Shown here: positions 1-34,396 of the stretch, piece after piece
Layout of the letters: each line of letters begins with the position of its first letter
Numbering within the stretch: position 1 is the stretch's first letter
Source: Desulfobacteraceae bacterium
GTDB lineage: Bacteria; Desulfobacterota; Desulfobacteria; Desulfobacterales; Desulfosalsimonadaceae
Direction: 5' to 3'
DNA: 34,396 nt
Assembly (NCBI GenBank): GCA_021737045.1
Contig: JAIPES010000019.1
Location: 1-34,396 of the forward strand
Notes under the pieces: model-generated
The model's database searches: none
Told to the model about the DNA's origin: nothing
The model's input: the letters and a program-made list of their open reading frames with translations, nothing else
Translations under genes and position numbers: made by a program

Positions 1-261
1 ATTATGGCTTTTTATGATAGAAAACATAGTTTTTATCGATTGTCGTTGTCTTTTGCTTATAATTTTTTCTTAGCACGCAGCAAAATCTGTCAAAATTTTA
101 TCCCCGGCAAACTGAAAAGTGGGGTTTTCGTTCTGGCACAAGTTAGTTTGAAAAGATGGCAGCGGGTGTAGTGGCGATTTTTGTGGAACGGGGTTATTTT
201 ATGGGTTTGGTGGAAGCGGTTTTGGAAAAAAATCAAGGATTGACGCAAAGGGGAAAAGAAA
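1..261. other. Upstream non-coding region of the SOR-like gene
   Basis: AT-rich leader region with no convincing gene. A TATAAT hexamer lies at 58-63, but no good -35 sits at the right distance (TTGTCG at 40-45 is only 12 nt away), so the promoter is uncertain. The AAGGGGAAAAG purine stretch just before 262 is the likely ribosome binding site of the next gene. Confidence 0.3.
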
Positions 262-666
262 ATGAAAATTGGCAGGATTGTGGGGATAGCGGCTTTGGTG
301 TTGTTTTGCGTGACATTGACAACGGCTTTTGCAAACCAATCTGCGGTGCGCATCGAGGCCCCGGAGTCGGCGCAGCCCGGCCAGGAGGTGGAGATACTGG
401 TGCATGTGTCGCATTCCGGCAATAATTTCATGCATTACACCGAGCTGGTGGAGCTGGAAATCAACGGTGAACTGGTTGAAAAGTGGGAATATTCCAATTT
501 CAGCAAGCCGCCTGCGGAAGAGTTTACCGTGCGCTATTTTCACGCCGCAGACCAGGATTTTACGATCAGCGGCCGTGCTGTGTGCAACATGCACGGCAGC
601 CGCAACACAGATGTGGTGAACGTGACCGTGGCATCTGATGCGGCCCCAACCGAAGCAGCCGAATAG
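262..666 (+). CDS. Exported superoxide-reductase-like (desulfoferrodoxin C-terminal domain) protein
   Basis: A 134-residue protein with a signal peptide (hydrophobic residues 6-22, likely cleavage after AFA at 24). The mature part is a single Ig-like domain resembling the catalytic domain of superoxide reductase (SOR), which reduces superoxide at a non-haem Fe with four His and one Cys ligands. The C-terminal ligand motif CNMHG (C108, H111) matches the family CNxHG motif. HYTELVELEING (H58) matches the HYIxWIEL segment, and H48/H51 lie where another His ligand is expected. The family KHxPVIE segment that supplies the first His reads QSAVRIE here, so one ligand appears lost. Cytoplasmic SORs lack a signal peptide, so this is a periplasmic variant. 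It could be an electron carrier or metal-binding relative rather than a true SOR. Confidence 0.75.
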   Translation: MKIGRIVGIAALVLFCVTLTTAFANQSAVRIEAPESAQPGQEVEILVHVSHSGNNFMHYTELVELEINGELVEKWEYSNFSKPPAEEFTVRYFHAADQDFTISGRAVCNMHGSRNTDVVNVTVASDAAPTEAAE

Positions 667-689
667 ACAGGAACCTTAGGGAGGCGGAT

Positions 690-848
690 ATGATCCTGGC
701 TTTGGGGATTGTCAACCTGGTGCTGGTGGCCTGGCAGCTGGCAACCGGACTGCATGTGATCCGGATATCGCCGCGTACCCACCGGAAAACCGGAATCCTG
801 CTGGCGGTGTCTGCTGTTTTGCATGCGTCTTTGGCCCTGCTGGTTTAA
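690..848 (+). CDS. Small two-helix membrane protein (52 aa)
   Basis: A 52-codon gene preceded by a strong GGGAGG ribosome binding site, 23 nt after the SOR-like gene and surely co-transcribed with it. The peptide is two hydrophobic segments (about residues 2-20 and 34-52) joined by a short basic turn containing HRKTG. Histidines occur at 22, 31 and 45, so haem or metal binding is conceivable but unproven. No family is recognised. Its position suggests a membrane partner of the exported SOR-like protein. It is too short for most gene finders. Confidence 0.6.
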   Translation: MILALGIVNLVLVAWQLATGLHVIRISPRTHRKTGILLAVSAVLHASLALLV

Positions 849-849
849 A

Positions 850-995
850 TAGTGCCTGAACGAAAACTGTCTTTTTCGCCAATCTCTGCGTCCGGCTCAA
901 ATTTTAATCCTCAAAATACGTCGAGTATTCCTGCGGTTAAAATTTTCGCCGTCCTTGACCTTGACGAAAAATCCTGGTTTTCGTTCGGGCACTAA
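850..995. repeat. 145-bp imperfect palindromic intergenic element
   Basis: The outer arms TAGTGCCTGAACGAAAAC (850-867) and GTTTTCGTTCGGGCACTA (977-994) are inverted copies. Inner arms pair around AAATTTTAA (899-907) and TTAAAATTTT (937-946), and the centre is AATAC-GTCGA-GTATT. The transcript would fold into one long hairpin between the convergent SOR-like and radical SAM genes, so it may also act as a bidirectional terminator. ATACGGAAAA is then repeated twice at 996-1017. Confidence 0.8.
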
Positions 996-1040
996 ATACG
1001 GAAAAATACGGAAAAAAAGTTTACGGCTTCTGGTGCGGGT

Positions 1041-2306
1041 CTATCGTTTCACCGGCCGGCCGAATGCCTGGTTGATCAGATTGCGGTCTCTGGGCTGAAA
1101 CGTGCCGTTTGCCTTTTCCTTGCGGATGACCTTCTGGAAAAGCTCAAACATGCGCACCTGCTGGGGCTTGTCCGCGTAAAAGGTATCCCATGCGTAAAAC
1201 AGCAGTTCCTGCAGGCGTTCGGCGCTCATCTGCTTTGGATGATAGACCACCTTGTCTGCGGTGTAATCGTCCCAGTCATAGGAGAAAATTCGGTTTTCCC
1301 CGTGGAGCCGGTCCCAGGCCCGGGTGTGGGGAAACGGGGTGAGCACGGTAAATTCGGCCAGGTCCAGTTCGATTTCCAGCAAAAAGTCCACCAGCCGTTT
1401 GATAAAATCTTCGGTATGCCGGTCAAGGCCCAGCAAAATGGTTCCTTCCACGGCAATGCCGTGATCATGATAGCGCCGGATGCGCTCCCGGATGTAATCC
1501 GAGGTGTCAAACACCGCCTGATAAACAAACCAGGCCCCGGCCCGGGCGGCCAGGTCCAGGACTGCGGGGTCGTCTTCGATGGGATGGCTGCACCAGTTTT
1601 TTTTCAAAGGGATCATTTCGGCAAACAAGTCCTTTTCCCATTGAGTATCCTGGGCAAGGGAGTTGTCCACCAGAAACAGGCGGTTGTTGTCAATGCCGGC
1701 GATTTCCTCGATTGCCCGGTCAACGGGCCGCGGCCGGAACCGGCGGCCGCCCAGATAGGCAACCGCGCATGGATAGCAGTTAAACCGGCATCCCCTGGAG
1801 GCGTGCACCAGGTCCACCATCTGGATGCCCCGGTAATTGTACAGGCTCTTGTTTAAAATATCCCTGCGGGCCGGGCCCACGGTTTCAATGGCCGGGGGGG
1901 CTTCCAGGGCGTTGTAGAATTTCTGCAGCCGGTTGTTGCGGAAATCTTCAATGACCTGCTCCATTTTGCCTTCGGCCTCGCCCAGAAACACAGCATCGGC
2001 GTGCTGTGCGGTATCCTCGGCATGAAGGGTTGCGGCAATGCCGCCGAAAATTACACAAACCCCCTTTTTCCGGTAATGGTCCGCGATCTGCCATCCCCGT
2101 TTGACCTGGATGGTGAGCATCATGGAAATGCCCACCATGTCCACGGACTCATCAAAATCAATGTCCTGGAGGTTTTCATCCACGAAGGTGACTTCCACGT
2201 CTTCGGGAAGGCTTGCGGCAAATACCACCGGTCCGTGGGGGGGGAGGTGAAATTCGGTCTGGCGGGCCAGCTTGGCCCACCTGGGATAGATGAGTTTGAA
2301 TTTCAT
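1041..2306 (-). CDS. B12-binding-domain radical SAM protein (cluster enzyme 1)
   Basis: A 421-residue protein with an N-terminal cobalamin-binding-type Rossmann domain (about 1-150, including VGISMMLTIQ and the FGGIAATL strand-turn) and a radical SAM core. The 4Fe-4S motif is CRFNCYPC (CX3CX2C) in the segment HASRGCRFNCYPC. The C-terminal part (TPFPHTRAWDRL, then YHPKQMSAERLQE) is laid out as in HpnP/HpnJ-type enzymes. Members of this class carry out methylation or C-C bond chemistry on unactivated carbons, often in lipid pathways; the substrate here is unknown. The start was placed at the ATG 7 nt after the ACP gene, because the longer frame would run back through the whole ACP gene and its extra N-terminus resembles no domain. 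It is co-transcribed with the ACP, which suggests it acts on an ACP-bound or product chain. Confidence 0.85.
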   Translation of the reverse strand: MKFKLIYPRWAKLARQTEFHLPPHGPVVFAASLPEDVEVTFVDENLQDIDFDESVDMVGISMMLTIQVKRGWQIADHYRKKGVCVIFGGIAATLHAEDTAQHADAVFLGEAEGKMEQVIEDFRNNRLQKFYNALEAPPAIETVGPARRDILNKSLYNYRGIQMVDLVHASRGCRFNCYPCAVAYLGGRRFRPRPVDRAIEEIAGIDNNRLFLVDNSLAQDTQWEKDLFAEMIPLKKNWCSHPIEDDPAVLDLAARAGAWFVYQAVFDTSDYIRERIRRYHDHGIAVEGTILLGLDRHTEDFIKRLVDFLLEIELDLAEFTVLTPFPHTRAWDRLHGENRIFSYDWDDYTADKVVYHPKQMSAERLQELLFYAWDTFYADKPQQVRMFELFQKVIRKEKANGTFQPRDRNLINQAFGRPVKR

Positions 2307-2313
2307 GACTTGT

Positions 2314-2589
2314 TTATCCGGACATGTCTGCTGTCTGAGGCCGGTTGTCCCGGATGTACTCGGCCAGGGCGGCAACAGAGGCAAAGACTTTTTCCCCGAT
2401 CTCCTTGTTGTCAATGACAACGCCGTAGTCCTGTTCCACCATCATCACCAGCTCCAGGATGTCAATGGAATCAATGCCCAGATCTCCGCCCACCAGGGGG
2501 GCTTTTTCGTCGATTTCTTCGGGCGTGATATCCTCGAGATACAGTGTATCAATGATCTTTGTTTTGAGTTCGTCAATGAGCTGCTGCAT
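2314..2589 (-). CDS. Acyl carrier protein
   Basis: A 91-residue acidic helical carrier protein. The phosphopantetheine site is Ser41 in LGIDSIDILEL, the typical DSL/DSI motif. Residues 44-60 (ELVMMVEQDYGVVI) form the recognition helix that docks to ketosynthases. The length is slightly above a housekeeping ACP (about 78), with a polar C-terminal tail. It is the only carrier protein seen in the cluster and heads a two-gene minus unit with the radical SAM gene. It is most likely the dedicated carrier for the KS-CLF, ketoreductase and dehydratase encoded nearby. A phosphopantetheinyl transferase must come from elsewhere. Confidence 0.93.
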   Translation of the reverse strand: MQQLIDELKTKIIDTLYLEDITPEEIDEKAPLVGGDLGIDSIDILELVMMVEQDYGVVIDNKEIGEKVFASVAALAEYIRDNRPQTADMSG

Positions 2590-2618
2590 TGAAATGACCT
2601 TGTCAAACCAGTAAATTT

Positions 2619-2648
2619 ATTTTATGTTGAATAATCAGGCGAGTCTAA
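2619..2648 (-). promoter_or_regulatory. Possible promoter of the ACP-radical SAM unit
   Basis: On minus, TTAGAC (2648-2643) and TAAAAT (2624-2619) are separated by 18 nt, about 30 nt upstream of the ACP start. The -10 is good and the -35 weak. The interval 2590-2796 is the divergent control region between the ACP gene and the dehydratase gene; no clear plus-strand promoter was found in it. Confidence 0.3.
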
Positions 2649-2796
2649 AACATCACCTATTACCGTATTCTGAACTTCTCCGGAACTCTGAAATGACTGA
2701 AATTACCAGCCGTCCCCTGCAAAGTCAATCTTCTTTCCCATATGAATCATTTCTGCCCTGGCATCCATGCCCGGGCCGGGTCATTGGTGCCTGTTC

Positions 2797-3225
2797 ATGA
2801 GCCAGGATTTGTCCGATACCGAAGAATATTTGATCCAGCGCGATGCCATGAAGCTTGTGGACAGCATCGTGGCCGCAGACGCGCAAAAGGCAGTGGCCAG
2901 GTCCAAAATTTCCGCAGGGTGGCCCATACAAATGGACGGTTATGTTCATCCGGTGGTGTTAATTGAGCTGGTGGCCCAGACCTCCGGTATCCAGATCCGG
3001 TGGAGTGAGCTGGAAAAAGACACGGCGAGCCATTCCGGCGGCGGGTTTATCGTGGGCATCAAGGAGGCGGAATTCTTTTGTGCGCAAATCCCCCTGGATG
3101 CGGAGATTGAAACCTGCGCGGTCAAAGTCTCCAAGCACATGAATTACGCCGAGTTCGAGGGCACCTGCACCATGAACGGGCAAGCGCTGGGCCGGGCTTT
3201 TATTCAGGTGCTGCGGACCGGATAA
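2797..3225 (+). CDS. ApeP/FabZ-like hotdog 3-hydroxyacyl-ACP dehydratase
   Basis: A 142-residue hotdog-fold protein related to the 3-hydroxyacyl-ACP dehydratases of aryl-polyene clusters (COG4706-like). The signature PVVLIELVAQTSG (E57) corresponds to the FabZ helix with the catalytic Glu (VLxxEAxAQ). The FabZ His, 14 residues before that Glu, is Pro43 here. The alternative N-terminal LPHRxPM motif reads LIQRDAM, so its His is Gln14. His51 is the nearest candidate base. The start was set at the internal ATG beginning MSQDLSD; an ATG 30 nt upstream (2767) adds ten residues of no clear family match. It is first in the plus gene set (dehydratase, ketoreductase, LolA-like, lipoproteins) and would dehydrate 3-hydroxyacyl-ACP intermediates if active. 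Confidence 0.8.
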   Translation: MSQDLSDTEEYLIQRDAMKLVDSIVAADAQKAVARSKISAGWPIQMDGYVHPVVLIELVAQTSGIQIRWSELEKDTASHSGGGFIVGIKEAEFFCAQIPLDAEIETCAVKVSKHMNYAEFEGTCTMNGQALGRAFIQVLRTG

Positions 3226-3284
3226 AAGTTTTAAGTGTTAAGTGTTAAGTGTTAAGTAAAATCGGAAAGTTATTTTTTTGGTTG
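3226..3284 (+). repeat. Heptad repeat element, copy 1 (no hairpin)
   Basis: Directly after the dehydratase stop, TTAAGTG is repeated three times, followed by TTAAGTAAAATC and a T-rich block ending in GGTTG. The same sequence occurs at 20566-20652 (minus), 23497-23585 (plus) and 33428-33505 (minus). Those copies begin with a CCTGTAAAAA hairpin, which is missing here. Confidence 0.85.
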
Positions 3285-3313
3285 AAACGTTTGGGTTGGG
3301 AGAAGGCGGATAT

Positions 3314-4036
3314 ATGGATCAGCAAACAGCGATTGTAACCGGCGGCGGACGCGGTATCGGGCGGGCGATTGGCCTGGAACTGGCCGCCTGCGGCTATTTT
3401 GTGATCATCAATTACCGATCCGGCCGGGATGCGGCCGAGCAGACCCGGGATGAAATCCGCAGCGCCGGCGGGTCCGCGGAAATCATGGGTTTTGATATCA
3501 CGGATGCCGCTGCCGCCAAAGAGGCGGTGGCAGAGATTGCCGCCGGCCATGATATCGGTGTGCTGGTCAACAATGCCGGTATTACCGCAGACGGGCTGTT
3601 TGTGATGATGCCGGAAAAAGACTGGCACAACGTGATCAACACGGCCCTTTCAGGATTTTATAATGTCACAAAGCCGGTGTTAAAGCAGATGATGCGCAAA
3701 AAACGGGGATCCGTGGTGACCCTTTCCTCGGTCTCCGGCATCCGGGGCAACCGTGGGCAGGCCAATTACTCGGCTGCCAAGGCCGGCCTGATCGGGGCGA
3801 GCAAGGCGGTTTCAGCCGAAGTGGCGCGCCTGGGCATCCGGGTCAATGTTGTGGCCCCGGGCCTGATTGAAACCGAAATGATCCAGGAGGCGCCCGTGGA
3901 TTTCATCAAGCAGATGATTCCCATGGCCCGTATCGGCCGGCCCGAGGAAGTGGCAAAGGTGGTGCGGTTTTTGTGTTCAGAGGACGCTTCTTATATCACC
4001 GGTGCGGTGATCAGTGTGGACGGAGGCATGGGCTGA
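3314..4036 (+). CDS. fabG: 3-oxoacyl-ACP reductase (FabG/ApeQ-like SDR)
   Basis: A 240-residue short-chain dehydrogenase of normal FabG length. It has the NADPH-binding GGGRGIG motif (residues 10-16), NNAG at 86-89 and the catalytic S139, Y152 and K156 in LSSVSG...NYSAAK. The C-terminus (ITGAVISVDGGMG) is typical of FabG. It reduces 3-oxoacyl-ACP to 3-hydroxyacyl-ACP. The start is the ATG preceded by GAGAAGGCGG; a TTG 36 nt upstream is in frame but has no ribosome binding site and arises from the repeat. Its stop overlaps the next start (TGATG), so translation is coupled to the LolA-like gene. Neighbours show that it serves the dedicated cluster rather than housekeeping fatty acid synthesis. 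Confidence 0.95.
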   Translation: MDQQTAIVTGGGRGIGRAIGLELAACGYFVIINYRSGRDAAEQTRDEIRSAGGSAEIMGFDITDAAAAKEAVAEIAAGHDIGVLVNNAGITADGLFVMMPEKDWHNVINTALSGFYNVTKPVLKQMMRKKRGSVVTLSSVSGIRGNRGQANYSAAKAGLIGASKAVSAEVARLGIRVNVVAPGLIETEMIQEAPVDFIKQMIPMARIGRPEEVAKVVRFLCSEDASYITGAVISVDGGMG

Positions 4037-4671
4037 TGGCCGGCATTGCCTTCATGCGCAGGATTTTTTACAGGTTTGGTTTTTTTGCCGCGCTGCTGTG
4101 TGCTGTCCCGTTTTTTGCCGGCTGGGCCGACACCATGGAGGAGATCGGAGATCAGGCAGCCGGTATCCGGACGGTCAAAGCGCGGTTTGTCCAGGAAAAG
4201 CATTTGGAAATGCTGGACAACCCCCTTATATCCAAAGGCGAGCTGTATTTCCGGGCCCCGGATTCCCTGCGCTGGGAATACACCGATCCCGTAAAAAGCA
4301 TCCTGCTGATGAACCGCGACCGGATCAGCCAGTACGCCATGGGTGAAGACGGCATGCAGGCCCGGCAGGGCAGGGATCTGGAGGCCATGCGCGTTTTTCT
4401 GGAGCAGGTGGGCCAATGGATCCGCGGCGGGTTTGACAAAAACACTGCTTTTGCCGCAGAACTCAAAAAAGGGCAAAGGGTGGTGCTGACCCCTGTGGAC
4501 AAAAACATTTCCGCGGTGATTGAAAAAATTGAACTCCGGCTCACCGACACCCCGGGCGTGATCGCGTCTGCTTTTATTTATGAGGATGAAACCTCTTATA
4601 CCCGCATTGTGTTCCATGACACAAAGATCAACCCGAAGATTGAAGACAGCGTATTTGAGCACGCCGGATAG
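4036..4671 (+). CDS. LolA-like outer-membrane lipoprotein carrier protein
   Basis: A 211-residue exported protein with a signal peptide (about 1-32, cleavage near FAGWA). The LolA-type body contains IRTVKARFVQEKHLEMLDNP, then KGELYFRAPDSLRWEYTDP, the conserved early strands of the half-barrel. LolA homologues bind acyl chains and ferry lipid cargo across the periplasm. A specialised copy (ApeG-type) is a hallmark of aryl-polyene clusters, where it is thought to help deliver the polyene lipid to the outer membrane. The start was fixed by the TGATG overlap with the ketoreductase; a longer frame back into fabG adds no signal sequence. It probably works with the MMPL exporter and the two following lipoproteins. 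Confidence 0.87.
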   Translation: MAGIAFMRRIFYRFGFFAALLCAVPFFAGWADTMEEIGDQAAGIRTVKARFVQEKHLEMLDNPLISKGELYFRAPDSLRWEYTDPVKSILLMNRDRISQYAMGEDGMQARQGRDLEAMRVFLEQVGQWIRGGFDKNTAFAAELKKGQRVVLTPVDKNISAVIEKIELRLTDTPGVIASAFIYEDETSYTRIVFHDTKINPKIEDSVFEHAG

Positions 4672-4796
4672 AGAAGGGCTGACAAATCGTTTGCACCCTG
4701 CTGATTTGGAATAATATTTTATTTCAGATGCCGGTCCGTGCGAACATGTTGTTTGCAGCAGGCCATTCCAAATTTATCCGCAAAAGGGGGTTGATG

Positions 4797-5222
4797 ATGA
4801 AACAATGGATTTACGGCGGTTTTCTGGTGTTGATGAGCGTGGCACTGATTTCCTGCACCGCAAGCTTGAAAAAAAGTGAGATTGATCCATGGCTGGCCGA
4901 CGTTTCCGGCAGCAGAGCCCCTGCCGTTAACGTGGAAGGCAAATGGCAGGACGCGGATGTGGATCCCAACACCCCGTTTGGATGGGGCAAGGGCATGCTG
5001 GAGCAATCAAATGGCAGAATCGAGGGCCATATCGGCCACTACAACATCACCGGAAGGGTCAGCGGCAACGAGGTTTACCTGGTGTTTCTCTCCGGCGGGT
5101 CGGTCTATTACACGGCCCGGCTGGAAATGAAGGAAAAGGGCGTGCTGCGGGGCAATTATTTTTATGACGACGACCTGGCACAGGAAAACGGCATGCCCAT
5201 GAACCTGGAAAAAGTTGAATAA
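4797..5222 (+). CDS. Lipoprotein of unknown function
   Basis: A 141-residue lipoprotein with a signal and lipobox ending at Cys16 (VALISC). The mature part is a predicted beta domain (VNVEGKWQDADV..., GRIEGHIGHYNITGRVSGNEVYLVF...), reminiscent of small lipocalin- or calycin-like ligand-binding barrels, but no named family is recognised. The start is the second of two tandem ATG codons (4794, 4797), spaced 6 nt from AGGGGG; either is possible. A 125-nt gap precedes it, with an AT-rich TAATAT stretch near 4711 that could hold a weak promoter. The next gene overlaps its stop. Context suggests a part of the lipid-product delivery machinery. Confidence 0.75.
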   Translation: MKQWIYGGFLVLMSVALISCTASLKKSEIDPWLADVSGSRAPAVNVEGKWQDADVDPNTPFGWGKGMLEQSNGRIEGHIGHYNITGRVSGNEVYLVFLSGGSVYYTARLEMKEKGVLRGNYFYDDDLAQENGMPMNLEKVE

Positions 5223-5937
5223 CCGCAAATATACATCCAGCAGGGGGTTGTGGATTGCCCGGCCGGCACTGATTCTGGTTTTTATGGTCTTCATGGCAGC
5301 CGGATGTGCCGGGCTGCCGGAAATCCGGCTGGAAGGCCCTGTTGCTGAATTCCGGGTGAAAACGGCCTGCCGGAAAGTGTTTGCAAACACCCCCCGGCAG
5401 GTCGTGCATTCCATGACCGCACGGATGCCCAATGACGAGATTTACCAGGGCATTTCCGTTACCCGGGTGTCGCCGGAATCCGGCCGGATCAAATGCGTGA
5501 TCATGAGCATAGAGGGCTTGGTGCTGTTTTCAGGGCAGGCCAATGGCGAGATCCGGGTTGAGCGCGCAATCGGCCCGTTTGACAGCGAAAAATTCGCAGA
5601 GCGCTTGTTTGCCGATATCCGGCAGGTGTTTTTACCCCCCCGGGGCCTGATGGTTGCTGCGGGACAAAATCCCGATAACAACCCGGTGTGTCGTTATTTG
5701 TTAGACGACGGCGGTTTTCTGGACGTGGTGCAGGCCAGCCCAAACCAGGTGCAAATCATTGAATACAACCCGGGCAGAAAAAAGACCCAGACCGTTTCCG
5801 TTACCCGGGCGCCGGCGTCGGGCGAAGCCGGCCTCAGGCCGGCGGACACCATCGTGATCGAGCGTCACGGAGTCCTGGGCTACCGGCTGGACCTTGAGCG
5901 CATCGAGCAGAACCCGGATTCCGCAAATTTGCCGTGA
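5215..5937 (+). CDS. Lipoprotein, possibly DUF3261-like
   Basis: A 240-residue lipoprotein beginning at a TTG that overlaps the stop of the preceding gene by 8 nt. A signal with lipobox ends at Cys31 (FMAAGC). The central part (GLVLFSGQANGEIRVERA, then FAERLFADIRQVFLPP) has the pattern of the DUF3261 lipoproteins found in aryl-polyene clusters; this is a moderate-confidence resemblance by eye. The C-terminal half (residues 155-235) is a second beta-rich part with NPGRKKTQTVSVTR and YRLDLERIE. It ends 10 nt from the convergent coiled-coil gene with no terminator between. It is likely an outer-membrane docking factor for the cluster product. Confidence 0.7.
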   Translation: MNNRKYTSSRGLWIARPALILVFMVFMAAGCAGLPEIRLEGPVAEFRVKTACRKVFANTPRQVVHSMTARMPNDEIYQGISVTRVSPESGRIKCVIMSIEGLVLFSGQANGEIRVERAIGPFDSEKFAERLFADIRQVFLPPRGLMVAAGQNPDNNPVCRYLLDDGGFLDVVQASPNQVQIIEYNPGRKKTQTVSVTRAPASGEAGLRPADTIVIERHGVLGYRLDLERIEQNPDSANLP

Positions 5938-5947
5938 TCGGGTTTTT

Positions 5948-6427
5948 TCAGATCCGGGTCTCGTTTGGGGCTTTGTCCTCGGTGTCTTCCAGAGAACGCT
6001 GAAAATCACGCCAGGCCCTGGAAAATCCCTTTTTGGTTTCCTCCCAGGCCTCTCCTGAACTGTTTTTGAATTTTTCCGCCCATTTTTGAAGGTCTTCGCG
6101 TTTCTGGCGCAGGGTTTCGAGGGTGGATTCGCTTTTTTCCTTCATCTCTTTGCTCATTTCTGATTTTTCCTTTTCATACCGGCGCTCCAGTTCATCGATG
6201 CGCTCGTCCATGCGCTGGATTTCTTCTTTTGCCCTTTTGGCCATTTCTTCCTGCTTGGCTGCAGAGTACTGCTTAAGGCTTTCAATGGCCTCGGCAATGT
6301 CCTGCCTGACTTTTTCGCCGGAAGTTTGATCGTTGGATTGAGCAACGGCCGGCCCGGCGCAGACCAGTGGGGCCAGCATCAAAATCAGGGCGGCAAACAT
6401 GCACTTGAGAGGGGTTTTCGGGTTCAT
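5948..6427 (-). CDS. Periplasmic coiled-coil protein
   Basis: A 159-residue exported protein. The signal peptide covers about 1-29 (cleavage after AVA). Almost all the rest (about 40-140) is a highly charged heptad coiled coil rich in E, K and R (AKQEEMAKRAKEEIQRMDER..., EKSEMSKEMKEKSE...), ending in two Trp-containing turns (EAWEETKKGFSRAWRDF). No enzymatic motif is present. It resembles small stress-type coiled-coil proteins but is not assigned to a family. It is the last gene of the long minus operon, and its ATG overlaps the deacetylase stop (ATGA), so it is translationally coupled. Confidence 0.75.
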   Translation of the reverse strand: MNPKTPLKCMFAALILMLAPLVCAGPAVAQSNDQTSGEKVRQDIAEAIESLKQYSAAKQEEMAKRAKEEIQRMDERIDELERRYEKEKSEMSKEMKEKSESTLETLRQKREDLQKWAEKFKNSSGEAWEETKKGFSRAWRDFQRSLEDTEDKAPNETRI

Positions 6428-7275
6428 GACAATGTCCTTTCATTTGTTTTGTCATTGCCGGCTTTTTCCGGCCGGATGGATTGGTGCATCACGGCATGGC
6501 CTGTGAGCCCGGAGACAGACCGGATCACAAGGCCTTGTTCAGAGAAAACAATAAGAATTTTCTCCATTTCCGCAAGCCATTGCCGCGGGTCAAACCGCGC
6601 GGTTCCCGGGTGGCCGTCATGGAGCAAAACGATGTCTCCGCTTTGCACCTTTCTGCTGATGCGCGCGGCCAGGCCGTTGATTTTCCGGTTTCCCACGTCC
6701 GGTCCCCGGCATGAGTAAAGAATACAGCGCATTTTGTATTTTTCAAGTACGGCCCTGAGCTTCGGGTTGACCACCCCGGCCGGGGGGCGGAAGGCGGCGG
6801 GCCGGATGTTGAAGCACGCCAGGATGTTTTGGGTTTTTGCGATTTCCGCGTCCAGTTTTCCGGCGGGCTTGAGCATGACAAACACGTCGTGGCTGTAGGT
6901 GTGATTGCCGATGCAGTGGCCTTCGGCAAGGATCTGTTGGATAATTTCCGGATGTTTTTCCGCCTTTTGGCCGGTGACGAAAAATGTGGCCGGCGCATTC
7001 CAGCGCCCAAGCAGCTCCAGCAGGGCCGGGGTGGTTTCCGGGTGAGGGCCGTCATCAAATGTAAGGGCAACGCTGTTGCTGTTTCTGGGGCCTTTGCAGA
7101 TAACGGGCAGAAAAAAACCGGACCGGCCCAAAACCGCTCCTGCCGCGCACATGATCACAAAGGCGGCAAGCACGGCCGCAGCAAAGTACGGGTGGATGAA
7201 AAAAACCGCCACGGCCGCGAAAAATGCGCCGGCTGCGGCAAGCCACGCAGGGGCTATGCCAAAGCCGGCCTTCAT
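6424..7275 (-). CDS. Membrane-anchored polysaccharide deacetylase (NodB domain, CE4)
   Basis: A 283-residue protein with two N-terminal membrane segments (about 9-27 and 31-55) followed by a NodB homology domain. Motif 1 is TFDDGPH (D74, D75), motif 2 is HTYSH (metal ligands H125, H129), motif 3 is RPPAG, and the LLHDGH motif follows. These supply the catalytic Asp, the metal site and the catalytic His of carbohydrate esterase family 4. It would de-N-acetylate a sugar on the outer face of the inner membrane; a glycosyltransferase in the same operon suggests a sugar on the lipid product. The start was chosen from the ATGA overlap with the upstream radical SAM gene. Confidence 0.9.
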   Translation of the reverse strand: MKAGFGIAPAWLAAAGAFFAAVAVFFIHPYFAAAVLAAFVIMCAAGAVLGRSGFFLPVICKGPRNSNSVALTFDDGPHPETTPALLELLGRWNAPATFFVTGQKAEKHPEIIQQILAEGHCIGNHTYSHDVFVMLKPAGKLDAEIAKTQNILACFNIRPAAFRPPAGVVNPKLRAVLEKYKMRCILYSCRGPDVGNRKINGLAARISRKVQSGDIVLLHDGHPGTARFDPRQWLAEMEKILIVFSEQGLVIRSVSGLTGHAVMHQSIRPEKAGNDKTNERTLS

Positions 7276-8630
7276 CTGACCAGATGCTCCCACAAGGGCC
7301 CGGTATGGCCACGGGCATGGAGCCGGGAGATGATCTGCGCGCTTTTGTCTCCGCCGCTGCCAACGATCCAGTTGATGCGGTTTTGGGCTTTTTCCAGCAC
7401 CCGGGCCTGTATCTGTTCGGCGCTGATGTGTGCGGGACTGTAAAATACGGGTTCAAGAAGATCTGCGTTTGTCTGGATCAGTCCCCGTTCCACGGCCATC
7501 TGCCGCACCCGGGTGCCCGGATAAATGCGGATGCCGGTGAAAAAAAAGCAGGCGGTTTTCTCCAGGGCTGCGGCATTGTCCAGTGTTGTTTCCAGGGTTT
7601 TTTCAGATTCGTCCGGCGCGCCCAGCAGAAAAAAATGGGCTGCATGGATTCCCGCATCCAGGGCGGCCTGGTGGGCGGCGAAGATATCTGCGCAGGTAAA
7701 GGGTTTACGGTACTGGGACAGGATGGAATCGCAGAACGCGTCTGTGCCGAATTCCGCATGGGTCATGCCGGCTTTTGCAAGGGCGGCAAAATAGCCTGCC
7801 GGCATCCGGGCCGGGGCGATGTAGGCGCCCCAGTCAACGGTGATTTGTGCGCGTTCAAAGGCCCGGGCCACGGCCAGGCTGTGATCCGGGTCTGCATTAA
7901 AGGCCGAATCCGTGATAAACAAAAACGCGGCTCCGGCATCCTGGAGCTGCCGGGCCTGCCTGGCCACTTCCGCGGGGTCAAACAGCCGCATGCGCCTGCC
8001 CTCGATGTCGGGGTAAGTGCAGTAGATGCACTGAAAACAGCACCCCCGCTTGGTCTGCAGGTTGAGCATCCCGCCGTGGCGAAGATAATAATCCACGTGC
8101 GGACGATCGGCCAGAAACGAGCGCTTTGTTAAGTTACCCAGGGGCGTCGGCGGTGTGAGGGCTTCGGCCGGGCTGTTTGGGGTGATTACCCCGGGCAGAT
8201 CGGTTACGGGTTTGTTTTGGGAAAGCCGGTCCAGAAACGCGGCCAGGCGCTCGCCTTCGCCGGTCAGGGCGTAATCCGCCCCCAGGTGCGTCAAAATGGC
8301 CCGGGGAAACATGTTCAGCCCGCTGCCGCCGATAATGACCGGCGCACGGCTGATTTTTCGGATTCGGTCCACAAGTTCCCGGCTCTGCCAGAGATAGGTG
8401 CCCGGGTTGACCGCATCAGTGGTGTCCACGTTGCGGATGGAAATGCCGATGATATCCGGATCGGTCCGGGCCACCCGGGCCAGAACGGTTTCAGCGCCGC
8501 CGGGTTCATTGATGTCTGCGATCCACACCTGATGGCGGTCCTTGATGGCCCCGGCCACGCAGTCCAGCCCCAGGGGGTAGACCGGGTAGGGTCGGGTTTC
8601 GGTGTTGGGCGAGATCAGCAAAACCTTCAT
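7272..8630 (-). CDS. B12-binding-domain radical SAM protein (cluster enzyme 2)
   Basis: A 452-residue protein. The N-terminal cobalamin-binding-type domain (about 1-150) has PLGLDCVAGAIK and VIIGGSGLNMFP. The radical SAM core carries CCFQCIYC (CX3CX2C) after NLQTKRG, and the C-terminal part ends in a helical region. It is distinct from the first radical SAM enzyme: its spacing and flanks match the general B12-radical SAM class with a GGSG strand. No DxHxxG cobalamin-His motif is evident, so B12 may bind base-off without a protein His, or not at all. The start overlaps the KS-CLF stop (ATGA); 41 upstream residues in the longer frame lie inside that gene and are not used. Substrate unknown. Confidence 0.87.
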   Translation of the reverse strand: MKVLLISPNTETRPYPVYPLGLDCVAGAIKDRHQVWIADINEPGGAETVLARVARTDPDIIGISIRNVDTTDAVNPGTYLWQSRELVDRIRKISRAPVIIGGSGLNMFPRAILTHLGADYALTGEGERLAAFLDRLSQNKPVTDLPGVITPNSPAEALTPPTPLGNLTKRSFLADRPHVDYYLRHGGMLNLQTKRGCCFQCIYCTYPDIEGRRMRLFDPAEVARQARQLQDAGAAFLFITDSAFNADPDHSLAVARAFERAQITVDWGAYIAPARMPAGYFAALAKAGMTHAEFGTDAFCDSILSQYRKPFTCADIFAAHQAALDAGIHAAHFFLLGAPDESEKTLETTLDNAAALEKTACFFFTGIRIYPGTRVRQMAVERGLIQTNADLLEPVFYSPAHISAEQIQARVLEKAQNRINWIVGSGGDKSAQIISRLHARGHTGPLWEHLVR

Positions 8631-10801
8631 GTGTGCATCATCTCCACTGCTGTAACGGGTTTTCCGGCATTGATCATTAAAATTCCCCTGGCGCGCAGAT
8701 CGATTTCCGTGTCTCCGGCCGGGCCGGCCGGGAGAAATCCTTTTTCCATGCACCCGGCAGCCAGGCCTGCGGCCGCGGCAGAGGCCGTGGCAAATTCGCC
8801 GGTATATTTCCGGTAATCCACCATTGGCAGGTTTGTGTCAAGGGCCTGGCAAAAGGCGTTGATCACCCGGCGGGAAAAATCCGCACGGGCTGCGGGAATG
8901 CCGGCAAAGATGACACCGATTCTTGCTGAAACGGCTCTGGCCCCGCCCAGTTTTTCCACCAGGGCGCTGGCGGTTTTGGCCGGATCATCGCTGCCAAGGA
9001 CAAATACAGGACCAATGCCGATGCCGGTGTTGGCGGAGGTGAGCATCAGTCCGCCCCCGCCGTCGGCCGGAGTGGCGGCCAGGGCGGCTGACGGATCAAA
9101 CCTGCGGATCAGGGGTTCATGGGCCTCGTCTGCGCCCATGACCAGGCATGGGCCATGGTTGTTTCCCATGAGCCGGGCTGCGATCAGGGCCTGTTCAAAG
9201 GCGTCGTCCTGTCCCGTGAGTGTCATGTTTGCACCCCTGGCCCCGAGCATGAGTGCGGCCTGGCCGGCAGGGGCGTTGTGTACGGATCCGGCAAAATCCA
9301 TGGGGCTGGAAAGCCGCTCCTGGTTGGCAAACAGCCGGGTGAGAAAATTATGGGTCTCTGTGAGCGCTCCCCAGCCGGTGCCGAAAAACAGGTCCGAAAT
9401 CTGATTGTCCATATTTGTGCGGGATATCGCCTGGCCGGCCAGGTTTATCGCCATTCTGGAAAGCCGCTTTAACCGCCGGACGGCTTTTGTATCCAGGTCA
9501 GCAGACAGATCTGCATTGGACAATATCCCGGCGCAGGAAAGATTGCTGTAAAACGCCTGCAGACTGGCTTCTGTGTCCCCTGCGCCGGTGATGCACATGC
9601 CGGTTAAAACGCCTGTGACATCGGGATGTTTTGTGCAATGACCGTGCTTTCCGGCTTTGCCCGGGATTTTGTTTTGGATGCCGCCAATGACCAGGGCGGC
9701 ATTGTTGCCCCCGAACCCGAAGGAATTGGACAGCACGGTGCTGATTTTTCCGTGCTGCGGCCGGGTCAGGGGGTGGATGTCCAGATCCGGGTCAGGGGTT
9801 CGCATGCCCGCGTTTGCGGGCAAAAAGCCGTCTGCCGCTGCCCGGGCGCAGATGCCCGCTTCCATGGCCCCGGCTGCTGCAAGGCTGTGGCCGAAAGCGC
9901 CCTTGACAGAGGAGAGCGCCGGGGGGTTGTCTCCGAATACCGCATGCACGGCCCGGGCTTCGGCCGCGTCATTGCCGATGGTGCCGGTGCCGTGCAAATT
10001 GATGTAGTCGATGTCTGCAGGGCCCATCCCGGCATCTTTTAAGGCGGCTTCCATGGCCCGGGCCGCGCCCAGGCCTTCCGGATGCGGGGAAGTGGCGTGA
10101 TGAGCGTCACAGGAAAGACCGGCGCCCAGAATTTGGGCAACTGCATTTTTTGGGGGCGTTTGACCGCCTTTGAGCAGAACCAGGGCCGCGGCCTCGGAAA
10201 GGTGCATGCCCTTTCTGTTTGCGTCAAAGGGCCGGGCGCCCTCCGGGTCGATTAATTGCAGGGCGGCAAACCCGTGGCAGGTCAGTCGGCACAGGGCATC
10301 AGCTCCCCCGGCCAGCACAGTTTGGGCCATGCCGCAGCCAATCATCCGGGCGGCCAGGGCAATGGCCGCAGCCCCGGAGGAGCAGGCAGTGGAGACCGTC
10401 AAAACCGGGCCGGTGCATCCGCAGACCCCGGCCGCATGCCGGGCCACCGTGTCCAGACCGTGGCCTGCATAGGCCCGGGGGTCTGTGACCTTGTTTTTGA
10501 TCAGCACTTCGGATTCCGGCATTCCGCCGGTGGTCACGCCCATGACCACTGCGTCGGGCACAGTACCCGGACATTGGCTCATGATCTGTCTGACCGCTGC
10601 ATCTGTGAGCGCATGGGTCCGGCCGGCACCAATGGCGGGCAAATCCATGCTCACCTGGCCGGCCACTGGCGGATCCGGATGGGCAAACAGGGTCAGGGGG
10701 GCGGCACAAATCCGGTTTTCCTCCAGTGCGGCCATGGTCTGCCGGGTGTCTCCCATGGGCGTGATCATTGCAATGCCGGTGATGTAAATGCCTGTCAACA
10801 T
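8627..10801 (-). CDS. Ketosynthase-chain length factor fusion (KS-CLF)
   Basis: A 724-residue protein made of two ketosynthase-fold halves. Residues 1-380 are an active FabF-type ketosynthase with nucleophile Cys140 (TACSSG), His270 (NLHGTGT), Lys300 and His305 (KGAFGHS), and the C-terminal GFGGNN loop. Residues 395-724 are a second thiolase-fold half with SVHNAPAG (506-513) where the Cys motif would be. That is the signature of the Ketoacyl-synt_2 chain-length-factor family, so this half is catalytically dead and structural. In aryl-polyene and type II PKS systems KS and CLF are separate, heterodimerising proteins; here they form one chain. The enzyme would condense malonyl-ACP iteratively. 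It lies 9 nt after the acyltransferase gene. Confidence 0.93.
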   Translation of the reverse strand: MLTGIYITGIAMITPMGDTRQTMAALEENRICAAPLTLFAHPDPPVAGQVSMDLPAIGAGRTHALTDAAVRQIMSQCPGTVPDAVVMGVTTGGMPESEVLIKNKVTDPRAYAGHGLDTVARHAAGVCGCTGPVLTVSTACSSGAAAIALAARMIGCGMAQTVLAGGADALCRLTCHGFAALQLIDPEGARPFDANRKGMHLSEAAALVLLKGGQTPPKNAVAQILGAGLSCDAHHATSPHPEGLGAARAMEAALKDAGMGPADIDYINLHGTGTIGNDAAEARAVHAVFGDNPPALSSVKGAFGHSLAAAGAMEAGICARAAADGFLPANAGMRTPDPDLDIHPLTRPQHGKISTVLSNSFGFGGNNAALVIGGIQNKIPGKAGKHGHCTKHPDVTGVLTGMCITGAGDTEASLQAFYSNLSCAGILSNADLSADLDTKAVRRLKRLSRMAINLAGQAISRTNMDNQISDLFFGTGWGALTETHNFLTRLFANQERLSSPMDFAGSVHNAPAGQAALMLGARGANMTLTGQDDAFEQALIAARLMGNNHGPCLVMGADEAHEPLIRRFDPSAALAATPADGGGGLMLTSANTGIGIGPVFVLGSDDPAKTASALVEKLGGARAVSARIGVIFAGIPAARADFSRRVINAFCQALDTNLPMVDYRKYTGEFATASAAAAGLAAGCMEKGFLPAGPAGDTEIDLRARGILMINAGKPVTAVEMMHT

Positions 10802-10810
10802 CCCGTGTCC

Positions 10811-11671
10811 TTAGGGTTCAAAATGATGCCACTGGCAGGGATGTGCCAGCACCGCCTGCTCCAGCAGGCGGGTGTATTGCCGTGCGGCATCCGCGATCTG
10901 CCGGTCGCGGCCCGGGCCTTTTTTCCGGGCCGGCGAAATGGGCGGGTGGATGATAAAGCTGTAATGATGCGCGCCTGTGCGAAAGGCAAAAAACACGTAA
11001 ATCGGTGTTCTGGTGGCTGCGGCCAAAGCAAAGGGCGCCCTGGGCAGCCGCACCGGCCGGTTGAAAAACGTGGTTTCCACATATGCCTGGTTTGCGTCCC
11101 GGAACCGGTCGCCGGCCATGGACAGAATCCAGCCCTTTCGCAGATATGCCATGGCCTCGATGATTTCCATGGGCGAGCCCTGGCGGTTTTGGCCTGCAAT
11201 CACCCTTACCCCGCTTTTTCGCAGGCTTTGTTTCTGTGTGCCCTCGATCTGTTCGTTCTGTTTTTCCCCCATGACCAGAAGCAGGGGCACGCCCTGTTCT
11301 TTTAGCAGCCGGGCGGCCACCTCCCAGTTGCCCACATGGCTCATGAGCAAAATCCCGCCGGTGCCGGCTGTTATGCAGGCCTTTAGATGCTCCAGGCCGC
11401 TGGCGGTGTAGGTGATGCGGTTTTTATGTTCCAGCAGGTAGCGGTCCACGTAAAGATGGGTAAAGCTGTGAAATTGCCGCCACGCACACCAGATATGATA
11501 CCATGCCGGCCGGCCGGGAAAAAGGATTCTGTAAAAACGAACGCTCACGGCCACCCGGGGCGGAAAAAACAGAAAATAGCCGGCTGCAATGGTGCGCACG
11601 GCTGCATAAAAGACCCAAATCCCGTATTTTTCAGAGCAATATGCCAGAATTTGGTAAAACAGGCGGATCAT
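10811..11671 (-). CDS. LpxL/HtrB-like lysophospholipid or lipid A acyltransferase family protein
   Basis: A 286-residue protein with an N-terminal membrane-associated part and the acyltransferase catalytic motif HX4E (H112...E117 in MSHVGNWE), then a GDRF segment and a basic motif (FNRPVRLPRAPFALA) typical of the lipid A acyltransferase family. Members transfer an acyl chain from acyl-ACP to a lipid or sugar acceptor at the inner membrane. In aryl-polyene clusters such enzymes are proposed to attach the polyene to its lipid or glycan anchor. Its start overlaps the MMPL-methyltransferase stop (ATGA). Acceptor and donor are unknown; the donor is plausibly the cluster ACP. Confidence 0.88.
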   Translation of the reverse strand: MIRLFYQILAYCSEKYGIWVFYAAVRTIAAGYFLFFPPRVAVSVRFYRILFPGRPAWYHIWCAWRQFHSFTHLYVDRYLLEHKNRITYTASGLEHLKACITAGTGGILLMSHVGNWEVAARLLKEQGVPLLLVMGEKQNEQIEGTQKQSLRKSGVRVIAGQNRQGSPMEIIEAMAYLRKGWILSMAGDRFRDANQAYVETTFFNRPVRLPRAPFALAAATRTPIYVFFAFRTGAHHYSFIIHPPISPARKKGPGRDRQIADAARQYTRLLEQAVLAHPCQWHHFEP

Positions 11672-14600
11672 CGGGTTTCACCATAACTTTGGGGTTTTCT
11701 GGCAGCAAACCATTTTTCCTCCCGCCCCCGGCCCGAGTCCTGCACATGGCGAATTTCAAAGCCCGTAGATGTCAACAGATCCCGGATTTGGGCCTCGGTT
11801 CGGTCATGGCGCGCAATTCCCCGGATTTTTAAGCGCAGGATTTCAACCCGCCGCAGAAATGAATCTTTTGAATCTCTGAGCACGGCCGCGCGCATGATCA
11901 ACCGGCCGCCCGGCTCCAGGCGGTTTTTTGCAGCGGCCAGGGTTTGGGCGGCGGTATTGTCTGAAAGGTAATGGAGCATGTCGATCATCAGGGCGGTGTC
12001 TGCGGGATGGTCCGGTGCCGGCAGGTCCGGGGCTGCAGCCTGCCATATGGTTCCCTGATCAGCCGTGATGCGGCTGGCAAACCGCACCCGTTCGCCGTCC
12101 GGGTCCATGCCGGTTATCCGGATTTTTGGGTCCATGGCCAGCAGCCACCCGGCGGTGATGCCGTAGCCGCATCCGATGTCCAGAACCGCGGCCGGCCTGT
12201 CCAGAAACCCGGGCAGCTCGGCAAACATGGGATCCACCCGGCGCTTGATTGCAGCAAAAATCCGGGGATAGGCCTCGGTGTGCCGGTACATGCGGGCAAG
12301 GCGCTGTTTGTGTTCTGCAGAGCCTGGCGCTGCCACACCCTGGCCCGGGACCGCGGGCTGAAACAGGATATCCAGAATGGCCGGCAGCAGGCAGAAGGTA
12401 CCGGCGGCCACAAACAGCACCGCAGGGGCCAGAATCAGGCCCAGGCTTTTCATGAGCAGGTGTTCTCCTGTGGCCAGGGCGGCAAACCCGATAAAGGTGG
12501 AGGCCGCAGCCAGAAACACGGTCATGCGGATGTGGGCGAAATGCGGATGGGCCGGCGTGCCGTAGCGCTGGTAGGCCCGGACGAAATAAAGGGAATAATC
12601 CAGGCCCATGCCGAAAACCACCACAGAGAGCATCAGCCCGGGAATGTTTAGCGGCTGGCCCAGCAGGTGCAGGAGGCCCAGGGTGCAGACCATGGCAAAG
12701 CCCAGGGGCAGAAGCGAGACCGCCGCCAGGGTGAAATCGGCAAAAAACACCACCAGCAGCACGGCCACGCCCGCAGCCACAATGGCAAACATTTGCACAA
12801 AGGTATTTGAAAGCAGCGTGCCCAGGTTTTGGGCGTAATAATTGGGGTCCAGCACGGAGATTTCCGGCCGGCCCGATGAAATCGTGTCAAAAAACCGGGC
12901 CGGATCATAATTTTCTCCTGGCACAAGAGAGGCAAACAGGATGTGGCCGTCTCCGGTCTTTTCGGAATGAATGCCCAGAAAATCAAAAAAACGTTCATCA
13001 AAGCGCATCTGCCCGGAGGCGCAGTCAGTGGTTTGGCTTGAATACACGTGTGCAAAATTTTCCGGGTTTATCCCCAGGGCCGCGGCCTGATCCATGATGC
13101 GGGAAACCACTTGCTTTTGTCCGGCATCCTGCCAGAACTGCTGCCATGCGTTCATATTGGAGCGGCAGCGCTTTGGACCGGGAAACAGCATGGAGGGGAA
13201 AAACGCCTCTGAAATGCGGTTTTCAGCCATTTGGTCTTCGATTTCGGCGGCAAGCCGGTCGCTTGTCTGCTGGAGCTTTTTTTTGTTTTCCGCCCGGGCC
13301 ATGACATGGACCCGGTCAAACATCCGGTTTCCCCAGGTGTCTGCGATCTGCTGTTCTGCGGCAAGGGTGTTTTTGCTAACGGTATTGATGGCGGAAATAT
13401 CTGCGCAGAAATCCGGCCGGGCAAAAAAGGCCAGAATACCGGCTGCCAGAAGGGCGGCAACCAGCTTGGGCTTTTTGCCGGACAGCACCGCATGGTCTAC
13501 TGCGGTTTGCAGCAGCAGCCGGTGCTTGCGCCGGGCCCCTTTAAGCCCGGGCATCAGCAGGGGAAAACCTGTATGCACGAACAAAAAGGAAAACAAAATG
13601 CCCAAAGCGGCAAACTGCCCGATTTCCGCGAGTATGGGAAACCCGCTGAAAACCAGCAGAAAAAAGGCGCCCGCCGAGGTCAGCGCAGCTGCAAGGGCCA
13701 CTGCCCACACTTCCCTGGAGGCCTGTTTGCCGGTTGTTTCATAAGGCCGGTCTGCAAACAGCAGATAGGAAATGCCGTGATCAACCGTAATGGCCACGAT
13801 GGCCCCGCCAAATCCCACGGCCATGATGGTGATGGATTCGTGGAACAGGGCGTATACCACCAGGGCGGCCAGGGTGCCGAACACTGCGGGCACAAAGGCC
13901 AAAAGCCCGATTGCTGGCCTGGGAAAGGCCAGCATGAGCAGCGCGGCAATGCCCAGGGCCGAAAGAAACACCGCCTGTCTGGCGTCGTTTTTGGCTGCGG
14001 TTTCATTGTCGATCACCGCCCGGTAGGCGCCGGCCGCGGTCAGTGTCAGGTCCGCGCCCCGGGTGTCAAAATCCCGGGAAAGCGCCTGCCGGGCCTGGCT
14101 GATGGCCGCGGCGATTTCTCTGGCGGCTTCTGATCCGGTGGCTGCCCGGCCGGGATCGGCAATAATTAAGACATGGCCCAGGTCTTTGGAAAACAGCCGG
14201 CCCTTGTGAAATTCGATGTTTTCTGCCGGCATCAGGGCCCGGGTTTTTTCCAGGACCACATCGCGCAGGCCCGCGGGATCAGCAACAATGGCCCGGGCCC
14301 GGCCGGTGCTTTCCATGGTGTAGAGCCGGGACAGGTTTTGCCTGACCCGTTTTTCCAGCACCCCTTTTTCCAGCAAAGGGGTCACTTTTTTTTCCAGATC
14401 CCGTGCCGTGAGCAGGGCCGGCAGGTGTTGTGCTGCATAAAGATCCAGGTCGGAAAAAATCTGCCCGGCGTCTTTGAAACCCACGGCGTCAAAAAGCCCG
14501 GTGGCTTCCATATGCGCTTCCAGCCGTCCTGCGGCCGCAGAAAGAACCTCCGGGTCTGCGGGTTCAAGTCCCAGATCGATCAATACCCGGTTTTGATAGG

Positions 14601-14787
14601 GGTGGTTTAAAATGACTTCATGGCTGTCGGCCATGACCGGATTGCCAGCGGGCAGGGAATGCAAAATGTTGGTTTCAATGCGGAGGCCTGAGGCAGAAAA
14701 GGCGAAAACTGCCATTGCTCCGGCAATCACGGTAAAAAGGATGCCGCGTGCCAGCATGGATTTTTTTGTAATCCTGGTTTGTGTCAA
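11668..14787 (-). CDS. MMPL/RND-family exporter fused to a class I SAM methyltransferase
   Basis: A 1039-residue protein. Residues 1-800 are an RND/MMPL transporter: one N-terminal helix (about 13-33), a large periplasmic loop, a helix bundle (about 270-425), then a second helix and loop, and a second bundle (about 655-800). Intramembrane acidic pairs are D336-H337 (TVDHGISY) and D730-Y731 (GLDYSLYF), as expected of proton-driven MMPL pumps. Residues about 830-1030 are a soluble methyltransferase with SAM motif I DIGCGYG (870-876), then GMDPD and LMIDMLHYL. In related clusters exporter and methyltransferase are separate genes. The fusion places methylation at the cytoplasmic face of the exporter. 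Start overlaps the glycosyltransferase stop (ATGA). Confidence 0.92.
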   Translation of the reverse strand: MTQTRITKKSMLARGILFTVIAGAMAVFAFSASGLRIETNILHSLPAGNPVMADSHEVILNHPYQNRVLIDLGLEPADPEVLSAAAGRLEAHMEATGLFDAVGFKDAGQIFSDLDLYAAQHLPALLTARDLEKKVTPLLEKGVLEKRVRQNLSRLYTMESTGRARAIVADPAGLRDVVLEKTRALMPAENIEFHKGRLFSKDLGHVLIIADPGRAATGSEAAREIAAAISQARQALSRDFDTRGADLTLTAAGAYRAVIDNETAAKNDARQAVFLSALGIAALLMLAFPRPAIGLLAFVPAVFGTLAALVVYALFHESITIMAVGFGGAIVAITVDHGISYLLFADRPYETTGKQASREVWAVALAAALTSAGAFFLLVFSGFPILAEIGQFAALGILFSFLFVHTGFPLLMPGLKGARRKHRLLLQTAVDHAVLSGKKPKLVAALLAAGILAFFARPDFCADISAINTVSKNTLAAEQQIADTWGNRMFDRVHVMARAENKKKLQQTSDRLAAEIEDQMAENRISEAFFPSMLFPGPKRCRSNMNAWQQFWQDAGQKQVVSRIMDQAAALGINPENFAHVYSSQTTDCASGQMRFDERFFDFLGIHSEKTGDGHILFASLVPGENYDPARFFDTISSGRPEISVLDPNYYAQNLGTLLSNTFVQMFAIVAAGVAVLLVVFFADFTLAAVSLLPLGFAMVCTLGLLHLLGQPLNIPGLMLSVVVFGMGLDYSLYFVRAYQRYGTPAHPHFAHIRMTVFLAAASTFIGFAALATGEHLLMKSLGLILAPAVLFVAAGTFCLLPAILDILFQPAVPGQGVAAPGSAEHKQRLARMYRHTEAYPRIFAAIKRRVDPMFAELPGFLDRPAAVLDIGCGYGITAGWLLAMDPKIRITGMDPDGERVRFASRITADQGTIWQAAAPDLPAPDHPADTALMIDMLHYLSDNTAAQTLAAAKNRLEPGGRLIMRAAVLRDSKDSFLRRVEILRLKIRGIARHDRTEAQIRDLLTSTGFEIRHVQDSGRGREEKWFAARKPQSYGETR

Positions 14788-15584
14788 TGGCTGCCACTCC
14801 TTGCTGATCTTCTTAGAAAACCAACAAACCGCTGTCCCAAAAGCCGGGTGAAAATCCCTGCATTGCGAAGAAAATCCACGCCGGGGCGGAAATGGGAGAT
14901 GCGCTGGTCAGCCGGCAGGTAATGGACGTTTACCGGCACTTCAATTACGGAAACACCCTGACGGCAGGCCCGCACCAGGATTTCCACCTCAAAGTCAAAC
15001 CGGGTGCACATCGCCCCCCAGTGCAGGGCCGCGGGCAGGGGATAGGCCCGGAATCCGCTCTGGGAATCGGACAGTTTGGGCCCGCCGCACACCCAGACCC
15101 AGAAGTTGGAAAACCGGCGGCCCATCCGGGAGCCGTATCGGATATGGGATTGTTCCATTCCCGTGCGGCAGCCCACGATCAGGGCGCGGCCGGAATCGGT
15201 CGCCGCAGCCATCAGGGCCGGAGCGTCTGCCGGGTCATGCTGGCCGTCAGCGTCTATGGTCACGGCATAGTCGGCCAGTTGCGCCGCCTCTGTCAGGCCG
15301 GTTTGAAGGGCCGCGCCCTTGCCGGTGTTGCGGGCATGGGTGATCACGCGGATATCTGAAAGCCGCCCGAGCCGGGCGGCGGTGTCATCTGTTGATCCGT
15401 CGTTTATCACGATAATGTCTGTACCAAGCCCTTTGGCCCGGGATATGACCGCTTCCAGGGCCGCACCGTGATTGTAGACCGGAATCACGATGACAAACCG
15501 GCACTTTTGCGGCCGTTTTTGCGCCGGGCCGGATTTGGGGCCGGATTTAGGATTCATGGACATGCAGGGGTTCTTGGGGGTCAT
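14784..15584 (-). CDS. Family 2 glycosyltransferase (DPM1/polyprenyl-phosphate type)
   Basis: A 266-residue GT-A enzyme with IPVYNHG at the N-terminus, NDGSTDD (D62), the metal-binding DADGQHD (D111, D113), SDSQSGFRAYP and RFDFEVEIL. This matches the dolichol-phosphate-mannose-synthase-like branch of GT2, which usually moves a sugar from a nucleotide donor to a lipid acceptor. The first 26 residues are Lys/Pro-rich and may be trimmed, since in-frame ATG codons at 15563 and 15557 are alternative starts; all overlap the DAK2-DegV gene by 11-38 nt. The C-terminal RLLGQRFVGFLRR is basic and likely membrane-facing. A sugar on the lipid product fits the downstream deacetylase. Confidence 0.9.
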   Translation of the reverse strand: MTPKNPCMSMNPKSGPKSGPAQKRPQKCRFVIVIPVYNHGAALEAVISRAKGLGTDIIVINDGSTDDTAARLGRLSDIRVITHARNTGKGAALQTGLTEAAQLADYAVTIDADGQHDPADAPALMAAATDSGRALIVGCRTGMEQSHIRYGSRMGRRFSNFWVWVCGGPKLSDSQSGFRAYPLPAALHWGAMCTRFDFEVEILVRACRQGVSVIEVPVNVHYLPADQRISHFRPGVDFLRNAGIFTRLLGQRFVGFLRRSARSGSH

Positions 15585-17313
15585 GTTTTCGCGGATTGTC
15601 GCAGCACCAGGCCACGGCCCAGGCGCCCGGACCGATGTGGACCCCGGAGGTCATGGACATGGGCTGGAGCAGGATTTCTGCTTCAGGAAAAAGCCCGGCG
15701 ATGCGTTCTTTGACCGGGCCGGCCACCCATTGCCGGTTATCGGAATATTCCAGCAGCAAAAGGGGATGGGGGGCGTGGTTTAAGTCCTGCTGCAGTTGTT
15801 GTTCGGCAAATTTGATCTGGGCTTCGGCGTTTCGCACGATGCCGACTTTTTCCGCCCCATGGGAAAGGGGGCTGATCACCGGTTTCATGTGGAGCATGTC
15901 GCCGAAAAAGGCCCCGGTTTTCGACATCCGGCCCCCTGCGGCCAGGTATTTGAGCTCGTCGAGAAATATGTATTCCCCGCAGCGCTCAACAATGTTTCGG
16001 GCAAATGCGATCACCTGGTTTGCGCTTTGAACGCCGGCTGCATACCGGGCCGTGGCCGCGGCTATGGCCGCCAGGCGGCCCGAGGCCGCGCCGGTGTCAA
16101 TGACAAAAAACCGGTCATCCATGTCGTTTGCCGCCTTCCAGTCCATGGCCGTCTGGTAATTGCCGGTGTAGATCGAGCCCACGCACAGGTAAAGCACCCG
16201 GTCGTGCTGGGACAAAAGCCGGGCGTAATGCTGATGGCGTTCAAAATCCGAGGCCTGGGAGGTTGAGGCGCGCACGGCCCGGCGCATGGCCTGGTAAAGT
16301 TCCTCCGGGTCCATGCATGTTTCCGGGATGCAGCGGTCGCCCACGGTGACATAGCTTTCCAGCAGGGTGATGCCCAGCCGGCCGGCCAGGTGCCGGGATA
16401 TTGAGCCGGCCGCATCCGTGACAAGGTGCACCGGCGCAGCGGCGGCCGGCAGCCGGAAGGCGGCGGCCTGCTCGGCCATGTTGTCTTCGTTCCAGGAAAC
16501 AATGCGGCCCATCTGCCCGAGTTGTTTTCGCGCAGCAGAGCGGTCTGCGGTGTGCAGGTGAATTTTGGCGTACCCGCCGGTGTGAAAAACCGTCAGACTG
16601 TCGTGGTCTTGTGCGGCTGCCGGGTCCTGTGTACCGGAGTTCTCGTTTACCTCCACCACTGCATCCACGCAGAATCCGTTTTCCGCGGCTGCGGCATACT
16701 CCGGATCAATTTTGAGCCGGCCGGCAAAGATTTCGTGGATGGGGAGAAAGGGGCGGTCTTGTCCGCAAAAATCTGTAAAAAAGCCCTCCAGAAACACGAA
16801 CATGCCAAGGGCCCCGGCATCCACCACCTTGGCGGCGCTCAGTTCCCGGATCTGGCCGGTGCTGCTGTCAACTTCGGTCTGCATGGCATCTGTGACGGTT
16901 TTCAGGCCGCTTTGCGGGTTTTTAGGGTCGGGCAGGGCGGCTATGGCTTCGGCAAAAGCATCAATAACGGTGAGCATGGTGCCGGCCCGGGGTCTGGAAA
17001 TTGCACTGCGGGCATTCTGTGCCCCGGTTTGGGCGCACTGGTAAAGGGCTTTTAATCCGTTTGCGGCCAGAAGATCATTGACAAAACGGGCTGCGATGTT
17101 TCCGGAATTGCCCCTTGCGGCAAACAGAATCTGGTGCCCGGTTTTCTCCGGGCCCTGGTCTGAAACGTTTCTGAGCGGGGCCAGGGTGATCATGAGGTTT
17201 CGGCCCGTATCCCCGTCTGCCACGGGAAACACGTTGATCCGGTCAAGTACCGCCGACCATGCGGCCAGCCGCTCATAGCCGGTTAAAAGGGCCTGGTGAA
17301 AGTCTGCTGCCAT
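15547..17313 (-). CDS. DAK2-DegV fusion: FakA-like kinase joined to FakB-like fatty-acid-binding domain
   Basis: A 588-residue protein. Residues 1-205 are a DhaL/DAK2 nucleotide-binding domain with DGDTG (33-37) and RGNSG (67-71), the ATP/Mg motifs of fatty-acid kinase FakA. Residues about 210-285 match the FakA middle domain, including a Cys in GFCVDAVVEV and a His-x-His in YAKIHLHT, which in FakA bind zinc. Residues about 292-588 are a DegV/FakB domain with VTDAAGSIS, TSQASDF near 349 (FakB-type carboxylate site) and GGRMSKTGAFFGDML near 459. FakA and FakB are normally separate; together they phosphorylate free fatty acids to acyl-phosphate. The start follows the thioesterase stop by 1 nt (TAA-C-ATG); an ATG at 17334 adds seven residues. 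Confidence 0.87.
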   Translation of the reverse strand: MAADFHQALLTGYERLAAWSAVLDRINVFPVADGDTGRNLMITLAPLRNVSDQGPEKTGHQILFAARGNSGNIAARFVNDLLAANGLKALYQCAQTGAQNARSAISRPRAGTMLTVIDAFAEAIAALPDPKNPQSGLKTVTDAMQTEVDSSTGQIRELSAAKVVDAGALGMFVFLEGFFTDFCGQDRPFLPIHEIFAGRLKIDPEYAAAAENGFCVDAVVEVNENSGTQDPAAAQDHDSLTVFHTGGYAKIHLHTADRSAARKQLGQMGRIVSWNEDNMAEQAAAFRLPAAAAPVHLVTDAAGSISRHLAGRLGITLLESYVTVGDRCIPETCMDPEELYQAMRRAVRASTSQASDFERHQHYARLLSQHDRVLYLCVGSIYTGNYQTAMDWKAANDMDDRFFVIDTGAASGRLAAIAAATARYAAGVQSANQVIAFARNIVERCGEYIFLDELKYLAAGGRMSKTGAFFGDMLHMKPVISPLSHGAEKVGIVRNAEAQIKFAEQQLQQDLNHAPHPLLLLEYSDNRQWVAGPVKERIAGLFPEAEILLQPMSMTSGVHIGPGAWAVAWCCDNPRKHDPQEPLHVHES

Positions 17314-17314
17314 G

Positions 17315-17740
17315 TTATTCAAATCCGAGTGCATGCCGGATGGTATCCGGAATTTTAAAAAGGGTCTCCATCTCCGGGATTTTTACGGCCGCCTGCTGGC
17401 TTTTGCCTTTGGCAATAACCCGGCTGTCTTGTGTGAGGCGGATGATAAAATCCACGCCGATTTTGTAGTCCACTGCCGTGAGTTTGGCCCGGCAGACAAA
17501 CTCGTCGCGGAAGCGCAGGGGAAACACGTGCTTGATGCTGGTGCGGATGATGGGGAAAATGTGTTGGGTATCCGTGTAGACCCGGTAGAGGTCCACGCCC
17601 ATTTTCCGGAACAGGGCGTCGCGGGTGATGTCAAAGTATTTGAAGTAATTTCCGTGCCATACCACTTCCATGGGGTCCAGGTCATGGAAGGGGACCGTGA
17701 ATTTCACTTCACAGATTCTGTCGGTGTCTTCAGTTTTCAT
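17315..17740 (-). CDS. Acyl-CoA/acyl-ACP thioesterase (4HBT hotdog, YbgC-like)
   Basis: A 141-residue hotdog thioesterase. The N-terminal active-site signature HDLDPMEVVWHGNYFKYFD carries the catalytic Asp22 and the H-x-N turn of the 4-hydroxybenzoyl-CoA thioesterase/YbgC family; the rest (VFPLRFRDEF, LTAVDYKIG) fits the beta-sheet core. The length is normal. It is the first gene of the long minus operon, 75 nt from a predicted transcription start. It would release a free acid from a CoA or ACP thioester. Next to the DAK2-DegV fusion this suggests a release-then-phosphorylate route, but that is inference. Confidence 0.9.
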   Translation of the reverse strand: MKTEDTDRICEVKFTVPFHDLDPMEVVWHGNYFKYFDITRDALFRKMGVDLYRVYTDTQHIFPIIRTSIKHVFPLRFRDEFVCRAKLTAVDYKIGVDFIIRLTQDSRVIAKGKSQQAAVKIPEMETLFKIPDTIRHALGFE

Positions 17741-17770
17741 AAATCCTGTCCGGCTGCATAAAAATCCCGT

Positions 17771-17790
17771 TTCCTGTCAAAAGTCAGGAA
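17771..17790. promoter_or_regulatory. Palindrome in the operon leader
   Basis: TTCCTGTCAAAAGTCAGGAA has perfect 6-bp outer arms (TTCCTG/CAGGAA) and lies between the predicted transcription start and the thioesterase gene. It could be a repressor operator or an mRNA hairpin; no regulator gene is adjacent. Confidence 0.4.
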
Positions 17791-17821
17791 CTGCGAGGGT
17801 TGCTGTTACGGCGGTTTTGCC

Positions 17822-17850
17822 AATTTACCGGCACAGGGGGCGGCTGTCAA
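17822..17850 (-). promoter_or_regulatory. Sigma-70-type promoter of the minus biosynthetic operon
   Basis: On minus, TTGACA (17850-17845, perfect -35) and TAAATT (17827-17822) are separated by exactly 17 nt. Transcription would start near 17815, giving a leader of about 75 nt before the thioesterase gene. From here ten genes run to 5948 with 4-nt overlaps at most junctions, so this is probably the main promoter. Confidence 0.7.
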
Positions 17851-17949
17851 GAAAGACGTTTACAAAGGTTACTGATTCGTTCTTCTGATATGCCTGAGTA
17901 ACTTCAGCATCGTCATAACCAGGGCATAAGCAGCTTGTGGTGGTTTTCG

Positions 17950-18145
17950 CATGTGTCGGGGCGGGTGCGGTTTGTTTGTCTGCGGCGTGCTTTCGGCGAT
18001 CGGACCGGGGCTTTGGCTGGAATTTTAAAAACTCGGGCTGGTCGCCCTCAGACAGTTTAAAATTCCGGTCGCCAAAACCCCGGTCCGATCTTATGCCGAA
18101 ACCGCGCCAATGCAGCCAAACAAACCACCCCCGCCCCGCCCCATG
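17950..18145. repeat. Large imperfect palindrome A (about 195 bp)
   Basis: Left-arm landmarks GGTTTG, TTTCGGC and GATCGGACCGGGG recur inverted on the right as CCCCGGTCCGATC, GCCGAAA and CAAACC. The inner arms are AATTTTAAA and TTTAAAATT. The centre combines ACTCGGGC with GCCCTCAGACAG, a core also found inside palindrome C at 18441-18652. No protein is encoded. It would form a very long hairpin. Confidence 0.85.
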
Positions 18146-18220
18146 GCCAGCGCACTGGAAATATTCGGCAACAACTGGTCTTTACCAAGAGGTCTTTTGA
18201 ATTTGGACACCTAAAGGGTT

Positions 18221-18345
18221 GATGGCACCGTAAAAAGTCCAATATCTGCGTTACGCGTGATTTCTCAGAATTTCACGTACGGATAAGTACGCTGCATTCT
18301 TCGAAATCGCGCAAGCCTTGATCTTGAACTTTTTACGGCGCCATC
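18221..18345. repeat. 125-bp palindromic element B ending in GATGGC/GCCATC
   Basis: The ends GATGGCACCGTAAAAAGT and ACTTTTTACGGCGCCATC are inverted copies, with further interrupted pairing inside (GCGTTACGCG/CGCGCAAGC, TACGGATAAGTACGC). A terminal fragment of the same element (GATGGCACCGTAAAAAG) recurs at 20385-20401 beside the PlsC gene. Element size and terminal symmetry resemble a non-autonomous repeat (MITE-like), but no target duplication was established. Confidence 0.8.
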
Positions 18346-18440
18346 TGAAAATCGACTTTTTACGAGTGCGTCAAGGGTTGATCAACTCAAAAGGGGCTTT
18401 TCAATGTGTTTTACAGAATTATCGAATTTGAGCATGGTCC

Positions 18441-18652
18441 CCAAGGAAGCCCGAAGGACGGGGGCGGGTTTTTGAAGCGACATTGAGGGTTTTTGCGGGA
18501 AAATTCAGCCGATGCCGGAGCCGGAAAATTTCAAACTGTCTGAGGGCGCCTGCGCCCGAGTTTTTGAAATTTTGGCGAAGGCATCGGCTGAATCCGCAAA
18601 AACGATCAGGAGCGAAAAAACCCGGCCCCGGCCGAGGGGCTTCCTTCCTGGA
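18441..18652. repeat. Large imperfect palindrome C (about 212 bp)
   Basis: CCAAGGAAGCCC at the left is inverted as GGGGCTTCCTTCCTGG at the right. ATTCAGCCGATGCC pairs with GGCATCGGCTGAAT, and the centre is GTCTGAGGGCGCCTGCGCCC followed by GAGTTTTTG. It shares its central core with palindrome A and its outer arms with palindrome D (20426-20540), so it is a composite member of one repeat family. Confidence 0.85.
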
Positions 18653-18737
18653 AAAACAGCGGATGGTATAAAAAGCTTTTTATGAGGCCGTCAATCCTGT
18701 TGGAAAGAGAAAAGACGATATGCAAAATCTTTTCCCC

Positions 18738-18776
18738 TTGATTTCTTCGGCCTGTTTTTCCTATAAAATTAGGAAA
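18738..18776 (+). promoter_or_regulatory. Promoter and overlapping operator palindrome of the Xre gene
   Basis: TTGATT (18738-18743) and TATAAA (18762-18767) are 18 nt apart. The -10 sits inside the palindrome TTTCCTATAAAATTAGGAAA (18757-18776; 7-bp perfect arms, 6-bp spacer). This is a classic layout for autorepression by the helix-turn-helix protein encoded directly downstream. Confidence 0.6.
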
Positions 18777-18822
18777 CACGCATTGATGAAAAATCAGAAC
18801 ACAAGAAAAAGGAGATCCGTCC

Positions 18823-19062
18823 ATGCCCGTATTCGGAGATGAACTCAAGCGGTTGCGGCAGAAAAAACAGGTGAGCACAGGGCAGGTGGCCATGGCTGTG
18901 GGAATTCCCCAGTCTCGCTACAGTGAAATGGAAAAAGGCGTTCGGGTGGCCTCAGAGGGCCAGATCCAGCGGCTTGAAAAATACTACGAGGCTGAAGCCG
19001 GCGCCCTGGCCGCATTAATGAAAAAACAATGGCAGGATTTGATGCAGGCAGCTGCGGCATAG
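18823..19062 (+). CDS. Small Xre-family helix-turn-helix regulator
   Basis: A 79-residue protein with a lambda-Cro/C1-type HTH at about residues 8-50: LKRLRQKKQVSTGQVAMAVG, then IPQSRYSEMEKG as the recognition helix and turn. A short helical tail (residues 52-79) may mediate dimerisation. A good GGAG ribosome binding site precedes the ATG. The palindrome over its own -10 suggests autoregulation. It lies 99 nt upstream of hicB on the same strand. Because that HicB is short and lacks a DNA-binding domain, this protein might control the toxin-antitoxin pair, but nothing in the sequence proves it. Confidence 0.85.
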   Translation: MPVFGDELKRLRQKKQVSTGQVAMAVGIPQSRYSEMEKGVRVASEGQIQRLEKYYEAEAGALAALMKKQWQDLMQAAAA

Positions 19063-19097
19063 CTGTTTGCAGTTTTTAAACTGTATGCCGGCCTCTT

Positions 19098-19127
19098 TTC
19101 GACTTTGGTTTTATAACCTGTTATATT
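19098..19127 (+). promoter_or_regulatory. hicBA promoter with operator-like palindrome
   Basis: TTCGAC (19098-19103) and TATATT (19122-19127) are 18 nt apart, with the palindrome ATAACCTGTTAT (19113-19124) overlapping the -10. The site fits an autoregulated toxin-antitoxin promoter. Confidence 0.5.
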
Positions 19128-19161
19128 GGAACAAAATAAAGGAAAACATGGGAGAGGTGGC

Positions 19162-19371
19162 ATGAAAACATATACGGCAATCATTGAGAAATGCCCTGAA
19201 ACCAATCTGTATGTTGGTTTTGTCCCGGGATTTCCGGGTGCCCATTCTCAAGGGGAAACGCTGGACGAACTGAATCAGAATCTAAGGGAAGTGATCCAAA
19301 TGCTTCTCGAGGATGGAGAGCCTATGCTGGAAACCGAATTTGTGGGCACTCAAACTGTTTTGGTGGCGTAA
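19162..19371 (+). CDS. hicB: HicB-family antitoxin (short form)
   Basis: A 69-residue HicB/UPF0150 domain: YTAIIEKCPETNLYVGFVPGFPGAHSQGET is the partial RNase-H-like sheet and LDELNQNLREVIQMLLED the helix. The start was taken at the ATG after GGGAGAGGTGG; an upstream in-frame ATG at 19126 overlaps the predicted -10. No C-terminal HTH or ribbon-helix-helix domain is present, unlike longer HicB proteins. The stop codon abuts the hicA ATG (TAAATG), so the pair is translationally coupled, in the order antitoxin then toxin. It would bind and neutralise HicA. Confidence 0.92.
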   Translation: MKTYTAIIEKCPETNLYVGFVPGFPGAHSQGETLDELNQNLREVIQMLLEDGEPMLETEFVGTQTVLVA

Positions 19372-19596
19372 ATGGGTTCTGTGCCGGTCCTGAAACCAAA
19401 AGAGGTGGCCAGGATCCTTCAAAAAATGGGATTTTCTGAGGTGCGTCAGAGGGGTGCACATAAACAGTTTCGACACAAGGATGGCCGGAAAACGACCGTG
19501 CCGTTCCACCCTGGAAAGGACATATCTCCAATCCTGCTGAAACAGATTGCCCGGGATATTAAAGTATCCCTGGAGGAATTTTTGCAGTACAGATAG
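19372..19596 (+). CDS. hicA: HicA-family mRNA interferase toxin
   Basis: A 74-residue double-stranded-RNA-binding-like fold. KEVARILQKMGFSEVRQRGAHKQFRH holds the active His30 in G-A-H (usually G-S-H), and KTTVPFHPGKDISPILLKQIARDI is the conserved second half. HicA toxins cut mRNA independently of the ribosome to arrest growth; HicB blocks them. Only 9 nt separate its end from the convergent PlsC gene, with no clear terminator. All conserved elements are intact, so the toxin is probably active. Confidence 0.92.
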   Translation: MGSVPVLKPKEVARILQKMGFSEVRQRGAHKQFRHKDGRKTTVPFHPGKDISPILLKQIARDIKVSLEEFLQYR

Positions 19597-19605
19597 TGTA
19601 AGCGT

Positions 19606-20358
19606 TTAAGCGTCTGCTGTCTGCTGTTTTTCTATATCTTCCAGTTCGTGGATGATTTTTTCGCGCACCATCAGGGCGGTTTCCTCAGGCGACAGGTGGC
19701 TGAATTGTTCATACGGGATTTCGGGCATGACCCGAACCCGGATGTCGCATTTTCCGTGGAAATTGATGCTGTATTTGGGCAGGGCCTTGTTGGTGCCCGA
19801 GATCACGATGGGCTGGATCGGGGCCTGATGTTCTGTGGCCAGGATAAAGGCGCCAGACTTGAAATTCCGGACATTGCCGTCCGGCGACCGGGTACCTTCC
19901 GGGAAAATCAGCACGGAACTTCCTTCGTCCAGGGCTTTTTTGCAGTCCTTCATCATCCTGGTAATGCTTCGCTTGTCCCCGCGTTTTAATTCAATGTAGC
20001 GGTTAAACCGCATGTTCCACCCGATCAGGGGAACCTTGAAAATTTCGCTTTTGGACACAAACTTGAAGTGGCAAAACAGATTGAACAGCACCAGGATGTC
20101 GAGCAGGGACTGATGATTGGACACCACCACCCGGGCTTTTTTGGAATCGATGTGCTCCCGGCCCTGGATGCGGATTTTCCATGCCGGGATAATCCAGGTG
20201 TAGAGCGCTCCCCAAAAGCAGGTAAACTGCTGGAGAATCACCAGCCGCCGGTCAAAGGCCACGGTGGCGACCTTGATGACAAGTGCGGCCAGAAAAAAGA
20301 TTACCGAGGTAATACCCACAAAACTGAACCAGGCAATTGCAATCAAACGGTTTTTCAT
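19606..20358 (-). CDS. plsC: 1-acyl-sn-glycerol-3-phosphate acyltransferase
   Basis: A 250-residue PlsC-family protein with an N-terminal membrane helix (about 6-32), the acyltransferase motif NHQSLLD (HX4D), the phosphate-binding FPEGTRS, and the intermediate motif around FNRYIELKRGD. It makes phosphatidic acid from lysophosphatidic acid at the inner membrane. The ATG at 20358 was preferred because GGTGA lies 8 nt upstream; a GTG at 20370 adds four residues. No partner gene follows. It could be housekeeping or serve the lipid cluster; nothing in the sequence decides. Confidence 0.93.
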   Translation of the reverse strand: MKNRLIAIAWFSFVGITSVIFFLAALVIKVATVAFDRRLVILQQFTCFWGALYTWIIPAWKIRIQGREHIDSKKARVVVSNHQSLLDILVLFNLFCHFKFVSKSEIFKVPLIGWNMRFNRYIELKRGDKRSITRMMKDCKKALDEGSSVLIFPEGTRSPDGNVRNFKSGAFILATEHQAPIQPIVISGTNKALPKYSINFHGKCDIRVRVMPEIPYEQFSHLSPEETALMVREKIIHELEDIEKQQTADA

Positions 20359-20425
20359 AAAAATTTTCACCGGATTTAAGGTCTGATGGCACCGTAAAAA
20401 GCTTTTTACCGCGGCCGCTGTTTTT

Positions 20426-20540
20426 ACAGGAAGGAAGCCCTGCGGCCGGGGTCAGTTTTTTTGCTCCTGAGCGTTTACAGAGGTTTCTGTAAACGCTCAA
20501 TGTCGCTTCAAAAACCGACCCCGCCCTTGGACTTCCTTGG
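20426..20540. repeat. Palindrome D (about 115 bp)
   Basis: Left ACAGGAAGGAAGCCC...GAGCGTTTACAG pairs with right CTGTAAACGCTC...GGACTTCCTTGG around a 6-nt loop. The right arm, inverted, matches the left arm of palindrome C (GTTTTTGAAGCGACATTGAG), so C and D belong to one family, D lacking the C centre. Confidence 0.85.
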
Positions 20541-20565
20541 AAGTCCTAAAACGGATATCACCGTC

Positions 20566-20652
20566 AACCACTAAAGAGGCAACTTATTGATTTTACTTAA
20601 CACTTAATCACTTAAAACTTAACACTGCCTGTAAAAAAGACTTTTTACAGGC
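20566..20652 (-). repeat. Heptad repeat element, copy 2 with hairpin
   Basis: Read on minus: hairpin GCCTGTAAAAAG/CTTTTTTACAGGC-type, then AGTGTTAAGTTTTAAGTG, ATTAAGTG, TTAAGTAAAATCAATAAG and a terminal GTGGTTG. The hairpin with its T-run could terminate transcription. Confidence 0.85.
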
Positions 20653-20739
20653 TTATCAAGGTCTATAAGGAGAAAAATCTTTGGATGAGGTTATAAACGC
20701 GGATCAGCGGTTATTTCAAGGAAAAAATCGGATGGGCGC

Positions 20740-21246
20740 ATGGAATTAACCGCTATTGCCGCAGCCGTGGTGCTGATCTTCTGCTGTGTTGCGGGTATTC
20801 TGCTGGTGCCGCTGGGAATGCCCGGAACCTTTGTGATCCTGGCCGGGGCAGTGGTCTATAACCTGATTTGCGGCGCCATGGTGTTTTCCCTGGCAGTTCT
20901 GGCGCTGTTGCTGGCTCTGGCCATAGTCGGCGAGGTGCTGGAATATGTGCTGGGAATGCGCATGGCCACCAAAAGGGGGGCTTCCCGGTATGCGGCTTTT
21001 GGCGGGATTGTCGGGGGCATTGTGGGTGCGTTTGCCGGAGTGCCGGTTTTTTTGATCGGACCGGTTATTGGTTTGTTTGCCGGGGTTTTTATGGGCGCGT
21101 TTGTCGTGGAGCTGGCGGTGAAAAAAGATGCAACGGCATCCCTGCGCTCGGCCACAGGTGCTTTTTACGGGCGGATGGGCGCGGTTCTGGCCAAAACCCT
21201 GGTGGGCTGTGCCATGGTGATTGTGCTATGGATGCAGGCGTTTTGA
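20740..21246 (+). CDS. DUF456 family membrane protein
   Basis: A 168-residue polytopic membrane protein rich in Gly, Ala and Val. Helices lie at about 4-24, 27-47, 50-70, 86-108 (glycine-rich GGIVGGIVGAFAGVP), 110-130 and 150-166. The glycine-zipper middle and PLGMPGTF near the N-terminus match DUF456, a family of unknown function. It has no coupled neighbour; the following gene is preceded by its own regulatory leader. A role in membrane integrity is often guessed for such proteins, but nothing here supports a specific function. Confidence 0.85.
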   Translation: MELTAIAAAVVLIFCCVAGILLVPLGMPGTFVILAGAVVYNLICGAMVFSLAVLALLLALAIVGEVLEYVLGMRMATKRGASRYAAFGGIVGGIVGAFAGVPVFLIGPVIGLFAGVFMGAFVVELAVKKDATASLRSATGAFYGRMGAVLAKTLVGCAMVIVLWMQAF

Positions 21247-21277
21247 TCCTTTTTTTCGGCCATGACACTGGATTTTT

Positions 21278-21316
21278 CACAATTGTGTTGACAGGTTAAA
21301 ATAAATATCCTAACTG
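21278..21316 (+). promoter_or_regulatory. Probable promoter of the Phe-leader transcript
   Basis: A perfect TTGACA (21288-21293) stands 17 nt before TAACTG, a weak -10. An alternative pairing is TTTTCA with TAAAAT at 17 nt. The perfect palindrome CACAATTGTG (21278-21287) abuts the -35 and could be an operator. Either choice would transcribe the leader peptide starting at 21360. Confidence 0.4.
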
Positions 21317-21359
21317 TAAGTCAATATCATGTTCATAAATCAGCAGGGAATTTTTTGAT

Positions 21360-21446
21360 ATGCAGTTGACCGGCGGTTGCCAAAATCTGATGTTTTCTTT
21401 TGGGCGCTTCTTTTTTGGCTTTAGAAGCGTCCATCCGGCGGTGTAG
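21360..21446 (+). CDS. Phe-rich leader peptide (attenuation)
   Basis: A 28-codon open frame with an AGGGA ribosome binding site 10 nt upstream of its ATG. Its middle reads FSFGRFFFGF: six Phe codons within ten, four of them (TTC TTT TTT, GGC, TTT) nearly adjacent. It is followed 30 nt later by a strong terminator hairpin and lies upstream of a fused DAHP synthase/prephenate dehydratase. This is the classic layout of pheL-type transcription attenuation: with Phe plentiful the ribosome passes and the terminator forms; with Phe scarce it stalls on the Phe codons. The peptide is unrelated in sequence to enterobacterial PheL apart from the Phe run. It is too short for routine gene finders. Confidence 0.8.
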   Translation: MQLTGGCQNLMFSFGRFFFGFRSVHPAV

Positions 21447-21476
21447 CATGCAGTAAAAATCAGCAAACGCACACAG

Positions 21477-21513
21477 CCCCGGGTGGACAGACCATGTCCG
21501 CCCGGGGTTTTTT
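21477..21513 (+). terminator. Attenuator terminator hairpin
   Basis: CCCCGGGTGGAC (21477-21488) pairs with GTCCGCCCGGGG (21496-21507), 12 bp with one G-T, loop of 7 nt, followed by TTTTTT. It is an intrinsic terminator placed between the leader peptide and the structural gene. Confidence 0.85.
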
Positions 21514-21522
21514 GTTTAAAAG

Positions 21523-21552
21523 ACCCCGGGGGATGCTTCCCCGGGGTTTTTT
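21523..21552 (+). terminator. Second terminator-like hairpin in the leader
   Basis: ACCCCGGGG (21523-21531) pairs with CCCCGGGGT (21539-21547), then TTTTTT. Because its arms are self-complementary to the arms of the first hairpin, alternative pairing (antiterminator) between the two is possible. A further GC palindrome lies at 21565-21580. Confidence 0.75.
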
Positions 21553-21618
21553 CGTCTGGCACCAGCCCGGGGGCCCCGGCAAATAAAAATGTCATGTTGG
21601 AAACACAGGAGGTCAAAG

Positions 21619-23493
21619 ATGTTAATCGTACTGGAGCCCGACATCACCCAGAAACAGAAAAACCACATTTACCGGATTTTGCGCGAAGGCGGCTGCATTT
21701 CCCGTGAAATTACCGAGGCGGGCCGGCAGATTATCGGCTCCACCGGAGATGCCGGCCGTTCGCCGGATTTTTTTGAATCCCTGGAGGGCGTGGCCCGGGT
21801 AGTGCCGGTCAATACGGCATTTAAGCTCGTCAGCCGGCAGATGCACCCCGAAGATACCAGGGTGCAGGTGGGGGATGTGTCGGTGGGCGGCGAGCGCATC
21901 GTGGTTATTGCCGGGCCGTGTGCGGTGGAAAACCGGGAGCGCAGTCTGGCCATTGCCGGGCAGGTGCGCAAGTACGGGGCCGTGTTGTTCCGGGGCGGGG
22001 CGTTTAAACCCCGGACCTCTCCCTATGCCTTCCAGGGCCTGGGCGAAGAGGGCTTGAAAATTCTGGCCGAGGTGCGGCAGACCTTCGGCATGCCGGTGGT
22101 CACGGAGATCACTACCCCGGCCCAGGCTGACCTGGTGATGAAATACGTGGACGTGATTCAGATCGGTGCGCGCAACATGCAGAACTTTGAGCTTTTAAAG
22201 TGCGTGGGCCGGCTGGGAAAGCCGGTGCTGCTAAAGCGGGGGCTTGCCGCCACCATCGAGGAATGGCTCATGTCCGCTGAATACATTGTCTCAGAGGGAA
22301 ACGATAAGGTGATTCTCTGCGAGCGCGGCATCCGCACCTTTGAGCCCTACACCCGCAACACCCTGGATCTTTCAGCCATTCCGGTGATCAAAAACCTCAC
22401 CCACCTGCCCGTGATCATTGATCCCAGCCATGCCACCGGAATCCGGGAAAAGGTCAGTCCCATGGCCCGGGCCGCTATTGCCGCAGGTGCGGACGGTCTG
22501 ATGATCGAGGTCCACGATGACCCGGACCACGCCCTGTCAGACGGGGCCCAGAGCCTTTACCCGGAGCAGTTTTCCCGGCTTATGCGGGATTTGTACGTGA
22601 TCGCCCCGGTGGTGGACAAACAGCTGGATTTCGGGTATCTCGACAAGGCCCGGGCGGTGGACCGCATGCAGAAAGCCGGCAACGGCAAGGGCCGGCGGGC
22701 TGCTTTTCTCGGCGAGCCGGGGACTTATAGCCACAAGGCCTGCATGCAGTACTTCGGCGGCCAGGTTGCTCCCGTGCCCATGAATTCCTTTAAGGAAATT
22801 TACGAAACAGTCAGGGAAGGCGGGGCGGATTTCGGGGTGATTCCACTGGAAAACTCCCTGGCCGGAAGCGTTCATGAAAATTATGATCTGCTGCTTGAAT
22901 ATGATTTGCGCATTGTGGGTGAAATCCTGCTCCGAATCGAGCATCATCTCATCGGCCATCCCGGAGCACGGGTCGAAGACATCCGGCGGGTTTATTCTCA
23001 TCCCCAGGTGTTTCAGCAGTGCCGCAGCTATATTGACCGTCATCAATGGGAATGGATTCCGGTTTCAGACACCGCCAGGGCGGTCAGGCTCGTCAAAGAG
23101 CAGAACAATCCGGCTGAAGGTGCCCTTGCCGGCCGGGACGCGGCCCGGATCCATGAAATGCAGATCCTGGAGCAGGGCATTGAAGCCAACGCCCGCAATT
23201 ACACCCGGTTTGTGGTGATCGCCAGAGAGCCCATATCCGGCGGACAAAAAAACAAGTCATCGCTGATCTTTTCCACCGGAAACCAGCCCGGGGCCCTGTT
23301 TGAGGCCCTGAAAGTGTTTGCCGACAACGGCATCAACCTGGTCAAGCTCGAATCCCGGCCCATTCACGGCAAGCCCTGGGAGTACATGTTTTACGTGGAT
23401 CTTGAAGCGGATGTGGACAGTGATGAATTGGCACCGGTGATAAAGCAGCTGGCGCAAAAGATTGATTACTTAAAGATCCTGGGCAGCTATTGA
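21619..23493 (+). CDS. Fused DAHP synthase / prephenate dehydratase with ACT domain
   Basis: A 624-residue bifunctional enzyme of aromatic amino acid synthesis. Residues 1-75 are a ferredoxin-like regulatory domain. About 80-340 is a type I-beta DAHP synthase (AGPCAVEN with C101, [30 protein letters not shown]), the first shikimate step. About 358-540 is prephenate dehydratase ([39 protein letters not shown] with the catalytic Thr-Arg-Phe). About 545-620 is an ACT domain with the Phe-binding ESRP motif. No chorismate mutase domain is present. The start was chosen by an AGGAGG site 7 nt upstream; a 10-residue longer frame has none. Joining first and last enzymes with an ACT domain suggests coordinated Phe feedback, and the Phe-codon leader upstream indicates attenuation. 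Confidence 0.96.
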
Positions 23494-23496
23494 TGA

Positions 23497-23585
23497 GCCT
23501 GTAAAAAGCTTTTTTACAGGTAGTGTTAAGTTTTAAGTGGTTAAGTGTTAAGTAAAATCAAGAGGTTATTTTTTTTATTGGTTGG
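23497..23585 (+). repeat. Heptad repeat element, copy 3 with terminator hairpin
   Basis: GCCTGTAAAAAGC and the following CTTTTTTACAGG form a hairpin 3 nt after the aromatic gene stop and probably end its transcript. Then come AGTGTTAAGTTTTAAGTG, GTTAAGTG, TTAAGTAAAATC and an 8-T run ending in GGTTG. Confidence 0.85.
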
Positions 23586-23621
23586 CTGTTATATCCGTTT
23601 TGGGACTTTTTCGCAAAAGAT

Positions 23622-23659
23622 AAAAAAAGCGGGAGCCCGGGGGTGAATCGGGCTCCCGC
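23622..23659 (-). terminator. Terminator of the respiratory operon
   Basis: GCGGGAGCCCG pairs perfectly with CGGGCTCCCGC (11 bp, 9-nt loop). On minus it is followed by TTTTTTT (23628-23622). It lies 135 nt beyond the stop of the last gene of the minus respiratory operon. The rest of 23586-23793 shows nothing recognisable. Confidence 0.88.
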
Positions 23660-23793
23660 CATGCCAAAGGGAGGGTTTCTCATGGCAAAAGCTGGAAAGA
23701 AATGGCCTGCTTTTCCGCTTTTGATCAGGAGCTGAAATAGCCTCTGATGAATTTATAATAACCACGAAAATCGCCGGTGCAAACCCCGAAGGC

Positions 23794-25428
23794 CTATTTT
23801 CCAAACGGGCATTTGGGAAAGGTGCAGGCCTTGCAGCTCAGGCAGAATCCGCCCTGGGCATAGGCGGCCATGTCCTTTCGGGTCAGATGCTGGCCGGCCA
23901 GCAGTCTCGGCAGAATCAGGTCCAGGCTCGTGGTCTTGTGAAACAGGGCGCACGCCGGAACGCCCAGAACCCGGGCCTGCTTGATCCGGCCCACCAGGGT
24001 CATGGCCCCGGGCAGGATGGGCGCGCCGTAAAGCACATCTTCCATTCCTGCTCGGAGCAGGCCTGTGCGGGTCTGGTCATCCGGGTCCACGGACAGCCCG
24101 GCGGTGGTGATGATCAGGTCCGCGCCGCAGGCAAGCAGGTTGGAGACCTCTTCTGCAATCTGGTCTGCCTCGTCTGCTGAAACCGCCGCATGCACCACCT
24201 GGCAGTTGAAGTATTCCACCTTGCGCCGGATCACCGGCTCGAATTTGTCTTCAATCAGGCCCCTGTAGACCTCGGTTCCCGTGACCAGAATGCCCACCTT
24301 TGCCGGTTTGATGGGAAGGACTGTAAACAGGGGCGGTTTTTCAATGGTTTCCAGGGCATGTTCGAAATGGCTGCGGTCCAGATACAGGGGGATGGCCCGG
24401 GAGCCGGCAAAGGGCTTGTCCTTTTCCACGACGATGTTGTTTTGCCGGCTGGTGCACATGACATTGGGCACCAGGTTGAAATTTTCCAGAGCCGTGGCGT
24501 CTATGGAAAGAAGCCCGGTCACCGAAGCGTGGAAATTGATTTTGCCCTCAGCGGGAGGGGCCGGGTAATAGACGTTGGGTCCGGCCATTTTTTCGGCAAA
24601 GGCCAGCACAGCGTCGTTTTCATGGATCCAGCGATCTGAGGAAACCGGCGCGTCCTCCACGTAAACCCTGGACCGGCCCATCTGCTGGAGGCGGCACAGA
24701 TCCCCGGCGCTGATTTCCTGGCCCGCCTTGAATTCCGGTCCCTTGGAAACCCCGGGCACGATCCGGGTCATGTCATGCAGGGCCTTTTTTCCCACGGCCT
24801 CCTCCACGGGTACAGCCGCGATTTCCGGTGACGGCTGCTCGGCGGCGCAGTCATGATCCAGCACATGGCGGTACGGGGCCTCTCCCTGGCAGCCCCGGCA
24901 GATGGAACCGTCTTTTTTGGGATAGGCCTCCCCGCAGGCCGTGCATACGGCAATGGCCCCCATTTCGGGTTTTTTGACCAGCCGCTGGCGGACATTGACC
25001 GGCACCACTGACAGGTATTGGTCGCCGGCTGCCTCGATTTCGGCAAAAAGCCGCTCTGTGTCCTGCTCCTGCTTGGTTGTGCGCTTTAAAAACCAGTCCC
25101 GGATTTCCGGGAAATCTTCAAGCTTGTCAAGCTCGATGCTTACCCGCCAGCCCTCGAAGGTGTATTTGTCATACAGGCTCAGGGCGTATCTGCCCAGGTT
25201 GATAACCTTCATCCAGCTGTTTCCGGTGCTGCACAGGGTCAGTAGCTGCACTGCGTCGGGCAGGCATTTGCCGGTTTCCACAACAGCTTCAAACAGGGTG
25301 CCTTCAGGCAGCTTTTCTTTGGCCGCCTCCACCATGTAGCCGCCGATGAGCAGGCCCGGGGCCGGGTATCCGTGAAACCGCCGGGCCAGTTCCATAAATT
25401 CCGAAAATGCGTATTGGCCGATGTTCAT
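23794..25428 (-). CDS. FmdE-domain / molybdopterin-binding (MoeA-MoaB type) hybrid protein
   Basis: A 544-residue protein. Residues 1-150 resemble FmdE (formylmethanofuran dehydrogenase subunit E family), with FHGYPAPGLLIGGYMV and a redox-type Cys (LLTLCSTGNSW). A zinc ribbon follows (CTACGEAYPKKDGSICRGC, near 180-200). The C-terminal part (about 340-500) is a molybdopterin-binding domain with GILVTGTEVYRG and TTAGLSVDPDDQTR, as in MoeA/CinA. The tail CLSCKACTFPKCPFGK adds four cysteines, possibly a metal site. Such hybrids are seen in sulfate reducers and are thought to act in molybdenum-enzyme maturation. It is last in the octahaem operon; no molybdoenzyme is visible nearby, so its link to that locus is unclear. 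Confidence 0.85.
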   Translation of the reverse strand: MNIGQYAFSEFMELARRFHGYPAPGLLIGGYMVEAAKEKLPEGTLFEAVVETGKCLPDAVQLLTLCSTGNSWMKVINLGRYALSLYDKYTFEGWRVSIELDKLEDFPEIRDWFLKRTTKQEQDTERLFAEIEAAGDQYLSVVPVNVRQRLVKKPEMGAIAVCTACGEAYPKKDGSICRGCQGEAPYRHVLDHDCAAEQPSPEIAAVPVEEAVGKKALHDMTRIVPGVSKGPEFKAGQEISAGDLCRLQQMGRSRVYVEDAPVSSDRWIHENDAVLAFAEKMAGPNVYYPAPPAEGKINFHASVTGLLSIDATALENFNLVPNVMCTSRQNNIVVEKDKPFAGSRAIPLYLDRSHFEHALETIEKPPLFTVLPIKPAKVGILVTGTEVYRGLIEDKFEPVIRRKVEYFNCQVVHAAVSADEADQIAEEVSNLLACGADLIITTAGLSVDPDDQTRTGLLRAGMEDVLYGAPILPGAMTLVGRIKQARVLGVPACALFHKTTSLDLILPRLLAGQHLTRKDMAAYAQGGFCLSCKACTFPKCPFGK

Positions 25429-25446
25429 GAGAAAAAGCCTTTCTTT

Positions 25447-25481
25447 GAGTATAAGTTCATTTGCCGGAATCGTTTATACTC
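25447..25481. repeat. Inverted repeat between cytochrome b and FmdE-hybrid genes
   Basis: GAGTATAA (25447-25454) and TTATACTC (25474-25481) can form an 8-bp stem with a 19-nt loop in the 81-nt intercistronic gap. It may be a processing site, an operator or a weak terminator; no function is shown. Confidence 0.4.
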
Positions 25482-25509
25482 CTGAAAGGCGCAGAGATAA
25501 AGTCAAAAA

Positions 25510-26154
25510 TCAGGACCCGGCTTTTTCCCAGTCCTCAACCGCCTCTGGTTCCTCGAGATCCTCCCATCCCGTGATCATGGCCTTGAGATGCGCAAACACG
25601 GTTGCCCCGGTGGTGGTCATGTACACGTGAATGATGATAAAAACCAATATCGCATACGCCATGGCCGTATGAACAAAGGCCACCTGGGAAAGGGTCAGAA
25701 AATCCAGTCCCCAGGCCGCCCATGAATTGTAACTCCAGTACAAAAATCCCGAGATCATCTGTATGGGAAGCATTACCGCGGCCAGCGACAAATAGGTCAG
25801 CCGCTGGAGCGGGTTATGCTTGGCTTTTTTGCTTTTTGGCACCGGGTGGGTTTCGCCCCTGAAAATGCCGTAGCTGTAATAGCGGATCACAGTGAGCATC
25901 TTGCGCGTCGTGGGGATGTATTGTTTCCATTCCCCGGTGGTAAACATCCAGAAGGTGAAAAAGAAAAAAGCGATCAGCCATGCCAGGCCGGTAAAGTTGT
26001 GGATGTTCACCGCATCCTGAAAACCGCTCAGGACAAACATGCCGTGGACTTCCAGCCCGGTGGCCAACAGCACGGCGATCAGTGCCATCTGCAGCCAGTG
26101 CCAGAAACGCTCGTAACGGGAATACAGGTAAATGCGCTTTGGTTGCCCGGTCAT
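25510..26154 (-). CDS. Cytochrome b561-type membrane subunit
   Basis: A 214-residue protein with four membrane helices (about 20-42, 52-70, 118-140, 152-180) and haem-ligand histidines in RFWHWLQM (H19), GLEVHG, VNIHNFTG, FVHTAMAY and IIIHVYM, as in the thiosulfate reductase/hydrogenase cytochrome b family. It would pass electrons from menaquinol to a periplasmic partner. The partner is almost surely the octahaem cytochrome, whose stop lies 1 nt upstream. The C-terminus is acidic and cytoplasmic. Confidence 0.92.
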   Translation of the reverse strand: MTGQPKRIYLYSRYERFWHWLQMALIAVLLATGLEVHGMFVLSGFQDAVNIHNFTGLAWLIAFFFFTFWMFTTGEWKQYIPTTRKMLTVIRYYSYGIFRGETHPVPKSKKAKHNPLQRLTYLSLAAVMLPIQMISGFLYWSYNSWAAWGLDFLTLSQVAFVHTAMAYAILVFIIIHVYMTTTGATVFAHLKAMITGWEDLEEPEAVEDWEKAGS

Positions 26155-26155
26155 T

Positions 26156-27760
26156 TTATCGGTTCTCCTTTCTGCTGCCGTTTGCCACTATGCGGCCGAT
26201 GGCGTGCAGGCCCACGGCCGCCAGGGCGCCAATGGCCAGAATCCATGCCGCCAAGTCCATTAAGGCAAAATGGTCCCTTCCGGGCATGTAGAATCCGGCC
26301 AGATTGGACAGGCGCCCGTTTTCAGGGCGGTGGCAGGCGCGGCAGGAAAGCGTGTTTTCCTTTGGGGCCACCATGTGGGTTGTGGGAAACACGTAAGTGG
26401 TTTCCACAAATCCCATTTCCCCGGAATAGGGCAGATCCATCAGGGCCATACCCCGGGTGTTGGCGTCCTGCCAGTCAAAGGTTTTCCAGTACCCGTTGTT
26501 TTCCTCCGAAAGAAGGGGGGTGATCAGGGTGTTGTGAACCTTGTCATAGGGCTGCATGGCCCAATGGACCTTGAACGGAAAAATCCGGGACTGACCCTCT
26601 CCGCGCTCGCCTACAGGGTGGCTGACCCGCACGACCCCGGAAGGGTCGATAACATCCTTTGCGGTCAATGCGGCAACAGATCCGTTGTACCAGAAATATT
26701 GCGGCGCCACGTTTTTCTCCCAGCCGAACTCGCCCTTGATGGATTTGTATACCGGTCGGCCAAATTTCCCTTTTTCGATATAGGGCTTGCCGTCTTTGAG
26801 TTTGCCCGCCTTGGACCAGTCCCATGTCATTTCCGTGGCATGGGCCCGGGCAAATTCAGGAATATGGCAGCTCTGGCAGGCCACCATGTCGGTGTGGTCG
26901 TTGAGCTTGCCTTCCTTGTGCGGGCTTGCTGTGTGACAGGATTCACAGGAGATTTTCGGGGCCAGGTCATCTTCCACCAGGCTTTTGCGTTCCGAGACCG
27001 CAGGCGTTGAATAGACCCGCCCGGCAACCTGATGCTGGCTGGTGGTATGACAGCGGGTGCAGGAAAAATTCTCTCCGTCGATTCCCATGTGCACATCCAG
27101 GGTTCGCCTGGGGTTGATCAGGGAGGCATCCAGGTCCCCGTGCTTGACTGCTTCACCCCCGCCGCCGTTGAAGTGGCAGGAGCCGCAGTTCTGTCGGTCT
27201 GGCCGGATGATTTGGGTGACGGCCGCTGAAATATCATTCTGGATTTCCGTGACCAGCTCGGCTTCGCCCATTTCCTTGAAAAACTGGTAATCCTTGAACT
27301 GGGCTTTCCAGTCCATGTCTTTTTCGCCGTGGCACACCAGGCAGTTAATGCCGTCTTCCTTGCCGTTCCAGCCGATATGGCAGCTGCTGCATTTTTTGTC
27401 GTTCATTTTGTTGGTGGAAATGCAGAAGTTGTTGATGGAATAACCCGCCTTACCAACCAGGTCGCCGTCTTCGTAGGGTGAAAGCCATTTCCAGTGGATG
27501 GTGTGAAACAGCTGATCATCTGCCAGGGAATGGCAGGACAGGCAGGTTTCAGTGATCTGCTGTCCGGATTCAAATGTTTTTTTCAGGGCCTCCATTTCGG
27601 AATGATCGGCTGTTGTCCAGTCCCCGGACAGGACACCGGCCTGCCGGGCCATGGCCCGGCCCGGGGCGGGAGGCTCATCCTGAGCCGCCGCCCAGGCCGG
27701 TAAAAAAACAAGGCATGCGGTTATTGCCAGCATGAAAATATTTTTTGTGCTTGTTTGCAA
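26156..27760 (-). CDS. Octahaem c-type cytochrome (tetrathionate reductase/OTR family)
   Basis: A 534-residue exported protein with eight CXXCH haem motifs: CLSCH, CSSCH, CLVCH, CGSCH, CTRCH, CESCH, CQSCH and CRACH. The number and order fit the octahaem tetrathionate reductase (OTR) family, periplasmic enzymes that reduce tetrathionate, and nitrite or hydroxylamine in vitro. A Lys-rich stretch after haem 3 (CHGEKDMDWK) could supply the unusual Lys ligand of OTR, unproven. A signal peptide covers about 1-26 (cleavage after WAAAA), and a C-terminal helix (about 505-525) anchors it in the membrane. The TTG start was chosen because GGGAGG lies 5 nt upstream; an internal ATG at 27733 is the alternative. 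Physiological substrate unknown. Confidence 0.92.
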   Translation of the reverse strand: MQTSTKNIFMLAITACLVFLPAWAAAQDEPPAPGRAMARQAGVLSGDWTTADHSEMEALKKTFESGQQITETCLSCHSLADDQLFHTIHWKWLSPYEDGDLVGKAGYSINNFCISTNKMNDKKCSSCHIGWNGKEDGINCLVCHGEKDMDWKAQFKDYQFFKEMGEAELVTEIQNDISAAVTQIIRPDRQNCGSCHFNGGGGEAVKHGDLDASLINPRRTLDVHMGIDGENFSCTRCHTTSQHQVAGRVYSTPAVSERKSLVEDDLAPKISCESCHTASPHKEGKLNDHTDMVACQSCHIPEFARAHATEMTWDWSKAGKLKDGKPYIEKGKFGRPVYKSIKGEFGWEKNVAPQYFWYNGSVAALTAKDVIDPSGVVRVSHPVGERGEGQSRIFPFKVHWAMQPYDKVHNTLITPLLSEENNGYWKTFDWQDANTRGMALMDLPYSGEMGFVETTYVFPTTHMVAPKENTLSCRACHRPENGRLSNLAGFYMPGRDHFALMDLAAWILAIGALAAVGLHAIGRIVANGSRKENR

Positions 27761-27820
27761 AACAACCTCCCTCGGGGTTGGTTGGGTTTATGGCGTCAGG
27801 GCCTTGCCAATCCCGGTTTT

Positions 27821-28150
27821 TTATTCGCAGGTTGCCGGAGACGGTGAGTCAAAGGCATGGTTGTAGAGATACGTCAGTATGTCGTTTCTGTCTGATTGAG
27901 AAAGGTCCTCCCACTGATCCGCGCACTCGAAGCGTTCATATCGTTGAAAGGCGCGTTCCCATTGGGCCTGGGTTTTGGAAACCGGGTTTAACGGTTCGGC
28001 GGATGCGCCTTCTGTATGGCAGGACCGGCAGTTTTTCCGGAACATGTATTTGCCTTTTCTTTCATTGCCCTGTTCAAATGCAGCGGCCGTGCCCGCCAGG
28101 GCCACAACAAATCCGGCCGTGAGAAATAAACACAATAGTTTTCGCAACAT
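27821..28150 (-). CDS. Small monohaem cytochrome c
   Basis: A 109-residue exported protein with a signal peptide (about 1-24, cleavage after AAA) and one haem motif, CRSCH, near residue 42. A downstream ERFECADQWEDLSQSDRNDILTYLYNHA helix is typical of the class I c fold. The last residues contain a lone Cys (TCE). The start was placed at the ATG following GGAGAC; the longer frame adds a charged, non-signal N-terminus. It would shuttle electrons in the periplasm to or from the octahaem cytochrome encoded next. Confidence 0.9.
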   Translation of the reverse strand: MLRKLLCLFLTAGFVVALAGTAAAFEQGNERKGKYMFRKNCRSCHTEGASAEPLNPVSKTQAQWERAFQRYERFECADQWEDLSQSDRNDILTYLYNHAFDSPSPATCE

Positions 28151-28192
28151 GGTTGTCTCCTTTTTTATTATATGTATTATATTCAAGTTATT

Positions 28193-29854
28193 TTAAAATT
28201 GTACAGTTGCAGACAGGTAGTAATTCCAGACCTCGTCGATTACAGGATTGATGGTGTCAAGCGCTGTGGTATCGACAATTTTGACCGGTTTTCCCAGCGG
28301 ATTGCCGCTGCCGGTATACTTGTAGTCATAGAATTGTCCGCCGAGCTTGACAAAGAAATTGTTTCCGAAAATCGGCTGAATGTAATAGGCCTCGTAGACC
28401 TCGCCCCGGGCGGCCAGTTTGCTGCCGATAAGGGAGTCTTCAGCGCCGGTGAAGTTAAACCAGTATTTGGATCCCCAGTTGTACTCCAGCCCCAGACGCC
28501 CGTTGACATGCGGCACCGGAAAAATGGCGCCCGCATATATGCTGTATCCGTCCTGGTCTTCGAGTTCGCCGTTGGAACTCAGCAGACCCATGCCCATTAG
28601 CTCGTAAAAGGGATTCTGCGAAATTTGGGAAGGGTTGGTATGGGTCCAGGAACCGGCCAGAAACCAGTCAATGTGATCGTTTTCGGTGGGGATCTGCGAC
28701 CGGATCAACAGGGATGCCGCATCCCAGTCGCCGATATTGGTTTGGGGCTCCAGGCGGGAAATAAATCCGCCGCTGTTTGGTTCAAATGTATATGTGCCGT
28801 TGTTTTTCGAGACAATAAAGGGCATTACCGCCAGGCCCGTAAACCCGTCTGTGACATCCCAGGCATGGGCATAACTGAATTTGAAACTGGTGGTGCCATT
28901 GTCGTATAAATCCGAAATAATGCCCAGCATGTGGACATCATCGAGTTCGGCCTGGCTGTAATTCAGTGAGGCGGCATTTCCCCAGTCGCTTTCATAGCCC
29001 ACACCATAGCAGAGTTTAAACGACGCCCCGGGGATGCCGGTGACGTCCTCTAAGCCAAAGGTAAGCGATGCGCCGTCAAACTGCCAGTTAATGATTGTGG
29101 CCAGCGGAGATCCGCCCTCGAGGCTGTAATTGCGGTATTCCAGCGGAGGTCCGTCAGTGGAGGGCCTTCTTCCGGCAGAAAAGCTGTAAGGGATATCCCC
29201 GAGCTGATTTTTATAAACAAAATAAGCCCGTTCCAACCGGAGCGTATCCCCGTGGGGCAGGCTTGCGCTGTTGCCGTCAAAGGTGACATCGCCAAGGCTA
29301 CCCTGGTTGAACTTCACCCCTGTGCTGTCACCGAATACCTTGTATGCGGCCAGCCGGCCCCGGAATTCCAGGTGCTGGTTATACCGGCCCATCATGTTTA
29401 AGCGGATGCGGTTGGTGTAGATAATATCATTGTCTGCGTCGTATTTTTCCGGGGGGATTGCCACCGTCTTTGGGAAGTCCTCTTTTGTGGCCCCGTTGAA
29501 GCCGCCGTCAGCCACAGGAGTGAAAAATCTCTGGATGATCCCAGACGGCGCCATGCGGATGTCGTTGTAATGGATGGATTCGGCCCGGGTCCTGAAATCC
29601 ACACCCCACGAAATCTTATCAGTGGCCGTGTGCAGTTCGGTCTTGTCCACCCGGTCCATTAACATATCGATATCTTCGGTGTTCCAGTCCTGGTTTTTCT
29701 CCATTTTCTCGATTTTTTCCTGAAGTGCTTCCACCTGTTTTTTCAGGTCGCTCAGGCTTTCTTCGGCGCATAATACAGGGGGCAGAAAAAAGGTGTGTGC
29801 CGCCAGCACCGCAAAGATTGCTGAAAAGCATAAAAAATTGGTTTTTTGCCGCAT
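28193..29854 (-). CDS. DUF3373-like outer-membrane beta-barrel (porin)
   Basis: A 553-residue protein with a signal peptide (about 1-29), a short coiled coil (LSDLKKQVEALQEKIEKMEKN, residues 35-55) typical of periplasmic porin trimer stalks, then alternating amphipathic beta strands and a C-terminal Phe (SATVQF), the outer-membrane assembly signal. Segments such as GWGVDFRTRAES and YNQHLEFRGRLAAYKVFG resemble DUF3373 proteins. It is the first gene behind the sigma-54 promoter, and so is presumably the entry route for the substrate of the octahaem reductase. Specificity is not visible. Confidence 0.88.
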   Translation of the reverse strand: MRQKTNFLCFSAIFAVLAAHTFFLPPVLCAEESLSDLKKQVEALQEKIEKMEKNQDWNTEDIDMLMDRVDKTELHTATDKISWGVDFRTRAESIHYNDIRMAPSGIIQRFFTPVADGGFNGATKEDFPKTVAIPPEKYDADNDIIYTNRIRLNMMGRYNQHLEFRGRLAAYKVFGDSTGVKFNQGSLGDVTFDGNSASLPHGDTLRLERAYFVYKNQLGDIPYSFSAGRRPSTDGPPLEYRNYSLEGGSPLATIINWQFDGASLTFGLEDVTGIPGASFKLCYGVGYESDWGNAASLNYSQAELDDVHMLGIISDLYDNGTTSFKFSYAHAWDVTDGFTGLAVMPFIVSKNNGTYTFEPNSGGFISRLEPQTNIGDWDAASLLIRSQIPTENDHIDWFLAGSWTHTNPSQISQNPFYELMGMGLLSSNGELEDQDGYSIYAGAIFPVPHVNGRLGLEYNWGSKYWFNFTGAEDSLIGSKLAARGEVYEAYYIQPIFGNNFFVKLGGQFYDYKYTGSGNPLGKPVKIVDTTALDTINPVIDEVWNYYLSATVQF

Positions 29855-29910
29855 GTTGGCCTCCGTGGGTTAAGAGTGAATTGTGCGCATTCCAGTCCAG
29901 TGCAGTTATG

Positions 29911-29928
29911 AAGCAATGTTTATGCCAG
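29911..29928 (-). promoter_or_regulatory. Sigma-54 (-24/-12) promoter of the respiratory operon
   Basis: On minus the sequence CTGGCATAAACATTGCTT matches the consensus TGGCAY-N5-TTGCW with exact GG/GC spacing. It lies 57-74 nt upstream of the porin start, so transcription would begin near 29899. A gene for a sigma-54 activator is directly divergent. Confidence 0.85.
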
Positions 29929-29940
29929 TTGCTTGTTTTG

Positions 29941-30027
29941 AAATAACAGCTTGATAAACCAAGTTATTTAAAATTTTTCATGGCGTTTTCCGGATAAAAT
30001 GTTATTGTTTTATTAACATGTGTTAAT
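29941..30027. promoter_or_regulatory. Candidate activator-binding inverted repeats
   Basis: ATTAACA-TG-TGTTAAT (30012-30027) is a perfect 7-bp-arm palindrome centred about 120 bp upstream of the predicted sigma-54 start, the usual distance of an enhancer-binding-protein site. AAATAAC...GTTATTT (29941-29969) is a second inverted repeat closer to the promoter. Either may be bound by the adjacent PAS regulator. Confidence 0.5.
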
Positions 30028-30077
30028 TAACCATTAACAATTGCGGTAAACAGGATAAGCAGGAAAAGTGCTGTGAA

Positions 30078-31451
30078 ATGAATATCGGGGACTACTGGAA
30101 AACCATTTTTGATACCCTCCACGACGGGTTGATTGTCGTGGACATCTCCGGCTGCATTGTTGCGGTCAATCCCGCGGCTGAGGAGATTACCGGTTTTGCC
30201 GCAGACGAGCTTCAGGGCCGCTCCTGCAGGATACTCAACTGCACGGGATGCAAGTTTGTGGGCAAGGGCAGCGGGGATAAGTGGTGCAGGCTGTTTGCCG
30301 TGGGCGGGGTGATGGACAAGCAGTGCACGATCACCAAAAAAGACCGCCGGACCGTTCATATTCGCAAAAGCGCCAGGGTCCTGCGCGATGCCGCCGGGGA
30401 AATGATCGGCGCGGTGGAGACCCTTACCGATATTTCCCAGCTCGTGCGCCAGCAGGAGAAAATCAAATCCCTGAAACAGGCCTGCCAGCCCGGGGATGCT
30501 TTTTACGGAATTCTGGGCCAGGCACCGGTGATGCTCAATCTGTATGAAATGATAGACAATGTGGCCCGCTCGGATGCACCGGTGATGATCACCGGGCAAA
30601 GCGGAACAGGCAAGGAAATGGTTGCCCGGGCGGTCCACCAGGCGGGCGTGCGCAGGGATAAACCGTTTATCAAGGTCAACTGCGCGGCCTTAAACGAAAG
30701 CCTTCTGGAAAGTGAGCTTTTCGGTCATGTCAAGGGCGCGTTTACCGGTGCGGACCGCTCCCGGATCGGGCGGTTTGAAGCCGCCCACCAGGGCACCATC
30801 TTCCTTGACGAAATCGGCGATATTCCCCCTTCCACCCAGGTGAAGCTGCTTCGGGTGCTGGAGGAAAAAAAGATCGAACGGGTGGGGGATCACAATCCGA
30901 TATCCGTGGATGTGCGCATTGTTACGGCGACCAACAGGGATCTGGAAAGCCTGGTCCGGCAGGCAATATTCCGGGAAGACCTGTATTTTCGGATCAACGT
31001 GTTTCCCCTTCAATGCCCGCCGCTGACTGCGCATCCCGAGGATATCCCCCTTCTGGCAAGCCATTTTATCAGCCGCAACATGATCGATTCGGACAAGGAT
31101 ATTGCCGGCATCAGTTCGGCTGCTCTGGATCGGCTTATGGCTTATGACTGGCCCGGCAATGTCCGGGAGCTGCGCAATGCCATCGAGTATGCCTTTGTCC
31201 TGTGCCCGGGCGGCACAATTGATGAAATTCACCTGCCCGCCCGGGTCAGGGGTGTTGTCCGGCCGTCTTCGGGCCCGCCGGCGGACAATGGCGATGAGAC
31301 CGGGCAGCGGGCGGTGCTGGAACAGACCCTGCGGCAAACCGACTGGAACCAGTCCGAAACCGCCCGGATTCTCGGCGTCAGCCGGGTGACTGTCTGGAAG
31401 AGAATCAGCAAATTCGGAATAGAGCGTCCCTGGGCAGCCGGTTCCCGATAA
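30078..31451 (+). CDS. PAS-domain sigma-54-dependent transcriptional activator
   Basis: A 457-residue enhancer-binding protein. Residues 1-120 are a PAS sensor with a cysteine cluster: C50, C55, C58 (CRILNCTGC) and C70, plus C83. About 145-370 is the AAA+ domain with Walker A GQSGTGKE (173-180), the sigma-54 contact loop GAFTGA (220-225), Walker B IFLDEIGD and the R-finger region. The C-terminal Fis-type HTH ([25 protein letters not shown]) is complete. It is divergent from the porin-cytochrome operon, whose promoter is of the sigma-54 type, so it is very likely its activator. The cysteines suggest a redox or Fe-S or haem-dependent signal rather than a phosphorelay; no receiver domain is present. 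Confidence 0.95.
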
Positions 31452-31459
31452 CGGCTTCA

Positions 31460-31494
31460 ATTCGCGGGATTTTCGGCCTGCAATCCGAATTTTT
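31460..31494 (+). terminator. Possible terminator after the sigma-54 activator
   Basis: ATTCGCGGGATT and AATCCGAAT pair with a 2-nt bulge, followed by TTTTT; it lies 9 nt after the stop codon. Confidence 0.45.
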
Positions 31495-31532
31495 CCCGAA
31501 CTTCTTTTATGTTCATTGTTCTATGATTTTCG

Positions 31533-31621
31533 CATGATGCCGGCCCGGTGGCGGTTTGCTCCCTGCTGACCGCTTGCGCGCTCAATGCGACTCGCAAACC
31601 ACCCCCGGGCCGGCATCATGG
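31533..31621. repeat. Palindromic element E (about 90 bp)
   Basis: CATGATGCCGGCCCGG...GGTTTGC at the left is inverted at the right as GCAAACC...CCGGGCCGGCATCATG. The internal loop holds CGCTTGCGCGCTCAATGCGACTCG. It shares the GGTTTG/CAAACC feature with palindrome A. It lies between the sigma-54 activator and the convergent thiolase gene. Confidence 0.8.
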
Positions 31622-31771
31622 CTGACTGTGTGCAAAGTTTCACTCCAAGGGAGTCGGAAGGAACACATTCAAGTCTTAAAAAGCGTTGTTTTCATGCCCG
31701 GTCCCGTGGACTGGCCCGGCAAGAACCCTTCCAAGTATCTCCAGGAATCAAGACCGCAGCCTGTGCGATTT
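31622..31771. other. Non-coding interval beyond the thiolase gene
   Basis: About 150 bp with no gene. Short inverted repeats occur (ACTCCAAGGGAGT near 31642-31654; CCGGTCCC...CCCGG near 31699-31721). No terminator with a T-run was recognised. Nothing else can be supported. Confidence 0.4.
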
Positions 31772-32947
31772 TTACCTGTGTACGGTCATGGCCACGGCTT
31801 CGCCGCCGCCCAGGCACAAGGAGGCGATGCCGTTTTGAACGTCTTGGCGGATCATTTCATAGAGCAGGGTGGTCAGCACCCGGGCACCGCTTGCGCCGAT
31901 GGGATGGCCCAGAGAAACGCTGCCGCCGTTGACGTTGACCTTGTCGGTGTCAAGTCCCAGTTCCTTGATCACCGCCACGGTGGAGCCGGAAAACGCCTCG
32001 TTGATTTCAAGCAGATCCATGTCTTTTGCGGTCATGCCGATTTTGTTCAGGCACTTGGGAATGGCCAGAATCGGGGCCACCAGTACGTATTTCATGTCAA
32101 TGCCGGCAGAGGCCTGGGCGCCGATGCGGGCCATGGGGGTGATGCCCAGTTCCTTTGCCTTGGTTTCGCTCATGACCACCACGGCCGATGCCCCGTCGCT
32201 GATAATCGAGGCGTTTCCGGCCGTGCCCCTGCCGTCTTTGCGGAAAGCCGGCTTCATTTTCGACAGGGTTTCAAACGGGGTGGGCTTTGGGTTTTCATCC
32301 ACGGCAAATTCGGTTGTGTTGCCCTTGCGGTCCCGGATGGGCACCGGTGCGATTTCCTGCTTGAAACGGCCCGATTCCACAGCCTCTATTGCACGGTTGT
32401 AGGACATTTCCGCGTACCGATCCTGGTCTTCGCGCGAAACATCATATTTTTCAGAGCACAGCTCGTTTGAAACCCCCATGTGAAAATCATTGACAATATC
32501 CCACAGACCGTCGTGGATCATGTGGTCCTGGAGAGTGCCCGCACCCATGCGGTAGCCGAACCTGGCTTTTTCCAGGTAATAGGGGGCCATGCTCATGTTC
32601 TCCATCCCGCCGGCCACCACCACGTCGGCGTCTCCGGCGCCAATGGCCTGGGCTGCGAGCATCACGGATTTCAATGCAGATCCGCATACCTTGTTGAGGG
32701 TCAGGCATTCCACCTCCCAGGGCAGTCCGGCTCTGACCGCGGCCTGGCGGGCCGGGTTCTGGCCGTAGCCGCAGGGAAGCACCTGGCCCATAATGACCTC
32801 GTTGACCGATTCTCCGGAAATGCCCGCCCGCTGGATGGCTTCGGTGATCACGTGGGCGCCCAGATCTGTTGCGCCGGTGTTGCCCAGGGTACCGTTAAAG
32901 GCGCCCAGGGGGGTTCTTACTGCACTGACGATAACGGCTTGCGGCAT
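31772..32947 (-). CDS. Acetyl-CoA acetyltransferase (thiolase II)
   Basis: A 391-residue thiolase of normal length with the nucleophile Cys88 (TLNKVCGSALKS), NEAFSGS (family NEAF), GHPIGASGAR with the catalytic His, and CLGGGEA with the second catalytic Cys near the C-terminus. It condenses two acetyl-CoA, or cleaves acetoacetyl-CoA, in fatty acid or butyrate-type metabolism. A good AAGGAGG ribosome binding site precedes the ATG. Small deviations from the usual consensus (NEAFSGST rather than NEAFAAQ; GGSVSLGHP rather than GGAIALGHP) are tolerated in the family. It is not obviously linked to the neighbours; YidD and the metal permease lie upstream on the same strand. Confidence 0.94.
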   Translation of the reverse strand: MPQAVIVSAVRTPLGAFNGTLGNTGATDLGAHVITEAIQRAGISGESVNEVIMGQVLPCGYGQNPARQAAVRAGLPWEVECLTLNKVCGSALKSVMLAAQAIGAGDADVVVAGGMENMSMAPYYLEKARFGYRMGAGTLQDHMIHDGLWDIVNDFHMGVSNELCSEKYDVSREDQDRYAEMSYNRAIEAVESGRFKQEIAPVPIRDRKGNTTEFAVDENPKPTPFETLSKMKPAFRKDGRGTAGNASIISDGASAVVVMSETKAKELGITPMARIGAQASAGIDMKYVLVAPILAIPKCLNKIGMTAKDMDLLEINEAFSGSTVAVIKELGLDTDKVNVNGGSVSLGHPIGASGARVLTTLLYEMIRQDVQNGIASLCLGGGEAVAMTVHR

Positions 32948-32980
32948 ATTGCCTCCTTGTTTGTAAATGTTTTTTCACAG

Positions 32981-33073
32981 CCCTAAATTGAGTGTTTCAG
33001 ATTTTTAAAAGCAATTCATTTGAAAGGATAACATCCATTTCTATTTCAAAAGTGTGAATCGCTCAATTTAGGG
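32981..33073 (-). repeat. Inverted repeat between YidD-like gene and thiolase gene
   Basis: CCCTAAATTGAG (32981-32992) and CTCAATTTAGGG (33062-33073) are perfect inverted copies 69 nt apart. The right arm includes the stop codon of the YidD-like gene. Interior segments also pair partly (CATTTGAAA/TTTCAAAAG). It may terminate the YidD transcript or shape the thiolase leader. Confidence 0.6.
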
Positions 33074-33463
33074 TGGCGTATCTGAAAACCAGAAATCGTT
33101 TGCGGAAACCGGATCATAATATCTCCACTTTCCGTTAACTGGAATTTTAGGGGCGTATTCCAGCTCGCTGCGGCCGCATCTGATCAACCGGTCGCAGGCA
33201 AGCATTGCGCCCACAGCCGGCCCGTGTTTTTCCACGGCCCGGCTGGCGTATTGCGAGCAGGACGGATACATGGGACATTGGCCCGTGCGCACTGCGTTTA
33301 AATGGTCCAGTGGGCCCTGGTAAAAATCAAACACCCATTGAACCGGTCCTGCATTGTCGGCGTCCGCCGGGTTGCGCAAAACCTTACCTGCGGTGCACCC
33401 GCCTGCCAGCAAAACAACGGCGGCCAGCAATAAAAAAAATAACTTTTTGATTTTACTTAACAC
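33068..33463 (-). CDS. yidD: YidD-domain lipoprotein
   Basis: A 131-residue protein starting at GTG. Residues 1-23 form a lipoprotein signal (MLSKIKKLFFLL..., lipobox LLAGGC with Cys23). The core CPMYPSCSQYASRAVEKHGPAVG...CDRLIRCG matches the YidD/DUF37 family, small membrane-associated proteins linked to YidC-dependent insertion. Classical YidD is an 70-85-residue protein held at the inner face of the membrane and not near rnpA-yidC here. This one is longer, exported and lipid-anchored, and not in the usual rpmH-rnpA-yidD-yidC cluster. The first dozen codons coincide with heptad-repeat copy 4, so the start may have been created by the repeat. Confidence 0.85.
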   Translation of the reverse strand: MLSKIKKLFFLLLAAVVLLAGGCTAGKVLRNPADADNAGPVQWVFDFYQGPLDHLNAVRTGQCPMYPSCSQYASRAVEKHGPAVGAMLACDRLIRCGRSELEYAPKIPVNGKWRYYDPVSANDFWFSDTPP

Positions 33464-33505
33464 TTAATCACTTAACACTGCCTGTAAAAAAGACTTTTTA
33501 CAGGC
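33428..33505 (-). repeat. Heptad repeat element, copy 4, forming the YidD gene start
   Basis: Read on minus: hairpin GCCTGTAAAAAG/CTTTTTTACAGGC (33505-33480, a likely terminator after the metal permease), then AGTGTTAAGTG, ATTAAGTG, TTAAGTAAAATCAAAAAG and a T-run. The GTG of the last TTAAGTGTTAAG unit is the YidD start codon. Confidence 0.85.
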
Positions 33506-33536
33506 GCACCATAATATATTTTGTTCAAAAAAGCGA

Positions 33537-34370
33537 TCATATTTTTGACCGTTGTTTTTTATGCCGTACACTGATGATTGTGTCAATGAAAAGGGAGATG
33601 AAAAATCCGGCCGCAGCCACCAGGATAATGCTGGCACCGGAACTCAAGTCAAAGCAATAGGCCATCCACAGCCCGGCAACATTGAAAACCGCTGAAAGGC
33701 CCACGGCAAAAATCATCATCACCCCCAGGGAGCGGGCGTATTTTTCGGCAATATAAGGCGGGATCGACAGCAGGGCAATGACCAGAAGCAGGCCCACCAC
33801 CCGTATGATCAACACGATGGCCACGGCCACCATGGCCATGAACAGAAAATAGAGAAAATTGACCCGCACGCCTTGCAGCTGTGCAAATTCCATGTCATAG
33901 GAAATGGCAATCAGATCCCGGTAAAAATACAGGGTCAGCGCCAGGGTCACCGCACCCAGGGCGAGCATCCACCAGATATCCGAGGCCGGCACGGCAAGGA
34001 TGCTGCCAAACAGGTAGCTCATGAGATCCACGTTGTAGCCCGGGGTCAGATCCACCAGGATTACGCCCAGAGCCATGCCAACGGCCCAGAGCACGCCGAT
34101 GAAGGTATCAGAGCGGTGGGGGACCCTGAGGGTGACCGCGGTCATGATCAGGGCCGCGGCCAGGGAAAAGCCCATGGTTCCGTAAATATAAGGGATTCCG
34201 AAAAACAGGGCCGCGCCGATGCCCCCGTAGGCGGCATGGGCAATGCCGCCGGTTAAAAACACCATCCGGTTGACCACCACAAAAGTGCCGATGATCCCGC
34301 ATATAAGGGAGGCAAAAAGCCCGGCATACAGGGCATTTCGCATGAATTCAAACTGCAGGGCCTCGATCAT
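33537..34370 (-). CDS. ABC-3 family metal (zinc/manganese) transport permease
   Basis: A 277-residue polytopic membrane protein with about eight helices. FVVVNRMVFLTGGIAHAAYGGIG matches the conserved ABC-3 motif (RMxFLxxGxSHAxxxG) of ZnuB/MntB/TroC permeases; the later GLLLVIALLSIPPYIAEKYARS is the cytoplasmic EAA-like coupling region that contacts the ATPase. Members import Zn2+ or Mn2+ or related cations with a periplasmic binding protein. Its ATG overlaps the stop of the upstream gene (ATGA). Zn versus Mn cannot be decided by eye. The C-terminus is basic (RHKKQRSKI). Confidence 0.93.
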   Translation of the reverse strand: MIEALQFEFMRNALYAGLFASLICGIIGTFVVVNRMVFLTGGIAHAAYGGIGAALFFGIPYIYGTMGFSLAAALIMTAVTLRVPHRSDTFIGVLWAVGMALGVILVDLTPGYNVDLMSYLFGSILAVPASDIWWMLALGAVTLALTLYFYRDLIAISYDMEFAQLQGVRVNFLYFLFMAMVAVAIVLIIRVVGLLLVIALLSIPPYIAEKYARSLGVMMIFAVGLSAVFNVAGLWMAYCFDLSSGASIILVAAAGFFISLFIDTIISVRHKKQRSKI

Positions 34371-34396
34371 GGGCCTTCCTCGTGGGTTTTCAGGAT
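34367..34396 (-). CDS. C-terminal end of upstream gene (partial, probably the ABC ATPase)
   Basis: The last nine codons and stop of a minus gene, ending ILKTHEEGP, overlap the permease ATG by 4 nt (ATGA). In ABC-3 operons the ATP-binding subunit (ZnuC/MntA type) usually precedes the permease in this coupled way, so that identity is likely; only the tail lies in the window. Confidence 0.5.
   Translation of the reverse strand: MLKTHEEGP

Follow-up and report, generated by a model that had tools for sequence, protein, structure and literature searches.

A ketosynthase (KS) and a chain length factor (CLF) are joined in one polypeptide encoded by a Desulfobacteraceae bacterium, and the fusion is genuine, conserved, and of the type II, aryl-polyene (APE)-like kind. 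We propose, with a probability of about 0.8, that this covalently fused KS-CLF forms the usual pseudo-twofold KS/CLF dimer within a single chain and most likely builds a polyenoyl chain together with the other proteins of its gene cluster. One-chain KS-CLFs were known before, in PfaC; what is new here is a fused form of the type II, APE-like kind, of which we found no description among open-access papers.

The fused frame and its two halves

The window, as we call the whole 34,396-nucleotide stretch of DNA analyzed, contains an uninterrupted frame of 724 codons at 8627-10801 on the minus strand. It encodes one 724-residue protein, in which a KS half is followed by a variable linker and then by a degenerate CLF half:

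9677..10801, minus strand: KS half, ApeO-type, residues 1-375 (Pfam PF00109/PF02801, ketoacyl-synt and Ketoacyl-synt_C)
9614..9676, minus strand: interdomain linker, residues 376-396 (sequence and length both vary; low pLDDT; dN/dS)
8630..9613, minus strand: CLF half, residues 397-724, degenerate thiolase fold, with RRLKR at 442-446 and SVHN at 506-509 (Ketoacyl-synt_2, alignments, fold match)

The sequence-only reading had proposed a single 724-residue frame with KS and CLF halves, and this was borne out: the frame is open over all of its codons, and a domain search assigned ketoacyl-synt and Ketoacyl-synt_C to the first half and Ketoacyl-synt_2 to the second. That reading gave no strand for the frame.

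The KS half had also been described as intact on the basis of C140, H270, K300 and H305, and its Pfam domains and the conservation of these residues agree. None of the four varies among 16 orthologues, nor among those of 81 aligned sequences that have the position, and together they make up the Cys-His-His plus Lys set of the active KS in KS-CLF heterodimers. The best NCBIfam subfamily for this half was PRK09185 (308 bits, below the cut-off of 407), and when E. coli ApeO was used as a phmmer query, the KS half was its best match (173 bits) in the window and contig C92.

As had been suggested, the second half has a thiolase fold in degenerate form. Ketoacyl-synt_2 matches it at 1e-13 and was found in all 16 orthologous halves, and it weakly matches the CLF-like chains 6kxd_B, 9s5h_C, 6qsp_B (ApeC) and 7f28_A. 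To pair its residues with those of the KS half, we used a profile-profile alignment of the two halves, an HMM alignment to FabF structures, and a multiple alignment that included E. coli FabF, ApeO, ApeC and standalone CLFs. The position of C140 corresponds to Asp532 (Asp in 74 and Asn in 7 of 81 sequences), H270 to Gly634 (81/81), K300 to Arg664 (81/81), and H305 to Glu669 (Glu in 64, Gln in 15, Asp in 2 of 81). Because Cys, His, Lys and His have been replaced in this way, the CLF half is, judged from its residues, catalytically dead. An active second KS, with none of the four catalytic positions retained, is ruled out, and the half corresponds to the KS-fold partner without catalytic residues found in KS-CLF heterodimers. 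One detail of the sequence-only reading had to be corrected. It saw the replaced nucleophile motif in SVHNAPAG, but this stretch sits 20-odd residues upstream, opposite ‘STIVNMVAG’ of FabF, and both profile and multiple alignments put the true nucleophile position at Asp532. Standalone CLFs such as ApeC carry the SVHN signature too, and the two invariant arginines that open RRLKR align with an RR in ApeC.

Purifying selection acts on both halves and not on the linker: in four pairs, dN/dS (Nei-Gojobori) was 0.17–0.25 in the KS and CLF halves, and in the linker it was about 0.8–1.3 in three of these pairs and 0.34 in the fourth. The linker is 15–24 residues long in nearly all of the 81 sequences.

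Predicted structure and comparison with known KS-CLFs

We ran AlphaFold2 on an alignment of 16 sequences; the five versions of the model ranged in pLDDT from 85 to 48. The model reached a pTM of 0.92 with a mean pLDDT of 85; residues 36-39 and 380-392, the latter in the linker, were the only ones with a pLDDT under 50. Its top Foldseek match was 6RIW, the one-chain KS-CLF didomain of PfaC, with 891 columns and a TM score of 0.81 by query length, and this match spans both halves. Because the model best matches the PfaC didomain across both halves, we predict that the two halves of the chain pair with each other as a KS/CLF pseudo-heterodimer. This arrangement, that of the solved PfaC KS-CLF, makes it likely that the fusion fixes a 1:1 KS-CLF pairing, as the sequence-only reading had supposed. 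Taken separately, the KS half aligned with the ishigamide KS (6kxd_A; Z 56.7, rmsd 1.7, 372 residues aligned), and the fold of the CLF half matched the ishigamide CLF (6kxd_B) and the actinorhodin CLF (1tqy_B) amid many FabFs. The VIA-align listing contained nothing but single KS chains, since the KS half fills it, and we draw no conclusion from 6RIW being missing there.

A KS and CLF in a single chain are known from PfaC, PfaBC and HglC (PMC3098273), and for a KS-CLF didomain it has been proposed that the dimer forms within the one chain (PMC13311796). The premise of the sequence-only reading that KS and CLF are separate subunits therefore fails in general, PfaC and its relatives being fused, but stands for the APE systems considered here. 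PfaC shares with our protein the order of KS then CLF in one chain, and the model superposes on both of its halves. However, PfaC is a multidomain synthase in which two dehydratase domains follow the CLF (PMC3098273), whereas the window protein ends after the CLF at residue 724, lies among type II proteins rather than in a PfaABCDE context, and, as its gene neighborhood suggests, works beside separate acyl carrier protein (ACP), ketoreductase and dehydratase proteins. Orthology with PfaC is ruled out by this domain layout, and PfaC stays as a structural precedent.

Both halves have their closest APE match in ApeO-ApeC, a pair that resembles our system in its cluster genes and, within the CLF, in SVHN and an arginine pair. 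The ApeO-ApeC heterodimer alone yields full-length polyene in vitro, and Arg30/31 of ApeC have been proposed to contact the ACP (PMC8358021). In contrast to the window protein, ApeO and ApeC are two separate proteins, and ApeC, at half the size, has a single thiolase domain (PMC8358021); our CLF half (∼330 residues) is larger and keeps a second thiolase-like part. In E. coli, the ApeC gene is far from that of ApeO within its cluster. The ishigamide (6kxd) and actinorhodin (1tqy) KS/CLFs, although they rank at or near the top of the structural matches for each half taken alone, are separate subunits of actinobacterial type II PKSs.

Distribution and origin of the fusion

Among 60 relatives, the full-length one-frame protein was found in 15 genomes besides the window’s own, at 45–89% identity. 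A scan of named genomes identified 195 related loci, of which we examined the best 80. Within these 80, the gene was fused in every locus with its upstream end on the contig and split in none, so that one frame was found wherever a contig end spares the locus, and the separate subunits of the heterodimer class were not seen. The carriers among the best 80 belong to Desulfobacterota, Syntrophales and Spirochaetota, and one of them, Desulfobacter vibrioformis DSM 8776, is a cultured isolate. An artefact of assembly or a frameshift joining two genes has next to no probability: although the window is one of the 148 contigs of a fragmented MAG, the same single frame recurs in more than 70 loci of different assemblies, one of them that of the cultured isolate, and in the 15 relatives’ genomes (partly the same genomes as those loci), and both halves show selection.

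We then surveyed fused and split forms with a CLF profile. In 395 Desulfobacterota genomes there were 20 full-length matches, all in frames of at least 720 residues, so 20 of these genomes carry the fused form. A gap in E value from 1e-88 to 1e-24 divides these matches from partial ones, which are nearly all separate frames of 280–540 residues. In 247 Spirochaetota genomes, 11 of 11 full-length matches were fused; across both samples, split forms accounted for 0 of 31 full-length matches. KS and CLF in a single chain are conserved across phyla.

In phylogenetic trees, the KS halves group together next to ApeO and split KSs, with support (82/94) that is not decisive, and the CLF halves form one well supported group (99/100) near APE-type KS-CLFs. 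In other Desulfobacterota, standalone CLF genes lie directly after KS genes and often overlap them, so loss of the stop codon between adjacent KS and CLF genes is the likely route of fusion. Three loci (L159, L160, L161) encode a second fused KS-CLF type of ∼800 residues. It likewise has a KS and then a degenerate KS in a single frame, but its CLF motif is SVTN, Glu occupies the nucleophile position, and its KS halves fall outside the clade of the window protein. Since the KS tree rejects a common clade of both fused types (p-AU 6e-5), two separate fusions, besides that of PfaC, appear likely; a joint origin is not rejected by the CLF tree (p 0.065). A long frame at another locus (L162) was considered as a further fusion and ruled out as chance, the coding start falling within the frame.

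Because none of the 31 full-length matches is split in the two phyla sampled, the join appears to be stably kept. This speaks against a functionally neutral fusion, in which a stop codon was simply lost and the product does the same job as separate ApeO-ApeC-like pairs. Yet we give that explanation an even chance, as the adjoining split genes and the independent placement of the second type’s KS halves are what it would lead one to expect, and by hand count a gene of the radical SAM family (TIGR04072) that also accompanies the fused gene lies within 13 kb in 29 of the genomes in which a standalone CLF-like match occurs. As split KS-CLFs thus occur near the same family elsewhere, fusion alone need not mean new chemistry. 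The idea of the sequence-only reading that the fusion may define a new subclass of iterative polyene synthases is plausible but was not supported.

The gene cluster and its probable product

The fused gene lies in a cluster with the following genes:

1041..2420, minus strand: second B12-binding radical SAM protein (Pfam B12-binding just above cut-off, Radical_SAM below)
2314..2589, minus strand: ACP, ApeE-like (Pfam PP-binding; ApeE 8e-20; PRK09184 68.7 bits, cut-off 70)
2767..3225, plus strand: FabZ-like/ApeP-like dehydratase (NCBIfam FabZ 1e-4, weak; ApeP 2e-5; syntenic in relatives)
3278..4036, plus strand: ketoreductase, FabG/FlxB/ApeQ-like (NCBIfam FlxB 304 bits, cut-off 340; ApeQ 5e-59)
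3973..4671, plus strand: LolA-like carrier, ApeL-like (Pfam LolA; ApeL 4e-6)
6424..7293, minus strand: polysaccharide deacetylase-family protein (Pfam PF01522; syntenic in genomes G008 and G015)
7272..8630, minus strand: B12-binding radical SAM protein (TIGR04072, ‘rSAM_ladder_B12’, 401 bits, cut-off 360)
10811..11671, minus strand: LpxL/HtrB-type acyltransferase (Pfam PF03279; match to E. coli ApeJ protein)
11668..14787, minus strand: MMPL exporter with fused C-terminal methyltransferase, ApeM-like (Pfam; ApeM 3e-14)
14784..15584, minus strand: family 2 glycosyltransferase, ApeJ-like (Pfam; ApeJ 2e-32)
15547..17334, minus strand: FakA-DegV(FakB) fusion, fatty acid kinase-like (Pfam Dak2, FakA-like_M, DegV)
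17315..17740, minus strand: 4HBT thioesterase, ApeK-like (Pfam; ApeK 1e-21)

The stop codon of the KS-CLF overlaps the start codon of the TIGR04072 gene (ATGA, 8627-8630). A homologue of this radical SAM gene is near the fused gene in 63 of the best 80 of 195 loci and in 42 of 48 long ones, and, by hand reading, within 200 bp in 14 of 20 Desulfobacterota carriers. An ACP is nearby in 46 of the 48 long loci and a homologue of the second B12 radical SAM gene in 29. Contig C92 encodes a FabI-like reductase and four more KSs that look active. A single stretch of ∼30 kb in G008 holds every window homologue and most C92 homologues, and G015, G043 and G049 are similar; because these genes are contiguous in relatives, gene order identifies the window and C92 as one ∼30 kb cluster split by assembly, the window being half of it.

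As an APE reference, we used only the ape genes of E. coli CFT073, leaving out the neighboring island. Together, the window and C92 match ApeC, D, E, F, H, I, J, K, L, M, O, P, Q and R, with weak matches for ApeC, F, I, L and P. The cluster thus holds homologues of the APE gene set, several of them weak, but its CLF is fused rather than separate and half-size: ApeC matched only the fused protein (6e-5). ApeG had no match in the window and C92 at E 1e-3, so the starter may not be aromatic. No phytoene-desaturase-like oxidoreductases, which a ladderane-type cluster would include, were found among the scanned proteins, which took in only part of C92.

In the mechanism we propose, the growing chain would be loaded on Cys140 of the KS half, and malonyl-ACP would be decarboxylated with His270 and His305. 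The CLF half would line the chain tunnel from the partner side, and its arginine-rich patch (RRLKR) may dock the ACP, the role supposed for ApeC beside ApeO. Repeated extension of a starter by the KS-CLF with the cluster’s ACP, ketoreductase and dehydratase would most likely give a polyenoyl chain, which the radical-SAM/B12 enzymes may modify. The acyltransferase, glycosyltransferase, MMPL exporter and LolA-like carrier could then attach or move the product to the envelope. The polyene product, ACP docking, the radical-SAM step and the envelope destination are inferred. With four KSs and a FabI-like reductase on C92, elongation may be shared and the product may be more reduced.

In a ladderane- or anaerobic-PUFA-type cluster, as in Kuenenia and Desulfotalea, the fused enzyme would instead make polyunsaturated acyl chains that go into lipids or hydrocarbons, and no aryl-polyene pigment. 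We regard this as a possibility at somewhat less than even odds. The gene directly downstream of the fused gene exceeds the TIGR04072 cut-off, a trait of such clusters, and further radical SAM genes are present. In Kuenenia and Desulfotalea, radical SAM genes are reported to cluster with unusual FabB/F paralogues, and C31:8/C31:9 hydrocarbons were found in D. psychrophila (Rattray 2009, PMC2649909). However, ladderanes were not found in D. psychrophila, the putative likeness to Kuenenia and Desulfotalea is drawn from papers, and most APE genes have homologues in the window and C92. ‘Ladderane’ clusters have also been reported from a range of phyla, Desulfobacterota among them, with no tie to ladderane lipids (PMC9902471).

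Returning to the fused KS-CLF, we tentatively suggest, at rather under an even chance, that a distinct monophyletic one-chain KS-CLF family, translation-coupled to a B12 radical SAM protein, drives an undescribed anaerobic polyene-lipid pathway across Desulfobacterota and Spirochaetota, one that combines radical chemistry of the ladderane type with chain assembly and export as in APE systems. The cluster joins two questions, namely what ‘ladderane’ clusters make where ladderanes are not known and which polyenes strict anaerobes place in their envelopes, and D. vibrioformis is a cultured carrier in which both could be addressed. A natural one-chain type II KS-CLF is also a ready tool: its stoichiometry is fixed, it could express more easily than heterodimers, and its CLF mutants can be tested without subunit exchange.

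The Kuenenia cluster comprises a B12 radical SAM protein (Kuste2803), a FabF (Kuste2804) and the catalytically odd Kuste2805 (PMC2649909; Javidpour 2016, PMC4790861). Compared through these papers only, it resembles the window cluster in combining a B12 radical SAM protein, a FabF and a non-canonical FabB, but its KS and CLF-like proteins are encoded by separate genes. Lys 328 and Glu 333 of Kuste2805, as recorded there, are also found in the CLF-like chain 9s5h_C.

Tandem radical SAM genes on contig C92

On C92, the contig that holds the other part of the cluster, a tandem pair of radical SAM genes (locus L116) is followed by a tandem KS pair.

L116:1153-2280, C92, radical SAM protein, first of the tandem pair
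L116:2219-3307, C92, radical SAM protein, second of the tandem pair

Homologues of the radical SAM pair were found near the fused KS-CLF gene in 34 of the 48 long loci (from the best 80 of 195 named-genome loci), and the two proteins are candidate orthologues of Kuste3342 and Kuste3343 from Kuenenia.

Other gene fusions

Three further fusions are encoded in the window.

11668-14787 (-), MMPL exporter with methyltransferase domain
15547-17334 (-), single polypeptide combining both fatty acid kinase subunits, A (Dak2, FakA-like) and B (DegV)
21589-23493 (+), one 634-residue protein joining DAHP synthase to an ACT-domain prephenate dehydratase

The methyltransferase domain forms the C-terminal part of the exporter (residues ~850-1020), the kinase fusion sits within the KS-CLF cluster, and the DAHP synthase fusion is encoded near the cluster. 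The last could conceivably supply an aromatic starter.

Other Desulfobacterota have a separate, second type of fusion, a KS joined to a degenerate KS (~800 residues), with the motifs ATVCSSS and SVTNAP.

L159:1897-4302, second-type fusion, Desulfobacterota
L160:2551-4944, second-type fusion, Desulfobacterota
L161:2251-4599, second-type fusion, Desulfobacterota

Interspersed repeats

Repeats of ~50-240 bp, mainly intergenic and some with inverted self-matches, are interspersed in the window.

17950-18700, repeats
20377-20659, repeats
23490-23611, repeats
31518-31736, repeats
33428-33511, repeats

They match several sites on C92 at 82-100% identity and resemble small mobile or palindromic elements.

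Follow-up and report, generated by a model that had tools for sequence, protein, structure and literature searches.

On the minus strand of the stretch of DNA analysed here (the window: 34,396 nucleotides from a Desulfobacteraceae bacterium, the entire contig C63 of its genome, G000), one open reading frame joins a DAK2 kinase domain, a FakA-like middle domain and a FakB-like DegV domain into a predicted single-chain fatty-acid kinase (15547-17334, 595 aa, ATG start). The reading that we favour, and to which we give slightly better than even chances, is that this protein is dedicated to the gene cluster in which it lies and re-activates the acid released by the cluster's thioesterase as an acyl-phosphate for PlsY or PlsX. 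Fatty-acid kinases, DAK2-DegV fusions, PlsY and aryl-polyene clusters are all known kinds; for a DAK2-DegV fusion within an aryl-polyene-type cluster we found no description in the open-access literature, in which other work may possibly have been missed.

The fusion gene and its predicted protein

A preliminary description of this DNA had reported the fusion at 15547-17313 and given no strand. The end at 15547 stands; position 17313 corresponds to the second Met of a minus-strand reading frame that reaches 17334, and on the plus strand of the same interval frame 1 is interrupted by stops and the other frames hold short ORFs only. The domains follow one another as DAK2 (ATP-binding, kinase; 16780-17226, minus, PF02734, with a FakA_N fold match), the FakA-like middle domain with the Cys/His/His of a zinc site (16462-16680, minus, PF21645) and the FakB-like, fatty-acid-binding DegV domain (15604-16431, minus, PF02645, with TSQAS...VGSxxTGN...HxGPG), all above the Pfam gathering cut-offs (Dak2 1.1e-13, FakA-like_M 1.5e-6, DegV 2e-39). 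The motifs that had been cited, namely DGDTG and RGNSG in the DAK2 domain, a C and HxH in the middle domain, and TSQASDF, are all found, and the three-domain make-up is confirmed by Pfam, by the sequence and by an AlphaFold2 model. Among the NCBIfam models, the fusion scores above the cut-off of the DegV family TIGR00762 and below those of YloV (TIGR03599, 133.9 bits, cut-off 396.1), the FakA equivalog (NF038248, 62.7 bits, cut-off 975) and the FakB1 equivalog (NF038249, 55.5 bits, cut-off 350), and it lies so far under these last three that it is therefore an equivalog of none of them. The FakA C-terminal domain (PF13684) gave no match to the fusion in the Pfam scan, and the DegV domain sits in its place. 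That this C-terminal domain is itself a degenerate DegV was considered and set aside as lacking sequence support (hhalign probability 1.9%).

In Staphylococcus aureus FakA the nucleotide/Mg2+ residues are Asn32, Asp38 and Asp40, the zinc site consists of Cys240, His282 and His284, and both the Asp pair and this zinc triad are essential (PMC11617999). The first three correspond to N27, D33 and D35 of the fusion protein (P0001), which are kept in 59 of 59 members of its clade and in 28 of 28 members of a second, distant class of fusions that we call class B; the zinc residues correspond to C215, H252 and H254, kept in 59, 59 and 58 of the 59 clade members and again in all 28 class B proteins. 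The Thr, Ser and His of the DegV-half motifs, which from work on FakB we take to be the carboxylate-site residues, are found as T351 in 57, S380 in 58 and H559 in all 59 of these clade members, and between 57 and 59 of them retain the motifs TSQ(A)S, GS and HxGPG. The loss of pocket residues that the preliminary description had named as grounds for giving up its reading is thus not seen at the kinase, zinc or DegV sites. By the criterion that we used, ten positions differ between the clade and class B, nine of them within the DegV half, where TSQP has become TSQA and SGT has become TGN, both (nearly) invariant in the clade. These clade-specific changes suggest that the DegV half of the window's clade has an altered substrate, which they do not name.

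The AlphaFold2 model of the fusion was built from 14 relatives (pLDDT 86, pTM 0.88). Its DegV half matches fatty-acid-binding DegV structures with Z of about 34 (33.7 to the lipid-binding protein 1pzx), and its DAK2 half matches the N-terminal domain of S. aureus FakA (7rzk) with Z of 23.5; Foldseek aligned the whole length of FakA 7w7h to the model with a low TM. From sequence and model together, the assignment of the fusion as a fatty-acid kinase by chemistry is well supported, its activity being predicted. Two stand-alone DegV proteins are also encoded in the window's genome (contigs C75 and C113, loci L022 and L024), in which the only DAK2 domain found is that of the fusion; they may employ the fusion's kinase half or act otherwise.

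The gene cluster and its second half

Next door to the fusion, as had been noted before, is a 4HBT-superfamily thioesterase (17315-17740, minus; Pfam 4HBT_2 / 4HBT), which overlaps the fusion's start by 20 bases and whose closest solved chain is the 4-hydroxybenzoyl-CoA thioesterase 5wh9. The fusion's end is overlapped by a family 2 glycosyltransferase (14784-15584, minus, PF00535), and the minus-strand run, several of whose genes overlap, continues with a fused MMPL/RND-type exporter and C-terminal SAM methyltransferase (11668-14787, minus, Pfam; two separate ORFs in genome G039), an LpxL-like acyltransferase (10811-11671, minus, PF03279; 76 bits to the NCBIfam PIM acyltransferase, below its cut-off), a ketosynthase (KS) and a chain-length-factor-like KS in one ORF of 724 aa (8627-10801, minus; Pfam, NCBIfam) and a B12-binding radical SAM protein of the 'ladderane' type TIGR04072 (7272-8753, minus; 401.1 bits, cut-off 360). 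Beyond this run are an acyl carrier protein (ACP; 2314-2589, minus, PF00550), a FabZ-like dehydratase (2767-3225, plus; a weak NCBIfam fabZ match below the cut-off), a FabG/FlxB-like ketoreductase (3278-4036, plus; 304 bits to FlxB, cut-off 340, and above the FabG PRK05653.1-5 cut-off), a LolA-like periplasmic carrier (3973-4671, plus; Pfam LolA, and 104 bits to LolA2_flexi, cut-off 125) and two small lipoprotein-looking proteins (4728-5937, plus) that have no Pfam match and are kept in the cluster of G134, a genome of the same genus. A second radical SAM/B12 protein (1041-2306, in an ORF reaching 2420, minus; Pfam, NCBIfam) is a marker of the cluster, present in most genomes that have the fusion. 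The window brings together an aryl-polyene-like set, with KS, CLF-like KS, ACP, ketoreductase, dehydratase (the weak match), thioesterase, LolA-like carrier and RND-type exporter, so that the polyene-type cluster of the preliminary description is borne out as one that is, by its gene set, aryl-polyene/flexirubin-like; its product is predicted from these genes.

Contig C92 of the same genome holds the second half of the cluster, including a PlsY and an ApeH-like AMP ligase (C92:8429-9766, 61% to the ligase of the G134 cluster). The preliminary description was right that an acyl-ACP ligase is missing from the window but not that the organism lacks one, and its proposal that the kinase replaces this ligase in priming the KS is not supported: with the ligase on C92, and directly upstream of the fusion in 17 of 65 loci of the clade, the kinase is no substitute for a missing ligase. 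In G134 the series runs on upstream into an aromatic amino-acid lyase (PF00221) and, beyond it, a dehydratase, an ACP, two radical SAM proteins, two KS, a thioesterase, a PS-DH-like protein, PlsY and the AMP ligase. No lyase turned up in the window's draft genome (88% complete), and the window holds no remnant of one; the intergenic, inverted-repeat-looking segment at 17760-18660, where relatives have the lyase gene, is a possible site of loss or rearrangement.

Several further observations concern these contigs and their relatives. Four radical SAM proteins are spread across both cluster halves (7272-8753 and 1041-2420 of the window, both minus; L164 1153-3307, plus). A small HTH protein near 18824-19060 precedes a pair that by eye resembles the HicB/HicA toxin-antitoxin system (19126-19371, plus, and about 19373-19597, plus). 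A BtrH_N/DUF4872 protein (L031:10040-11074, minus) stands beside an ABC transporter in the cluster region of G030. Sister clusters whose radical SAM marker is at ~60% occur without kinase or PlsY in G195, G095, G043 and contig C330 of G083 (L144-L148, L154-L155).

Two classes of DAK2-DegV fusion

When 84,980 species genomes were scanned for the fusion and the best 80 loci kept, nearly all of these proved to be single ORFs, a few being split by a frameshift or a contig end, and they fell into two sets by identity to the window's fusion, at >=37% and at 24-29%. A tree of 90 sequences separates the window's clade (62) from class B (28) with support of 100. Class B, represented by 29 loci from many phyla, has the same three domains in a single ORF and differs in its SGT and TSQP motifs. 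For the clade, loci from added phylum genomes bring the set to 65. A search around the loci with the window and G134 proteins as queries, which distant cluster genes may escape, detected at least one other cluster gene in 64 of the 65 clade loci and at least two in 59, as against none in the 29 class B loci, which are never in a polyene-like cluster (Fisher p = 2e-23 for the linkage, kinship ignored). The preliminary description had called for such a survey of co-occurrence, and had held that a fusion common in unrelated contexts would speak against its reading; that is what class B turns out to be, and what the window's clade is not. The widespread class B also rules out the notion that the fusion is unique to polyene-like clusters. 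The sole clade locus that lacks a nearby cluster gene, L087 (19.6 kb), has an AMP-binding enzyme and an ABC transporter among its neighbours.

Gene order repeats the arrangement in the window. The 5' neighbour of the fusion is a 4HBT thioesterase in 37/65 clade loci and the ApeH-like ligase in the 17 already mentioned, and the family 2 glycosyltransferase is its nearest 3' cluster gene in 37/65; the aromatic amino-acid lyase was found in 25/65, in many clusters just upstream of the thioesterase-fusion pair or of the fusion itself. In G132 a module of thioesterase, fusion, glycosyltransferase and LpxL-like acyltransferase is located 1.3 Mb away from the KS-CLF genes. The dedication of the window's fusion clade to the KS-CLF/aryl-polyene-like cluster is well supported by this linkage.

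PlsY and PlsX as users of acyl-phosphate

PlsY, the PF02660 family, is an acyltransferase that uses acyl-phosphate (PMC5700162). The copy on C92 passes the family cut-off (118 bits, cut-off 24.1) and is below that of the PlsY equivalog TIGR00023 (88.5 bits, cut-off 137.2). With the G134 copy as query (E < 1e-40), 11 genomes out of 198 from the phylum show the cluster-type PlsY, and each of the 11 is among the 16 that have the fusion (Fisher p = 1e-14, kinship ignored); a twelfth match, in G196 (1.6e-26), coincides with that genome's ordinary PF02660 match. A block of KS, KS, thioesterase and PS_DH ends with PlsY in G000, G134, G132, G130, G030 and G067, and in G009, L069 and L071 the cluster-type PlsY is within about 8 kb of the fusion. 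The loop of release and phosphorylation that the preliminary description had imagined is supported by these 11 of 11 genomes, in which a member of an acyl-phosphate-using family accompanies the fusion, and by the thioesterase directly upstream in 37 of the 65 loci. Read by eye from an alignment to aaPlsY, the cluster PlsY keeps the residues of the glycerol-3-phosphate clamp (Ser35, Arg45, Lys104, His177 and Asn180; PMC5700162) and has Asn in place of His92 of the phosphate hole, the acyl-phosphate site.

The cluster PlsY was not found in five fusion genomes, four of which have the ligase directly before the fusion (G014, G088, G117, G171) and the fifth of which is G039; all five have PlsX, the other acyl-phosphate enzyme. 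Since fusion clusters without PlsY exist, PlsY is not the sole outlet. The cultured Allochromatium palmeri DSM 15591 has the fusion in its copy of the cluster (L095), and the part of that locus that was read showed no cluster PlsY. Six fusion genomes (G000, G134, G030, G130, G067 and G077) gave no PlsX. The idea that the fusion is the only source of acyl-phosphate where PlsX is missing was not relied on, as G036, G072 and G161 have PlsY without PlsX and gave no match to the fusion.

Among the 29 class B loci, four, belonging to two lineages, have PlsY immediately 3' of the fusion. These neighbours (L114, L124, L129 and L134) come from Acidobacteriota/Aminicenantes and from gammaproteobacteria. 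Such loci likely represent a single-chain Fak-PlsY pair outside any cluster of this kind, and the adjacency is an independent sign of single-chain kinases feeding PlsY.

A proposed route and its alternatives

The thioesterase of the cluster would free an acyl chain, complete or stalled, as the acid; the DegV domain would hold this acid so that its carboxylate faces DAK2 within one chain (or a dimer), and DAK2, judging by sequence and model, would phosphorylate it to the acyl-phosphate. The divergent PlsY would then move the chain onto glycerol-3-phosphate or a similar phosphate-bearing acceptor, while in genomes without the cluster PlsY, PlsX may convert the acyl-phosphate back to acyl-ACP, and the glycosyltransferase, the LpxL/PlsC-like acyltransferases and the MMPL/LolA system may elaborate and export the lipid. 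The kinase activity, the hand-over to PlsY and the acceptor are all predicted steps. Restriction of this PlsY type to carriers of the fusion suggests that in these anaerobes a polyene is joined to lipid through an acyl-phosphate, a step undescribed for such clusters. More specifically, and only tentatively, since we would put it somewhat under even chances, the acyl-phosphate may be polyenoic, made by a one-protein FakAB, and allow the cluster PlsY to couple the polyene to a lipid anchor of the glycerophosphate type. In the aryl-polyene (APE) system of Escherichia coli, ApeK is presumed to set the acid free, which acyltransferases would then link to lipid, the linking step being unsettled (PMC8253772). 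ApeK is reported in that paper to have shown no hydrolysis of APE-ACP in vitro, and release by the thioesterase is therefore uncertain. The sister clusters of G195, G095 and G043, which lack the kinase, indicate that it is dispensable for the general cluster type.

The fusion might instead activate ordinary fatty acids, scavenged or released by a thioesterase, for acylation of the anchor or for salvage of membrane lipids, with the polyene passed on as acyl-ACP. This we consider rather unlikely, even though characterised FakB proteins bind common long-chain fatty acids (PDB entries), the cluster has LpxL- and PlsC-like acyltransferases, and the Fak of Enterococcus faecalis takes acids from its own thioesterase (PMC12288450), because the invariant changes to TSQA and TGN in the clade's DegV half suggest another substrate, and near-complete linkage to the cluster would be odd for a general scavenger. 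That the fusion activates an aromatic starter (coumarate or cinnamate from the ammonia-lyase) or some other KS primer seems improbable: the lyase of 25 clade loci, so often just upstream of the fusion or its thioesterase, invites the idea, but the same clusters, and the window's genome, have the ApeH-like ligase, the DegV half resembles binders of long-chain fatty acids, and the window's own draft genome yielded no lyase. Very improbable, although fusions with identical domains do exist outside such clusters in many phyla, is a general single-chain kinase like that of class B, present by chance or hitch-hiking, which predicts many clade members outside the cluster where only L087 was found and does not fit the linkage of 64/65 against 0/29, the separate clade, the class-specific residues or the co-occurring PlsY type.

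Relation to known systems and significance

The cluster-dedicated kinase that we favour has the DAK2 domain, zinc middle domain, DegV fold and key residues of the FakA/FakB of Firmicutes (S. aureus, Streptococcus suis, E. faecalis) and differs from them in being one polypeptide, in the replacement of the FakA C-terminal domain by DegV, and in being tied to a biosynthetic cluster. In E. faecalis fatty acids cleaved from ACP by the thioesterase TesE are phosphorylated by Fak, whose product PlsY consumes (PMC12288450), as in the proposed route; that pathway serves membrane phospholipids and has FakA and FakBs as individual proteins, whereas here there is one chain in a lipid natural-product cluster. 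The fusion clusters share with aryl-polyene and flexirubin clusters the KS, CLF-like KS, ACP, dehydratase, ketoreductase, thioesterase and AMP ligase, together with the LolA-like carrier, RND exporter, methyltransferase, glycosyltransferase and acyltransferases (list for the ape genes in PMC8253772), and add to these the kinase, PlsY, several radical SAM proteins and often the ammonia-lyase; the E. coli ape gene table is without a kinase (PMC8253772). With the 'ladderane-type' FASII clusters (Rattray 2009, PMC2649909) they have in common the TIGR04072 B12-radical SAM protein, above cut-off; kinase and DegV go unmentioned in that paper, and we do not claim a ladderane product here.

Acyl-phosphate activation of free acids has been described as a Gram-positive strategy (PMC10146087), in contrast to which the fusion kinase occurs inside clusters of Gram-negative anaerobes. 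Which acid the kinase of FakAB phosphorylates, one still bound to FakB or one handed on to the C-terminal domain of FakA, is an open question (PMC11617999); the existence of a natural one-chain enzyme without that domain favours action on the FakB-held acid, and the fusion could yield a structure of the active FakAB complex. If the proposal is true, the thioesterase, fusion kinase and PlsY constitute a previously undescribed tailoring route of polyene-lipid clusters, one that would fill the lipid-joining step left unsettled for aryl polyenes; for anaerobic forms of the cluster, the kinase and PlsY would give an answer that can be put to the test.
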